Positions 1 to 55,206 of a stretch of DNA of 55,206 nucleotides are shown here, in pieces. The notes under the pieces are model-generated. The model saw only the letters and a program-made list of their open reading frames with translations. It had not been told where the DNA came from and made no database searches. Made by a program: the position numbers and the translations under genes. Each line of letters starts with the position of its first letter. Positions within the stretch are counted from its first letter, which is position 1. The DNA is from Candidatus Cloacimonadota bacterium (GTDB lineage Bacteria > Cloacimonadota > Cloacimonadia > Cloacimonadales > Cloacimonadaceae), in the NCBI GenBank assembly GCA_018433885.1, contig JAHDQK010000034.1:1-55206 (forward strand), written 5' to 3'.

Positions 1-91
1 AAGATAACAATTCCCGTAATGATATATGCAATATACCAGTACGTGTTTCGTTAGGTAGTATTTAGAGTCTTGGATTTGTATCTATTTTGGA

Positions 92-133
92 ATTTGCAGT
101 TTTCGGTGACCCAATTTGCAGATTTCAGTGACT
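92..133 (+). repeat. Two 20-bp direct repeats resembling transposon-end sites
   Basis: ATTTGCAGTTTTCGGTGACC (92-111) and ATTTGCAGATTTCAGTGACT (114-133) are direct repeats starting 22 bp apart. They match the 20-bp repeats at the two ends of the transposon at 15836-19865, for example ATTTGCAGATTTGGGTGAGA at 19846. Their orientation fits the right end of an element lying to the left of this window. The assignment as transposase-binding sites is inferred from this match. Confidence 0.6.
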
Positions 134-186
134 CTTTTCACTGGATAAGCAGAAAAGAGAGAGTACTTAATCACCTGTTATTTTTC

Positions 187-225
187 TTGACAGTATAAAA
201 GCAATGTCAATATTTGGGAATATTG
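187..225 (+). promoter_or_regulatory. Candidate promoter with overlapping inverted repeats for the tubulin/Hsp70/motor operon
   Basis: TTGACA (187-192) is followed after 18 bp by TATTTG (211-216), a plausible -35/-10 pair about 170 bp upstream of the first gene. Two inverted repeats overlap it: TTGACA(187-192)/TGTCAA(205-210), and CAATATT(208-214)-TGGG-AATATTG(219-225), which covers the -10. Such symmetry suggests a repressor operator, but no cognate regulator is visible in the operon. Confidence 0.4.
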
Positions 226-352
226 AAATTGGGACTGGTGATCAAAATGATGACTACGGCTATTCGGATGATTAAATGCGTCTTTGATTTGTATTTTTTA
301 TGGTCGAGGCAAGACTTGCCTGTATATGTTGATTACGGCAGAATAGTAGGAT

Positions 353-369
353 TAGCCGCTAAGCGGCTA
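353..369 (+). promoter_or_regulatory. Perfect 8-bp inverted repeat in the operon leader
   Basis: TAGCCGCT-A-AGCGGCTA is a perfect palindrome with one central base. It ends 5 bp before the GGAGG ribosome-binding site (375-379) of the TTG-started first gene. It could be an operator or a short leader hairpin that limits initiation; there is no T-run, so it is not a terminator. Confidence 0.4.
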
Positions 370-383
370 TCTATGGAGGTGTT

Positions 384-1646
384 TTGAAGTGTTTGAATTG
401 TTCCAAGCCAATATCCTTACCCGATAATTCCAGGGATTTCTTCATATGTCCCTCATGCAGCATGTTGCACATGGTTTGCAGCGCTGATACCAAAGCTCAC
501 CTGCGTCCTCCCCACGTTAGCTATTGCCCAATATGCAAAGAGAAAGTATCCAGCAGCTATGGGCAGGGATTATCTAGTTTCTCCAGAAGCTTGGTTAAAG
601 CCGATTCAAAACTTGTCCTGGCAAACTCAGTTCCACTAGTTCTGGGTTCTGTAAAAAACTTGTTTTGTTTCTGTTACGATTTATTCCTGATAGTGATATC
701 AGACAAAGGCAAAGGCGTGGTTATCAGGGAAGATGAGGTAGTTCACGAGTTTGATCTGAACAAGCTGTTCAATGCCTCGCTCGAGAAGATCGAGCCATAC
801 TCGGGTGGAGTATTGCTATTCAACAGCTCCGGGCATGTTTACAGAATGGCATATTCATCCATTTTTGCTACTTCTCCGGGCGCGGATCAGCTGACCTCCC
901 GGTGTAAGGTGAGTTCCTTTGATCCGCTGACAAATACTCTGGTGTACTATGAAAATGGCATTATTCACAGACTTAATGTGATCACCCAAAGAAGTGAGCG
1001 AGAAGCCACTGATTATCTGGTGCGATCTATTCTTTATTGCGCGCAAAACCTTTTTTATATCGGAGAGAAGCAGAGGCTTTACACTTTGGTAGTGAAATCA
1101 TTTGATACCGGAACTCAGAGCGAGAAAACCTCGCCACATCTTAAAGGGGATGGCTCCATCCTGGCTATTGCAAACGAAAGATTCCTGGCCTTCAGTACCA
1201 GAAATCAAGGCGAAACCCATCTTTGGAGCGGGGCTTGGAAGCATCTAAGCCGCAAGCAGTCCGCCTGGACGATGATCCCAATGACAAGCGCTGCAAACAA
1301 GCTGGTGCTCAAGGATGATAGCTTGTACATTCAATATTTAGACAAAATTGAGCTTAAGGACTGTCAAGGTCTGCAAGGTGGTGTAATGAACACGCAGACA
1401 GAAGTACAGGGGCTGGTGCCGGGTTCTTTGGAAGTATCACAGCTAAGTGATCAGATCTCTTATCAGTGCGTTCAGGCTAATCAAACCTACACTAGCGTGC
1501 TAGCGAACGGATTTGCCCACAAGAATTTCCAATCCAGGGGTTTGAATTCTCGGGTTATCGCCCAAGCGTGGTATAACAACCGGCTGGCTTTTATTGCAAA
1601 AGAAAACAACAGTTATGTGTATATTCGGGAGATGATGGATGAATAG
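384..1646 (+). CDS. Zinc-ribbon protein of unknown function, first gene of the tubulin/Hsp70/motor operon
   Basis: 420 residues from a TTG start with GGAGG at 375-379. The N-terminus carries cysteine pairs C3/C6, C22/C25 and C48/C51, with C32 and H39 between, as in one or two zinc ribbons. There is no signal peptide or membrane segment, so it should be cytoplasmic. The remaining roughly 360 residues are rich in short beta-strand-like stretches and could form a propeller-like domain, but I do not recognise a family. It overlaps the vWA gene by 8 bp, so the two are translationally coupled. An adaptor or scaffold role is inference from the zinc ribbon and operon position only. Confidence 0.8.
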   Translation: MKCLNCSKPISLPDNSRDFFICPSCSMLHMVCSADTKAHLRPPHVSYCPICKEKVSSSYGQGLSSFSRSLVKADSKLVLANSVPLVLGSVKNLFCFCYDLFLIVISDKGKGVVIREDEVVHEFDLNKLFNASLEKIEPYSGGVLLFNSSGHVYRMAYSSIFATSPGADQLTSRCKVSSFDPLTNTLVYYENGIIHRLNVITQRSEREATDYLVRSILYCAQNLFYIGEKQRLYTLVVKSFDTGTQSEKTSPHLKGDGSILAIANERFLAFSTRNQGETHLWSGAWKHLSRKQSAWTMIPMTSAANKLVLKDDSLYIQYLDKIELKDCQGLQGGVMNTQTEVQGLVPGSLEVSQLSDQISYQCVQANQTYTSVLANGFAHKNFQSRGLNSRVIAQAWYNNRLAFIAKENNSYVYIREMMDE

Positions 1647-3231
1647 ATATCTGCTGCTAATCCTACTAATTGGTGTGTCGGCGGTGTTAGGTGGAGTATG
1701 TTTTGTAGTCGATGGTTCCGGAAGCATGCAGGGCTTTGTAAACAGAGGCTCTCTCCTGGCACTGGTGGATGATATCTCTCAAAGCTTGGAAGCTGGAGAG
1801 GGACAAGCCCAATACAAGATATTCAGCTCAGTCACTTCCCAGGAAGTTAGGGTTGAATCCGTTCGAAGAGAGGATATCAACAATAGAGCAAGCTTTAATG
1901 GCAAATACACTTTGCTTGGCAAGATGGCAGAGCAGCTCTTTAATGAGCAGGCATCAGGAAACTATATCATCATAACGGATAACGTGGAAGACGATCCTTA
2001 TACCATCGGAGAATCCGCCAAGTTTTACTCCAAACTAAACGAGAACCAAGTTATCAGTTCCATTGATGTATCGCCTCGAATATTGAACTTCTCCGGCAAT
2101 CCCTATCGGGGGAATGCTTCTCATTACAACGGTTCTACGGGGCTGATCGTGTATTTCGTCTCTACTAACCTGGATGATGCCGCCAGATCCGAGAGGAATT
2201 CATTGCTTCGGAAGCTCCGGGATAAGAACTATGTGCTGTTTCATATCCGTCCAATAACAGCAGAACACATTAGCCTGAAATCACCCCAAAACACCGGGGG
2301 CGGTTTTGAGATCTACTCAAAGGGTCGCAGATATCACTTAAGGGTGCAGTCTAACCGCTCTGGTATTCCTTCGCTACAGATCGATAAAGCCAATACCATC
2401 CGATTTTCGATCATGATGAGATCGAACTACGAGTATATAGGGGTTAGGGAAAACACAGCGGTTAAGGTTGAACACTTCAGGATAAAATCCGACGGTAGAT
2501 ATCTCAGGATCAAAAGACCGATCATCGAGATCAGCCCCTCAAGGCTGCCAAAGTCTTTGGAAGAGGGCGGAGCGCAATTGTTTGACGTGAAGATCGTTCT
2601 CAGGCCCATGCAGGCAAGTTTTATGGACAAACTTAAAGCGATGTTCAATCCTCACAATTGCTCGGTGGAATTTGATCTGGTTTTGGAGACTGGACACAAC
2701 AGCCTGTATATGACAGAAGCCGTCGCAGGAGAATTCTTCACGCGTAACCCATCTGTTTACCAGAAAATCTATTCCAGTGAAGATATTATCTCCTATTTCA
2801 ATCCCCAGGATAACAAGCTGAAGCTGAGTATCTCCAACGAAAATAATCCCCGTGATCCTCGCACCAAAGTGGCTATTGTTTACGATAATCTCCCCCTCTA
2901 TATAGGCTTGGTCTTTGTAGTGGTTTTGATACTTCTGGGCATAGTACTGATCGTACAGATTTCCAGCTCGCCGAAAGAGCTGAAACTTACCATAAAGTAC
3001 AAAGCTACCGGAAAAGTGGAAGAGCATAATCTCACCAGGATGTCATCCGTCAGGATAGATCCCGCAGAGATCAAACGCACCATCAATCGCGTGAGGGTTA
3101 AGCTTCTGGACCCTGAAAACTATTATTTCAAGGATTCCATCTTCAAATCCATGGATCTTCCGGTGAAGAGCTCCTTGGAAATTGTCGATAAACCACACTT
3201 GAATACCATCATGATATCTCTTGATAAATAA
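1639..3231 (+). CDS. Membrane-anchored von Willebrand factor A (vWA) domain protein
   Basis: 530 residues. A hydrophobic N-terminal segment (about 3-19) runs directly into the vWA domain, whose MIDAS DxSxS motif is D25-G-S-G-S29. A single strong transmembrane helix lies at about 418-441, followed by a roughly 90-residue soluble tail. The MIDAS motif predicts divalent-metal-dependent protein-protein contact. If the N-terminal segment is a signal peptide, the vWA domain is extracytoplasmic and the tail cytoplasmic. The gene lies between the zinc-ribbon gene (8-bp overlap) and a small membrane protein gene (11-bp gap). vWA proteins are predicted partners of FtsZ-like membrane-remodelling proteins, which fits the tubulin-fold gene two positions downstream. 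Confidence 0.85.
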   Translation: MNRYLLLILLIGVSAVLGGVCFVVDGSGSMQGFVNRGSLLALVDDISQSLEAGEGQAQYKIFSSVTSQEVRVESVRREDINNRASFNGKYTLLGKMAEQLFNEQASGNYIIITDNVEDDPYTIGESAKFYSKLNENQVISSIDVSPRILNFSGNPYRGNASHYNGSTGLIVYFVSTNLDDAARSERNSLLRKLRDKNYVLFHIRPITAEHISLKSPQNTGGGFEIYSKGRRYHLRVQSNRSGIPSLQIDKANTIRFSIMMRSNYEYIGVRENTAVKVEHFRIKSDGRYLRIKRPIIEISPSRLPKSLEEGGAQLFDVKIVLRPMQASFMDKLKAMFNPHNCSVEFDLVLETGHNSLYMTEAVAGEFFTRNPSVYQKIYSSEDIISYFNPQDNKLKLSISNENNPRDPRTKVAIVYDNLPLYIGLVFVVVLILLGIVLIVQISSSPKELKLTIKYKATGKVEEHNLTRMSSVRIDPAEIKRTINRVRVKLLDPENYYFKDSIFKSMDLPVKSSLEIVDKPHLNTIMISLDK

Positions 3232-3242
3232 AGGAGGAACAA

Positions 3243-3704
3243 ATGAAGAATCTAATGCTATGCTTACTTGCTTTGCTGGTCTCATTTGTACTGATTGGCA
3301 ATCTCTGGGCTCAGGACGCTTATGTTGAAGATGAATATGAGCCCGATTCAACTTACCAAAAAGACTACGACATGACAGACGAGATCAACACGGGGGGCTA
3401 TCTGCCCAACAAGTATTTGGTCATCAGCGTTTGTCTAATGGCTATCGCAATTTTCTACTATCTCTTTCTCAGTTTGTACGAGAAAGAACTGGATAGAGGT
3501 AAGAGTCCTTTGAAGGCTGCAGCAGGTCAGTGCTTGAAATTTACTTTGGTCTCAGGCTTGGTGATTCTATGCGGGATGTTTGCGCTCAACGGCTTGAGTT
3601 TTAGGAACATTGGCGATTTTATTGCTTCCTCACTAGCTTATCTGATGATTATCGGACTGGTTTGGGTAGCTTATTTAGTCGCTTCTATTGTCAAGGTCAG
3701 CTAG
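3243..3704 (+). CDS. Small membrane protein with signal peptide
   Basis: 153 residues, ATG with AAAGGAGG at 3231-3238. A signal-like hydrophobic N-terminus (about 4-23, ending in a WAQD-type cleavage site) is followed by a strongly acidic, tyrosine-rich segment (about 25-50) and three predicted transmembrane helices near 56-78, 96-117 and 124-148. No family recognised. Its position between the vWA protein and the tubulin-fold protein suggests a membrane anchor or accessory part of the same complex. Confidence 0.75.
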   Translation: MKNLMLCLLALLVSFVLIGNLWAQDAYVEDEYEPDSTYQKDYDMTDEINTGGYLPNKYLVISVCLMAIAIFYYLFLSLYEKELDRGKSPLKAAAGQCLKFTLVSGLVILCGMFALNGLSFRNIGDFIASSLAYLMIIGLVWVAYLVASIVKVS

Positions 3705-3715
3705 GGGGAGGACAA

Positions 3716-6700
3716 ATGGCTATTACAACTACATTCATCGATGGGGGATTAAATCCCGTAGCAACCAATGCGGACATGAAAAAGACTCTATTTATTGGTA
3801 TAGGCGGTAGCGGAAAAGAAGTGTTGATGCGGCTGAGAAGAAAGTTCTATGCTGCAACCGAGAACCCCTATGGTTTTGATTTTATCAAGTATTTATGGAT
3901 AGATACGGATATTAGCGGAGTGCCAATCAGTTCTGAGAACTGGGATGTGATCGGGCAGAACATCCAGTTTGGAGTGAGAAACAATATCCATGAATCCCTG
4001 AGTGTTTCAATACAACCTGCAGTCCTGAACAATTTCTACGATCAAGTGCCCCAATATCCTCATATAAAGCACTGGTTGCCCATAGATGCTCTACGTCCTC
4101 TGGGAGCGAACGCTCTCATGAATGGCGCGAAAGCAATCCGACCTCTGGGCAGATTGGCTTTCAGTTGGCATGCCGACACAATAAAAAACAATATTCATGC
4201 CAATCTGCTGGATCTCAATGTGGTCTTCAATGTGCCGGGAGTCGATGTTGATGACAGTATCTCCATCTATATTGTAGGCTCACTTGCTGGTGGTACCGGG
4301 AGCGGGATGTTCCTGGAGATTGCCAAGCTAATTAAGGCAAATTGGCCTCAATACCAGTGTTATGGAGTCTTCTTCCTTTCAGATATCTTTGAAGACGTGG
4401 GAGATAATCGAGTCCGAAACTCCAACTGCTACGCATCTTTGCAAGAGCTGGATTTCTATCAGACTGCAGCCAATGCACTTGATCCCCTCATCGGCAGGGA
4501 AAGGCATATGTTTGAGTTTGTGGAGCCCAATGGAGCAGTAAGGAGCTTTGAATTGCCTCTCTACAACAATATCTTTCTGATCTCCAAGGAGTATTACAAA
4601 TCTCCCGGTGAACAGGATTTTGCCGATCCTTTTGAGATGGTGGCAGAGATATTCTATTTTGATTTTGACAGGTCAGATTTCGGGGCTCAGAAGAGATCGC
4701 AGGCCGTTAATGGTCATATTGCAGGTTCTGCTGCTTCAGTAAAATTTGTGTGGCAGGATGGAGACAAGGAGGTCTCAGTCGAGAATACCTATAGTTCGGA
4801 CTATTCGTCATATGGACTGGCTGGGATATTCCTAAATATCTCCAAGATGAAGAATTGGGCTTCCTATAAATATATATTGGATATCCTGAAGTCACACAAT
4901 CTTGAGCATCCGGCAAAATCCCAGCTCTTTGAGCTTCCCAATGGTACTTTCGCAGTCAAAGAATTTGGCTTTGAAAACATCCTCGGGATGATCTCCAAAG
5001 GGAATCATGCAAACACTGTGGAAGAGGCCTACCGCAGCAAGCTGGAATCTGCCAAACAGGAGAGCCTTACCAAGATAGCTTCCACCATCTCCTTTGATTA
5101 CATGAATCTTGGAACAGTGCAGGATGTCTGCCATAACGCCTTCAATAGGATAGATTCTTTCATAAGCAATCAGCAGGAACTTATGAACCTGGAACTTACC
5201 GAATACCAGGGAACTCCAGGTGACTCCCTCCAGGGCCTCAAAGCAAATCTGGAGAAGACTCTGAAAACTCTGTATCTCGAGCTTGAAAAGCTGATGTACA
5301 GCATTTTGAGCAGAACTGAGGATGGAGGACCCGCTAATGTCCGCGAGATGTTTAGCAGGGTTAATAATCTCCTCACCCAGATGACTGTTAGTAGAGGTAG
5401 CTTTATCACTGACACTACAAACTTGAAAAACAAGCTACCTGAAGAACAGCCCAAGCGACCCGAGATTGTGGTAGACAGCCATATTGGGCAGCTACTGTCC
5501 AGAATCAAAGAATGTGACGAGATCCCGTTTATCTTCCCTTTCTATAAAAACAGAGCAAAAAGGTATTACGAGAAGAAGCTCTCCCGCGAACTGGAGGGCA
5601 TGAACCGGACGATCAAGAAACAGATAGATGACTATTTCATTGAATGGAAGCAGATTCTTGTGAAACGATATGAAGTGGTTTACCGGGAGAAATTGATCGA
5701 ACTCTATGACGCGGCGAAAGCCAGGATTTTAGAGATAATCCGGGCTGATCGGGTGTCTATTGATAACCATAGTTTCCTGGGTTTAAGCCCTCAACTGCAG
5801 AGCTACCAGGATCAGGTTTCTGATTTGATCAACTACTATGATAGCTATGAGTCAGATTTGCGCAGAGTGATAACGACTTCTATCAATCGCAAAATGATCC
5901 TGGATGAGACACTAAATCTTGATCAAGTTTACAAAGATTTTGTGTCCAATTTGGGAGATAAAAGCTGGTTAACTGCTCCGGTTGTGGATGCCTACAATCC
6001 TGAGATAATCTCAAAACACCTCTCAAATCAGGATTTGAATGAGCCTTCCCAAAAGTTTGTCCGTACCCTGGCTCTCTACAGCCGGTATTGCATTTCCGGC
6101 AATTTACCAGAATTGAAGAGAATTCTTATTCGGAATTGTCAGGAAAGGTTCAATCAATTCATGCAGGATGATTCGGTCTTGAACCGTCTGAATCAGTTGC
6201 TGCGCAGCAGACCGGCCGAGACCCAGAATAGTATAAGAAATATGCTCTCGAACTTTAACTTCAGGCTGGCATTGTCAGAGCGGTACCCCAGTATTGACAA
6301 TAGAGTATCGCAAACCGCAGAGAATAACCGTTTGCCGGGCTTACCCAGAGCAGATGCTCATATTGAAACACTACTTGGAAATCTTGGGACCATCGGCCAA
6401 GTGAAGTATCATGGCTCGGATGAGTCGATCCTGTTTTACTCCGAGACTTTTGGATACCCGCTATTTGCTCTGAAGGATATTCAAAAACTGGAGCATGAAT
6501 ACAGGTCGTTGGTTGAAAGAGATGGCATCAGCTCAAAGCAACAACGCTATACCGATATTGTAACAGACTATCTGCGGCCCTTGGTGATCCCCAGTGATAT
6601 CACTGCTATGAAGCAGTTGCTTTCTTCTTGGGAAATGCTCTATGAGGCGATTGTACTAAGAGTGATCCGCTATGAATCAAAAGAATGGAAGATGACGGTG

Positions 6701-7144
6701 GCATTTGCTGAGAATCTTTTTGCCGCACAGAACATCAGCCTGGGTAGAACTCTGGAAGCAGCAGCTCTGCACCTTAGCCAGGCTCAACCCTTGCAACAGG
6801 CGGTGAAAGAGCAAACCTACAACAGGCAGATCGAAAATTATGGAGAAGAGGAAGACCTGCAGGAAATATACTTTGCCCTGTTTGGGAATTTTAACCAGGT
6901 GCTTAGTTTTTCTAAGGCTCAGTTCAATGACCGGTACAGACCTAAGAGTCCCCAAGAATACGTGCTGGAAAAGCTATTGATTAAGTATAGAGCCAAGTAT
7001 ATCCAAGCCTTAGATACTGTGATAAATGAAGATGAAGTAACCCGGAAGCTTGCAGAAGAATATAGAAACCGTCATTTGGTCCGTTCCGGATACGCCGATG
7101 CAGTGCATACTGAAGGTCTGAGTATTTCTCCCAAAGCAGTTTGA
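3716..7144 (+). CDS. Large tubulin/FtsZ-like (Tubulin_2-type) protein
   Basis: 1142 residues. I place the start at the ATG at 3716, which has a strong GGGGGAGG site (3704-3711). The N-terminus has the glycine-rich strand-loop LFIGIGGSGKEV (about 24-35), and near residue 190 is the tubulin/FtsZ signature GGTGSGMF, the phosphate-binding G-box. Together these indicate a GTP-binding Rossmann-like tubulin fold in roughly the first 450 residues. The remaining 700 or so residues are helical and charged, much longer than FtsZ (about 380). The family resembles the FtsZ-like proteins proposed to act in membrane remodelling with vWA and OmpA proteins. It ends 1 bp before the Hsp70-like gene. Polymerisation and GTPase activity are inferred, not shown. 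Confidence 0.85.
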   Translation: MAITTTFIDGGLNPVATNADMKKTLFIGIGGSGKEVLMRLRRKFYAATENPYGFDFIKYLWIDTDISGVPISSENWDVIGQNIQFGVRNNIHESLSVSIQPAVLNNFYDQVPQYPHIKHWLPIDALRPLGANALMNGAKAIRPLGRLAFSWHADTIKNNIHANLLDLNVVFNVPGVDVDDSISIYIVGSLAGGTGSGMFLEIAKLIKANWPQYQCYGVFFLSDIFEDVGDNRVRNSNCYASLQELDFYQTAANALDPLIGRERHMFEFVEPNGAVRSFELPLYNNIFLISKEYYKSPGEQDFADPFEMVAEIFYFDFDRSDFGAQKRSQAVNGHIAGSAASVKFVWQDGDKEVSVENTYSSDYSSYGLAGIFLNISKMKNWASYKYILDILKSHNLEHPAKSQLFELPNGTFAVKEFGFENILGMISKGNHANTVEEAYRSKLESAKQESLTKIASTISFDYMNLGTVQDVCHNAFNRIDSFISNQQELMNLELTEYQGTPGDSLQGLKANLEKTLKTLYLELEKLMYSILSRTEDGGPANVREMFSRVNNLLTQMTVSRGSFITDTTNLKNKLPEEQPKRPEIVVDSHIGQLLSRIKECDEIPFIFPFYKNRAKRYYEKKLSRELEGMNRTIKKQIDDYFIEWKQILVKRYEVVYREKLIELYDAAKARILEIIRADRVSIDNHSFLGLSPQLQSYQDQVSDLINYYDSYESDLRRVITTSINRKMILDETLNLDQVYKDFVSNLGDKSWLTAPVVDAYNPEIISKHLSNQDLNEPSQKFVRTLALYSRYCISGNLPELKRILIRNCQERFNQFMQDDSVLNRLNQLLRSRPAETQNSIRNMLSNFNFRLALSERYPSIDNRVSQTAENNRLPGLPRADAHIETLLGNLGTIGQVKYHGSDESILFYSETFGYPLFALKDIQKLEHEYRSLVERDGISSKQQRYTDIVTDYLRPLVIPSDITAMKQLLSSWEMLYEAIVLRVIRYESKEWKMTVAFAENLFAAQNISLGRTLEAAALHLSQAQPLQQAVKEQTYNRQIENYGEEEDLQEIYFALFGNFNQVLSFSKAQFNDRYRPKSPQEYVLEKLLIKYRAKYIQALDTVINEDEVTRKLAEEYRNRHLVRSGYADAVHTEGLSISPKAV

Positions 7145-7145
7145 T

Positions 7146-9635
7146 ATGGATAAATGCCTTTGCGGATTGCTGATAAGTAGCGATCAATACAACTACTGTC
7201 CCTCTTGCGGGCAGGTGATACGGAGTTTCGATGTCACCTGCCCCCAGAGGGCATATCTGAACGTCCCCTTTACCATAAGTATCCGATCCGGTGGTTCTCA
7301 TGCTCTCCAGATTGATCGGCTTTCTCTTGATGAATCCACTCTGGTGGAGAGTGTTTCACTTAATCCGGGTGCATCTTATGAACAAGATCTAGTGATTGCG
7401 GAAGAGGGGATTTCTATTCTCAAAGTACAAAGTGGCTCGCTGGAAGAAACCTATCAGATCAATGTGGTGGAACGAGGTTCGATAACCCTACGCTGGCAGA
7501 ACAACCAGTTGATCTATGAACTGGATAAAGCCAGCCACCGGGTTTATGTATCCAGAAGCTTGGCAGATAAGACCATCTACCCGGACGAATCTAGTAATTG
7601 GTTTAGAGCCAAGAGCATCCGCCTTAAGGGAGATGGCAGCAGTTTTGAGCTGGATAGACTGAGTAATGGGTTCAAGATCAGCGATGAGCTCTTTGATTAT
7701 CTTCAGGATAAAGGCAGTGCCAATTTGGATATTGAGCTGATCTCAGAAGAAAACCATCGGATCGAATTGTCTGAACTCAGTTTTTATTATGATAGCGAGC
7801 TGCCGGATTTGAAGCTGATCCCGGCAGATGACTACGTGAACAGTAGTCCCCTAGGGGGAGTGCGTGATCAAATAGGCTTCACGCTGGAGTACAGATGGGA
7901 TCAAAAAGAACTCGAACGTCCCATTAATGCCATTACAATAGAATTGAGTGGTAGCGGAATTGTACCAACCAGGAGCAATGAGTACTTTAACAACCAACAG
8001 CGGCTTGAAAAGAAACTCCAAGTTGATCTGGAGAAGGTTCCTTCAGGATTGGGTCGGATAAACGTTAAGCTGACATACGAGATCCAGGAAAGGATTTTTT
8101 GCCGGGTGCAGTGGATTGATTTTCAGGTTAAGGTTATTGATGATATTCAGGTTGACACCAACGGGGTTGTTGCTATTGACTTCGGTACCAGTAACACCTG
8201 TGTGGCTTATATTGAGCAGGTATCTAAAGCCAAAGAACTGTTCCAATACAAGTCTGGTAGTGGCAATGCATGGGGTTTGAATCCGACCATCATTAAGTTT
8301 ATTGAGTTCAGAACAGATGAGGCAAGTATAGTAGAGTATGCAGATCGAAAGGGAGAAGATCGTCCTCTGACTTTTGCCGCCAACTTTAAGCCCCGTCTGG
8401 AGCGGGATGAAGAGCTCTATTTCTGGGATCTTCAAGCTCCGCCAGAGATCAGACCGTTCAGGCCCAGCCAACTGTGCGGTATGTATCTCAATGCTGTTTT
8501 AAATGGATTTGCCCTTGAAATGGGTAACTTTCCGGGAAAGATTATCATGAGTTATCCAGCTTCGTTTTCCAGCGAAGCCAAAGCAAGACTATTCAAGGCT
8601 ATAAATCTGCCAGGTGTGATTATTCATACCGAAGGATCGCTGTCTGAACCTGAAAATATAGCTCTGTATTATTCGCAAATGAATGAATCTATCCGCAAGA
8701 AATTGGAGAAAGACGGCGAGCTAACTATCTGCGTTTTCGATTGTGGGGGCGGCACTACTGACGTTAGTATTGTCAAAATTTCTGAGTCTCATGCAGCCCA
8801 CTTCGAAATACTGGCAACTTGGGGTACGGATAGCTTTTCAGGTAATGTGATTGATTATCTGGTAGGTACTGCACTGGATGGAGATAAAGACTGGTATCCC
8901 AAGAATATTAGAGATCTCTATACAACCAGTAATGAGAGCTTGAAAGAGTATCTGGCGAGGTCTCTATATTATGAAGACCTGAAAAAGGCCGGCCAGATTT
9001 TTGATTCAGACACGCATCATAATGAGACTCGAAAACTTGTGGAAAGTGGCATACAGGCTATGTATGATAGGGTGAGAGGTCTTATGAAAAGCCTTTTTGA
9101 TTTGAGAAAGATGGATACTTTCGAAACAGACTTCCTGATTCTGGCTGGTAATTCCTGTTTTCTGGAGATCTTCAACGACTTGGCAAAGCAGACCTTTGGG
9201 CAAGCAGAGATAATCTGGGAACCGGAGGATGGGAAAAGGGCGGTTGCCCTGGGTGCCTTGGAAGCTTACGAACTGAGGGCGGTGCTGGATATTCGGGGTA
9301 CTACTCTCAGCAGTAACGAGTACTCCGTTCGCTTGAATCTACACGGTTATGAAGAGGTCTTCCCGCCCCTGCTGGATATGAGCCAGGTAACAGAATATCT
9401 TAGTCCTCCCGTGAATCCATCTCAGATTCCAATCCTGGGCAGAGCCTTTATTCGTGATCATGATCAACGGCCCACAATCCTGTTTGAAGTTCCCTGTCCC
9501 AAGACCAGAATAGGAACCGGCAAGATGAGATTCCGGCTCCGCTTCAAGGCCAAAGAGGTTTCCTACGGATGGTGTTCGATTGAAGGGGAGGAGATTATGG
9601 ATGCAGATTATAAGACAATATATAGAGAAGATTGA
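7146..9635 (+). CDS. Hsp70/actin-fold ATPase with N-terminal zinc ribbon and beta-rich region
   Basis: 829 residues. The N-terminus is a zinc ribbon (C4/C6 and C18/C21). Residues about 30-330 look beta-rich, with immunoglobulin-like sandwiches. The actin/Hsp70 ATPase domain then follows: phosphate-1 VVAIDFGTSNT near 341-352, phosphate-2 VFDCGGGTTD near 529-538, and an adenosine-type motif LILAGNSC near 662. The DnaK layout, with an N-terminal ATPase and a C-terminal substrate domain, is reversed here: binding-type domains come first. This is not the housekeeping chaperone. Placed next to a tubulin-fold protein, it may be a second nucleotide-driven filament or switch, or an assembly factor. 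The order is visible; the function is inference. Confidence 0.85.
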   Translation: MDKCLCGLLISSDQYNYCPSCGQVIRSFDVTCPQRAYLNVPFTISIRSGGSHALQIDRLSLDESTLVESVSLNPGASYEQDLVIAEEGISILKVQSGSLEETYQINVVERGSITLRWQNNQLIYELDKASHRVYVSRSLADKTIYPDESSNWFRAKSIRLKGDGSSFELDRLSNGFKISDELFDYLQDKGSANLDIELISEENHRIELSELSFYYDSELPDLKLIPADDYVNSSPLGGVRDQIGFTLEYRWDQKELERPINAITIELSGSGIVPTRSNEYFNNQQRLEKKLQVDLEKVPSGLGRINVKLTYEIQERIFCRVQWIDFQVKVIDDIQVDTNGVVAIDFGTSNTCVAYIEQVSKAKELFQYKSGSGNAWGLNPTIIKFIEFRTDEASIVEYADRKGEDRPLTFAANFKPRLERDEELYFWDLQAPPEIRPFRPSQLCGMYLNAVLNGFALEMGNFPGKIIMSYPASFSSEAKARLFKAINLPGVIIHTEGSLSEPENIALYYSQMNESIRKKLEKDGELTICVFDCGGGTTDVSIVKISESHAAHFEILATWGTDSFSGNVIDYLVGTALDGDKDWYPKNIRDLYTTSNESLKEYLARSLYYEDLKKAGQIFDSDTHHNETRKLVESGIQAMYDRVRGLMKSLFDLRKMDTFETDFLILAGNSCFLEIFNDLAKQTFGQAEIIWEPEDGKRAVALGALEAYELRAVLDIRGTTLSSNEYSVRLNLHGYEEVFPPLLDMSQVTEYLSPPVNPSQIPILGRAFIRDHDQRPTILFEVPCPKTRIGTGKMRFRLRFKAKEVSYGWCSIEGEEIMDADYKTIYRED

Positions 9636-9644
9636 GGTCAGGAT

Positions 9645-9863
9645 ATGAATACTGAACTAATGATGCTAATTGTACTGCTTTTGGGTCAGGTGCAGGTGGG
9701 TTTGCTACTTTGGCTTTCGATCAAACACCGCAAACAGATCAAGCAGGTGGAATCCGATATGGAAAAGCAGTCCAGATTTGCCTCGAGACAGCGGGAAACC
9801 AATAGCCCGCGGGAAGCGAAGCCCAGCCCCAGGAAACGCAGTAGAATCACATGGGAGTATTAA
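9645..9863 (+). CDS. Small single-pass membrane protein
   Basis: 72 residues, ATG with an AGG-rich site (AGGTCAGGAT) just upstream. One N-terminal transmembrane helix (about 5-25) is followed by a very basic tail (KHRKQIKQ, then SPREAKPSPRKRSR). This gives an N-out, C-in single-pass topology with a cationic cytoplasmic tail that could touch nucleic acid or acidic lipids or proteins. The next gene's ATG follows 1 bp after the stop. No family recognised. Confidence 0.6.
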   Translation: MNTELMMLIVLLLGQVQVGLLLWLSIKHRKQIKQVESDMEKQSRFASRQRETNSPREAKPSPRKRSRITWEY

Positions 9864-9864
9864 G

Positions 9865-10608
9865 ATGATTGCCACAGTATTTACAAACCTCTCAGGTGGG
9901 GCATATTTTGCGATGCTTATGGTTCTGACATGGGTCTTAGTCGTCTTGCATCTACTGCTCTTTCGACTCTGGAAGAAGCCCGCAGTTACTTCTGATGCCC
10001 TTGTTCACGGGCAGGAAAGCGATACACAAGAGACGGCAAATCTACCCACTGCCCCAGGGACAAATAGTTATCCTAGTATCAGCATGGAGGATATGCAAAG
10101 CATGCAAGAAGAGATTCTGAATAAGCTTACAGAGATCAAAGCACTCATAGCAAGCTCAGGATCAGGGCAGCAGCAGGATTATCCCCGACGGGAGCCTGAC
10201 ATTTCTTCAGTGGGAAGACACAACAAGGATACAATAGAAGAATTCAGAGCCTATCTGAAGACCTATTATCCCTCTGATGCAGAAAATATCCTGGAGATGT
10301 TCCTCTCCTTTTCTCAACACTTGGCTAATGAACCGGTGCTCAGGGATAATGTGATCAGATGTGCCGCTGCTTTGGATTTTGCCAACCTCTCTGAAAGAAG
10401 AAGCCTGGAGCTTTGCAGTATTGCCTCAGAAGCTCTGGAAAGTTTTCAGATCAAGCTATATTGCCCCAAAATCGGCGATAAGTTCGATCCCGAAAGTATG
10501 AGTCTCAGAAACCAATACTCAGATTCAGAAAGGGTAAGCAAGGTACTATACTTTGGGATTACGAGCAGTAATAGAGAAATACAAAAGGCAGTTGTAAATG
10601 TCGGATAG
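9865..10608 (+). CDS. Single-pass membrane protein with cytoplasmic domain
   Basis: 247 residues from the ATG at 9865; a longer reading frame upstream would overlap the preceding gene completely, so I reject it. A transmembrane helix lies at about 12-35 (AYFAMLMVLTWVLVVLHLLL). A low-complexity linker and a short amphipathic helix (about 70-100) follow, then a soluble acidic domain of about 130 residues. Family unknown. Its 3' end overlaps the next gene by 11 bp. It is probably a membrane-tethered adaptor of the operon's complex. Confidence 0.7.
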   Translation: MIATVFTNLSGGAYFAMLMVLTWVLVVLHLLLFRLWKKPAVTSDALVHGQESDTQETANLPTAPGTNSYPSISMEDMQSMQEEILNKLTEIKALIASSGSGQQQDYPRREPDISSVGRHNKDTIEEFRAYLKTYYPSDAENILEMFLSFSQHLANEPVLRDNVIRCAAALDFANLSERRSLELCSIASEALESFQIKLYCPKIGDKFDPESMSLRNQYSDSERVSKVLYFGITSSNREIQKAVVNVG

Positions 10609-12685
10609 TAAAAGTATTCCGTTGAGTTATCTTAAATGCGATGATGATTGCGTTGTTTTGCAGTTTAATTATGATATTAACTCTCAAAACACTAAATCTC
10701 AATCCAATAAGTTTGTTCGTAAGGAAAATGGTTGGAGCAAAGGAAATACCCAAAGCACAATCAGCCCAGTAAATCTCAGAACTGAGATTCTAAAACGCTA
10801 TCCATTTATTGATGCCAAGGAGATTGTTGAAAAAGCAGATAAGTCTAGCTGTTCAGTTTATTTTGCACACAATAAAATAGAACTATTAGATCATCATGAT
10901 GATCCAGTTGACTCGATAAACGAATTAGCTTTGGTTGATCGAGTAGTGTACCAAGAAAGAGGAAACTCTATTCACTTTGTCTTTATTGGAAAGACAGTGT
11001 TAGTTGAGGCAAGGGATGTGCCAAAAGATGTATTCTATCATATCCTGAAGGGTACACAGAGCTATTTAGAATCATCCATCAAGCAGATAAATTTAAATGG
11101 TGGTGATGGCTATAAGGATATTCCAAGTAATAGCATAGAGGTTTTGCGGAACGGGACTACATACTTCCCTCTTGATATTGAAAAAATAGCTGCGTACTTG
11201 ATGAGGATGGAAGGGGATTATAGCTGTTCTATACCTATTCTTGAATCAGTTAAAAAAATCAGAAGCATAATTCAGGAAGCTATGACTAACGGCGAACATC
11301 ATTCATTTGAGAGGCTTGAGATCAACAAACAATTTACAATTGTGCATTATGGGCCTACTATACAGAAGAAAAAAATACTCAATTGTGCTAAAGATGGGCT
11401 TTTCTATGATTATGAAGCGCTTAAAAAATCAATTCTATCTGAATCAAACCGAGCAGAGGAGTTAGCAAACAAGACTAGCAATGAAGTCGGAACAGTACAA
11501 GATGTAGCTTCTGTAGTTAATCCCAATGATAATCAAGTACAGAATACTCCTGCATGTCAATACCCGACAAACCGTGTGAAACCAGATCAGAATAAGTATA
11601 TAATAAATTTCAAGAAGAACGATACAACCGAAGGTGTTTTCCCCGAGGCACAGTTTAACAAGCAGGGGGGGAGGGGTGTTGAGCAAGAGGTCGAGAACGC
11701 GTTTACTTCCTGTAAATCACTTTCATCGTTTGTTTCTACCTTGGAAAGCATCTTTGAGTTAGATCACACCAGTGTCATTGATGAATTATTTCCTTACATT
11801 CAACTACCTGGGATGTCCATCCACTTAACTCCCTTAGAAAAAGATCGGTGGAAGATTGAAATAAAAGGTACAAAGAAAGCTGATCTGGATAGAATTGAAC
11901 TAGAACAAAAAGACTTCCAGAAAAAGCTCAATCAACAGCAGGAAGAACTCAGATCCTCGATGGAAACAAACAAGGTTAAACTATCAATTCTGGAAAGAGT
12001 TCTGACTTTGTGCAATGTTGATGATTATAACATGTTAGAAGATCGGATAAGAGAGAATCTTGATAACTTAGCTGCCTTGGGAGGGGAAGCTGAGAATCTC
12101 CGCAAAGTTGTTCATCTCTTGCACGCAACACCTGAAAAAGCGAGGGAGAAGGCGGAGTATCTCAGCCAAGCTCTTGCCCCGGGATCATCATTGAAAGATA
12201 CAAGCCTTGATGAGCTAAAGAGCCGAATAGATGAGATGGAAAAAAGTTATAAAAAAACTGGGGAGTTAAGTAGTGAACTGGAGAGTTTCTTTCAACAACC
12301 GGATTCGCTGTTACTGGGCACTTTCCCTCTGATAAAAGAAGAGGTGGGCTCAAAGTACAGTTATTTTACAGACTCTTACAACAAGCTTAGTTCACAGATG
12401 ATTATTGCCGAGGCTATTAAAAGCAAGCTGGCAGATCCTCAGCTCCGCTCCAAGCTTGATCTTGAGATAAATACCCTGAACGAAGAACTTAGGCAATACA
12501 GCCTGGCGATTGAAGTGCCCCAACGCGGCACATCTGCTGATCCATCCAGGCATAAGTTTGTGGGATATGACAGCGGAGGTACCAGGGGGCAGATATCGTC
12601 CGTATCGGCGTGGGGCTTGGTTGAGCTGGAGAATGGCTCCTACAAGAGAACTATCTATAAATCTGAAGTAAGAATATATCAATAG
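10598..12685 (+). CDS. Large protein of unknown function with coiled-coil C-terminal half
   Basis: 695 residues, ATG overlapping the preceding stop by 11 bp. There is no signal peptide or membrane helix. Residues 1-430 are globular with no motif I recognise. Residues about 430-640 are rich in K/E/L/Q heptad-like helices (coiled coil), and a short beta-like tail ends the protein. The first 1.1 kb is visibly richer in A+T, with AAA/AAT/TTT-type codons, than the rest of the gene and its neighbours, which suggests that the N-terminal module was acquired or exchanged separately. It precedes the motor pair by 7 bp, so it may couple the cytoskeletal and stator parts. Function unknown. Confidence 0.75.
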   Translation: MSDSKSIPLSYLKCDDDCVVLQFNYDINSQNTKSQSNKFVRKENGWSKGNTQSTISPVNLRTEILKRYPFIDAKEIVEKADKSSCSVYFAHNKIELLDHHDDPVDSINELALVDRVVYQERGNSIHFVFIGKTVLVEARDVPKDVFYHILKGTQSYLESSIKQINLNGGDGYKDIPSNSIEVLRNGTTYFPLDIEKIAAYLMRMEGDYSCSIPILESVKKIRSIIQEAMTNGEHHSFERLEINKQFTIVHYGPTIQKKKILNCAKDGLFYDYEALKKSILSESNRAEELANKTSNEVGTVQDVASVVNPNDNQVQNTPACQYPTNRVKPDQNKYIINFKKNDTTEGVFPEAQFNKQGGRGVEQEVENAFTSCKSLSSFVSTLESIFELDHTSVIDELFPYIQLPGMSIHLTPLEKDRWKIEIKGTKKADLDRIELEQKDFQKKLNQQQEELRSSMETNKVKLSILERVLTLCNVDDYNMLEDRIRENLDNLAALGGEAENLRKVVHLLHATPEKAREKAEYLSQALAPGSSLKDTSLDELKSRIDEMEKSYKKTGELSSELESFFQQPDSLLLGTFPLIKEEVGSKYSYFTDSYNKLSSQMIIAEAIKSKLADPQLRSKLDLEINTLNEELRQYSLAIEVPQRGTSADPSRHKFVGYDSGGTRGQISSVSAWGLVELENGSYKRTIYKSEVRIYQ

Positions 12686-12692
12686 GAAGGAC

Positions 12693-14156
12693 ATGATGTT
12701 TTTGAGTTTATTCCAGGTAAGTGCGACAGAAGCCTTGATTGCTTATGTTTTAATCGGCTTGTTTGCGCTGTCAGGTATGATTTTGATCACCATCGAACTT
12801 GTACGGCGCATACACTTCGATTCCTACGATCTCTCGGATGAAATCCGCAGATATACCAGAGAATCAAAAGTGAGCGACGAAAGGGTTTTGCTGGATTATG
12901 TGGATAGCTACTTCTCCCGGACTATGCTAGCTTTTGACGAAATTATCAGATTTTTAATCTCAAGTTTGACCATTCTGGGACTACTGGGTACCTTTATTGG
13001 GCTGGCAGTTTTAATCGTACCTGAGTTTAATGAGCTCTCTACTACTGTCAGTATAGGCAACGTGTTCGATCCGGACTTCAAGGATACTTTCGGGAATATA
13101 ACTGATGGCTTCAAAACTGCATTTGGTACAAGTATCATGGGAATAGTCTGTTCGATAATCCTTTCTATCTTATACCATATTCTAAGGCAGAACATCAGAG
13201 CTGTCAGGTCACAATTCACTCGCTTTGAGCTTCCTGCCTTGATCGCCGAGACCAAGAAAGAAACCCTCAGCTACGATCCGGTGGAGTTCTACCACGAAAT
13301 TCAGAACTACTTTATCGATGGCTTGAGGAAGTTTGGAGATACCGCTGCTAAGAACCAGGCTGAGTTTAAGCAATGGTCGGTAACCGTGGTGAAATCCCAC
13401 ACGGAGGCAGTGAAGACTTATGTGGAATCCAACAACAACACCATGAAAGAAGTGCTGGATGAGCTGGGAAAAGAGTACAAGGCATTGAAGCAGGTTAGCA
13501 AAGACAACTTAAGAGTATCGGAAGTGCTGGGTTCTTTGATAGATAAATTGGATGCCTTTGCCGATGTCATTCGCAACTACGATAAAACATATGAGAATCT
13601 CCTTGGGCAGATCGAAAATTTCTCCACGGAGTTTGCCAATGTCTTCTCCCGGATCCAGACCGTGGTTGAGCTTACTACCCAGCCCTCTAATCTGCTCACC
13701 AATCTCTACACGGCTATCTCAACCATGGTGAACAATCAGCATGACCTGTTGACCGGGAACAAGGCCATGATGGAAGGGTTCCGGGCAAACTTTGAGGAGC
13801 TACTTCAAAGCAGTTCAGCCAGGAATGATGCCAATAGCGAGAAGTTTCAGACTATCCTGACGGATCTTCTGATGGATGTGCAGACCGTCTTTTCTCCGGA
13901 TTCTGTTTCCAAGCTGCTGGATCCCCGTTTTGAGATGGTAAAGAATGAACTGGTGAATCTTTCTATATCTCTGGGAACTCTGAACTCCTATGGGAAGAGC
14001 TTGGAAAAAATGGGGGCAGTAGAATCTTCAATGCAGAAAATCAGAGATCTGCTTGCCGAAAAGGGTGCACACCAGCAAGAGTTTGCAAACTTGGAAGCCC
14101 AGCTAAAGAAGATTAATGATAATCTGGGTAGAGTCTTCGAGGCATTGGAGTTCTAA
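12693..14156 (+). CDS. MotA/TolQ/ExbB-type proton-channel protein with long cytoplasmic tail (ZorA-like)
   Basis: 487 residues. Transmembrane helices lie near 12-35, 88-109 and 144-165. The second contains GLLGTFIGL, the family's conserved channel segment. After the last helix come about 320 residues of mostly helical, coiled-coil-like sequence. That is far longer than in TolQ or ExbB and is the hallmark of ZorA-like stators. With the OmpA-type partner 3 bp downstream it should form a peptidoglycan-anchored, ion-driven stator unit like MotAB or ZorAB. The long tail would project into the cytoplasm, where it could transmit torque or a signal to the tubulin- or Hsp70-like proteins; this coupling is inference. 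No ZorC, ZorD or ZorE gene accompanies it. Confidence 0.85.
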   Translation: MMFLSLFQVSATEALIAYVLIGLFALSGMILITIELVRRIHFDSYDLSDEIRRYTRESKVSDERVLLDYVDSYFSRTMLAFDEIIRFLISSLTILGLLGTFIGLAVLIVPEFNELSTTVSIGNVFDPDFKDTFGNITDGFKTAFGTSIMGIVCSIILSILYHILRQNIRAVRSQFTRFELPALIAETKKETLSYDPVEFYHEIQNYFIDGLRKFGDTAAKNQAEFKQWSVTVVKSHTEAVKTYVESNNNTMKEVLDELGKEYKALKQVSKDNLRVSEVLGSLIDKLDAFADVIRNYDKTYENLLGQIENFSTEFANVFSRIQTVVELTTQPSNLLTNLYTAISTMVNNQHDLLTGNKAMMEGFRANFEELLQSSSARNDANSEKFQTILTDLLMDVQTVFSPDSVSKLLDPRFEMVKNELVNLSISLGTLNSYGKSLEKMGAVESSMQKIRDLLAEKGAHQQEFANLEAQLKKINDNLGRVFEALEF

Positions 14157-14159
14157 TCA

Positions 14160-14687
14160 ATGAATAGCTTCACCGATCATAACGAGAGTCTGAACATCTG
14201 GCCATCCTTTGCAGATATTGCCTTCTGTGCCATGGTGGTCTTTCTGATCTATGCACTCTATTTGATGAGCGTTCCCCAGAATGTGAAGGTAGGGAATATT
14301 GATGCAAAAACTGCGGATTTTGCTTCGGGATCTGCTAAATTGCCGCAAGCAGCTTATGCTTCCCTAGATAGTCTGCATGATAAGATAGTGCGGGGTGAGT
14401 ACAGCCCGATGTGGGAAGGTGATTCTACCTATATTATTGTGGTGGCTGGGCACACAGACAATGTCCCATTCTATGATGCAAAGCTTATCAACAACTGGGG
14501 GCTTTCATCAGCCAGAGCTCAAAGCGTTGTGAATTACTTCGTTGATATAAAGGGGATTGATCCTAAAAGAATAAGAGCAATAGGTTATGGAGAGAACAAG
14601 CCAAAGACCAGCAATGCTACTGAAGAAGGCAGAGCGAAAAACCGAAGGATTGAAGTTTTCCTCATGAAATCGGGCGGCAAAATATAA
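14160..14687 (+). CDS. MotB/OmpA-type peptidoglycan-binding stator partner (ZorB-like)
   Basis: 175 residues. A short cytoplasmic N-terminus is followed by one transmembrane helix (about 18-36), with an aspartate, D19, at its start in the context PSFADIAF. This matches the proton-carrying aspartate of MotB, ExbD and TolR. Residues about 70-172 are an OmpA/MotB domain, with GHTDN near 98, LSSARAQSVVNYF, GYGENKP and a final NRRIEVFL. It should bind peptidoglycan in the periplasm and form the stator with the preceding protein, whose gene ends 3 bp upstream. Confidence 0.88.
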   Translation: MNSFTDHNESLNIWPSFADIAFCAMVVFLIYALYLMSVPQNVKVGNIDAKTADFASGSAKLPQAAYASLDSLHDKIVRGEYSPMWEGDSTYIIVVAGHTDNVPFYDAKLINNWGLSSARAQSVVNYFVDIKGIDPKRIRAIGYGENKPKTSNATEEGRAKNRRIEVFLMKSGGKI

Positions 14688-14718
14688 ACCTGTGCTGGTA
14701 TTTGGAGGGAGGATATGA

Positions 14719-15042
14719 ATGAATAAACTAAAGCCCTTGCTAAGATATGTTCCTCATGTATTTATCATGCTGCTGCTCCTCTGGGCTCTAAATCCGGAGA
14801 ATCCCTATGCTTATTATCGGATTATGAGAGTAATCGTCTGCGCGGCATATGCCTATCTCTTTACGTCCGCCATCGGTAGCAAAAAGAAAGAGTGGGCCTG
14901 GGTCTTGGGAGTCCTGGCATTTATCTATAACCCGATAGTATCGCTGCATCTAAACAGAGAAATCTGGACTGTGATAAATGTAGTTTCGATTCTCATCACA
15001 GTCCTTCATATCTGGTGCCACCGAAACTTACAATCAGAGTAA
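14719..15042 (+). CDS. Small multi-pass membrane protein (DUF6804-like)
   Basis: 107 residues, ATG after a strong GGAGGGAGG site (14704-14712). A second ATG at 14715 leads to a stop after three codons and is not used. Three to four short hydrophobic helices are separated by NPENPYAYY and FIYNPIVSLHL, patterns I associate from memory with the DUF6804 membrane family. It ends the operon; whether it belongs to the same machine is uncertain because the gap before it (31 bp) is longer than the others. Confidence 0.6.
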   Translation: MNKLKPLLRYVPHVFIMLLLLWALNPENPYAYYRIMRVIVCAAYAYLFTSAIGSKKKEWAWVLGVLAFIYNPIVSLHLNREIWTVINVVSILITVLHIWCHRNLQSE

Positions 15043-15156
15043 CGACCTTGATGTAGTTTCACAATAAGAATGTAGCTATTCTGTGAAATGCGCTCTTCTA
15101 CCTATTGCACGGATTAAATCATAGCCGTATAGTCGCATATATGACCGTTGCACAAT

Positions 15157-15660
15157 CCGCAAAACAAGGTGCGCAATTAGTTTCTCTCCCGGCTCAGAGT
15201 AGCGTCATACCTGATAGCCGGGGTATTATCCACTGGATTGTCATGGCATTACGCTCATCATAAACATATATCCCCTACCCCCAACCATTAAAACCACAGT
15301 CTTCATGGTTGGGGGTAAGGGATTAAACCATAAATACGGCCTATACCATATTATACCAGGAGTTTACACCCCTGGCTATGGAATATTACCCCTGCCGGGG
15401 TTTCCGATAATGGACGAAGCTTGGTGTATAATGGGGCACTATGACGGATTTATGCGGCACTATCGGGGAACGGGTAATTATTCGATGGTCTTCAGAAATG
15501 TCGTTCCTTGGAACTTGGATGCTTCCCGCATAGATATTGCGTTTGCTACCTGAAATGTCGCTCCTGTGGAACTTTTCAAGACTGTTTAACAAGCCGCAAA
15601 ACATGGTGCGCGTTAGGTTTTATCTCTTTGCTCCGCGTATCGTCATTCCTACGATTGGGG
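15157..15660. repeat. Diverged direct repeats in gene-free DNA
   Basis: CCGCAAAACAAGGTGCGCAA (15157-15176) recurs as CCGCAAAACATGGTGCGCGT (15594-15613), each followed after about 30 bp by a CGTCAT-CCT stretch. A second pair, GAAATGTCGTTCCTTGGAAC (15495-15514) and GAAATGTCGCTCCTGTGGAA (15552-15571), lies between them. No convincing gene is present between 15043 and 15836; the short open frames here lack ribosome sites and are built on these repeats. Confidence 0.55.
15272..15321. repeat. 17-bp near-perfect inverted repeat (large hairpin)
   Basis: CCCCTACCCCCAACCAT (15272-15288) and ATGGTTGGGGGTAAGGG (15305-15321) pair over 17 bp with one mismatch around a 16-nt loop. There is no T-run on either side, so it is not an ordinary terminator. 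It lies 230 bp after the operon. It could be a miniature inverted-repeat element or an RNA-stabilising stem. Confidence 0.55.
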
Positions 15661-15685
15661 ACATTGCCAGACAGCTTGCGGTTTA

Positions 15686-15704
15686 TTTTTTTTTTGGGGG
15701 GGGG
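15686..15704 (+). repeat. Homopolymer junction T10-G9
   Basis: Ten T residues are followed directly by nine G residues in gene-free DNA about 130 bp from the left transposon end. Such tracts are prone to slippage and may differ in length between cells; an assembly artefact is also possible. Confidence 0.6.
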
Positions 15705-16032
15705 TGGACGATATAATCAATTGTTCTACATCTGTTTGCCATGTTTATGGATTCCTGCCTACGAGACTGTGTGAAAACTCCAACGCTTTTAGAACAGAGC
15801 ACTTAGGAGAGAGTCATATAGATGCTTATTATGGGATCTCAACTATTTTTTCAAATCGTATCACCATTTTTTCAAATCGGCAGTTTTGTGGGTTTGCGAT
15901 ATCACGATTTTTTCAAACGAGTATCACGATTATTGCAAATCATCTTATCACTTCTTAAGCAGAAGGTAATCCATTTTATCTAACTCGCAACCAGAAAGTT
16001 GCAAAAAAACCATTAGCAGCACGCCAGTAGGC

Positions 16033-16548
16033 TTATGCAGCTGTTTTCCTCATCCTCGGTTTCGGTTTTATGCCTGATTCCTTACGCAATTTTCCAAGTA
16101 TGGCGGGTTGGATGTAGGTGCCCAGCTTCAGGATCCCCTCTTTTGATAAGACTTTGTACCCGCTGCAGTCGATGCCCACCATATCGATAGATGCCAGTGC
16201 TTCCAGATAAACAAAGACCAGTTGCCTGCTCTTGCCATAGTCTGAGGCAATCTCTCGGATGGAGCAGAACTGCCTGGAGTCCAGCATGTTAAGGATTTCT
16301 TCTGCTACCTGAGTGCTGTAGTTCCACTTGCCTTTTTGATTGAAGCCAACCTGCGACTGATAGCGGTTACAGCAGACGTAGAGCTTGTCTTGAGTTGAAA
16401 TGCACTTGATTTCATGGTTGTTGAGTAGCGTTCTGATGGACTGCTTTACTGTCTTGGTCTCGATTCCGGTTAGCTCTGCTATCGTTTCTGTGTTGAACGG
16501 TTTTCTGTACTGATGGACGAAGTTTCGGATAACATCCATGTTTGTCAT
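16033..16548 (-). CDS. Winged-helix/HTH protein of the transposon
   Basis: 171 residues, ATG overlapping the ATPase gene's stop (ATGA), so translation is coupled. Two helix-turn-helix-like segments are visible: about 17-42 (NTETIAELTGIETKTVKQSI) and about 88-115 (CSIREIASDYGKSRQLVFVY). The C-terminus is basic. A sequence-specific DNA-binding role, as regulator, target-site selector or accessory factor, is likely. I find no TniQ zinc-finger pattern, so calling it TniQ would not be supported. Confidence 0.7.
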   Translation of the reverse strand: MTNMDVIRNFVHQYRKPFNTETIAELTGIETKTVKQSIRTLLNNHEIKCISTQDKLYVCCNRYQSQVGFNQKGKWNYSTQVAEEILNMLDSRQFCSIREIASDYGKSRQLVFVYLEALASIDMVGIDCSGYKVLSKEGILKLGTYIQPAILGKLRKESGIKPKPRMRKTAA

Positions 16549-17261
16549 GGTTCCGTCTCCACCAACGCATTATCCAGCGTGAAGCCTGGGTTTTGCTTGA
16601 TCCTGCCTTCCATGATGTACATCAGCTTCAAGGCTTTTCTGAGGTTGCCGTTGCTGTTGAAATGGATGGTATCTATGAGCCGATCTGTTACTTCCACTTC
16701 CATTATCTCTTTGGCAAGCAGTTCAATATCCTTTCTGCTTGTGGGCTGGAACTCACAGAAGTAGTTGCAGCGGTCAAAGTAGTGCGGATTGATCTGTGCC
16801 AGACGGTCTTTGGCGTTTTGCATCCCCACCAGGATAACTATGCACAGCGTCTCATCCACGATGTCACGGATCGCACCCAAGAGCGCTTCATGCTTGAATG
16901 CATAATCTATCTCATCAATTACGATTACAGTATCGGCACGATCTTCCAAAATACCCAGACAGCGTTGGAACAGGTTATTGGCAGTTCCATACGGTAAATG
17001 CTGCCCCAGGTTGAAGCGTTTGTATAACGCGAGCAGTAACTGCTGGGCAAATGATTTGGGTGTGGTGGTAGCTTCCAACCTGAGATATAGGTATCCTTCC
17101 CTGAAAGCCATGCGCTGGGCATAAGTCGTCTTACCGGATCCGGGACGTCCATACAGCAAGCCCAAGCCCACCATTTCCAGCTTGGGTCTGCTCTTCAGAA
17201 AGGAGATACAGGCATCTGCCTCCACTACGTTGCGGGTCTTGACCAGTTTGGATTGTTTCAT
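16545..17261 (-). CDS. AAA+ transposition ATPase (MuB/TniB/TnsC-like)
   Basis: 238 residues from the ATG at 17261, preceded by GGAG at a good distance; an upstream frame to 17342 would overlap the transposase by 70 bp. Walker A is GRPGSGKTT near residue 38, and Walker B is VIVIDEIDYAF about 70 residues later. Proteins of this type bind DNA as ATP-dependent filaments, choose targets and activate the transposase. Order and spacing (transposase, then ATPase, with an 11-bp gap) are those of TniA-TniB and MuA-MuB pairs. Confidence 0.88.
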   Translation of the reverse strand: MKQSKLVKTRNVVEADACISFLKSRPKLEMVGLGLLYGRPGSGKTTYAQRMAFREGYLYLRLEATTTPKSFAQQLLLALYKRFNLGQHLPYGTANNLFQRCLGILEDRADTVIVIDEIDYAFKHEALLGAIRDIVDETLCIVILVGMQNAKDRLAQINPHYFDRCNYFCEFQPTSRKDIELLAKEIMEVEVTDRLIDTIHFNSNGNLRKALKLMYIMEGRIKQNPGFTLDNALVETEP

Positions 17262-17271
17262 CTTGTGTCTC

Positions 17272-19338
17272 CTATCTGATTCCGGCAAGCCTGAGCATTT
17301 CGGCAAAGCTCTTTGTTCCGTCGCTCTGCTCTGATTCATCAATAACTGCTTGGGGTGCTGTAAGCATCGGTGTCTGGATGAAGGTGGGATTGGCAGCTTG
17401 AGTTATTGTTTTGATATGGGGACTGAGCAGCCTATCCACTGCCTCCTGAGTGCTCTTTACCAAGACTTTGGTTCTTTGCTCCGTCTGTCTTTGCAGTTTC
17501 TTGATCTGCTGATATTCCTTGTTCAGTTCCTTCCGGGCTATGGGCTGATCTGCTGCCAGTTTGATAAAGGGATGCTGTGCCCTGCGCAGTTCTGACTGGC
17601 AGATGAACTGGTCTTTAGTATCATAGACCAGTATCCATCTGATGTCTGCCGGGTCATAGCGAAAGATGATAGGCTTGCCGATGTGATTTATCAGTTCTGG
17701 ATGCCAGTAATGCAGCTTGCCCCAGATGATGCCTTCACTGCGAACTGCCTTTCTCTCTGCCGAGAGCATCAGGAAGTTCAGTTCAGAGGGCTCAATGAAT
17801 CGCTCGCCTGCGATCTCAGCAGTCCTGAATACATCCCAGGGTGTCTTGCCAGCCAAAGCACTATGCGGCGTCTCACCATAAATGTGTCTAATGTAGAAAC
17901 CGATCATACTCATGGCTTCTTCTATCGTAGGTGGTTCGGCCTTGTAGAGTTTCTTTGCCCATTTCTCGTTACGCATCAGAGTGGCAGGTTTATCCTCAAC
18001 TGAAGCACCCCGGAAAGATGAGACGAAGCGTTCAAACTGCTCCTGAAAGGTCTGAAAGAACCGCTCTATCACCTTGGCCTTGGCATTATAGCTTTCGGCA
18101 AACACCGCCTCGATCTTCAGCTTGGGAAAGATACCTCCCAGTTCCTTTGCCAGATCATGGTTTTCCCATTTGTCATGAAAGAGCTTACTCTTGAAGGCTT
18201 TGCCATTATCCAGATAGACATATCGGGGTAAGAAGGCAAAGGGCTGGTTGGTTTCTTCTCTGGCGTTGACATTGGTATTGCTATCCCTATCTTGCCACTG
18301 GGCTGTATTCAGAAAGCCGTTGCGGAAGGCAGCCAGGATATGCTGGCTATCCTCGGTAAAGGCAAGAGAAGCTCCCACCGGATAACGGCTTGCCCAATCC
18401 AGCACCAGAATCAACATCATCCGCTTTGCCTTACCGGTTTTGGGATCAAGGATATCAAAGGCAAGCTTGTGTCCATCCGCAACCCAGACATCACCAACCT
18501 TAAGCAAGCTGCTGTCTCTGTGGATGGTCTTGATGATATGCTCTGCCACAAACTTGCTGCCCATGCGAGCCTGTTGCCAGATATCTGGATTGTTATTCCT
18601 GAAGTCTGTGCACCACCTTCTCAGGGTGGGAATGCTGCTCCTCGATTCAAAGTAGCCAAGCCGGGCTTGGGCTTTCAGCAGTTTGATGGCAGAACCGATC
18701 TTGATACGATTGGGATGCAGTAGCATGCTCAGCAGGATTTGGCTCTCAAGCTCTGATACCCTGCGTTTCCGGATAGTGTTCCAATTGCTGTGTACAAGAG
18801 CAAACATGTTGTAGTCCGATTGCAGATATTGCTCTATCCAGGTGCGGATAGTCCGCTCACAGCGTTTGTTCCGCATTTGATACAGTTCCGGCACCAATAA
18901 TCCACGGTTGTAATCAAGCACTATCTGTTTCCATTCCTCAGTTCTGGATTCACAATCACGCAGCCGGTTCAGCACAACAGAGCAGAAATGTCCCAGCAGT
19001 TTTGCCTCTTCCAATCTCCGCAAAGGCAGATTGGCATCTTTGCTCAGATCAGGATACTCCGTTACTGAGTGATCTTTTTCCTCAGCAGTGATAGCTTGAT
19101 GCCCATCCTGAGATAAAGTTGGTTCACCACACAAACCAACTTTGGGTTCATTAATACCTGGCACTGTGACACAATTCTCGGGAGATAATATGTCACAGCG
19201 CTCAAAGCCTCTCCCATTCAGCATCTCCGGCATTTCATGTTCTTCCTGAACCACTGTGACAGTTGTCACAGTGCTTAATTTGTCACAGTGGTCTTGCCAT
19301 AAATCACCCTTCCGATGAGCTTCAAAAGTCGCTTTCAT
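17272..19338 (-). CDS. DDE transposase (MuA/TniA/TnsB-like)
   Basis: 688 residues from the ATG at 19338, which has a GGGAGG site; a frame from 19386 has no such site. N-terminal helix-turn-helix-like DNA-binding regions precede an rve-type catalytic core with D288 (VADGHK), D377 (YLDNGKAF) and E425 (KVIERFF). A Mu-transposase C-terminal beta domain follows at about 545-610 (IIFRYDPADIRWILVYD). All three catalytic residues are present, so it may be active. The first 70 or so codons overlap several CCACTGTGACA sites, so coding sequence and binding sites are superimposed. Confidence 0.9.
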   Translation of the reverse strand: MKATFEAHRKGDLWQDHCDKLSTVTTVTVVQEEHEMPEMLNGRGFERCDILSPENCVTVPGINEPKVGLCGEPTLSQDGHQAITAEEKDHSVTEYPDLSKDANLPLRRLEEAKLLGHFCSVVLNRLRDCESRTEEWKQIVLDYNRGLLVPELYQMRNKRCERTIRTWIEQYLQSDYNMFALVHSNWNTIRKRRVSELESQILLSMLLHPNRIKIGSAIKLLKAQARLGYFESRSSIPTLRRWCTDFRNNNPDIWQQARMGSKFVAEHIIKTIHRDSSLLKVGDVWVADGHKLAFDILDPKTGKAKRMMLILVLDWASRYPVGASLAFTEDSQHILAAFRNGFLNTAQWQDRDSNTNVNAREETNQPFAFLPRYVYLDNGKAFKSKLFHDKWENHDLAKELGGIFPKLKIEAVFAESYNAKAKVIERFFQTFQEQFERFVSSFRGASVEDKPATLMRNEKWAKKLYKAEPPTIEEAMSMIGFYIRHIYGETPHSALAGKTPWDVFRTAEIAGERFIEPSELNFLMLSAERKAVRSEGIIWGKLHYWHPELINHIGKPIIFRYDPADIRWILVYDTKDQFICQSELRRAQHPFIKLAADQPIARKELNKEYQQIKKLQRQTEQRTKVLVKSTQEAVDRLLSPHIKTITQAANPTFIQTPMLTAPQAVIDESEQSDGTKSFAEMLRLAGIR
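19161..19291. promoter_or_regulatory. Internal cluster of CACTGTGACA sites inside the transposase 5' coding region
   Basis: Sites at 19162-19171 (CACTGTGACA), 19191-19197 (TGTCACA), 19251-19261 (CCACTGTGACA), 19264-19273 (TGTCACAGTG) and 19281-19291 (TGTCACAGTGG) occur in both orientations within 130 bp. The pair at 19251-19273 forms an inverted repeat with a 2-bp centre. They match the three sites at the right transposon end, suggesting that the same protein binds both, as an operator or transposition enhancer. Confidence 0.55.
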
Positions 19339-19356
19339 CAGCGCCTCCCTTATTAC

Positions 19357-19375
19357 AATAGTAGGTTCTACTATT
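19357..19375. promoter_or_regulatory. Inverted repeat upstream of the transposase start
   Basis: AATAGTAG-GTT-CTACTATT is a perfect 8-bp inverted repeat 19 bp upstream of the transposase ATG (minus strand), covering the expected leader. It is a likely operator for repression of the transposon operon, possibly by the winged-helix protein; the pairing is inference. Confidence 0.45.
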
Positions 19376-19635
19376 CTGTACTGCAATAAGTTGGGAAGTC
19401 CTTTCTGCCGTGAATGCGCTGAGAATACAAGAAATCTACCTCACTAATCCTGGTTAGTGAACCGACCATCTTTTATCTTTAGACCCTGCATCCTTTATTC
19501 CTCAAGAACCAGACAGAAGCATAAGAACCAGTGAAGCAAACCCCTGTTCAAAGCCCATAAACAAATAGCATAAAGACTTTTCCCAAAGCGCTTTAGACCG
19601 AATTCAGACTTGAACCATATCTCCCACACAACCCA

Positions 19636-19865
19636 CCACTGTGACAATAAAAGCCTTAACAAATCTGATGAGCTCTCCAAAAAATCTGATCATCCGAAAC
19701 CAGTCCAAAACCAGCGCAGATTTGCAATAATCTTGATACAAAAACGTCCAGAAACGTCCAAAAACCACTGTGACACAATCCAAAGCCAGTCTTATCTATC
19801 TCTCTGCCTGATAAACCCATACGACCACTGTGACATGTGATATCGATTTGCAGATTTGGGTGAGA
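19636..19865. repeat. Right transposon end: three CCACTGTGACA direct repeats plus a 20-bp terminal repeat
   Basis: CCACTGTGACA occurs at 19636-19646, 19765-19775 and 19825-19835 in the same orientation; the last lies 10 bp before the terminal repeat ATTTGCAGATTTGGGTGAGA (19846-19865). The 300 bp upstream of the transposase contain no gene. The asymmetry with the left end, which has four A/T-rich 20-bp copies and no CACTGTGACA site, resembles the unequal ends of Mu and Tn7. Confidence 0.6.
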
Positions 19866-20121
19866 ACTTATACATGTCCCATTCTTTATACCACGTGTAA
19901 AGTGACACGTTTCTTATCGACATTGTTTTCATAGTGTTCTCGATGTTTTGCCGGAGGTAGGAAGTATAGTGAGCTGTGGGGGCGATTGTAATTATCATCA
20001 AGGCTCACCCTTTTTTTATGCCAACCTATGAGGCACTACCATCACGATATATGATAAGGCAGGTTATGTTCACTTTTTTCCACAATCAAACTGATCTGGA
20101 AGAATCATCGCAAATTATTGC

Positions 20122-20228
20122 TTGACAGCAGGGTGAATTGGAAGATTGTTTCATCAGCCTAAAGACCTAACATAGAATGCCCTCCAAGACGTGGGGAACA
20201 CCGCCCGGTGTTCCCCACTATTTTTTCA
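20122..20228 (+). terminator. Strong hairpin terminator, possibly closing a small RNA
   Basis: GTGGGGAACACC (20191-20202), loop GCCC and GGTGTTCCCCAC (20207-20218) form a perfect 12-bp stem followed by TATTTTTTC, a classic plus-strand terminator. No plus-strand gene ends nearby, but TTGACA lies at 20122-20127, so a transcript of about 70 nt could run from about 20155 to the terminator. The flanking DNA (19866-20283) holds no other feature I can support. The hairpin is certain; the small RNA is speculative. Confidence 0.5.
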
Positions 20229-20283
20229 GGACGTTTTTTTGTACTTATATTTTGCTTGGGATGACTTGATATAAGCCATGCAA

Positions 20284-21027
20284 TCAATTAATGGCAGCTT
20301 TATCTTTTCTGAATCTCAGGCGTTCTTCTTTGCTCATCTTCTCCGTGGCATATTGAATTATCAAACGAGCGGCAGTATTGCGATGCGTGTATAGAAAATC
20401 CTCCACTTCCTTGGGATGCTCTTTCCAAAGTTCGCGCAGGAACCAGCCAGTACCTTGGTGCACCACTCGTTCTGGATCTGTCATCAGGATCTCGATGAAG
20501 CTCATCATTTGTTTGGGATCCTGGAGTTTCTTGATCTTTATCATGCTCACGGGGCAGGCTCTACGGGTCCAGCGGGATTTTGAACTCAGCCAAGGAGCAA
20601 AATCCTCGTAGGTTACGATTCCCTTCAAGAGGAACCAGGGCGTGATCTTGGTGCAGAGATTATCTGCGTGCGCCCAGTTGTTTACACCAAAATCGAACCA
20701 CAGTTTCAGTTCATCAAAGGATTGTCTGTCACACATATCCAGTTTAGCATCCAAAAGCAATATTGCCAAGCTGCCCATCTCAAACTTGGAATGATGCAGC
20801 AATAGTTTGCCAAGTTCCAGGATCTGTTTGGCATTCAATTGAGGATAACTTTGCAGGATATCCTGTTTAAGTGTAATGAGTTCAGAATCATCTGCTCCCC
20901 ACGCGTCGTAGCCTTCTTTGAAATAGCGGGAGTATTTCAGAACATTCTGCGGGTTTGCCTTTGCCGAGAGGCGAGCCTCGGCTACATCCATAATCTCTTT
21001 GAAAAGTCGTGCTTCTTTGATATGCAT
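20284..21027 (-). CDS. DNA alkylation repair protein, AlkD-like HEAT-repeat family
   Basis: 247 residues from the ATG at 21027, which has GGTGG 5 bp upstream; a GTG three codons earlier is possible. The protein is all-helical with tandem HEAT-like repeats. It carries the family's tryptophan/arginine-rich pattern WLSSKSRWTRRACPVSMIK (about 150-168) and a C-terminal WFLRELWKEHP. AlkD glycosylases remove cationic alkylated bases such as 3- and 7-methylpurines without base flipping. The length is normal for the family. It stands alone on the minus strand. Confidence 0.85.
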   Translation of the reverse strand: MHIKEARLFKEIMDVAEARLSAKANPQNVLKYSRYFKEGYDAWGADDSELITLKQDILQSYPQLNAKQILELGKLLLHHSKFEMGSLAILLLDAKLDMCDRQSFDELKLWFDFGVNNWAHADNLCTKITPWFLLKGIVTYEDFAPWLSSKSRWTRRACPVSMIKIKKLQDPKQMMSFIEILMTDPERVVHQGTGWFLRELWKEHPKEVEDFLYTHRNTAARLIIQYATEKMSKEERLRFRKDKAAIN

Positions 21028-21540
21028 ATTGACCACCTTCTATCAGAGCTTTTTGCGAGTTTTATCTTTGAACTACATCATGGATTCTCAGATATTTGTC
21101 AAGCGTGGTAGCATGGATATGTTTCAATCCATTTTAAAAAATCACAGCCGCTTGCATCCTCTCCCATTCCCCCTAGCATTCGCAAAGCGGGACCCAAGCT
21201 ACCTCGATGCAGTATCGACTGCTGATTGACGCCTTGGCGATTGCTTCTATGAAAGGGGATGGTGCGGGGATTCGATTATCTGTATGGCATTGGGTGCGTG
21301 GGAGGTTTGTATCGTGCTGCACATTCCCTGTGCCTTGTATCACCCTTGGCGGGGATAAGTATGCCGCATTGAAAAATGACGCGGTAGTATGGAATGTAGA
21401 ACGATGGAATTCAACAAACCCAATATCTCCGATATGTATGAATATGCCACTTTTAACGGTGTTTGAAAATAGAATCCGGAATTTTATATCCGATGATTCC
21501 AAACCCCCGAATAATGGAAACGTCAGAATGACGTGACCGT

Positions 21541-21599
21541 AAAAAAGCCCCAACGGAGCGACACCGATCATAGCGAGGGTACGTAGCGAAGCCCCTCGC
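21541..21599 (-). repeat. Dispersed palindromic repeat, copy 1
   Basis: Read on the minus strand this holds GCGAGGGGCTTCGCTACG, then CCCTCGCTATGATCGGTGTC and CTCCGTTGGGGC. Nearly the same sequence occurs on the plus strand at 54763-54825. CGAGGG and CCCTCG can pair as a stem. The surrounding gene-free interval (21028-21679) contains no convincing gene; its open frames are short and are built on this repeat family. Confidence 0.65.
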
Positions 21600-21679
21600 A
21601 GTAAGGTTCAAAACGATCCCAAAGCCCCTTGTTACTCTCTCATTTGAGTTAAGCTGGGTGATTCTATGATGGAAGGGAT

Positions 21680-22117
21680 CTATTCGGAGCTTTCGATGGG
21701 GCAGTTGATCGACCATCTGATGCCAAATTTATCGATCAGATTGCCATAGTAATCTCCCCAAAAGGCGGCGTGTAGATCCATGATTATCGTAGCTCCCTGG
21801 CTTAGGGCTTTCCAGACCCGCTCTGTTTCTTCCTTATCGCTCAAAGCGATCATCAATTCCATATTGGAGCCGGGTTGTGCATTTTGACCAAAAGATTCAT
21901 GCACATCAGAACCCATCAGGCTGATGTTTTCGTTGATTGGCAGGCTCATGTGCATGATCATGTTTTTCATCTCTTCCGGTAGGGTATAACCCTCTTCAGA
22001 TGGCATTTCAGAGAATCTGCCCACATAGCTGAATTCTCCGCCAAAGATGGTTTTGTAGAATGTGAAAGCTTCAAAGCAGTTACCATTAAAGTTGAGATAA
22101 GGGTGGATGGTGATCAT
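21680..22117 (-). CDS. VOC-superfamily (PhnB-like) protein
   Basis: 145 residues. It starts with ITIHPYLNFNGNCFEAFTFY, the typical opening of PhnB/YjdN-type members of the vicinal-oxygen-chelate fold, and ends with FWGDYYGNLIDKFGIRWSIN, the second conserved beta-alpha unit. The length is normal for the family. Members bind metals or small molecules, and many have no known substrate. It is a single gene with a small gap to a divergent neighbour, the glycerol dehydrogenase. Confidence 0.88.
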   Translation of the reverse strand: MITIHPYLNFNGNCFEAFTFYKTIFGGEFSYVGRFSEMPSEEGYTLPEEMKNMIMHMSLPINENISLMGSDVHESFGQNAQPGSNMELMIALSDKEETERVWKALSQGATIIMDLHAAFWGDYYGNLIDKFGIRWSINCPIESSE

Positions 22118-22194
22118 CGTTTCTCCTATTGAATCAAGATTTTCTGAGAAGATAATCCAGAGACTTTATGTTTGCAAACTGGGAATAGAAAATA

Positions 22195-22222
22195 TTGACA
22201 GCTTTGCCTTCCCGTATAGAGT
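22195..22222 (+). promoter_or_regulatory. Candidate promoter of the glycerol dehydrogenase gene
   Basis: TTGACA at 22195-22200 is followed by TATAGAGT (22215-22222), giving a spacing of 14-16 bp depending on the hexamer chosen. It lies about 45 bp upstream of a strong GGGAGGAG ribosome site. Confidence 0.4.
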
Positions 22223-22264
22223 GCACTTCATGAATTTGTGACGTAAAAAGATAGGGAGGAGATC

Positions 22265-23356
22265 ATGATCCAGAAAGCCATGTTTCCGGGTAAGTACTTG
22301 CAAGGCGCGGGTGCCCTGAGTGAGTTGCCTCACTTGGTAAACCAATTGGGCAGTAAAGCGCTTTTGCTGGCATCGCCCTCAGTGCTCAACAGTGTTTTAC
22401 CCAAATGGGGCGCTGGGCTATCCCACCCCCAAATCTTGCGGGAGCAATTTCGGGGGGAGTGTAGCCGGGAGGAATTGAACAGGATAACGGTGTTGATTCA
22501 GAGAAATGGTATCGACCTGATGATCGGAATGGGTGGGGGCAAGACTATCGATACAGCCAAGATCGTGACGGATTGGGCAGGTATTCCCGTGATCGTGGTT
22601 CCCACCATTGCTTCCACGGATGCACCATGCAGCGGTTGTGCGGTTTGTTACAGTCCGGAAGGCGTTTTTGAGGAAGTTCTGTACCAAAAAAGCAATCCTG
22701 GGGCTGTAGTGGTGGATCTTAACATCATTGCTTCTGCTCCAGTGCGTTATTTGGTATCCGGGATGGGCGATGCTCTCGCTACCTGGTTTGAAGCCCGTTC
22801 CTGCGAGAGAACAAAATCCTTGAACGAATGCGGGGGGCATAGTACCTTAAGCGGTATCGGAATCGCTAAACTCTGCTATCAGAGCCTTCTGGAATACGGT
22901 TTTTCGGCAAAACTCGCCAATGAAAGGGAATTGGTTACGCCAGCTTTGGCAAACATCGCCGAGGCAAACATCCTACTCAGTGGCATTGGTTTTGAAAGCT
23001 GTGGGATCGCTTGTGCTCATGCCGTGCACAATGGGCTCACGGTTCTGGAAGAAACTCACTCTTGGTTCCATGGGGAGAAGGTGGCGTTTGGTGTATTGAC
23101 GGGATTACACCTTAGCTCTGCCAGCATGCAAGAGCTGGAAGAAGTTTATGGTTTCTGCGATAAGGTGGGTTTACCCACTACTCTTGCCGATATTGGAGTA
23201 GATAGTTCCCAAAGGGACAGACTGATGCTGGTGGCTGAGGAAAGCTGCAAACCTGGATCATCGATGCATAAGGAAGCGGGGGATATCAGCCCTTCGCTGG
23301 TCTTGGATGCCATGCTGATGGCGGATGCCATGGGCACGAAACGTCACGGAGGCTAG
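22265..23356 (+). CDS. gldA: Glycerol dehydrogenase (iron/zinc alcohol dehydrogenase family)
   Basis: 363 residues, ATG with GGGAGGAG upstream. It should oxidise glycerol to dihydroxyacetone with NAD. The NAD-binding stretch GMGGGKTIDTAK lies at about 92-103, and the specific PTIASTDAPCS motif follows. The metal ligands expected for the family are visible: D169 (GMGDALATW), H252 (CAHAVH) and H269 (WFHGEK). Length and motif order match GldA throughout. It is transcribed alone, with a promoter-like site upstream and a hairpin downstream. Confidence 0.92.
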   Translation: MIQKAMFPGKYLQGAGALSELPHLVNQLGSKALLLASPSVLNSVLPKWGAGLSHPQILREQFRGECSREELNRITVLIQRNGIDLMIGMGGGKTIDTAKIVTDWAGIPVIVVPTIASTDAPCSGCAVCYSPEGVFEEVLYQKSNPGAVVVDLNIIASAPVRYLVSGMGDALATWFEARSCERTKSLNECGGHSTLSGIGIAKLCYQSLLEYGFSAKLANERELVTPALANIAEANILLSGIGFESCGIACAHAVHNGLTVLEETHSWFHGEKVAFGVLTGLHLSSASMQELEEVYGFCDKVGLPTTLADIGVDSSQRDRLMLVAEESCKPGSSMHKEAGDISPSLVLDAMLMADAMGTKRHGG

Positions 23357-23378
23357 GAAAGCTCTTAAACAATTGTGT

Positions 23379-23397
23379 CGCCCCTCGGGGGCGTTTC
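23379..23397 (+). terminator. Hairpin after the glycerol dehydrogenase gene
   Basis: CGCCCC-TCG-GGGGCG is a perfect 6-bp GC stem followed by only TTTCTGG, so it is a weak or moderate intrinsic terminator 23 bp after the stop codon. The next 190 bp hold no gene. Confidence 0.5.
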
Positions 23398-23588
23398 TGG
23401 TCCTTTCATATACTCTCCATTGATAGATTTCATTGGTTCTAATTGTTATCCATGCTTGAATGTAAGAACATCATGTCCTGTAAATACTTGTGGGCAGATA
23501 ATAAGGTCCGGTAGCTAAAGCGGGAATTGTGCGATGAATGTAGTAAAACGGGCAAAACCAAACTGAGACATACGCTTACAAAATCCTC

Positions 23589-23616
23589 TTGACAAAAATC
23601 GTATAACGCATATAGT
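23589..23616 (+). promoter_or_regulatory. Promoter of the prenyl synthase operon
   Basis: TTGACA (23589-23594), a 16-bp spacer and TATAGT (23611-23616) form one of the best promoter matches in the window, about 50 bp upstream of the first gene of a seven-gene operon. Confidence 0.6.
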
Positions 23617-23667
23617 CGATGGCGTCAGGTGAAATACGCATGAAAATGCTTTGACAAGGGAGATGAA

Positions 23668-24558
23668 TTGCTGTTACAGAAGTATTTTGAGACACGAATG
23701 CAGATGGTTGAAGAGTGCCTGAATGAAGTACTTAGCTTCGACAAGCGCTATGCCGGTCAATTGAAAGAAGCAATCACAAAAGCCGTGATTCCCGGCGGCA
23801 AGCGCTGGCGGCCACTATTGCTGATATCCATCTATGAAATGCTTACCGGGCTGAAGAAGAACAATAAACAGCTACCGGACGTTGTGAAAGCAGCCTGTGC
23901 GGTGGAATTGGCGCATAACGCGGCATTGGTGCATGATGATCTACCCAGCGTGATGAACAAAAAAGAGCGCCGCGGTCACCCTGCGATTCATCACGAATAT
24001 GGTAACGCTGTGGCGATCCTGGCAAGCGATGCGCTATATACTCTTGCCTTTGAGCTGATGGGCGGGATCAAAGACGCCACCAAAGCCAATCTGGCAATCC
24101 GTAGCTTGGCAATAAACAGCAAGAGCTACGGGATGATCGGGGGCCAGGCAATCGATCTTGCCAGCAAGCGGAAGATAATGAAGATCAATACATTGCGTTT
24201 TATAGATATGAAGAAAGTGGGCTCCCTGCTACTGGCAAGCTCCGAGATCGCTTGCATTATGGCAGGAGCGGATGAAAATAGCAGACAGATCCTAAATACA
24301 TACGCTGTAAACTTGGGAATGGCATATCAGATGATCGAAGATATCGAGAAAGATTATGCCAGGGGCAGCGATGCCCTGGATTTCTCGGATGACTATGTCC
24401 CGGTTTCCAAAGCCAGCTACACTGGTCTCTTGGGCTTCGATAAAGCGCGCAAACAGGTGGAGAGTCTGCTGGATGATTGCGCACGTAGCATCAAACCGTA
24501 TCCAAACAACGCGGTTCTGATGGAGTTTATCCAAATGATCGGCGAGAGGTTACCCTGA
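23668..24558 (+). CDS. Polyprenyl-synthetase family protein with degenerate aspartate motifs
   Basis: 296 residues from a TTG start with GGGAGATG upstream. The fold is clear: GGKRWRPLLL (43-52), VHDDLP (88-93), a GNAVAILASDALYTLAFE stretch and GGQAIDLAS (158-166). Both metal-binding aspartate motifs are altered. The first reads DDLPSVMNKKERRG, so the third aspartate of DDxxxxD is M96. The second reads E224-D-I-E-K228 instead of DDxxD. Active farnesyl or geranylgeranyl synthases keep these residues. It may be a regulatory subunit, a changed-specificity enzyme or non-catalytic. It leads an operon with lipid- and polysaccharide-type genes. Confidence 0.82.
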   Translation: MLLQKYFETRMQMVEECLNEVLSFDKRYAGQLKEAITKAVIPGGKRWRPLLLISIYEMLTGLKKNNKQLPDVVKAACAVELAHNAALVHDDLPSVMNKKERRGHPAIHHEYGNAVAILASDALYTLAFELMGGIKDATKANLAIRSLAINSKSYGMIGGQAIDLASKRKIMKINTLRFIDMKKVGSLLLASSEIACIMAGADENSRQILNTYAVNLGMAYQMIEDIEKDYARGSDALDFSDDYVPVSKASYTGLLGFDKARKQVESLLDDCARSIKPYPNNAVLMEFIQMIGERLP

Positions 24559-24564
24559 TTTTCC

Positions 24565-25347
24565 ATGATAGACATTCACAGTCATTTGATTCCCAATATC
24601 GACGACGGCTCTCAAGACATCTCCCACAGTATTGCTCAACTTAAGTTGATGGAAGCTGGAGGGGTGAACGGACTGTTTCTCACTTCTCATTATTTCCGGG
24701 GGCATTATCATTATAGCCGCGAGGAATACGATAAACGCAAGAATACTCTGGTTGAAGCGGCAAAAGCTGCAGGAATCGGGATCAAACTGCATAGCGGATT
24801 TGAGATATTCGTCCAGCCCGGGATAGTGGAAGACATCAAGGAGAAAAACCTTACTATGGGGGATAGCAAGTATATTCTCGTAGAAAGCGAGCTAAATGGC
24901 TTGCCTTCAGATTTTTATGCAAATGTATTCCCTCTTTTGAGAGCAGGATACCGCCCCATCCTGGCGCATGCGGAACGTTATGTGAGCATGATGAAAAAAC
25001 CCAACAGAGCACGGGAAATGAACGATAAAAACATCTATGTCCAGACCAATGCCGGTTCCCTGCTTGGTCTGTATGGCGAAAAAGTACGGCAAACAGCCTG
25101 GATAATGATCGAAAACGGTTGGTCACACTTCCTGGCTTCCGACGACCATGTCCGGGGGGATTACCAAGTGATGTTCGATGCTCATCAACTGATCTGCGAA
25201 AGAATCGATAAACACACGGCAGATCTGCTTTGTCACGACTTTCCCGGGATGATCGCAAACGGGGAAAATGTGCCTTATACCTATGTGCATGTACATCGCC
25301 CCCGTAAACACCACAGACGCAGTTTTTTCCGGAGATTGTTTGGCTAA
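24565..25347 (+). CDS. PHP-family tyrosine-protein phosphatase, CpsB/YwqE type
   Basis: 260 residues, ATG 6 bp after the prenyl synthase stop. The N-terminus IDIHSHLIPNIDDGS (H5, H7, D13, D14) is the diagnostic opening of CpsB/CapC phosphatases. Further PHP metal ligands appear in TSHYFRGHYH, LAHAERY and SDDHVRG. Known members dephosphorylate bacterial tyrosine kinases that control capsule and exopolysaccharide export. No partner BY-kinase gene is present in this operon, so its target is unknown. It overlaps the next gene by 8 bp. Confidence 0.9.
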   Translation: MIDIHSHLIPNIDDGSQDISHSIAQLKLMEAGGVNGLFLTSHYFRGHYHYSREEYDKRKNTLVEAAKAAGIGIKLHSGFEIFVQPGIVEDIKEKNLTMGDSKYILVESELNGLPSDFYANVFPLLRAGYRPILAHAERYVSMMKKPNRAREMNDKNIYVQTNAGSLLGLYGEKVRQTAWIMIENGWSHFLASDDHVRGDYQVMFDAHQLICERIDKHTADLLCHDFPGMIANGENVPYTYVHVHRPRKHHRRSFFRRLFG

Positions 25348-26317
25348 AATTCTCATTACCGGAATCACGGGTTTTGTGGGAGCGGCAGTACTAAGGAAAA
25401 TCAGCCGGGAGGATCACGAGATACACGCTTTGATTAGGCCAGGAACTCCGGCAAATAGATTCCAGGAATTTGCTTCCCGCATAACCATTCACAACCTGGA
25501 TCTGGCGGATACAAAAGCGCTGCGCAGGTTCCTGAGCGAACAAGATTTCACAGACATCTTGCATATCGGAGCTTTGAGAGGGGGGCGTAAAGCCAGCAGA
25601 GACCAATACTATCGCAGTAATGTAAGCAGCACGGAACAGTTTGTGGATTATTGTCTGAACCATCAGTGTCGCTTGATTTTCTGCAGTTCCGTGGGTGTGT
25701 TTGGCGCGATTCCCGAAGAACTGCCAGCAAATTCGCAGACTCCCAAAAACCCTGATAACTACTATCACTATACCAAGATCGAAGCTGAGAAGATCATAGG
25801 AAAAGGCATTTTGCATGGTTTGAAAGCGGCGATTATCCGCCCCAGTATCACTTATGGCAAAGGGGATCATGGCTTTCCCTATCAATTGGTGAAAATGGTT
25901 CACAGATACCACTTTCCCTTGATCAACAAGCGAATCTGGATCCACTTGTGCCATATCGATGCTTTGGTGGAAGCATTTGCTTGGGCTTTGCATAACGATT
26001 TTGGCAGCCACCTTGCCTGGAATGTAGCAGATCGGGAACCTGTTCAACTCCACGCTTTGGTAAACTTCATTTCCAGGCAGCTTCATAACCGCAATTATCC
26101 GAAATTGTTAACCGTGGATAGATTCTTTTTTGACCTGGGAGAACGGGTTTCCCGCCTCATCAAAAATGAGCTGTTTATCAGCCGCTTCGAGCTGATCTCC
26201 AAAAGCTGGTTTTACGACGTGCATGATTACTATACTGAGATGGAGAAGCTAGGCATCAAACCTCACTTCAGCATTCCCGGACTCCAGATCACCATCGACG
26301 ACTATCTGAGGAAATAG
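25340..26317 (+). CDS. NAD-dependent epimerase/dehydratase (extended SDR)
   Basis: 325 residues from a TTG at 25340 with GGAG upstream; this start gives the usual opening MAKILITGITGFVGAAVL, with the GxxGxxG nucleotide-binding motif at once. The catalytic pattern is S (FCSSVGVF, about 120) and YxxxK (YYHYTKIEAEK, about 146-156). An unrelated extension further upstream is open but lies inside the CpsB gene. It is likely to act on a nucleotide sugar or a lipid-linked sugar, given the CpsB and flippase neighbours; the substrate is unknown. It overlaps both neighbours by a few bases. Confidence 0.88.
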   Translation: MAKILITGITGFVGAAVLRKISREDHEIHALIRPGTPANRFQEFASRITIHNLDLADTKALRRFLSEQDFTDILHIGALRGGRKASRDQYYRSNVSSTEQFVDYCLNHQCRLIFCSSVGVFGAIPEELPANSQTPKNPDNYYHYTKIEAEKIIGKGILHGLKAAIIRPSITYGKGDHGFPYQLVKMVHRYHFPLINKRIWIHLCHIDALVEAFAWALHNDFGSHLAWNVADREPVQLHALVNFISRQLHNRNYPKLLTVDRFFFDLGERVSRLIKNELFISRFELISKSWFYDVHDYYTEMEKLGIKPHFSIPGLQITIDDYLRK

Positions 26318-27168
26318 TGGCTATTCCGATCATCAACAATTGGAGAAATTACTATCCTACAGCGCATGAAGGGCTTGGATCTTCCTATGAAAGAATCATT
26401 CTCAACAAGCTTTTGCTAAAGATATATGATCTATATGAGATACATACCGCTTTGGAAGCTCCCTGTTTTGGCTTCACCGGCATTACGGGCATCAATCTGA
26501 TTGCCCTAGCCAAAAAGGGAGTGGAGGTGCATCTCATGGATCACGATGAACAGCGTTTGCAGTTTGTCTCGGATACTTGGGCAAGTTTGGCTCTGCCGGT
26601 GAGCGTATCTTACAATGTGGATTATCGGTTCCTGCAACTTCCGGATCGCGCGATGGACTTGGGGTTCAACTTTTCGGCGTTGTGGTTTGCTCCAGATCTC
26701 GCTGTCTTTATCAAGGAATTTTGCCGAGTGGTGGATAAATGCATTCTTATCTGCGTGCCAAATCGAGATGGGATCGGGTTCAAAGGTCAATTGAAAGGCT
26801 ATTCCAAGGATTTATACCCGGATCTATACCCGCAACATATAGATATCCCCAGCATCAAGTACCTGATGCGGAGCAATGGTTGGACCTTAGTAGATGAAAA
26901 CTATATCGATTGTCCCCCCTGGCCGGATATCGGAATGAGTAAAGAGGATTATTTCCAGAAGCTATTGGGTAAAACAAACCAGCCTGCCGAAAAACCGACG
27001 GAACCTTCCACCCCGGTTTCCATTTTGCCATATTATCGAGGGGAGGATCCTCAGTTTGAGGCAAGAATGCTTCGCTTTCAAGCATTTGAACTTTTCGCAC
27101 CCGATTTCCTGAAACGTTTTTGGGCGCATCATCGCTACATGTTGTTTACCCGTGAACAAACGCAATAG
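26317..27168 (+). CDS. SAM-dependent methyltransferase-like protein
   Basis: 283 residues from a GTG that overlaps the preceding stop by one base. A class I methyltransferase core is suggested by LEAPCFGFTGITGIN (glycine-rich motif I, about 46-60) and EVHLMDHDEQRLQFV (acidic end of strand 2). MDLGFNFSALWF (strand 4) and CILICVPNRDGIG also fit. Motif I is looser than in typical enzymes. The last 100 residues are family-specific. It could methylate a lipid or sugar intermediate made in this operon. It overlaps the next gene by 17 bp. Confidence 0.7.
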   Translation: MAIPIINNWRNYYPTAHEGLGSSYERIILNKLLLKIYDLYEIHTALEAPCFGFTGITGINLIALAKKGVEVHLMDHDEQRLQFVSDTWASLALPVSVSYNVDYRFLQLPDRAMDLGFNFSALWFAPDLAVFIKEFCRVVDKCILICVPNRDGIGFKGQLKGYSKDLYPDLYPQHIDIPSIKYLMRSNGWTLVDENYIDCPPWPDIGMSKEDYFQKLLGKTNQPAEKPTEPSTPVSILPYYRGEDPQFEARMLRFQAFELFAPDFLKRFWAHHRYMLFTREQTQ

Positions 27169-28156
27169 ACTGTATCTGATCTTGGGCAGTGTGATGGGCA
27201 TTGCCTTGATTGTGCTGTGGCTAAAATACATCCCATTAAGCGAAATGAAGGGTTATTTCCGGCAGATTCAACCCGGGTTTGTAGTCTTGGCATCGATCAG
27301 CTATTTGCTTGCGTATTTTGTGCGCTCCTTTCGTTGGAACCTGATCCTCAGGCAGACGCTGCGGATTTCGGTGAGAGATAGTTGGTTGTATGCCATGGGT
27401 GGGAATCTGGTTAATTACTTGATCCCGATCCGGGCGGGAGAACTGGTAAAAACCTGGTTTATCAAAAAAAACTATGGAGCCTCGATGAGCACCACATTGC
27501 CCTCTGTGTTTATCGATAAGACCTTCGATACCTTGGGTATTCTAAGCGTGATAATCTTGATACCGTTTATGACAGTATCGATCAATCCCGCGTTGGGCAT
27601 CCTGCTAATGGTGTTGCTACTGGTATTTTTGGTTTCGGTGGGGATGATTCTGCTGGCAGCATGGCGCAAGGATCTGTTAATCAAGGTGATTGGGTTATTT
27701 CTCCACTTTGTGCCACTGCGCCTTAGGGCGAAAGTTTCCGAATTTGTCAGGCAGTTTGTGGAGGGCTTGAACTTGTTTGAGCACAAACCGCTGATGCTGT
27801 TGTTTGCTTTGCTGCTCACTCTCTTGGGGATCCTTCTGGATGGGCTGTATTTCTTTCTGCTTTTTGAAGCATTTGGGATCGTTTTGGGCTATCCAATGGT
27901 GCTGTTTGGCTATACACTGATCAATCTTAGTTATGCTTTGCCCCAGCCTCCCGCGCAACTTGGCAGCAACGAGTGGATGATGATCATCATTTTTAGTTTG
28001 GGATTTAGTTTGACAAAGTCCAGCGCTTCGGCAATCATGGCTTTTGCTCATATCCTCACAGCATTTTTGATGGGGCTGTTTGGCTCTGTGGCGTTTGCCA
28101 TTTCTGGTTATGAAGTGATACAAATGATTTTTAAAGGAGATAAGATAGATGGATAA
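27152..28156 (+). CDS. Flippase-like/lysylphosphatidylglycerol-synthase transmembrane-region (UPF0104) protein
   Basis: 334 residues from a GTG inside the previous gene. There are eight or so hydrophobic helices and the family signatures FVRSFRWNLILR (about 51-62) and LVNYLIPIRAGELVKTWF (about 87-104). A final LPQPPAQLGSNEW segment also fits. Members resemble the membrane domain of MprF and AglD and are proposed to move or modify lipid-linked molecules. No synthetase domain is attached. With the epimerase and CpsB neighbours a role in lipid-linked glycan handling is plausible. Confidence 0.88.
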   Translation: MNKRNRLYLILGSVMGIALIVLWLKYIPLSEMKGYFRQIQPGFVVLASISYLLAYFVRSFRWNLILRQTLRISVRDSWLYAMGGNLVNYLIPIRAGELVKTWFIKKNYGASMSTTLPSVFIDKTFDTLGILSVIILIPFMTVSINPALGILLMVLLLVFLVSVGMILLAAWRKDLLIKVIGLFLHFVPLRLRAKVSEFVRQFVEGLNLFEHKPLMLLFALLLTLLGILLDGLYFFLLFEAFGIVLGYPMVLFGYTLINLSYALPQPPAQLGSNEWMMIIIFSLGFSLTKSSASAIMAFAHILTAFLMGLFGSVAFAISGYEVIQMIFKGDKIDG

Positions 28157-29138
28157 TAGCGTTGCAAGGATCCAAGAACTAAGCGCGGCAGTAAATGCCC
28201 TGAAAGCTGAGATCGCAAAAGTGATCGTGGGGCAGGAAACTGTGATCGACAATATTCTCACCGCCCTTTTTGCCAATGGACATGTCTTGATCGAGGGGGT
28301 TCCCGGGCTAGCGAAGACCCTGATGATCTCCTCGTTGGCAAAAAGCCTATCCCTCTCCTTCTCTAGGATTCAGTTTACGCCGGATCTCATGCCCTCGGAC
28401 ATCACTGGCTCCGATATTCTGGTATCGGATTCTTCAACCGGTAAACATGGCTTCGAATACCTTAAGGGACCTGTCTTTGCGAATATCATCTTGGCTGATG
28501 AGATCAACCGGACTCCGCCCAAAACTCAATCCGCCTTGTTACAAGCCATGCAGGAAAACACCATCACCAGTGGTAATAAAACATGGGAACTGCAGAAACC
28601 ATTCATCGTGATGGCCACTCAGAACCCGATCGAACAAGAAGGGACCTACCCTCTCCCGGAAGCCCAGCTTGATCGGTTTATGTTCTATATTACAATAGAT
28701 TACCCTACGTATGAGGAAGAGCTGATGATTGTGGAAAACACAACCGGAGGAGTGATGCCGACGATTACCCCACAATTGGGGGCACAGGAGATAATTGCCC
28801 TGCAAAAGGTTATTCGGGATCTCCCGGTGAGTGATCATGTACTGAAATACGCAGTGGAACTTGTTCGTGCCAGCCGGCCAAACAGCCCGGATGCGGATCC
28901 CGAGATCAAGCGTTGGGTAAGCTGGGGAGCAGGTCCACGAGCTTCCCAATATCTCGTGCTAGGTGCCAAAGCCGTGGCAGCTCTATCCGGCAGACTTAGC
29001 CCTTCTGAAGAAGACGTTCGCCAGGTGGCACCGATTGTGCTGAAGCATAGAATCCTGGTATCATTTGCTGCGGAAGCCGAGGGAATCAATTCTGCAGCGA
29101 TCGTAGAAAAACTCTTGCACAGGAAACTCCAAGCCTGA
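28149..29138 (+). CDS. MoxR-family AAA+ ATPase
   Basis: 329 residues, ATG overlapping the previous gene by 8 bp with AAAGGAG upstream. Walker A is GVPGLAKT (50-57), Walker B IILADEINR (about 113-121), sensor MATQNPIEQEGTYPLPEAQLD, and a C-terminal lid carries SWGAGPRASQYL. MoxR proteins are chaperone-like and usually sit beside DUF58 and vWA genes, which they help assemble. Neither follows here; the only vWA gene in the window is 25 kb away. It may serve the envelope proteins of this operon. Confidence 0.93.
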   Translation: MDNSVARIQELSAAVNALKAEIAKVIVGQETVIDNILTALFANGHVLIEGVPGLAKTLMISSLAKSLSLSFSRIQFTPDLMPSDITGSDILVSDSSTGKHGFEYLKGPVFANIILADEINRTPPKTQSALLQAMQENTITSGNKTWELQKPFIVMATQNPIEQEGTYPLPEAQLDRFMFYITIDYPTYEEELMIVENTTGGVMPTITPQLGAQEIIALQKVIRDLPVSDHVLKYAVELVRASRPNSPDADPEIKRWVSWGAGPRASQYLVLGAKAVAALSGRLSPSEEDVRQVAPIVLKHRILVSFAAEAEGINSAAIVEKLLHRKLQA

Positions 29139-29149
29139 GGAGGTTTACA

Positions 29150-30082
29150 GTGAAGCACCTTGTACTTATCTGCCTCGCCATGTTGGCGAGCGTAGCTCTC
29201 TCGGCGGTAGATAACCGCTTCCTTTACCCTCTGGGACACATCCAAGGCGTGGAGGCACTCAGCATCGACGCGGTGGATAGTCAAGTACTGGTGCGCAGTC
29301 AAAGGCAGATCTGGATCTATAGCACATTCAACGCCTGGCAACCGCGTCTGGAAACAGGTTATCAATCTCTATTCAGAATCGAAGATACGAACTTCATGGC
29401 GGGTAACTATATATATGCCTCCAGCCAGGAACCGACCAATATGATCACTCAGATAGATTCGCTCAATCAGTATGGCAAGATTTACTTTATGAATACATTA
29501 ATTGGAGATAAGATCACCAGAGAAGGGTCAACGCTATATGTGGCAGATAGATACCGGGGAATAGACATTATCAATGTGGGCAGAGGCGGGTCTAACGACC
29601 TCATCGCCAATTTCTCCGAGAAATGGGGTGTTCGGGATTTTATCGCAGAGTATCCCAATATCTATGCATTGAACGATTTCGGTTTGGTAACTGTGGATAT
29701 CAGCGATCAGGGCTTCCCCATCAGTATCGCGACCAATTACCAGCTTGTGGACGCGCGCTATATGGCAAAAAATGGGACAACTCTATACATTGGGGCAGGC
29801 AAAGACCTCTATCTTATCTCGGTGCAAGATGTCAGCAACCCTGTAAAATTGGGTCAGATCCGGCTATTCAACGATATTCAAGCGCTTTCAGTGAAGGATA
29901 ACCGCCTTTTTGTAGCCTTAGGGCAGGGTGGAGTCAAGATATTTGACATCTCAAATCCCGGTAAAGCCGTGGATATCAATACATTCTATCCGCCATATCC
30001 CGTTTACGACCTTGCTTTGGAAAACGACTATATCTACATAGCCATGGGTAAGGACGGCTGGATGGTTTACGAATATCGCTGA
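29150..30082 (+). CDS. Secreted LVIVD-repeat beta-propeller protein
   Basis: 310 residues from a GTG with GAGGAGG upstream. A signal peptide (about 1-19) precedes repeated motifs of the form LYVADRYRGIDIINV, NDFGLVTVDISDQGFP, LYLISVQDVSNPVKLG and GVKIFDISNPGKAVD. These are the LVIVD repeats that form a seven-bladed-like propeller in envelope proteins. Likely periplasmic or surface-bound. It closes the operon that begins with the prenyl synthase; function unknown. Confidence 0.82.
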   Translation: MKHLVLICLAMLASVALSAVDNRFLYPLGHIQGVEALSIDAVDSQVLVRSQRQIWIYSTFNAWQPRLETGYQSLFRIEDTNFMAGNYIYASSQEPTNMITQIDSLNQYGKIYFMNTLIGDKITREGSTLYVADRYRGIDIINVGRGGSNDLIANFSEKWGVRDFIAEYPNIYALNDFGLVTVDISDQGFPISIATNYQLVDARYMAKNGTTLYIGAGKDLYLISVQDVSNPVKLGQIRLFNDIQALSVKDNRLFVALGQGGVKIFDISNPGKAVDINTFYPPYPVYDLALENDYIYIAMGKDGWMVYEYR

Positions 30083-30176
30083 AGCTGCCGTTACTGCCTC
30101 TATTTACCTGATCTAGGCTGTATAGAGCCTTGTTGCCACTTACTAGATAATTCTATCTGGATCTCATGCTTTTTGT

Positions 30177-30203
30177 TTGACAAAGAATCCGCTTCTGTAT
30201 TCT
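30177..30203 (+). promoter_or_regulatory. Promoter of uvrA
   Basis: TTGACA (30177-30182) and TATTCT (30198-30203) with a 15-bp spacer lie just upstream of the chosen uvrA start at 30225. The T of TTGACA would otherwise be read as a TTG start codon, which argues against the longer uvrA reading frame. Confidence 0.45.
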
Positions 30204-30224
30204 TGCAACTCAGAGGTACACAAA

Positions 30225-33110
30225 TTGAAGACGAAAATCATCATAAAAGGTGCTGGTGAACACAATCTCAAGAATATAGATTTGGAAATCCCCCGCAACA
30301 AACTCGTGGTGTTTACCGGAGTATCCGGCAGCGGAAAAAGCTCACTTGCCTTTGATACCCTTTATGCCGAAGGGCAGCGGCGCTATGTGGAATCCCTCTC
30401 AGCTTATGCCAGGCAGTTTCTGGGTCAAATGGACAAACCCAAAGTAGATTATATCGAGGGGCTTTCCCCTGCAATCTCAATCGAGCAAAAAGCCAGCAGC
30501 AAAAACCCCCGCTCAACAGTGGGCACGATCACGGAGATTTATGATTATCTGCGAGTCCTATACGCCCGCATTGGAGAGCAATACTGCTATCAGTGTGGAG
30601 CACCGGTTGGTTCGCAGACGGTGGATCAGATGACCGAGCATCTCATGCAGCGTCCGGAAGGTACCAAGCTGCAGATCCTCGCACCCATCGTCCAGAACCG
30701 CAAGGGAGAACACAAGGACGAGCTGGAGCAACTGCGCGGCGAGGGATTTGTACGCGTGATGATCAACAATGTGGTGCGCAACCTCGAAGAAGAGATTGTC
30801 CTGGATAAAAAGAGCAAACATACCATCGATGTAGTGGTGGATCGGATCGTGATCAAAGACGGCATTCAGGGTCGCCTGGTGGATTCCCTGGAGCTTGCTC
30901 TGAAGCTTACTAATGCCATGGTCAAGATCGACTATCCCGATCTGGGAGAGGTGGAGCTACTTTCAGCTCAAAACGCCTGTGCCGCCTGCAATATCGGTTA
31001 TGAAGAGCTAAGCCCGCAGAGCTTTTCCTTCAATAGTCCCATAGGCGCTTGCCCTTCATGTAACGGGCTTGGCTATCGGCTGGAATTTGATCCCGATCTT
31101 GTGGTTCCGGATCCAGAACGTAGCATCATGGATGGCGCGGTGGTGCCTTGGGGGCGTCTGGAAGCCAAAAAGGATAGCTGGACTCTGAATACTGTGCAGA
31201 ACCTTGCCCGTGCCTATAACTTCTCTCTGGATGTACCGTGGAAGGATCTCAGCGAGCTTTCTCAACAGCTTATCCTGCATGGATCCGGCAACAAAAGATT
31301 CAAGGTGGCATGGCAGAATGTGCGTGGCAAAGGGGAGTTTATGATGCGCTACGAGGGGGTCATCCCCCAGCTTAAGCGCCGTATGCACGAGACCACCTCC
31401 GATGATATGCAACGCTACTATATGCAGTTTATCAGCGATAAAGCATGTCCGGATTGCGAAGGAAACAAGCTGAAACCAGCCTCGATGGCGGTAAAAATCC
31501 GGGGGAAATCCATTGCCGAGATCACAGCGATGAGTGTCCACGATGCCCACGAGTTTTTTGCCGGGTTGAATCTTTCTGGAAATCAAAAGATAATCGCAGA
31601 AGAAGTGCTAAAGGAAGTAAAGGCAAGATTAGGCTTCCTATTGGCGGTTGGTCTGCACTACCTGTGTTTGGATCGACGCTCGCCCACACTCTCCGGAGGG
31701 GAATCTCAACGCATCCGGCTTGCCAGTCAAATCGGATCGCAATTGGTGGGGGTGATGTATATTCTGGATGAACCCTCCATTGGTCTTCATCAACGTGATA
31801 ATGCCAAGTTGGTGAAGATGCTTCTGCACTTAAGGGATCTGGGAAACTCGGTGATCGTAGTGGAACACGACGAAGACACCATGCGCAGTGCCGATCAGAT
31901 CGTGGATTTTGGTCCCAGAGCCGGTGTTTATGGCGGCAACATTGTGGCTCAGGGCAATCTGGAAGATATCAAGAACCACCCCGAATCGCTTACAGGTGCC
32001 TACTTGTCTGGAAGAATGAGCATCCCGATCCCGACCAAACGCCAGAAACCGGATGCCAGGACACTGAGTATTTTAGGTGCCAAACACAACAATCTGAAAG
32101 AGATCGATGCCCACATCCCTGTGGGTATGTTTGTCTGTATTACCGGAGTTTCGGGCAGCGGGAAGAGTTCCTTGATCAACCAGACTCTCTCTCCATATCT
32201 ACACAACCATTTCTTCCGCAGTAATCACAAGGTGGGCAAATTCAAGGAAATCACCGGGCTGGAGCATATCGACAAGGTGATCAGTATAGACCAACAGCCC
32301 ATCGGAAGAACCCCGCGCAGTAATCCCTGCACCTATATCAAGTTGTTCGATCCCATCCGCAATCTGTTCGCCGAACTTCCTGCTTCCAAGCTTCGGGGAT
32401 ACAAACCGGGCAGGTTCTCCTTCAATGTGAAAGGCGGCCGTTGTGAAGCATGCGAAGGGGCAGGAGTGCGCCAGATAGAAATGCACTTCATGGCAGATAT
32501 TTATGTAACTTGTGAGGTTTGTAAAGGTAAACGCTACAATAACGAGACTTTAGCTGTTCGTTATAAGGGTAAGAACATCGCTGAAGTGCTGGATATGGAC
32601 GTTCAAGAAGCAATAGAATATTTTGATGCAATCCCCAGCATTAAAAGCAAGCTGAAAACCTTGCACGAAGTGGGTTTGGATTATATCAAGCTGGGACAGC
32701 CCTCCACCACTTTATCCGGGGGTGAAGCACAACGCATCAAGTTATCCCGGGAGCTGAGCCGGCCTTCAACCGGCAGCACGCTGTATCTTTTGGATGAACC
32801 CACTACAGGCTTGCATTTCGACGATATCAACAAATTGCTCAAAGTTCTTAACAGGCTGGTAGTTATGGGCAATACCGTGATTGTGATCGAACACAATCTG
32901 GATGTTATCAAGTCTGCAGATTGGGTGATCGACCTTGGTCCGGAAGGTGGAGATAATGGCGGAATGATCATCGCTGAAGGCAGCCCCGAGGAGATCATGA
33001 ACAATCCCGATAGCTCTACTGGCGAGTTTTTAAGAAAGCATTACGAACGGGAAATGGCAGCTCTGAACACCCCCGAGCCCGTAAAACGCAAACGCACAAA
33101 AAAGGCTTAG
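30225..33110 (+). CDS. uvrA: UvrABC excinuclease subunit A
   Basis: 961 residues. I choose the TTG at 30225, which has AGAGG upstream and gives the standard opening [17 protein letters not shown]. It has two ABC ATPase modules. The first has Walker [15 protein letters not shown], a zinc module near 250-290 ([22 protein letters not shown] and CPSC) and signature [12 protein letters not shown]. The second has Walker [15 protein letters not shown], zinc finger CEACEG-CEVCKG and [12 protein letters not shown]. It finds helix-distorting lesions with UvrB in nucleotide excision repair. Full length and intact. The GH13 gene follows with no gap at all. Confidence 0.97.
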
Positions 33111-35267
33111 ATGCACCTAAGATTCAGCTACCAAGCCCTGACTGCCGGAAAGTATGAGGTGGGTATCGCCGGTGATTTCACCGATTGGAAGATACTATCC
33201 CTGCAGGATTTCGGGGGTTTGTATCTCATCGATTTTAATCTCAAACCAGGCAGATACAGATACAAGTTTATCATAGACGGGGTGTGGCGGACGGATCCCG
33301 ATAATCCGGAAACAGAGGCAGATCCCTTTGGTGGCATGAACTCCATCATCGAAGTAGGTGAAGAGAAGGTAGTAACAAGCTGGGATCAGGCTATTCTGGA
33401 TGCCTCGGCACAAGACGCCAGATCGTTCATTACTTGTTATCGCCCCTCAGCGGACTTAATGGAACTGCGTTTTGCATGGTATCCCTCACTGGCAGACGAT
33501 GTTACTTTGATTTTTGATGGGGACGAAGCTCGCTTGTACCCACTGGGCAGAAAGAACGGATTGATGATCTGGCATACATGCCGTAAGTTCATCCGCCCCA
33601 AACGCTTTCATGTTCGAATTTGTTATAATGACGAGGTAGTATATCTGGGTTTGCAGGGATTTGGCGTGAATGTAAGTAAGAGCATCCCTTTCACTGTCAA
33701 TCCAGCAGATTATCCAGTATTCCAGACCCCTGAGTGGTTGCAAGGTGGGTTAATTTACCAGATCTTCACGGATCGCTTTTGTAACGGCAAACCCTCCAAC
33801 GATCAGGACTTCCGGGAACCCTACTATGCCGCCAATGTGAAACCTGAGCCGGGGGAAATTCTGGGAACAAACCGGGAGTATTTTCGGTTAATCACGGACT
33901 GGAAAGATATCCTGCCCCTTCGCCAAAGCCCCTGGCAGGAACCGGGGATTCCGGACTGGCATTGTTTTTATGGGGGAGACATAGCGGGAGTTATCCAAAA
34001 ACTTGATTATCTTAAAGATATGGGGATCAACATAATCTATTTTAACCCATTATGGGAGGCAAAATCAAATCACAAATACGATGCGGCTGATTTTGCTAAA
34101 CCGGATCCCCACTTCGCCACGGAAGCAGAACTCAAAGAACTGCTTGCACTTGCGCATGCCAATGGCATCAGAGTGATCCTGGATGTGGCGTTCAATCATA
34201 GCGGGGAATCATTCTGGGCATTTCAGGATACTGTGGAAAAAGGCGACAAGTCTGCATGGTGGACGTGGTACGACTGGTTTAAATGGCCTCTGCCGAATCC
34301 GCCGCCTGAAGACTTTAAACCTCGGGATTACTATCAGTGTTGGTGGGGCATCAAAGATATGCCGGATCTAAATTTCGACCTCTCGCGGCGGCATCCTTAC
34401 GAGAATTATATCCGCGATATCAACAACGCTGATGTAAACTGGGATCTGGTGAACCATATTCTGGATAGCGCATCTTGGTGGATTTCGGAGATCGGAATGG
34501 ATGGCTTTCGGCTGGATGTCCCGGATGAAGTGCCGTGGTGGTTTTGGCAGTTGTTTCGGGAGCGCATCAAGGGGCTCAAACCCGATGCCTGGTTGGTAGG
34601 GGAGATCTGGTACAATGCTGGAGCCTGGATCAGCGAACGCTATTTTGATTCAGTAATGAACTACGCTTATTTCAAGAATCCCGTGCTGGAGTTTTTTATC
34701 CATCAAATCATCGATGATAACAGCTTCAAACTAAGGATAGAAGAAGGCTTGGTGTCCTATCCCACCCATGCTAATGCCGCCATGATGAATCTTTTGGGTT
34801 CCCACGACACCCAGCGGATCAGGCACCTGGCACATGATGATTTCTCCAGAATCAGGTACGCGGTATTTTTCCAGATGACCTTTGTGGGGGTACCTCACAT
34901 CTATTACGGGGATGAGATCGGTATGGACGGTGGCAAAGATCCGGACAATCGCCGGCCTTTCGACTGGGATTGGCAGAAAAACACTCAGGCTGTAAAGCTT
35001 AGGGATTTCTATAAACGACTTATTTTAATGAGAAAGAATAATCCAGTGTTGATCGATGGAGAGTTTCGCTTCGTGGAGTCCCGTCCTGGTCTCCTGCTTT
35101 ATGATCGCTACTATGATGATCTGTGTTTGCGATGCGCGATCAATTACTCCCAGGAAGACAGGGTACTCGGCAAGACGGGGGAGATCCTTTTCACCGAAGG
35201 CGATGTGATGCATGGTGCCGAGGGGATGATCCTGGCGTCCCAGGCGATGTGCATCATCAAAAAGTGA
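33111..35267 (+). CDS. GH13 alpha-amylase-family enzyme with N-terminal glycogen-binding domain
   Basis: 718 residues, ATG immediately after the uvrA stop. Residues about 1-85 form a CBM48/AMPK-type glycogen-binding domain (VGIAGDFTDWK, GRYRYKFIIDGVWRTD). Another beta domain follows, then the catalytic barrel from about 200 (GGLIYQIFTDRF). Catalytic residues: nucleophile D469 (GFRLDV), acid/base near E499 (VGEIWYN) and D566 (LGSHDTQRI). The layout resembles cyclomaltodextrinase or neopullulanase (GH13_20). No signal peptide, so it should act on internal glycogen or maltodextrins. Co-transcription with uvrA is likely, although the functions are unrelated. Confidence 0.9.
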   Translation: MHLRFSYQALTAGKYEVGIAGDFTDWKILSLQDFGGLYLIDFNLKPGRYRYKFIIDGVWRTDPDNPETEADPFGGMNSIIEVGEEKVVTSWDQAILDASAQDARSFITCYRPSADLMELRFAWYPSLADDVTLIFDGDEARLYPLGRKNGLMIWHTCRKFIRPKRFHVRICYNDEVVYLGLQGFGVNVSKSIPFTVNPADYPVFQTPEWLQGGLIYQIFTDRFCNGKPSNDQDFREPYYAANVKPEPGEILGTNREYFRLITDWKDILPLRQSPWQEPGIPDWHCFYGGDIAGVIQKLDYLKDMGINIIYFNPLWEAKSNHKYDAADFAKPDPHFATEAELKELLALAHANGIRVILDVAFNHSGESFWAFQDTVEKGDKSAWWTWYDWFKWPLPNPPPEDFKPRDYYQCWWGIKDMPDLNFDLSRRHPYENYIRDINNADVNWDLVNHILDSASWWISEIGMDGFRLDVPDEVPWWFWQLFRERIKGLKPDAWLVGEIWYNAGAWISERYFDSVMNYAYFKNPVLEFFIHQIIDDNSFKLRIEEGLVSYPTHANAAMMNLLGSHDTQRIRHLAHDDFSRIRYAVFFQMTFVGVPHIYYGDEIGMDGGKDPDNRRPFDWDWQKNTQAVKLRDFYKRLILMRKNNPVLIDGEFRFVESRPGLLLYDRYYDDLCLRCAINYSQEDRVLGKTGEILFTEGDVMHGAEGMILASQAMCIIKK

Positions 35268-35289
35268 TTTGACACTCTCTTGAGAGAAG

Positions 35290-35312
35290 GAAAAGCCGGA
35301 GTTTCCTCCGGC
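35290..35312 (-). terminator. Terminator of the phosphofructokinase gene
   Basis: GCCGGAG-GAAA-CTCCGGC (minus strand) is a perfect 7-bp GC-rich stem followed by TTTTCC, 15 bp after the phosphofructokinase stop. The plus-strand side has no T-run, so it mainly serves the minus-strand gene. Confidence 0.65.
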
Positions 35313-35327
35313 ATTAACTACTTGGCA

Positions 35328-36539
35328 TTAAAGAACTTTTCCTACTTTGGGAGCACGGAGTCGATGAGCTACGGGGAATCCCGCTCCCAATAGAGGTCGC
35401 AGATAATACCGGAAGTCGTCTGTTACTCCGTTTCCGGCGGCGTTGATGAAGTTATCCGGCATATGTCTGGTCTTACGGGCGATATCAGACAACTTCTCGA
35501 GCTGATATGTAACTGAATAGTATCCGGTCCGCTGAATCGAGATCGATCCATCCAGATTGTACCAGATTGCATAGTGTGCCGCGCGTTCTCCCACTTCCCG
35601 GGCTTCTCGTTGATCTACATCAGACACACAGCCAAGAAATGAACGTTGCAGATACCCGAATGTATCGCTACGAACACGCTTGATTTTCAGTTTATCGCGA
35701 ACCAAATCGCAGAGTAAATCTCCCAGCATCCCTGTTCCGGAAAGCTGCACATTGCCATGAGCGTCGTGCTCCACATTCTTTGTGAGCTTGGAGATCATCG
35801 GGGTTCCCATTTCGTCCACTATGCCTTCGGAAACGGCAATCACGCAACGGCCATATTTGTCGTAAACTTCTTTCACATCCTTCAAAAAGCTTTCCGGGTT
35901 GAAGGCACGTTCCGGAAGGTAGATCAAATGCGGTCCATCGTCCGGATACTTCTGACCCAAAGCAGCGGCTGCGGTAAGAAATCCGGCATGACGTCCCATT
36001 ACCACTCCGATGTAAACCCCGGGTAAAGCTCGGTTATCTAGATTCGCTCCCGCAAAAGCGGAGGCTACAAACCTTGCGGCAGAGCCGTAACCGGGAGTGT
36101 GATCGCTTAATACAAGATCATTGTCGATAGTCTTGGGGATGTGGATTGCCCGAAACTCATACTCTGCCAATTGCGCTTGCTCATTCACGATGCGAACGGT
36201 ATCCGAGGAGTCGTTTCCGCCGATGTAAAAGAAATAGCGGACATCATGAGCTTTCAGAACCTTAAAAATCTCCTTGCAATAAGCCTCATCAGGTTTGTCC
36301 CGGGTGGAAAGCAAAGCACTGGAGGGAGTATTTGCCACTTGTTCCAGATTGTGAGTTGTCTCTTGGGTTAGATCGATAAACTCCTCATTCACAATGCCCT
36401 GCACACCGTAGAGAGCGCCATACACTCTGGTAACTTGCGCAAACTTGCGGGATTCCAAAGCGGCTCCAACCATGGATTGATTGATCACAGCAGTGGGTCC
36501 ACCCCCTTGGGCAATCACCACTTTTCCTTCAAGCTTCAT
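35328..36539 (-). CDS. Pyrophosphate-dependent 6-phosphofructokinase
   Basis: 403 residues, ATG with GGAGG upstream. It converts fructose 6-phosphate to the 1,6-bisphosphate in glycolysis. GGGPTAVIN (12-20) and GGNDS (107-111), with aspartate where ATP enzymes have glycine, together with PKTIDND (135-141), where lysine replaces the ATP-type glycine, indicate use of PPi. The sugar-phosphate motif MGRHAGFL (about 183) is present. The reaction is reversible and saves ATP, fitting an anaerobic fermenter. It diverges from dnaX across a 130-bp gap and has its own terminator. Confidence 0.92.
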   Translation of the reverse strand: MKLEGKVVIAQGGGPTAVINQSMVGAALESRKFAQVTRVYGALYGVQGIVNEEFIDLTQETTHNLEQVANTPSSALLSTRDKPDEAYCKEIFKVLKAHDVRYFFYIGGNDSSDTVRIVNEQAQLAEYEFRAIHIPKTIDNDLVLSDHTPGYGSAARFVASAFAGANLDNRALPGVYIGVVMGRHAGFLTAAAALGQKYPDDGPHLIYLPERAFNPESFLKDVKEVYDKYGRCVIAVSEGIVDEMGTPMISKLTKNVEHDAHGNVQLSGTGMLGDLLCDLVRDKLKIKRVRSDTFGYLQRSFLGCVSDVDQREAREVGERAAHYAIWYNLDGSISIQRTGYYSVTYQLEKLSDIARKTRHMPDNFINAAGNGVTDDFRYYLRPLLGAGFPVAHRLRAPKVGKVL

Positions 36540-36669
36540 CGATATCCTCCTTCAAACGGATCTCAATATTTGTTCTTTAGTTCAAGCTTTATCCACCCAA
36601 GTCTTTTTGTCCAGTAGAAAATGCTTGCCTAAAATCAGCTTTTGGAAAAGCATGACACACGGAGGTAGT

Positions 36670-38280
36670 ATGAGCTACATTGTACTTGCGCGCAAATACC
36701 GCCCGCAAAGCTTCTCTGAAGTATACGCGCAGGATCACGTGACCATGATCTTGCAAAGTGCGATTGCGTCGGGTCGCATCGCCCATGCCTATCTGTTCAC
36801 CGGTCCGCGTGGAGTGGGGAAGACCTCCCTTGCCCGCATCATGGCGAAAAGCCTGAACTGCATTGAAGGTCCCACCAAACACCCCTGCAATATCTGCACA
36901 AACTGCACGGAAATCACTGCCGGAGTCTCGCCCGATGTGATCGAAATCGACGGTGCCAGCAATACCGGCGTGGACGATATCCGCGAGCTTCAGAAAGAAC
37001 TCATGTACGCAGCCAGCGGGGCAAAATTCAAGATCTACATAATCGACGAAGTTCATATGCTCTCCAAAAACGCATTCAACGCTTTGCTTAAAACCTTGGA
37101 GGAACCTCCCGAAAACGTGATCTTCATCTTCGCGACAACCGAGCCCCACAAGGTACTTCCCACCATCATCTCCCGCTGTCAACGCTACGATTTCAAACGT
37201 ATTCCAGTGGAAGCGATCGTAGCTCGCTTGCGGGAATTGAGCGAAAAAGAAGATATAAAAGTAGATGATGAATCCTTGTATCTTATTGCCAGAAAAGCTG
37301 ATGGAGGGATGCGGGATGCCCTTTCTCTGATGGATCAAACCATAAGCTACTGTGCAAACGATATTAACATCGAACAAGTACGCCAGATATTTGGGATGAT
37401 CCCCAACCAACTTTACTTCGATTTTATGAACATGATCAAGAGTCACGACGCGCAAAACCTGATCATCTCGCTACATGGCATATTCGAAGAAGGGACGGAT
37501 CTGCAAGAGTTTATCGCCAATATGTTGGAGTTTCTGCGTTTAGTAATGCTTAGCAAACTGGGGATTCAGATCAAGGATGTGAGTCAGGACGAACTGCCGC
37601 TGTTTGCCGAAGTGGGAAAGATGTTCAGCCAGAATGACCTTTTGTACATCATGAGTCAGCTGGTGCAGACTCGCAGCGATATCCGTATGAGCAACAATCC
37701 CTACCTCCTGATCGAAGCCACGATGATCAAGCTTTCCCGTCTGGACGAGATTGATGAGATCAGCAACCTGATCGCCAGCCTCAAACAAGGCGGCTGGGAT
37801 GCAAACGCCATGCCCGCCCCCAATGCTACCGCCCGCCCAGCAAATACTGCTTACAAACCTATTGTTACCAATCCCATCCCACCCAAGCCACACCAGGAAC
37901 CAGAGCCGCCGATAAACAAACTGGAAGCTACCGAAGAGAACATCCGCAGTAACTGGGAGATGCTTTCCGGGCGTATCAGCAAGAGTAGCAGAATTGCGGG
38001 AATTGCGTTTAAAAGTGCCAGATTCGCATCTCTGCGCGAAAACGCTATCGTGGTACATACGGATTCCATTACTCATCATAGCTCCTTAAAATCGCATCAG
38101 GAGCGCATTGAGCAGATCTTTGGCGATGTCTTTGGCAAGAACTTGAGATTGATCCTGGAACTACAGGAGAAAGAAGAGCTTACCAGAGTGGAGATCAAGC
38201 GCAAGAGCATCGAGGATATCAAAAACGAGGTACCGGAATTGAAAGGTTTTATCGAGCAAACCAAGGCGAGGCTGCTCTGA
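36670..38280 (+). CDS. dnaX: DNA polymerase III subunits gamma and tau
   Basis: 536 residues; the ATG at 36670 has GGAGG upstream and gives the standard opening MSYIVLARKYRPQSFSEVYA. Clamp-loader AAA+ module with Walker A GPRGVGKTSLA, a four-cysteine zinc site (CIEG, CNICTNC), Walker B IYIIDEVHML and sensor ATTEPHKVLPTIISRCQRYDF. Domain III and a proline-rich linker (about 395-425) follow, with a C-terminal tau-like region. I see no obvious slippery A-run that would yield a separate gamma form. The glycosyltransferase gene follows or overlaps its stop. Confidence 0.96.
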   Translation: MSYIVLARKYRPQSFSEVYAQDHVTMILQSAIASGRIAHAYLFTGPRGVGKTSLARIMAKSLNCIEGPTKHPCNICTNCTEITAGVSPDVIEIDGASNTGVDDIRELQKELMYAASGAKFKIYIIDEVHMLSKNAFNALLKTLEEPPENVIFIFATTEPHKVLPTIISRCQRYDFKRIPVEAIVARLRELSEKEDIKVDDESLYLIARKADGGMRDALSLMDQTISYCANDINIEQVRQIFGMIPNQLYFDFMNMIKSHDAQNLIISLHGIFEEGTDLQEFIANMLEFLRLVMLSKLGIQIKDVSQDELPLFAEVGKMFSQNDLLYIMSQLVQTRSDIRMSNNPYLLIEATMIKLSRLDEIDEISNLIASLKQGGWDANAMPAPNATARPANTAYKPIVTNPIPPKPHQEPEPPINKLEATEENIRSNWEMLSGRISKSSRIAGIAFKSARFASLRENAIVVHTDSITHHSSLKSHQERIEQIFGDVFGKNLRLILELQEKEELTRVEIKRKSIEDIKNEVPELKGFIEQTKARLL

Positions 38281-38327
38281 CTTATAGCGTTGTCTTTGCG
38301 CTGATTTCGCTGCCGTATCTGGCTCTG

Positions 38328-39377
38328 TTGATCTGGATGGCGAAAGGGCTTTTCAAGGCTTTGCCAAAGGAACCTGGGAACCATAGACCAGAGCCCATCA
38401 GCATCATCATCGCCGCCCGCAACGAAGCGCAAAACCTACCCCGGCTACTCACATCTCTGGCGCAACTGCACCCTTATGCCGCGGAGCATGAAGTAATAAT
38501 AGTAAACGATCATTCCACAGACGATAGCATGGAGATTCTCTCCAATTGGCAAGGCCAGTTTGGCATCCGGGTCATCAACTATCAGGAAGCGCAGGAAGGC
38601 TTCATCGGCAAGAAAGCTGCGCTACTCAAAGGTATTGAAGCTGCCAGATATGATATCTTGGCGTTCACGGACGCAGATTGCAAGATTCCCCCGGAATGGT
38701 TGGACGAAATCTCCCGGGTGATGGATCCTGAAACAGATTATCTCTTGGGATATTCCACTATCCTTGCCACGGAGACAGAGAGCAGCCTTACCCTCGTGAA
38801 TTTTGAACGCAGCATCTACTATATTCTTGCTGCGACCGGGCTTAGCTATAGAAAACCGATTACAGCCAGTGCGTGCAATATGATCTATCGAAAATCGCTG
38901 TTCCAAAAGTCCGGTGGCTTCGATGGGATCGGGCATCTACCAAGCGGAGATGATGATCTCCTGCTCATGAAGATGATGCCCAACATCCGCAAGGCATACT
39001 ATAATCCCGCCCCCGCCATGCAGATCACCAGTATCGAAGGTCACGATATTGCCAGACACTATCACAAGAACATCCGCAGAGCTTCAAAGTTTCGCTACCA
39101 TCCTACATACTTGAAGGCTCTATCCAGCTTTGTATTTCTATACTTTTTGTTGTTCTACGTCGCTCTGATCCTGCTTGTAATGGGTAAGGGAGATTTCCTG
39201 TTGCTGGGGACTGTAGCATTGAAGTCCGTTCTGGAGCTGGGAATTTCTCAAAGGCATCTTGTCCTTGTGCAAAAGACCCATTTGGGCATCCTATATTTCG
39301 CCCAGATCATCATTTTCCCCCTGCAGTTCATCTTTTATGCAATTCGAGGTAGTCTCGGCAAATATAGCTGGAAATAG
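38328..39377 (+). CDS. Family 2 glycosyltransferase, membrane-bound
   Basis: 349 residues from the TTG at 38328. The frame is open back to a CTG at 38277 that overlaps the dnaX stop (CTGA). The extra 17 residues (TYSVVFALISLPYLALL) would complete an N-terminal membrane helix, so the real start may lie there. GT-A core: ISIIIAARNEAQNLPRLL, VNDHSTDDS, FTDADCKIPPEWL (DxD-type) and a later SGDDDLLL acceptor motif. Two or three C-terminal membrane helices (about 250-345) follow. Substrate unknown; the family includes synthases of lipid-linked or surface sugars. Confidence 0.87.
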   Translation: MIWMAKGLFKALPKEPGNHRPEPISIIIAARNEAQNLPRLLTSLAQLHPYAAEHEVIIVNDHSTDDSMEILSNWQGQFGIRVINYQEAQEGFIGKKAALLKGIEAARYDILAFTDADCKIPPEWLDEISRVMDPETDYLLGYSTILATETESSLTLVNFERSIYYILAATGLSYRKPITASACNMIYRKSLFQKSGGFDGIGHLPSGDDDLLLMKMMPNIRKAYYNPAPAMQITSIEGHDIARHYHKNIRRASKFRYHPTYLKALSSFVFLYFLLFYVALILLVMGKGDFLLLGTVALKSVLELGISQRHLVLVQKTHLGILYFAQIIIFPLQFIFYAIRGSLGKYSWK

Positions 39378-39412
39378 CCAGCACTCCCCAAAGGCACCAT
39401 TCCCGATTTTCA

Positions 39413-39441
39413 TTGACAAAAGCCTGCCGTCAGTTTACTTT
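39413..39441 (+). promoter_or_regulatory. Promoter of panDC
   Basis: TTGACA (39413-39418), a 17-bp spacer and TACTTT (39436-39441), about 30 bp upstream of panD. Confidence 0.5.
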
Positions 39442-39470
39442 GAAATAAAGATCAATAAATGGAGTCCAAA

Positions 39471-39827
39471 ATGCTAAGGCAGATACTCTTATCCAAGCTT
39501 CACCGAGCTACGGTAATGGAATGTGATATAAACTACAATGGTAGCATCAAGATAGATGCCAGCTTGCTGGAACAAAGCGGCATGCAGGAGTTTGAGCGCG
39601 TAGAGGTGTTCAACATCAACAACGGAGCTCGCTTCAGCACCTATATCATCAAAGGCGAACCCGGAACCGGGATGGTCGGAATCAACGGCGCCGCCGCGCG
39701 TCTCGCCCAAGTGGGAGATAAAATCATCATCATCAATTACGGAATGATGGATGATGCCGAGATAGCCACACACAAACCGCGGATCGTAGTCTTGGGCGAA
39801 AACAACAAAATCGATAACATTATCTAA
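39471..39827 (+). CDS. panD: Aspartate 1-decarboxylase
   Basis: 118 residues. The second in-frame ATG (39471) is chosen because GGAG lies 6 bp before it and the protein then opens MLRQILLSKLHRATVMECDI, as PanD does. The self-cleavage site is G24-S25 in NYNGSIKID; S25 becomes the pyruvoyl group. K9 and Y22 are also conserved. It makes beta-alanine for pantothenate. panC follows with no gap, so the two are co-translated. Confidence 0.95.
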   Translation: MLRQILLSKLHRATVMECDINYNGSIKIDASLLEQSGMQEFERVEVFNINNGARFSTYIIKGEPGTGMVGINGAAARLAQVGDKIIIINYGMMDDAEIATHKPRIVVLGENNKIDNII

Positions 39828-40664
39828 ATGAAACTAATCAACACTCTTGCTGAAATGCAAGCCCTCAAGCATCCTGAGGGGTTCAAGATTGGCTTTGTGC
39901 CTACCATGGGTTATCTCCATGAAGGGCATCTTAGCTTGGTGGATGCCAGCAAAAAGGACTGTGATCTTACCATTGTTTCGATCTTCGTGAATCCCGCGCA
40001 ATTTGGCGAGAATGAGGACCTGGATAGCTATCCCCGAGACATGGAGCGGGATCTATCTTTATTGAAAGCCCGCGGAGTAGATTATGTCTTCTTTCCGGAT
40101 GCCCAGATGATGTATCCCAATGGTTACCGCACCTGGGTGGAAGTGGAGGGGCTTTCGGACATCCTCTGCGGAGCGAGTCGCAAGGGACATTTTCGGGGCG
40201 TCTGTACCGTAGTTCTCAAGCTGGTGAACATCGTAAAACCGCATTTTATGTATATGGGAGATAAGGACTATCAACAGCAGAGCATTCTGCGGATCATGCT
40301 AAAAGACCTCAATCTCGATACCACCATCGTTGGCTGTCCTATCGTGCGGGAACAGGATGGGCTAGCAAAAAGCAGCAGAAATGTATATCTGGATCCCAAT
40401 AACCGCCAAATCGCCCTCTGCCTTTACCGCGCTTTAATACAAGCCCAGAAAGAAGTCCGATCCGGAATTCTGGTTGCGGAAACTTTAGCGGAACATGCCG
40501 CCGCGCTGATAGAATCCACAGGTGCCAGAGTGGACTATGTGAAGATCATAGATTCCCGGGATCTCAACTTTCCCAACGAGGTGAATGAACACAGCCGCAT
40601 GGTGATCGCCGCTTACGTAGGCAAAACACGTCTGATCGACAACATGCTTCTTGTTTCACCCTAA
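39828..40664 (+). CDS. panC: Pantothenate synthetase
   Basis: 278 residues. It joins pantoate and beta-alanine using ATP. Signatures: FVPTMGYLHEGHLSLV (nucleotide-binding HIGH-like), FVNPAQFGENEDLDSYPR, GHFRGVCTVVLKL, GDKDYQQQ and REQDGLAKSSRN (KMSKS-like). Full length. It directly follows panD, giving the last two enzymes of the pathway in one operon; panB and panE are not in the window. Confidence 0.96.
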   Translation: MKLINTLAEMQALKHPEGFKIGFVPTMGYLHEGHLSLVDASKKDCDLTIVSIFVNPAQFGENEDLDSYPRDMERDLSLLKARGVDYVFFPDAQMMYPNGYRTWVEVEGLSDILCGASRKGHFRGVCTVVLKLVNIVKPHFMYMGDKDYQQQSILRIMLKDLNLDTTIVGCPIVREQDGLAKSSRNVYLDPNNRQIALCLYRALIQAQKEVRSGILVAETLAEHAAALIESTGARVDYVKIIDSRDLNFPNEVNEHSRMVIAAYVGKTRLIDNMLLVSP

Positions 40665-40835
40665 AGCTACTATCGGAAACACCAGCAAATACCCGCTGAC
40701 GCTGAAGTCTGTCCGGCGGCTGGTAAGACTTTCGACTTTGATATCTGAGTTCGTGGCTACCCCATAGTCAATATAGATTCGTTTATATTGACCTCCAATC
40801 CAGCACATTAATGCAGAACTCTGCGGAAATTGTGC

Positions 40836-40868
40836 TTGACAATCCATCAAACCCGGGAAAATTAGCAT
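40836..40868 (+). promoter_or_regulatory. Candidate promoter of the PKD-protein gene
   Basis: TTGACA (40836-40841) lies 80 bp upstream of the secreted protein gene. The best -10-like hexamer, TAGCAT (40863-40868), is 21 bp away, so only the -35 is convincing. The interval 40665-40920 holds no gene. Confidence 0.3.
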
Positions 40869-40920
40869 TTATCATGTGCCGGTTGAATAGGCTACCGGTG
40901 ATTAAAATTGAGAGGTCGAT

Positions 40921-42225
40921 ATGAAACAGGTTGTTTTTATTGCGATTATTGTGTTCATGCTCACTACATTGTGGGGCGAGATTCATCTTAGTAACTATTC
41001 ATTTTCCTACTCCGAGGCTACTTATTCCGAAATCAGCGGGGGAACCGTTTTGGGGTTTTCTGGTTCAGACACTCAGTACATCGTGAATCCTTCGCTTCCA
41101 AATGGTGGACTTCAGGTTATGGGAGAGGGATTTGCTATCGGTTTCAATTTTGAATTTGGAGGAGTTGTTTACGACCGCGTAGGTGTCCACGTCGATGGTT
41201 GGATCAGCCTGGGGAAATCTCAGTTGGGCAACGGAGCTGTAAACATGACTACAGGCTCTTCGACACAACCGCTCTCTTCCACCATCCCTGGTTTTGCGGA
41301 TGCAGATCTCGTGGCAAGAATCTCTGCGTGCGCTACCAACCTCGTAGCTCAGGAAGGTTCCGAGATCATGATTAAAAGCTCTGGGATCGCTCCCAATCGG
41401 GAATTCACCGTTCAGTGGAAGAACTTTCGCAAGGGCTTGGTATCCGAATCCTTGAACTTCCAGATCAAACTGATCGAATCTGGAATGAAGGTAGCGGTGG
41501 TATGGGGTCAGCAAACTGTGGGTGCGCCTGCCGCATTACAACTTGGCATCCGCTCTCATCCCGCCAATGAAGCCACAAATTTTGCCAATCGCTATATCCC
41601 AATGGGAACTGCGTGGGCAAATTCCCAGGCAGGAGATAATGCAAGCAGAAGTGCAGCGATCACAGCTACCCAATTCCCGGTGTCTGGGGCGACCTTCACT
41701 TGGAGCCCTCCCGCCGCTATCAATGCGGATTTTTCTGGCAATGTGGTTTCTGGAACGGCACCTCTCACAGTTCAGTTCACCGATCTCAGTACTGCTTCCG
41801 GAAGTCAGATCAGTTCTTGGAACTGGAACTTTGGAACTACAACCAGCACTCTGCAACATCCGCAGATTACTTTCAGCGAGCCCGGTGTCTATGATGTTTC
41901 TCTTACGATATCGGATGGCACAAACAGCGATACGGAGATCAAAACCGGGTACATCACGGTGAATCCGGGCAATATCCCAGGAGTCAATACCGGAATCACT
42001 ATGGATGGTTTCGACGCTATTGTAAGTTGGGAGCAAATGCCAACCGAGGATTCTGAGATTCCAGACTACTATTACCTCTATTTCAACGGTTCGGACGACC
42101 CAGAAGGAGAATTCTACTTTCTTGCGCCTATCGCATATCCCGGCACCCAGTATCGCCATCAGGGAGTAGGTATGGGCGCACAACACATGTTTTACAGGGT
42201 GAAGGCGGTGCGCAACGGGGATTGA
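40921..42225 (+). CDS. Secreted PKD-domain protein
   Basis: 434 residues with a signal peptide (about 1-20). Residues about 25-260 form a beta-rich domain typical of large surface proteins of this type of bacterium (FAIGFNFEFGGVVYDRVGVHVDGWI). A PKD domain follows at about 262-345, with PLTVQFTDLS, SWNWNFG, PGVYDVSLTISDG and a final YITV. The last 80 residues look like the start of a fibronectin-type domain and then stop at NGD. Usual multi-domain relatives are longer and carry a C-terminal sorting signal, so the 3' end may be truncated. Confidence 0.8.
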   Translation: MKQVVFIAIIVFMLTTLWGEIHLSNYSFSYSEATYSEISGGTVLGFSGSDTQYIVNPSLPNGGLQVMGEGFAIGFNFEFGGVVYDRVGVHVDGWISLGKSQLGNGAVNMTTGSSTQPLSSTIPGFADADLVARISACATNLVAQEGSEIMIKSSGIAPNREFTVQWKNFRKGLVSESLNFQIKLIESGMKVAVVWGQQTVGAPAALQLGIRSHPANEATNFANRYIPMGTAWANSQAGDNASRSAAITATQFPVSGATFTWSPPAAINADFSGNVVSGTAPLTVQFTDLSTASGSQISSWNWNFGTTTSTLQHPQITFSEPGVYDVSLTISDGTNSDTEIKTGYITVNPGNIPGVNTGITMDGFDAIVSWEQMPTEDSEIPDYYYLYFNGSDDPEGEFYFLAPIAYPGTQYRHQGVGMGAQHMFYRVKAVRNGD

Positions 42226-42389
42226 GCTTTCCGCGTAGTCCGAATTTAACTAATGTTAACCCCAAGCCGGTTTACACCAAAATTCTGTGTTATCGTAAGC
42301 CAAAGCTAGGTCGCTATAACTTGGAACAAACTCCGTACTTAGTCCTATCTACGTCTAAAATAAAAAAAAAGATCACTTAGGAGATCATT

Positions 42390-42525
42390 ATGAACCTTTA
42401 TCTGTTGGTTATCATCGTCATCATCTTGTTGGATTGGATCTTGGATCTATTCAAATACCGGGCAATCCTCAGCTCGCTTAGCCCATTGGTTCCGGACGAG
42501 TTCAAGGATATGGTAGATGCGGCCT
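42390..42525 (+). pseudogene. 5' fragment of an M48/Ste24-type peptidase gene, cut by the island
   Basis: ATG with TAGGAG upstream opens MNLYLLVIIVIILLDWILDL and continues to PLVPDEFKDMVDA. This matches the N-terminal membrane helix and the PEEFKDVYD element of Ste24-like CAAX/M48 peptidases. After that the frame runs into unrelated residues and stops at 42587. From about 42515 the DNA reads as a minus-strand phage gene, so the peptidase has lost its HExxH domain. This marks the left edge of the genomic island. Confidence 0.6.
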
Positions 42526-42557
42526 CGTTCTGCTTGGTACTTCCCAAGAGCGGTCAC
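42510..42557 (-). pseudogene. Truncated start of a further phage gene
   Basis: On the minus strand a GTG at 42557 overlaps the preceding stop (GTGA) and opens VTALGKYQAERGRIY, then runs into the peptidase fragment. Tight coupling to the preceding phage gene suggests that this is the cut 5' end of the next gene in the phage operon, placing the junction at about 42510-42525. Confidence 0.4.
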
Positions 42558-43098
42558 AGGCTCACCTCAATATCGTTCAACTGCTGATAGATCCACTGCT
42601 CCCGGTTGGAGATGACTGAAGCGAACACATTACGAGCGGCGATGCCTTCCCGTTTGATCTTGCCCCGGATGAGATAAGCGATCTCGGCTACGGTCAGAGC
42701 TTTCCCTGTCTCTTTATCAGTCCATGCCAGGTGCTTGCGTTCGACCCAAGCGATGAGAGGAGCGATCGGAGTCCAGGAAGGCACTTTACCGGGGAGGGTG
42801 GGCAAATCGGGTTCCCTGAAGACTTTGCTTGCAAAGGATTTAGGGTGATAGCGAAAGGCTCGTGACGCACGTTCGAGCCAACTCTTAAGATCATGGCTGT
42901 ATCGGTGGTCTGGAGCAGATAACCGGTATTGCCGTAGAAGTCGCCCTTGTCATAGATCTGCTGTGTCAAAATCTCCTTGCGGGACTCGGCATCGATCACA
43001 GAGCCGATCAGATGCAGCCGGCTCTCCAAAGCAGAAAAGATAGCTCTGTAATCTTCTACCATGATCTCATCTAGGTTATTGGAGTTCTGCTCAGGCAT
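42554..43098 (-). pseudogene. Phage morphogenesis-like (HK97-gp10-type) gene broken by a palindromic element
   Basis: The first part encodes about 83 residues (MPEQNSNNLDEIMVEDYRAI to LRVGSNVRHEPFA). The continuation GKVPSWTPIAPLIAWVERKH to NDIEVSL is in another frame. Between them lies a 40-bp repeat element (42808-42847). Phage proteins of the gp10/tail-completion type have this order: a varying helix region, an ARVGSN-like strand, then W-P-L-WV and AYLI-R-I-K-GI. The original protein was therefore probably about 165 residues. The family assignment is tentative. Confidence 0.5.
42808..42847 (-). repeat. Short palindromic element, copy 1
   Basis: 40 bp beginning CGGGTTCCCTGAAGACTTTG and ending GATTTAGGGTG, with one mismatch to the copy at 43442-43481. 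Internal pairing: CTTTG-CTTG-CAAAG, and outside it CCCT with AGGG. It lies inside and breaks a phage gene. Confidence 0.75.
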
Positions 43099-43178
43099 GG
43101 AAACTCCGGTAGAAGGCCATTAAGATACATAAATCTGAGTCAATCCGTTCGATCTGCGTCATCTGCGTTCTATTCATG

Positions 43179-43421
43179 TCAGATCACTCCCACCCGGATA
43201 ACTCTTGGCGGTCGGGGTTTCAGCTCATCCAGGCGATTCTGACCTTGCAGATTAAGATAGTCCCGAAGCCCGGTCAGTGCTCTTAGCTCAAGGTTAGCTT
43301 TGAATGCGTTTATTTCGCTCCCTGTGAGCAGTTCGGTAGCAGACTGGTCTAATCCTACGGTCTTGACTATTCCCTCGCCCAGGGTCTTCAGATTGAGAAA
43401 CTCGCAAGTGCTCTGCAGCAT
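43179..43421 (-). CDS. Small phage-type protein of unknown function
   Basis: 80 residues, ATG overlapping the preceding gene's stop (TGATG). Mostly helical (ELLTGSEINAFKANLELRAL), ending in a basic proline-rich tail. It may be the distal part of the preceding gene, which a palindromic element now ends early, because the frames are shifted exactly where the element lies. Family unknown. Confidence 0.45.
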   Translation of the reverse strand: MLQSTCEFLNLKTLGEGIVKTVGLDQSATELLTGSEINAFKANLELRALTGLRDYLNLQGQNRLDELKPRPPRVIRVGVI

Positions 43422-43681
43422 CAGGAAACTGAACCCAAAAACGGGTTCCCTGGAGACTTTGCTTGCAAAGGATTTAGGGTGTGGCGAAAAGAAATCAGGA
43501 ACGGGTCCTCTTCCGGCATATCTTCGTGAGTTGCCCGATCGTAGTGCTCCTGCAGAACCAGTGTGTGGATCATTTCCAGAACCAGGCCTTGATGCTCCTT
43601 GAAGATGCCATTGTTGGACATCTCCTTGGGCAGGTTGAGGATGGCGAGCATGATGTCGGTCTCGACCGGGATAGGAATCAC
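43421..43681 (-). CDS. Small phage-type protein with element-derived C-terminus
   Basis: 86 residues from a GTG overlapping the lysozyme stop (GTGA). The first 66 residues (IPIPVETDIMLAILNLPKEM onward, acidic and helical) look native. The last 20 (HTLNPLQAKSPGNPFLGSVS) are encoded by the 40-bp palindromic element at 43442-43481 and the bases just after it. The native C-terminus has thus been replaced. Function unknown. Confidence 0.45.
   Translation of the reverse strand: MIPIPVETDIMLAILNLPKEMSNNGIFKEHQGLVLEMIHTLVLQEHYDRATHEDMPEEDPFLISFRHTLNPLQAKSPGNPFLGSVS
43442..43481 (-). repeat. Short palindromic element, copy 2
   Basis: 40 bp, CGGGTTCCCTGGAGACTTTG to GATTTAGGGTG, with one mismatch to copy 1 at 42808. 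Both encode the peptide TLNPLQAKS on the minus strand. CTTTG-CTTG-CAAAG forms the central stem. Confidence 0.75.
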
Positions 43682-44145
43682 TTGCCCTTCCTCATCAGCT
43701 CGGATAGCTCAATCGCTCTGCGACCAACCTGCTTTGCCCAACGGGACACAAGCATGCCATTGGCGGCCCGCTCCCAGTCTCCGGCACCGATAAATGCCAG
43801 TGTGTTGTTGAAGCCCAGTAGACCCTTGATGCCTAGGTAGCAGGGTTCCCGCAAAGAAGCGAAGCGGCTTTGTGGGATGCTTATGCACATGTTGAGCAGC
43901 ACCGACTGGCGAACCTCATCCAAGGGATTGTATATCTCCGGTATCTCATCCAAAAGCTGCTTCTCGCAGTTCTGGATGTCATTCTCCAAGAGTACATAGG
44001 CTTCGATCTGGGAGATACCGCAGTCATCGAGATTGCGACCAATACCGATAGTCAGCTTACCTGCAGTACAGCGGTAAGGCTTGAGCCTCAGACCTTCGTG
44101 TCTAACCAGTTGTTCTTTGATAAGTTCTAACAGTTTGGCTTCCAT
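43678..44145 (-). CDS. Phage lysozyme (GH24) with an in-frame palindromic insertion
   Basis: 155 residues. RHEGLRLKPYRCTAGKLTIGIGRNL (E at about 16) is the T4-lysozyme-type active-site region, and FIGAGDWERAANGMLVSRWAKQVGRRAIELSEL is the conserved C-terminal lobe. GH24 enzymes normally read NMxFNLGxxGL in the middle. Here NMC is followed by about 15 extra residues (ISIPQSRFASLREPCY) before LGIKGLLGF. The insert comes from a palindromic element at 43846-43876 and keeps the frame. Whether the enzyme still folds is unknown. It heads a minus-strand phage remnant operon. Confidence 0.8.
   Translation of the reverse strand: MEAKLLELIKEQLVRHEGLRLKPYRCTAGKLTIGIGRNLDDCGISQIEAYVLLENDIQNCEKQLLDEIPEIYNPLDEVRQSVLLNMCISIPQSRFASLREPCYLGIKGLLGFNNTLAFIGAGDWERAANGMLVSRWAKQVGRRAIELSELMRKGK
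43846..43876 (-). repeat. Short palindromic element inside the lysozyme gene
   Basis: CCCGCAAAG (43848-43856) pairs with CTTTGTGGG (43868-43876) around AAGCGAAGCGG, with one G-T type mismatch. It shares GGTTCCC at its left edge and a CAAAG/CTTTG stem with the 40-bp elements nearby, so it is probably a shorter relative. Confidence 0.55.
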
Positions 44146-44306
44146 TTATGCTCCTTGATCTAACTGGATCATCGATCCGGAGCAATGAAAGCAGTCCCCT
44201 GTATTCTCATAAATAAGGATGCATAAGGATGCGACAGATATTAGGGTTGACAGAATACATCTTTACAATTCCTTGTGGAAAACACAAATCTGGCTGTGAG
44301 GCATCA

Positions 44307-45419
44307 ATGAAACAGATTGTTGAAGATATTCGTATTTTACTGAAAGACGGAACATTTAAGGACGAACAGCATGTTCGCTTTTCTCTGGTAGGCAGGCTAT
44401 GCCAAGCCCTTGGATGGAACATCTGGAATCCTGAAGAGTTCTACACGGAGTATAGGGTCAAACGCTTGCCCCAACAAAATATCACCAAGGAAGTAACCGG
44501 TCGGGTGGATGTAGCGCTTTTTATCCCGGAGAAGACCTCAGAGGGAGCAGAAGTCTTTATCGAAGTAAAGACCCCAGGAAAGCTGGATTCTGATCTTATA
44601 GCCGGAGAGACTCAGCTTCACCTTTACAATGCTTATCACAAATCTGCCATCAGCATTCTCACCGATGGGATCAAATGGCGATTCTACCTTCCCTCTGCCG
44701 GAGGCGAATTTGATGACAAACTATTCAATGAGCTCAACATCCTTGAAGATGACCCAGATGATATAGCGTTAACCTTTGAGATGATCCTGAAAAAGGAAAA
44801 CTACCGGATAAAAGCACTCAATACTGCGGAAGACATGCGCAATGAACTGGTTCGTATAAAGCTTATCGGCAGTGTGAAAGCTGAAGCGATCAATATGCAC
44901 GAGAAGACAGACCTTTCCCCGTATCTATTTGCACAGCAGCTTATAAAGAAGAACCATAGATTGGATATTGATATAGCTGACATAGAACGTCTATGGGACA
45001 AAAAACAGTCCGGCATAAAACACTATAATCTGGGCAATGGTACTGAAGACGATGATCCTGCGATTCATACTGAGCCACTCAAAGACTACCGCTTCACTAA
45101 AGTACATCACATTGTCTTATGTGGAAAAGAAAAGATAGAAACTCGCCATTGGCATGAAGTAAAACGAGCTGTCTATAACTATATCCTCAAGCACAAACCT
45201 GGCTTTCAAATATCCGGATCATTCAGATATTCTAAAGATAAAACGGAGTTTAGAGCTCCATTAACTCTTGATGATGGCTACTTTACCGAAAGTAATTTGG
45301 GCGCATCAGACATGGTAAGACACTCAAGAAAAGCAATGCAAGCTGCAGGCTTTGATCCAGTTAAAGACCTAACAGTTGGCTTCTCGCATACAGCCAAAGG
45401 GGTAGCTTGTGGGAAGTAA
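44307..45419 (+). CDS. HsdR_N-like PD-(D/E)xK restriction nuclease subunit
   Basis: 370 residues from the ATG at 44307 (GAGG upstream); a longer frame to 44229 has no ribosome site. Residues about 10-150 fit the type I restriction HsdR N-terminal fold: LVGRLCQALGWNIWNPEEFY and YRVKRLP, then GRVDVALF (D) and EVFIEVKTPGKL (ExK), and a later TDGIKWRFY. The nuclease residues D and E-x-K are visible. No helicase is attached; that is supplied by the 837-residue protein downstream. The C-terminal 120 residues are unassigned. It overlaps the next gene by 11 bp. Confidence 0.78.
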   Translation: MKQIVEDIRILLKDGTFKDEQHVRFSLVGRLCQALGWNIWNPEEFYTEYRVKRLPQQNITKEVTGRVDVALFIPEKTSEGAEVFIEVKTPGKLDSDLIAGETQLHLYNAYHKSAISILTDGIKWRFYLPSAGGEFDDKLFNELNILEDDPDDIALTFEMILKKENYRIKALNTAEDMRNELVRIKLIGSVKAEAINMHEKTDLSPYLFAQQLIKKNHRLDIDIADIERLWDKKQSGIKHYNLGNGTEDDDPAIHTEPLKDYRFTKVHHIVLCGKEKIETRHWHEVKRAVYNYILKHKPGFQISGSFRYSKDKTEFRAPLTLDDGYFTESNLGASDMVRHSRKAMQAAGFDPVKDLTVGFSHTAKGVACGK

Positions 45420-46191
45420 TAACGAACAAATAACTCCAAATATATCACAAGTAAAGTCTCGAAAGCGAGTAGCGGATCATGGCGAAGTATTTACATCCAA
45501 GAGAGAAGTAAATGCCATGCTCGACCTTGTGAAGCAGGAAACTGAGCGCATAGAATCCCGCTTTTTGGAGCCTGCTTGTGGAAATGGAAACTTCCTATCA
45601 GAGATCCTCAAGCGCAAGCTGGATGTGGTGAAAGGGCGCTATGGCAAATCCCAGTATGACTTCGAGCGATACGCTGTGATAGCCGCCTCCTCCATCTATG
45701 GCATCGACATCCAAGAAGACAACGTCCTGGAATGCCGCCAAAGGCTATTTTGCATATTCGATGATGAATACTACCGCCCTTTATATAAGGATGCGTGTAA
45801 AGACGCCTGTCGGGAATCAATCCGTTATATCCTATTCTGCAATATCGTCTGGGGCGATGCCCTAACTCTGAAGACCGTGGGCGAGCCACCCGGATATATT
45901 GTGTTTGCCGAATGGTCACCCATCAATGGCAGCCTGATCAAAAGAAGGGATTTCACTTTTCATAGCATGCTACAAAATGAATCATTAAACGAACTGGAGC
46001 TATTTTCTTTTATCTCAGACCAAGGGGAAGAAGTCTATATCCCAAGCCCTGAAAAGGAATACCCGCCCATCCACTTTTTGGAGCTTGGGAATGTAGACGC
46101 GAAAGACGCGACATCTTGTCGCGTGAAAGAAAACACACGTCTAGAAGACGTGTCTGCCATCGATCCTACTACTCCGGAGCAGCCATGCTAA
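45409..46191 (+). CDS. DNA methyltransferase-like subunit lacking the NPPY motif
   Basis: 260 residues from a GTG. GEVFTSKREVNAMLDLV and RFLEPACGNGNFLSEIL (52-67) form the N-terminal helix and SAM-binding motif I of N6-adenine methylases; YGIDIQEDNV is motif II-like. Where NPPY should stand the sequence is VFAEWSPING, so catalysis by itself is doubtful. The C-terminal 28 or so residues are encoded by a double hairpin (46106-46153) and look unlike the rest. It is probably a partner of the next gene product, which has NPPY. Starts and stops overlap both neighbours. Confidence 0.78.
   Translation: MGSNNEQITPNISQVKSRKRVADHGEVFTSKREVNAMLDLVKQETERIESRFLEPACGNGNFLSEILKRKLDVVKGRYGKSQYDFERYAVIAASSIYGIDIQEDNVLECRQRLFCIFDDEYYRPLYKDACKDACRESIRYILFCNIVWGDALTLKTVGEPPGYIVFAEWSPINGSLIKRRDFTFHSMLQNESLNELELFSFISDQGEEVYIPSPEKEYPPIHFLELGNVDAKDATSCRVKENTRLEDVSAIDPTTPEQPC
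46106..46153. repeat. Two adjacent perfect 8-bp hairpins at the methylase gene junction
   Basis: ACGCGACA-TCT-TGTCGCGT (46106-46124) and ACACGTCT-AGA-AGACGTGT (46135-46153) are perfect stems with 3-nt loops, 10 bp apart. They lie in the last codons of the first methylase gene and about 30 bp upstream of the next start. They could be an inserted palindromic element or a translational control structure. Confidence 0.65.
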
Positions 46192-47708
46192 ACAACAACT
46201 ACAACCCCGATGTATTATCCTGCATCGCAAACCTGAGCAGTGACGAGGTCTTTACCCCGCCAGAGTTAGTGAACCAGATGCTGGATCTCCTTCCACCAGA
46301 GCTATTCCGTGACAAAAGCACTACCTTTCTGGATCCAGCCTGCAAATCCGGAGTTTTCCTGCGCGAAATCGCCAAACGCCTGGACATTGGCCTGGAAGCT
46401 CAGATCCCCGACCGCCAGAAACGCATCGATCACATCTTTACAAAGCAGCTATTTGGCCTTGCCATCACCCAGCTTACCTCTCTTCTCTCCCGCCGCTCTC
46501 TATATTGCAGTAAAGCCGCCAATGGCAAATACTCCGTCTGCTCTCAGTTCAAAAACGAAAGCGGAAACATCCGCTATACCCGCATCGAACACACATGGCA
46601 AAACGGACGCTGTAAGTATTGCGGAGCCAATGAACAAGGCTATGACCGCGGCAAAGAGCTGGAAAGCCACGCCTATTCCTTTATCCATACCGAAAATCCG
46701 GAGGACTTATTTAAAATGAAATTTGACGTTATTATCGGAAACCCACCTTATCAGATGAGTGATGGGGGAGGAGGTAATGAAATCAGCGCTAAACCTATTT
46801 ATAATCTGTTTTTTGAACAGGCCAAAAAGATGAATCCTAAGCATTTAGTAATGATTATCCCTGCTCGATGGTATGCAGGTGGCAAGGGTTTAGACAAGTT
46901 TCGTATTGAAATGCTTGCTGATAAGAGAATCAAAACTATACATGATTTTCCTAAAAGTAGAGAGTGTTTCCCGGGAGTTGATATAGCTGGAGGAGTTTGC
47001 TACTTTCACTGGGATAAAGATTATCAAGGGAATTGTGAGTTTATCACTAAAATAGGCGATAAAGTGCTTTCGGACATAAGGTCTCTCAGCGAGTTCGAGA
47101 TCTTAATACGAGACCCAATTGGAGTTAATATTATCCATAAGATACGAGAGAAGAAAGAATCGACATTTGCCGATATAGTGCTTTCAAGGAACTCATTCGG
47201 GTTTGCAACATCAGCTCGGGGTAGCAAAGAACCATTTCCTGAGAGCATAACACTATATAGTAGCCAGGGAAAAAGTTATGTTAAGCGAAATGATGTTGAT
47301 AGGAACGAGAATCTGGTAAACAAATTTAAGGTAAGCATTGGGACTTTAAATCCTGACAGAGGTGGAGTTAACAATGCTTCAGATGGGAAAATGAATGTCA
47401 CAACAAAGGTACGTCTGTTGACTCCGGGTGAGGTAGTAACGGAAACATATATAGTAGTTGGATGCTTTGACTCCATTAATCAAGCCAACAATTGTGTTAA
47501 TTACATCAAAACAAAGTTCGCAAGATATCTTATTTCATTGACTCTATCGTCTATGCACATAGTGAAGGACAACTTTCGATTTGTGCCGTATCAGAACTTT
47601 GATATAGAGTGGGATGATCTAGTTCTTTACAAGAAGTATCACCTTAGCAAAGAAGAAATTGCACACATTGAAACCATGATCCGTCCCATGGAAGCTAACA
47701 ATGACTAA
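46185..47708 (+). CDS. Eco57I-like N6-adenine DNA methyltransferase
   Basis: 507 residues from the ATG at 46185, with GGAG 7 bp upstream; the ATG overlaps the preceding stop as ATGCTAA. Motif I is FLDPACKSGVFLREIA (48-63). The catalytic motif IV is IIGNPPYQMSDG (NPPY about 186-189). The zinc-knuckle-like CKYCG (about 148) precedes it. A target-recognition region follows (about 300-500), less conserved. It should methylate adenine to protect host DNA. It overlaps the helicase gene by 8 bp. Confidence 0.88.
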   Translation: MLNNNYNPDVLSCIANLSSDEVFTPPELVNQMLDLLPPELFRDKSTTFLDPACKSGVFLREIAKRLDIGLEAQIPDRQKRIDHIFTKQLFGLAITQLTSLLSRRSLYCSKAANGKYSVCSQFKNESGNIRYTRIEHTWQNGRCKYCGANEQGYDRGKELESHAYSFIHTENPEDLFKMKFDVIIGNPPYQMSDGGGGNEISAKPIYNLFFEQAKKMNPKHLVMIIPARWYAGGKGLDKFRIEMLADKRIKTIHDFPKSRECFPGVDIAGGVCYFHWDKDYQGNCEFITKIGDKVLSDIRSLSEFEILIRDPIGVNIIHKIREKKESTFADIVLSRNSFGFATSARGSKEPFPESITLYSSQGKSYVKRNDVDRNENLVNKFKVSIGTLNPDRGGVNNASDGKMNVTTKVRLLTPGEVVTETYIVVGCFDSINQANNCVNYIKTKFARYLISLTLSSMHIVKDNFRFVPYQNFDIEWDDLVLYKKYHLSKEEIAHIETMIRPMEANND

Positions 47709-50214
47709 GGATTATTTCCCTCCCCGGCCAGAAGTGAATCCCACTATCTATGCTTATGAGGACACAAACCCTGAATATAAGGGGCTCTTGAAGGTTGGTT
47801 TTACCACGCAGAGTGTGGAAGCGCGGGTAGCGCAGCAATATCCCACTCTGAAGCCCGGTAAGCCGCCTTACCGCATTGTTTTTGATGAACCCGCCATGCG
47901 GGGAGACGGCAGTACTTTCACGGATCATGAAGTGCACCGCATGCTGCGCTACAATGGCATTGCCAATCCCGGAGGAGAGTGGTTTGAGTGTGATCTCAAG
48001 CAGCTTAAGAGCGCCATTCACGCCGTGAGGACAGGTCAATTGACAGAGTTCAGCCGCAGCCAGAGCTTTGGCATGAGGCCGGAGCAGGCGGAAGCGGTGG
48101 AAAGAACGATGGATTACTACAAATCCTGGTACTCAGACCCCGCCAAAAAAGGGCAACCGCCCCGCTTTTTGTGGAATGCCAAGATGCGTTTTGGCAAGAC
48201 CTTTGCTGCCTATCAACTTGCCAAAAAGATGGGCTGGAAGCGGGTCTTGGTGCTCACCTTCAAGCCCGCTGTGCAAAGCGCCTGGGAAGAGGATCTATTG
48301 AGCCACGTGGATTTTGAAGGCTGGCAATTCATCAAACCCGGCGGCATCAGTTTTGAAGAAATCGATCGGACGCGTCCCTTTGTCTGTTTTGGCTCCTTTC
48401 AGGATTATCTTGGCAAAAATAAGAGCACGGGAGGGATCAAGCCCAAGAATGAATGGGTGCATGCTCTAAACTGGGATGCCATCATCTTTGATGAATATCA
48501 CTATGGCGCCTGGCGGGAAAACGCCAAAGACCTCTTTGAAAATGAGGATAAGCGCGAGCAGGAATATGCCCGGGGCGAAGGCATTGACTATTATGATGAG
48601 GATATCCTGCCCATTACTACAGAGCACTATCTCTATCTTTCCGGCACTCCGTTTCGGGCAATAGCTACGGGGGAGTTTATCGAAGAGCAGATCTATAACT
48701 GGACTTATAGCGATGAACAAAGCGCCAAAGAGAGCTGGGAAGAAGCGGACAATCCCTATGCTGCCTTACCGCGCATGGTGATGCTCACCTACCAATTGCC
48801 GGATGCAATCATGGATATCGCCAAGAAGGGGGAGTTTGATGAGTTTGATCTCAACGTCTTCTTTACGGCAGAGGGCTTGGGGGATAAGGCCCGCTTTCTC
48901 TATGAAGCCGAGGTTCAGAAGTGGCTGGATCTGATCCGTGGAGCTTTTCTGCCCAGCAATATCGATAATCTCAAGCTGGGCGCGCAGAAGCCGCCTTTGC
49001 CTTTTTCAGATGTTCGGCTTTTGGGGATCTTGTCCCATACCTTTTGGTTCTTGCCCTCGGTGGCAAGCTGCTATGCCATGAAGAATCTCTTGAGCAAGCG
49101 ACAAAACAAGTTTTATCAAGATTATGAAGTCATCGTGGCAGCAGGACCAAAAGCGGGGATTGGCGCGGCGGCACTGCCTCCGGTGATGGATGCCATGGGT
49201 GATCCCCTAAATAGCAAAAGCATCACTCTCTCTTGCGGGAAGCTGACCACAGGGGTTACCGTGAAGCCCTGGACGGGGATCTTTATGCTGCGCAATACCA
49301 GTAGTCCGGAGACATATTTTCAGGCCGCCTTCCGCGTGCAATCGCCCTGGACCATTATCAATCCCGATGGGCTCTCTCCAAACAAGGAAGAGATCATTAA
49401 AGAAGAGTGTTACGTCTTTGATTTTGCGCCGGATAGAGCTCTGCGGCAAATTGCGGATTATAGCTGCCGCTTAAACGTCAATAGCGATAGCGCAGAGCAA
49501 AAGGTGGAGGAATTCATCAAGTTCCTGCCTGTGCTGGCTTACGATGGCAGTAGCATGAAAGAGATTGATGCCGCGGGAATTTTGGATATGGCGATGAGCG
49601 GAACCACTGCCACGCTCCTGGCCCGCAGATGGGAATCCGCCCTCTTGGTGAATGTGGATAACGATACCCTGAAACGGGTGATGAATAGTGAAGCTGCGAT
49701 GACAGCTCTGATGAACATCGAAGGCTTTCGCACTCTGAATCAGGATATAGAGACGATCATCAATAAAAGCGAGGCGGTAAAGAAAACTCGTAAAGAGAAG
49801 AGTGAAGAAGAACTGAGCCCTAAGGAGAAAAAAGAACTTTCGGCAGAAGAAAAGGAATACAAAGCCAAGCGTAAGCAGATTCAAGAAAAGCTGATCAAAT
49901 TTGCCACGCGCATCCCGATCTTTATGTATCTTACGGACTATCGTGAGCGCTCGCTAAAAGATGTGATCACCCAATTGGAGCCGGGCTTGTTCAAAAAGGT
50001 AACCGGACTCACAGTAAAGGATTTTGAACTTTTGGTAAGCTTGGGACTCTTCAATAGCGCGCTGATGAACGATGCTATCTACAAGTTCAAGCGTTATGAG
50101 GATGCCAGCCTGAACTACACCGGAATCAACCGCCATGAGGGTGAGGACATCGGGCTATATGATACGGTGATCAAAAGGGATGATTTAAGACAAGTGATTG
50201 TGGAGGAGAAGTAG
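47701..50214 (+). CDS. GIY-YIG domain fused to a superfamily 2 restriction helicase
   Basis: 837 residues. Residues about 14-110 resemble a GIY-YIG/T5orf172-type nuclease (TIYAYEDTNPEYKGLLKVGFT, then ARVAQQYP and EWFECDLKQLK). The SF2 helicase begins near 150: Walker A NAKMRFGKTFAAYQLA (about 158-170), DExH box IIFDEYHYGAW (about 262-272) and motif III YLSGTPFRA. A region with GKLTTGVTVKPWTGIFMLR (motif V-like) and FQAAFRVQSPW (motif VI-like, Q-R) follows. The C-terminus contains a charged coiled coil. It is the ATP-driven translocase of the restriction operon, possibly with a second nuclease. Confidence 0.85.
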   Translation: MTKDYFPPRPEVNPTIYAYEDTNPEYKGLLKVGFTTQSVEARVAQQYPTLKPGKPPYRIVFDEPAMRGDGSTFTDHEVHRMLRYNGIANPGGEWFECDLKQLKSAIHAVRTGQLTEFSRSQSFGMRPEQAEAVERTMDYYKSWYSDPAKKGQPPRFLWNAKMRFGKTFAAYQLAKKMGWKRVLVLTFKPAVQSAWEEDLLSHVDFEGWQFIKPGGISFEEIDRTRPFVCFGSFQDYLGKNKSTGGIKPKNEWVHALNWDAIIFDEYHYGAWRENAKDLFENEDKREQEYARGEGIDYYDEDILPITTEHYLYLSGTPFRAIATGEFIEEQIYNWTYSDEQSAKESWEEADNPYAALPRMVMLTYQLPDAIMDIAKKGEFDEFDLNVFFTAEGLGDKARFLYEAEVQKWLDLIRGAFLPSNIDNLKLGAQKPPLPFSDVRLLGILSHTFWFLPSVASCYAMKNLLSKRQNKFYQDYEVIVAAGPKAGIGAAALPPVMDAMGDPLNSKSITLSCGKLTTGVTVKPWTGIFMLRNTSSPETYFQAAFRVQSPWTIINPDGLSPNKEEIIKEECYVFDFAPDRALRQIADYSCRLNVNSDSAEQKVEEFIKFLPVLAYDGSSMKEIDAAGILDMAMSGTTATLLARRWESALLVNVDNDTLKRVMNSEAAMTALMNIEGFRTLNQDIETIINKSEAVKKTRKEKSEEELSPKEKKELSAEEKEYKAKRKQIQEKLIKFATRIPIFMYLTDYRERSLKDVITQLEPGLFKKVTGLTVKDFELLVSLGLFNSALMNDAIYKFKRYEDASLNYTGINRHEGEDIGLYDTVIKRDDLRQVIVEEK

Positions 50215-50242
50215 GAACTACATTGGTTTGCATGGAGTTATT

Positions 50243-51325
50243 ATGAAGAAATACAAAAGCAAGTACCTTGATGGTAAGCAATATTACTCCTGGGAGTATG
50301 ATGAGCACACGAATTTTAAGCACAGACTATTGGCATGTTATCTTGGTGCATGGTTTCCTATCTTGAGTAGTAGGTTTGATCTAAACTACTTCGATGGCTT
50401 CGCTGGATGCGGGTCATATTTCAGAGATGATAATGAGTATCCAGGCTCTCCTATTATAGCAGTTAATGCATGGAAAGATAGGGGCACAAGAGGTAAAAAG
50501 CTGAACATTATAGCTATTGATCAGGATAGCGATGTTTGCGATAACCTTCAAAAAGTGTTTGATGAAAATAAACACAGTTCCGTAGAGTATATTATTCAAA
50601 ACTCAGCATTCGATGCAGGAATCCTGCAGTTACTTGAAAATGCATCATATAGTACAATTCGACCAAGCTTCTTTTTTGTTGATCCATTTGGTATCAATCT
50701 TGATTTTAAGACATTAGAAGAGATTTTAAAGTATAGTAAAGTTGAAATCCTACTAACCTTCATGTACGATGGTGTATCACGCTGCATTGGTGCTGAATCG
50801 GGACGCCTTGATTCATTTCTGGGAACTGAAGAATGGAGAGAGCTGAAAGATTTGCATGGTATCATTAGGCAAGACTCAATAATGGACATGTTCAGAAATC
50901 AGTTGAAGCAGCACGCTCAATATGTATGGCCATATAAAGTACATTCCTCCAAAGCTGATAGAACTTTATACTATTTGGTTCATATATCCAATCATCTCAA
51001 AGGGGCTTCGATAATGAGAGATTGCTTTAGCAGCATCAATCATGGTAGAATAGAGTATCTAGGGAAATCGAACAACCAGTTATCAATATTCGAATTGAAA
51101 GGATTTAAAGTGTCGGAGGTACAAAACTACCTTCTGAGAAATTGTACTGGCTTTGAGGGAAGTTATAATGACTTGCTTTCCCTAATCATAGATGCAACTC
51201 CTTATCAGAACCAAGTTCTTAGGAAAGCCGTAAAACAATTTGAGAAGTCAGGAAGGGCTATCGTACAAAGAGTTACAAGTAAGCAGACAGGCATAGATAA
51301 GGATGATTTAGTCAAACTGGTGTAA
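50243..51325 (+). CDS. tcmP: Three-Cys-motif partner protein (TcmP)
   Basis: 360 residues from the ATG at 50243, with GGAG 6 bp upstream. KSKYLDGKQYYSWEYDEHTN, then LNYFDGFAGCGSY (about 48-60) and FFFVDPFGIN (about 142-151), are the marks of the TcmP family. The layout resembles a methyltransferase fold (DGFAG as motif I, VDPFG as a motif IV-like strand). Known members occur beside a CxxxCxxxC protein, which is the next gene, 1 bp away. Their biochemistry is unknown. The gene is richer in A+T than the restriction genes before it, which suggests separate acquisition. Confidence 0.87.
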   Translation: MKKYKSKYLDGKQYYSWEYDEHTNFKHRLLACYLGAWFPILSSRFDLNYFDGFAGCGSYFRDDNEYPGSPIIAVNAWKDRGTRGKKLNIIAIDQDSDVCDNLQKVFDENKHSSVEYIIQNSAFDAGILQLLENASYSTIRPSFFFVDPFGINLDFKTLEEILKYSKVEILLTFMYDGVSRCIGAESGRLDSFLGTEEWRELKDLHGIIRQDSIMDMFRNQLKQHAQYVWPYKVHSSKADRTLYYLVHISNHLKGASIMRDCFSSINHGRIEYLGKSNNQLSIFELKGFKVSEVQNYLLRNCTGFEGSYNDLLSLIIDATPYQNQVLRKAVKQFEKSGRAIVQRVTSKQTGIDKDDLVKLV

Positions 51326-51326
51326 G

Positions 51327-52091
51327 ATGTTAACAATTAAAAGAAAAAGCCTGCTCTATAGAACCGGAGTTGAATATGGGGACTTCACAATCAATCATGT
51401 CCTAGGCTGCTCTCATGGTTGCACTTATCCATGTTATGCATTCATGATGGCTCGCAGATTTGGCAGGATAAAAGACTATCATGATTGGTTGGAACCCAAG
51501 CTCGTTGAAAACTCTATTGATTTGTTAAAGAAAGAGATCCCAAAGAAACAGAAGAGCATTAAGTCGGTGCATCTTTGCTTTACCACTGACCCATTTATGT
51601 ATGGACATCCTGAAGTAACTGAATTGAGCCTTGAGATCATCAAGCTACTGGATCACTATGGTATAAAATGCACAGCACTTACTAAAGGGGTTCTCCCTCA
51701 CGAGCTTTCTAAGTTTGATAGAAAGCATGAATGGGGCATTTCTTTGGTTTCATTCGATGAAGGCTTTAGAAAGCAGTACGAGCCATTTTCTGCAGATTAT
51801 CACACTCGCTTGACCAGTATGAATGATTTGCACGACATGGGTTGTAAAACATGGGTGAGTATAGAGCCTTATCCCACGCCCAATATTGTGAATCAAGACT
51901 TGCGAGCATTATTAGAGAGAGTTGCCTTCACTGATAAGATTATCTTTGGGAGATTGCATTATAACAAGTTAGTATCAGCTTACCCCGGTTATCAGAACTT
52001 CTATAATAACGCAGTTGAGACAGTTATTGCTTTCTGCAAGGAGCACGATATCGATTACCATATAAAAGCAAGAACACTAATAGACTTATGA
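51327..52091 (+). CDS. Three-Cys-motif radical-SAM-like protein
   Basis: 254 residues. The motif is C28-x3-C32-x3-C36 in LGCSHGCTYPCYAFMMARRFG, followed by a barrel-like pattern (VHLCFTTDPFMYG, CTALTKGVLP, WGISLVSFDEGFRKQYEP and WVSIEPYPTPN). This resembles the SPL/Gp37-Gp68-type radical SAM group; the ligand spacing, with three residues between the second and third cysteines, defines the three-Cys family. It probably holds a 4Fe-4S cluster and works with TcmP. Substrate unknown. Its stop overlaps a possible small downstream gene (ATGA). Confidence 0.85.
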   Translation: MLTIKRKSLLYRTGVEYGDFTINHVLGCSHGCTYPCYAFMMARRFGRIKDYHDWLEPKLVENSIDLLKKEIPKKQKSIKSVHLCFTTDPFMYGHPEVTELSLEIIKLLDHYGIKCTALTKGVLPHELSKFDRKHEWGISLVSFDEGFRKQYEPFSADYHTRLTSMNDLHDMGCKTWVSIEPYPTPNIVNQDLRALLERVAFTDKIIFGRLHYNKLVSAYPGYQNFYNNAVETVIAFCKEHDIDYHIKARTLIDL

Positions 52092-52186
52092 CTAACTTTA
52101 ACCAGGTGATAGATCAGATAAGATTTGCAAATCCCAGTATCATAGTAGCCCAAAAACATATCGGGGAAACCAAGCAAGGCCCATAA
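52088..52186 (+). CDS. Possible 32-residue small protein
   Basis: An ATG overlaps the radical-SAM stop (ATGA) and opens 32 codons (MTNFNQVIDQIRFANPSIIV and a short tail) before TAA. The overlap suggests translational coupling, but there is no family match and no independent ribosome site, so it may be chance. Confidence 0.3.
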   Translation: MTNFNQVIDQIRFANPSIIVAQKHIGETKQGP

Positions 52187-52210
52187 TCCAATTTGCCTGA
52201 AGGAGAATAT

Positions 52211-52567
52211 ATGTACGACATCTTTTTAAAACACCTAGTAATTGCAGACAAACCATTTGAGTTTTGGAAAAAGATTTCCGGTGCCCCAGTTGACATAAGC
52301 TATGCGATATTTGATAAGAATGATATGGTTTTGGAATGCAGCTTAAAATTCCATCTATTCATGAAGCACTCAGATCCTAATTGGATGATGTCTTATGATA
52401 TTCTGGACGAGTCTATGGCCATTGCTATGACGAAACATTTACATCGTAACCTGGTAATTAAGGAAAATGAGGCTAAGATGAAAACTATGAAATTGCAACA
52501 TAAGCTGGCTACCTTCGATGCTAAAGTAGCAAAAGAGAAAGCAAAAAAAGAAAAAGATAAAAAATGA
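52211..52567 (+). CDS. Small island protein of unknown function
   Basis: 118 residues from the ATG at 52211 (AAGGAG upstream). The N-terminal 70 residues are globular (YDIFLKHLVIADKPFEFWKK); the C-terminus is a long, highly basic helix (LQHKLATFDAKVAKEKAKKE). It overlaps the next gene by 4 bp (ATGA), so the pair is coupled and could be antidote and toxin or a two-part complex with the HEPN-like product. A+T-rich. Confidence 0.6.
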   Translation: MYDIFLKHLVIADKPFEFWKKISGAPVDISYAIFDKNDMVLECSLKFHLFMKHSDPNWMMSYDILDESMAIAMTKHLHRNLVIKENEAKMKTMKLQHKLATFDAKVAKEKAKKEKDKK

Positions 52568-53163
52568 AAACAAGTAATGAAGTGAAGTTTCTTTCTCCTG
52601 AAGAAAAACAGGAGTTACTTGAGGCAATGGATATTCACTTTCAGACACATCTTCGGGCACGGTCGCTAACTCCTTACATCCATAAATCTGAAGCTGTTGA
52701 ATTCTCAACTAATCAATCAGGGGTATGCTTCTTGATTTCTACAGCCCCCTTGTATCAGAATTGCGGTTACTCAAGCCATATAATATTTGATTCCTTACAG
52801 TTCGACACATACGAGAAGTATCAGCAGTACCAGGATATCGGGCATTGGATTAACCAGAGTTTCTTCATAGAACTAAAGTGTATACTGGACACCTTCATAA
52901 CAGATTGGAATCACTGCCCATTGAAAGATGATGAGTACTTTAAACTACTTGAGAAATGCCGACATCTCTTTGCACATAACTCATACAAGCTGGACTATTA
53001 ACCGAGAAAAGGTCATGAAGAGGACTACGAGCAAGCCATTGCATTGTATAATGAATTATTCAGACACATTGTGAAAACAAACACAGAGATGAATCTCTCA
53101 ATCGATGAATTTGTGATTCCTTTCTATTTGAAGTTGGTTGAATTGATAAAGGAATACCAATAA
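52564..53163 (+). pseudogene. HEPN-like protein gene interrupted by an in-frame TAA
   Basis: The first 145 codons end at TAA (52999-53001) just after EKCRHLFAHNSYKLDY. The same frame then continues for 53 sense codons (PRKGHEEDYEQAIALYNELF to LVELIKEYQ) and ends at TAA 53163, 15 bp before dinD. R-x4-H in CRHLFAH resembles the HEPN RNase motif, and the downstream helix is what a HEPN fold would need. I therefore read it as one gene of about 199 codons with a nonsense mutation. HEPN membership is tentative; a shortened protein may still be made. Confidence 0.55.
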
Positions 53164-53178
53164 AAAGGAGCCCTATCT

Positions 53179-54036
53179 ATGGATAAACAAGTAATGCTCA
53201 CCATCAGCAAGCAATTGGATGAAATCACACAGGTTATACCAGGCTCTGATATTGATTTCTGGTTTGCCAGGGATCTAATGGAACCCTTGGGTTACCAGAG
53301 GTGGGAGAATTTTGTTCAGGTGATAAACAAAGCTATCGCATCATGTGCTACAACAGGCGAAGATCCTGATGACCATTTCCGTGGAGTCACGAAAATGGTC
53401 TCAACTGGGAGCGGAGCGGAACGGCCTATTAAAGATTTTATGTTAACCAGGTATGCAAGCTATCTGATTGCACAGAATGGAGATTCCAGAAAAGAACCAA
53501 TTGCTTTTGCTCAAAGCTACTTCGCTTTACAGACCAGGAAGCAAGAGCTTCTAGAAGAAAGGATTAAAAGTAGAGAACGTTTAGATGCCAGGGAAAAACT
53601 AAGGCAAGCAGAGAAAACACTATCACAGAACATCTATGAAAGAGGTGTAGATGATGCGGGGTTTGGCAATATACGATCAAAGGGTGATTCAGCTCTCTTT
53701 GGTGGGAAAACAACTAAAGAAATGAAAGAATTGTATGGAATTACTCAGTCAAGACCATTGGCAGATTTTTTGCCAACTCTAACGATAGCTGCCAAGAATC
53801 TTGCCACTGAAATGACTAATCTTAATGTGGAAAAGGATGATTTGCAGGGCGAGAAGACTATAACGATTGAACATGTCCAGAATAATCGAAGCGTTAGGGA
53901 AATGCTTGGCCAACGTGGCATCAAACCAGAAGAGCTTCCACCAGAACCGGACATAAAGAAATTAGAAAGAAACGAGAAAACTACTGCCAAGAAGATCGTG
54001 AAGCAATCTGGTAAGTTTCCAAAGGATAGGGATTAA
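53179..54036 (+). CDS. dinD: DNA-damage-inducible protein D (DinD-like)
   Basis: 285 residues, ATG with AAAAAGGAG upstream. The BRO-N-like opening (DFWFARDLMEPLGYQRWENF, DDHFRGVTKMVSTGSGAERP, DFMLTRYASYLIAQNGDSRK) and the ENIY-like ERGVDDAGFGNIRSKGD segment match the DinD family. DinD of enteric bacteria is SOS-induced and affects RecA filaments. Island and phage forms are common. I see no clear LexA box upstream. A degenerate second copy fragment follows directly. Confidence 0.88.
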   Translation: MDKQVMLTISKQLDEITQVIPGSDIDFWFARDLMEPLGYQRWENFVQVINKAIASCATTGEDPDDHFRGVTKMVSTGSGAERPIKDFMLTRYASYLIAQNGDSRKEPIAFAQSYFALQTRKQELLEERIKSRERLDAREKLRQAEKTLSQNIYERGVDDAGFGNIRSKGDSALFGGKTTKEMKELYGITQSRPLADFLPTLTIAAKNLATEMTNLNVEKDDLQGEKTITIEHVQNNRSVREMLGQRGIKPEELPPEPDIKKLERNEKTTAKKIVKQSGKFPKDRD

Positions 54037-54080
54037 GACCATTTTCGTGACGTCACGAAATTGGTTGGTGATGCTGATTG
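54037..54080 (+). pseudogene. Remnant of a second dinD-like gene
   Basis: Directly after the dinD stop the DNA reads GACCATTTTCGTGACGTCAC and translates as DHFRDVTKLVGDAD, then stops. It parallels DDHFRGVTKMVSTGS of the intact gene at about 53370-53414. It is a short orphan fragment, from duplication or from replacement of an older allele. Confidence 0.5.
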
Positions 54081-54182
54081 AAGTAAGAAAACCTAAAGGC
54101 AGAAGATCTGCGATGTATTTATTCAAAGAATTGTTTGAAATTGTAGGATAAGTTTGTGACTCACGAAATCAAGCCAAATCCA

Positions 54183-54219
54183 TTTGTGTTGCGCCAAACA
54201 GCGATGCGTGCAACACAAA
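54183..54219. repeat. 10-bp perfect inverted repeat
   Basis: TTTGTGTTGC (54183-54192) and GCAACACAAA (54210-54219) pair perfectly around a 17-nt loop, between the dinD remnant and the Hsp70 fragment. No T-run follows. A palindromic element or an operator is possible. Confidence 0.5.
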
Positions 54220-54291
54220 ATCATGGATATCTGCGAGTATATTTTATAATGCACGACATGCATTCATCATTGCAGGAGGCAGGAGAATTCA

Positions 54292-54762
54292 ATGATTATA
54301 AGTGATTTACCGACAAGGTGCAAGAAACCCTTACGTGTTTTGGGCATAGACCTTGGCACCACGAACTCAGTCATGACAGAGATAAATTGGCAACCTGGAT
54401 CAACTCCGGAAACAAAGGTAATCCAGATCGAGCAGGATACTCCCTTGGGACGTTTTACGGATATCCTTTTCCCCTCCGTAGTCGCTATCCAAGCTGGCAA
54501 AGTTTGAGTTGGAGAGGGTGCCAATCGTATGAAGAAGAACCCTCAGGAATACAAACTTATCCAAGGTAAGAATCTCTTCTCCGAAACCAAACTCGATATG
54601 GGCATTGGCAGGACCTATGCTAATGCTCCGGATGGCTTTCGCTCTGCCTCAGAGATTGCTAGTCACATTATCAATTCAATGATCCAGCATGCCATAAGCA
54701 TGGATGCCAGCCCAATGCCTTGTGTCGCCCATGAAGGGCTCTGTAGGTGTTTGTTGCATACT
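54292..54762 (+). pseudogene. Broken Hsp70-family gene
   Basis: ATG after GGAGGCAGGAG opens a protein with LRVLGIDLGTTNSVMTEINW, the Hsp70 phosphate-1 motif. After 71 codons TGA (54505) interrupts the frame, and the same frame continues with VGEGANRMKKNPQEYKLIQG up to about MDASPMPC. A repeat element (54763-54825) then replaces the rest, so phosphate-2 and everything downstream are missing. The TGA probably replaced a TGG. It is a different family member from the 829-residue protein at 7146. Certainly non-functional as an ATPase. Confidence 0.75.
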
Positions 54763-54825
54763 ACGAGGGGCTTCGCTACGCTACGCATCCTCGCTATGAT
54801 CGGTGTCGCCCCGTTGGGACTATTT
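54763..54825 (+). repeat. Dispersed palindromic repeat, copy 2
   Basis: ACGAGGGGCTTCGCTACGCT, then CCTCGCTATGATCGGTGTCG and CCCGTTGGGAC. It matches the copy on the other strand at 21541-21599 apart from a few substitutions and a short tandem CTACG expansion. It sits where the Hsp70 gene is cut. No gene is visible from 54826 to 55052. Confidence 0.65.
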
Positions 54826-55052
54826 GGTTTAGTGAATTTTAGTTTCATTAATTATCCCCGCCATTAATGGCAACCGATATAAGACCAAAATCACCTCTAA
54901 AATCAGGCGGAACATACGCTGGCTATGCTTAAGCCGTCACGCACAACTGCATATACGAAATATACGATACACTCTTTGAAACTTCAACTATAGTTATAAC
55001 ATTACTTTGCAATATGTTCCATATATTTCCTCACTTTAGCTGTCGACCAAAA

Positions 55053-55206
55053 TCAGGAAACATCAAGCTTTGCTCGACGAGATGGAGAGAGCCTTTCTGA
55101 CAGTTTTTTTTTAGTCTCTTCATCAGCTTCTGAATATAGTGCTTCGATAAGAGACTCCTGATACATGATGATCTCCTCATATTTCCTTAACTGGCGATCA
55201 ATTGGC
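55053..55206 (-). CDS. C-terminal end of a gene running off the window
   Basis: On the minus strand the frame is open from the window edge for 50 codons and ends at TGA (55053-55055). The peptide PIDRQLRKYEEIIMYQESLI, continuing to SEADEETKKKLSERLSPSRR, is charged and helical. It includes an eight-base A-run that could slip. The family is unknown; helix-rich ends like this occur in transposases and coiled-coil proteins. Confidence 0.4.
   Translation of the reverse strand, partial: PIDRQLRKYEEIIMYQESLIEALYSEADEETKKKLSERLSPSRRAKLDVS

What the first reader, a model, noticed from the sequence alone, without database searches (positions are those of the whole stretch)
384..15042. An 11-gene operon joining tubulin-fold, Hsp70/actin-fold, vWA and ZorAB-like motor proteins
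Seen: one co-directional operon with overlaps or tiny gaps encodes a GGTGSG tubulin-type protein of 1142 residues, an Hsp70-fold ATPase with a zinc ribbon, a MIDAS vWA membrane protein, a MotA/TolQ-like channel with a roughly 320-residue tail, a MotB/OmpA partner, and six other proteins. Known: FtsZ-like proteins linked to vWA and OmpA proteins were predicted to form a membrane-remodelling system (Makarova and Koonin 2010, from memory), and ZorAB stators power Zorya defence. Inference: this is a fuller machine in which an ion-driven stator acts on a tubulin/actin-type cytoplasmic assembly, perhaps in envelope remodelling, secretion or defence. I know of no characterised system with this set.
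Basis: partly seen in the sequence, partly recalled or inferred. Interest (0 to 1): 0.92.

Follow-up and report, generated by a model that had tools for sequence, protein, structure and literature searches.

The report
Tubulin–chaperone operon with Zorya-type motor
A patchily distributed set of bacterial genes, kept together in two distant phyla, puts an ion-driven Zorya-type membrane motor in one operon with a tubulin relative and its own Hsp70-like chaperone team, which suggests an undescribed motor-plus-cytoskeleton machine spanning the cell envelope.

Summary
Positions 384-15042 hold 11 same-strand genes with overlaps or gaps of at most about 30 bases in a 2.4 Mb Cloacimonadota MAG. They encode an FtsZl1/Tubulin_2 protein, a zinc-ribbon DnaK-type ATPase, a periplasmic vWA protein, and a stator pair whose best solved matches are ZorA and ZorB of Zorya rather than MotA or ExbB. 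I add two points: gene 7, and probably gene 8, is a GrpE-type exchange factor (gene 7's predicted fold matches only GrpE), and gene 6 is a small membrane protein. The same gene order recurs in two congeners at 25-26% tubulin identity and in a Sericytochromatia genome, so the set is a conserved unit. All five tubulins form one clade. A simpler vWA–FtsZl1–ZorA-like–ZorB-like operon marks one cyanobacterial tubulin clade (35 of 36; 0 of 29 in its sister). The class has been known since 2010 as a predicted membrane-remodelling system. The stator identity and this combination are new as far as I could search. It is not Zorya: no ZorC, ZorD or ZorE. Function is open: related modules sit in Hma/BrxL, DISARM-like and McrBC loci, but cyanobacterial flanks showed no defence enrichment.

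The parts
384..1646 (+). gene 1: 420-aa cytoplasmic protein, N-terminal zinc ribbon followed by a beta-rich region (my reading); fold unknown
   Evidence: syntenic 422-, 402- and 424-aa homologues; no PDB relative
1639..3231 (+). gene 2: vWA protein; signal peptide, periplasmic MIDAS domain (DxSxS..T..D), one TM near residue 430, about 90-aa cytoplasmic tail
   Evidence: MIDAS residues invariant in 4 homologues; hhalign to annotated vWA proteins 90%; no direct Pfam or PDB hit
3243..3704 (+). gene 3: 153-aa multi-TM protein between vWA and tubulin genes
   Evidence: hydropathy; homologues in same place in L009, L010, L012; a 109-aa gene sits in the same place in Deinococcus
3716..7144 (+). gene 4: FtsZl1 / Tubulin_2 protein, 1142 aa, N-terminal GTPase domain plus long C-terminal region
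   Evidence: PF13809 2.9e-42; invariant T1/T2/T4 loops; fold search
7146..9635 (+). gene 5: zinc ribbon + beta-rich region + DnaK-type ATPase domain (about residues 340-715) + short C-terminal region without a recognised substrate-binding domain
   Evidence: PF00012; DnaK NBD 2.9e-20; IDFGT.N.C, D.GGGTTD and GNS motifs invariant
9645..9863 (+). gene 6: 72-aa small membrane protein; C-terminal tryptophan motif shared with the 190-, 162- and 91-aa genes at this place in relatives
9868..10608 (+). gene 7: membrane-anchored GrpE-type nucleotide exchange factor (about 246 aa from the ATG at 9868; the longest ORF starts at 9670)
   Evidence: all 12 best fold matches are GrpE chains, best E 1.5e-5, next match E 1.7; Pfam GrpE 0.0055 and 0.063 in two homologues; hhalign 63%
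10598..12685 (+). gene 8: 695-aa soluble protein with GrpE-like C-terminal domain (likely second exchange factor)
   Evidence: hhalign gene 7 vs gene 8 C-terminal regions, probability 62%, E 7.5e-5; syntenic with 448-, 432- and 453-aa genes
12693..14156 (+). gene 9: ZorA-like stator subunit, 3 TM plus about 300-aa coiled-coil cytoplasmic tail
   Evidence: best PDB profile matches ZorA 8qyd 4.5e-13 and 8vvn 8.6e-12 (8vvn is type I ZorAB); GL.xTF.G and AF..S invariant in 7 sequences; PADLOC ZorA1 2.2e-9
14160..14687 (+). gene 10: ZorB-like stator subunit, one TM with the ion-binding Asp (D19) plus OmpA-type peptidoglycan-binding domain
   Evidence: PF00691 5e-21; 8vvn_B (type I ZorB) 3.3e-21, match includes the TM; D19, H98, L115, R119, R162 invariant
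14719..15042 (+). gene 11: DUF6804, 107-aa four-TM protein; not recognised in relatives, probably not core
   Evidence: PF20619 6e-21; no homologue at this place in L010, L012, L018
15830..19900 (-). neighbour, not part of the system: self-contained transposon (HTH, TniB-like ATPase, Mu-type transposase) with its own inverted end repeats

Best explanation
This is an accessory, ion-driven trans-envelope machine: the FtsZl1 class in its chaperone-bearing form. Shown by sequence: a ZorA-like/ZorB-like stator whose ZorB part keeps the TM aspartate and the peptidoglycan-binding residues; a cytoplasmic tubulin-fold protein with nucleotide-binding loops; a dedicated DnaK-type ATPase with one membrane-anchored GrpE-type exchange factor and one probable soluble one; and a periplasmic MIDAS vWA protein anchored in the inner membrane. 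Inferred: the vWA domain and the peptidoglycan-binding ZorB part sense an envelope change. The stator then opens and turns, and its long cytoplasmic tail acts on the tubulin-like assembly. The Hsp70/GrpE team loads, remodels or takes apart that assembly. The most likely role is a facultative threat response to phage or envelope damage rather than a housekeeping cytoskeleton.
For: Gene order is kept at 25-26% tubulin identity within the genus and across phyla. The Hsp70-bearing tubulins form one clade (SH-aLRT 97). Stator presence tracks the tubulin clade in cyanobacteria: 35 of 36 against 0 of 29. The stator profile's best solved matches are ZorA, including a 280-residue ZorA construct at 2.2e-8, and type I ZorB. 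In Zorya, the ZorA tail, peptidoglycan binding and ion flow are needed for defence (PMC11890865); H186, L199, R203 and R254/R259 of ZorB I have motif counterparts that are invariant here. GrpE fold, while every genome tested also has its own housekeeping GrpE. Patchy: 4 of 12 genomes of the genus, with tubulin identities of 25-47% where housekeeping GrpE is 60-75%. Related FtsZl1 modules sit beside Hma plus BrxL, DISARM-like/BrxL and McrBC-type genes.
Against: No interaction was tested, so the stator-tubulin link is inference from operon context. Flanks of 17 cyanobacterial stator-type operons showed no more PADLOC matches than control regions. The Thermales modules inside defence loci lack a recognisable stator. 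No nuclease or other known effector is in the window operon. Tubulin model confidence is low (pLDDT 48.6), and a tubulin T7 catalytic loop was not identified.
Confidence: 0.5

Rival explanations
1. Envelope or membrane remodelling (the 2010 proposal): the tubulin-like protein shapes or constricts the inner membrane and the stator couples this to peptidoglycan, as an accessory growth, vesicle or secretion system with no role in defence.
For: Most gene products other than the tubulin, Hsp70, gene 1 and gene 8 proteins are membrane or envelope proteins. Makarova and Koonin proposed this for FtsZl1 with vWA and OmpA (PMC2875224). Cyanobacterial stator-type operons are not in defence islands.
Against: Patchy, rapidly diverging distribution within one genus. 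Some relatives lie inside restriction or BREX-like loci.
Confidence: 0.28
2. Conflict system in which the stator is an effector ion channel: a tubulin/Hsp70 assembly senses infection and opens the ZorAB-like channel, which depolarises the membrane and stops the cell; no torque is transmitted.
For: Kaur et al. predict tubulin/HSP70/GrpE/vWA conflict systems built on NTP-dependent assemblies (PMC7159879). Stators are gated ion channels (established knowledge).
Against: The long coiled-coil tail and intact peptidoglycan-binding residues are more than a pore needs. Kaur's systems have a zinc-ribbon P-loop GTPase, absent here.
Confidence: 0.18
3. Chance cluster: unrelated genes brought together by the neighbouring transposons.
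For: Related transposon ends lie on both sides of the operon.
Against: Same order in two congeners and in another phylum; clade-wide linkage of tubulin and stator.
Confidence: 0.02

Closest known systems
FtsZl1 / Tubulin_2 gene system (Makarova and Koonin 2010, PMC2875224)
   Same: N-terminal FtsZ-like domain with a long C-terminal region, encoded with a vWA gene and an OmpA-type gene
   Different: The paper's main text describes the OmpA proteins as beta-barrel proteins and, by word search, does not contain 'MotA'; here the OmpA protein is a ZorB-like stator subunit next to its ZorA-like partner. P-loop GTPase and protein kinase genes of that system are absent; Hsp70 and GrpE genes are present.
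Zorya defence system (ZorAB)
   Same: ZorA-like channel with long tail; ZorB-like TM aspartate and peptidoglycan-binding domain; best solved matches are ZorA and ZorB
   Different: No ZorC, ZorD or ZorE; the partners are tubulin-fold, Hsp70-fold, GrpE-fold and vWA proteins
GAP1-N2 GTPase-centred conflict systems with tubulin or HSP70+GrpE (Kaur et al. 2020, PMC7159879)
   Same: Tubulin-family, vWA, HSP70 and GrpE proteins in predicted operons; predicted NTP-dependent assemblies near the membrane
   Different: There tubulin and HSP70/GrpE are described as separate, non-overlapping themes; the zinc-ribbon P-loop GTPase is missing here; the term MotA does not occur in the paper
Flagellar MotAB and TolQR/ExbBD stators
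   Same: Ion-channel core and TM aspartate
   Different: No MotA, TolQ or ExbB chain reached E 0.01 in the PDB profile search while ZorA did; no flagellar or Ton/Tol context

Membership tests
FtsZl1 (Tubulin_2) system | N-terminal FtsZ-like domain with GGGTG(S/T)G-type T4 loop | tested here: met
   PF13809 2.9e-42; AGGTGSGM invariant
FtsZl1 (Tubulin_2) system | vWA gene in the operon | tested here: met
FtsZl1 (Tubulin_2) system | OmpA-domain gene in the operon (in several genomes) | tested here: met
   PF00691 5e-21; it is a ZorB/MotB-type protein
FtsZl1 (Tubulin_2) system | P-loop GTPase and/or protein kinase genes (frequent, not universal) | tested here: not met
   no such Pfam match in the ten operon proteins scanned
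Zorya | ZorA homologue with long cytoplasmic tail | tested here: met
   8qyd 4.5e-13; PADLOC ZorA1 2.2e-9; below NCBIfam cut-offs
Zorya | ZorB homologue with TM aspartate and peptidoglycan-binding domain | tested here: met
   8vvn_B 3.3e-21; D19 invariant
Zorya | ZorC/ZorD or ZorE effector genes | tested here: not met
   no PADLOC match in the operon; not filed as Zorya
GAP1-N2 GTPase-centred conflict system | GTPase with N-terminal zinc ribbons | tested here: not met
   no P-loop GTPase match
GAP1-N2 GTPase-centred conflict system | HSP70 with GrpE, or tubulin, plus vWA | tested here: met
DnaK/Hsp70 chaperone | ATPase domain with phosphate-1, phosphate-2 and adenosine motifs | tested here: met
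   DnaK NBD 2.9e-20
DnaK/Hsp70 chaperone | C-terminal substrate-binding domain | tested here: inconclusive
   profile match stops at profile position 714 of 856; the remaining C-terminal residues have no match
FtsZ/tubulin polymerising GTPase | T7 catalytic loop and polymerisation | tested here: inconclusive
   model too weak (pLDDT 48.6); Makarova and Koonin could not identify T6-H7 either

The most novel reading that the evidence does not exclude
A rotary ion-driven stator anchored in peptidoglycan works directly on a tubulin-family polymer managed by a dedicated Hsp70/GrpE team: a motor-driven cytoskeleton coupled across the bacterial envelope, shared in reduced form by cyanobacteria and Deinococcus.
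Probability: 0.33. Interest if true: 0.92.

Novelty: new variant of a known kind. Interest (0 to 1): 0.75.

Why it matters
FtsZl1 proteins have been without a function since 2010, and a reviewer then asked how a cytoplasmic tubulin could work with OmpA proteins at the outer membrane. Reading the OmpA protein as the peptidoglycan-binding half of a Zorya-type stator, with the ZorA-like half next door, removes that objection and names an energy source. It also offers a second family of long-tailed stators with a candidate cytoplasmic target, so what such tails act on becomes testable with two or three point mutations in a cultivable cyanobacterium or Deinococcus.

Tried and rejected
Transposon cargo: the Mu-type element at 15830-19900 has its own ends and does not enclose the operon. 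Zorya membership: no ZorC/D/E. Defence-island test on cyanobacterial stator-type loci: 75 flanking proteins against 75 control proteins, no enrichment. Viral or phage origin: no relative in viral contigs and one weak partial phage hit. Single-sequence search of genome contigs found nothing; the alignment search found the Sericytochromatia locus. Gene 7 whole-profile PDB search gave only coiled-coil chance hits; the C-terminal profile alone gave nothing; the predicted fold settled it. vWA and gene 1 profiles had no PDB hit. Empty-site test in the genus: one G041 flank gene (NadR-like) occurs in no other genome of the genus and the other flank gene's full-length relatives are only 41-42% identical, so no clean empty site could be shown. 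Papers: no text joining tubulin-like, vWA and a stator was found. Promoter, terminator, RNA-family and tRNA scans added nothing decisive.
Full report
What is there. The window is contig C21 (bases 1-55206) of a 2.42 Mb, 91-contig genome, 99.87% complete. Its close relatives are titled Candidatus Cloacimonadota. Eleven genes run on the + strand from 384 to 15042 with overlaps or very small gaps. The first gene starts 383 bases from the contig end with no long ORF before it, so nothing upstream can be seen.

Gene identities. Gene 4 is Tubulin_2 (2.9e-42), gene 5 carries HSP70 (6.2e-8), gene 10 OmpA (5e-21) and gene 11 DUF6804 (6e-21). Gene 9 scores just under the MotA_ExbB cut-off, but PADLOC ZorA models match it (2.2e-9). 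With homologues from three lineages, its profile finds ZorA structures at 4.5e-13 and 8.6e-12, and a 280-residue ZorA construct at 2.2e-8, with no MotA, TolQ or ExbB chain at 0.01. The gene 10 profile finds type I ZorB (8vvn_B) at 3.3e-21 with the match running through the TM helix. Across seven sequences the TM aspartate D19 is invariant, as are H98, L115, R119 and R162 of the peptidoglycan-binding motif; by motif these correspond to ZorB residues shown to matter for peptidoglycan binding and defence (PMC11890865). GL.xTF.G and AF..S in the channel helices are invariant too.

Gene 2 has a signal peptide, one TM near residue 430 and an invariant MIDAS set. It is linked to annotated vWA proteins only by profile comparison (90%). 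Gene 5 keeps IDFGT.N.C, D.GGGTTD and GNS in all five homologues and its profile matches the DnaK ATPase domain at 2.9e-20 over profile positions 356-714, preceded by a four-cysteine zinc ribbon and a beta-rich stretch.

Genes 7 and 8. Reading the C-termini by eye suggested GrpE. Pfam GrpE matched two homologues weakly (0.0055 and 0.063) and hhalign gave 63%. The predicted fold of the gene 7 C-terminal region (last strands pLDDT about 70-90) finds GrpE chains in the first 12 places, best E 1.5e-5, and the thirteenth match is at 1.7. Gene 8 shares the same C-terminal region (hhalign 62%, E 7.5e-5), which is weaker evidence. Every genome tested has a separate housekeeping GrpE, so these are dedicated copies.

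Conservation. G041 and G043, same genus, have the complete set in the same order, with tubulins 26% and 25% identical to the window's. G039 has the part that its short contig can hold, 47% identical. Locus L018, a Sericytochromatia MAG, has zinc-ribbon gene 1, vWA, tubulin, zinc-ribbon Hsp70, three genes with GrpE-like tails, ZorA-like and ZorB-like, again in that order. Only 4 of 12 genomes of the genus have it. Housekeeping GrpE is 60-75% identical among these genomes, so the operon versions do not follow the species.

Wider family. In 386 genomes drawn from the phylum of L018, 74 have a Tubulin_2 match. I read the neighbourhoods of most of the strong ones. One recurrent operon is vWA, FtsZl1, a ZorA-like protein of mostly 510-740 aa and a ZorB-like protein. 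On a tree of 87 tubulin domains, 35 of 36 members of one clade have a stator gene in the operon and 0 of 29 of its sister do; the five Hsp70-bearing tubulins form a separate clade with SH-aLRT 97. In G039 the contig ends before the stator genes, so its stator is assumed. This was a quick tree with long branches, so the deeper joins are unsure. Deinococcus sp. QL22 has the stator form on a plasmid.

Defence or not. Deinococcus QL22 carries its module directly after an EVE-AAA and DUF2357-PDDEXK pair of McrBC type. Three Thermales plasmids carry vWA–tubulin–680-aa genes next to brxL, one with HmaB and HmaC, one with DrmD- and DrmMI-like genes; these lack a recognisable stator. Against this, flanks of 17 cyanobacterial stator-type operons showed no more PADLOC matches than same-genome controls. 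In G041 the operon lies next to a PARG gene and a NadR-like gene (the latter named from its sequence by eye), the latter found in no other genome of the genus. The evidence on function is therefore mixed.

Tubulin pocket. The model from four sequences is poor (pLDDT 48.6), yet the best PDB fold matches are all FtsZ, TubZ, CetZ or tubulin, and the T1, T2 and T4 loops are invariant. GTP binding is likely. A T7 loop was not found, as in the 2010 paper, so polymer formation is open.

Comparison with what is known. The set is a member of the FtsZl1 class (PMC2875224). That paper's main text saw the OmpA genes but described OmpA proteins as beta-barrel proteins and does not mention MotA; I could not read its supplementary gene lists. 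Kaur et al. (PMC7159879) described tubulin and HSP70/GrpE as separate themes of GTPase-centred conflict systems. The combination found here, with a Zorya-type stator, was not met in the papers searched. It works in part like Zorya but is not Zorya, because the effector genes are missing.

Mechanism: what is shown and what is inferred. Shown by sequence or fold: the parts list, the topology, the catalytic and ion-binding residues, and the conserved linkage. Inferred: that the stator turns, that its tail touches the tubulin-like assembly, that the Hsp70/GrpE team acts on that assembly, that the vWA domain senses something in the periplasm, and that the whole is a threat response.

Verdict. Observation confirmed; interpretation partly supported; new variant of a known kind, with an open and testable mechanism.

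Noticed in passing
window 15830-19900: Self-contained transposon with HTH protein, TniB-like ATPase and Mu-type transposase (- strand) and inverted end repeats at 15838-15941 and 19719-19738; diverged copies or ends occur on nine other contigs.
   Followed up: partly
window 61-150: Repeats at the contig's left edge resemble the outer end of the same transposon type, so the operon seems to lie between two related elements; the contig break prevents a decision.
   Followed up: partly
window 47701-50211 and 53179-54033: T5orf172 plus ResIII-type helicase and a Bro-N protein near the right end of the contig, a possible defence or mobile region more than 30 kb from the operon.
   Followed up: no
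L044 343-18020 (Deinococcus sp. QL22 plasmid): McrBC-type pair followed by a gene in the vWA position, TM gene, tubulin, MotA-type, OmpA-type and LRV-repeat genes, all co-directional: a good experimental target.
   Followed up: partly
L041, L045, L046 (Thermales plasmids): vWA–tubulin–680-aa gene module next to brxL, in one case within an Hma locus: FtsZl1 genes as part of BREX/Hma-like defence loci.
   Followed up: partly
L033, L034, L036, L099, L100 (cyanobacteria): Another FtsZl1 subtype: vWA, 910-915-aa tubulin and a 1,014-1,032-aa protein, no stator.
   Followed up: no
L017 21543-23108 (G041): PARG-type gene and NadR-like gene directly downstream of the operon; the NadR-like gene was found in no other genome of the genus.
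   Followed up: partly
L040 (Azospirillum plasmid): Tubulin_2 gene surrounded by caspase-family and OmpA-family genes.
   Followed up: no
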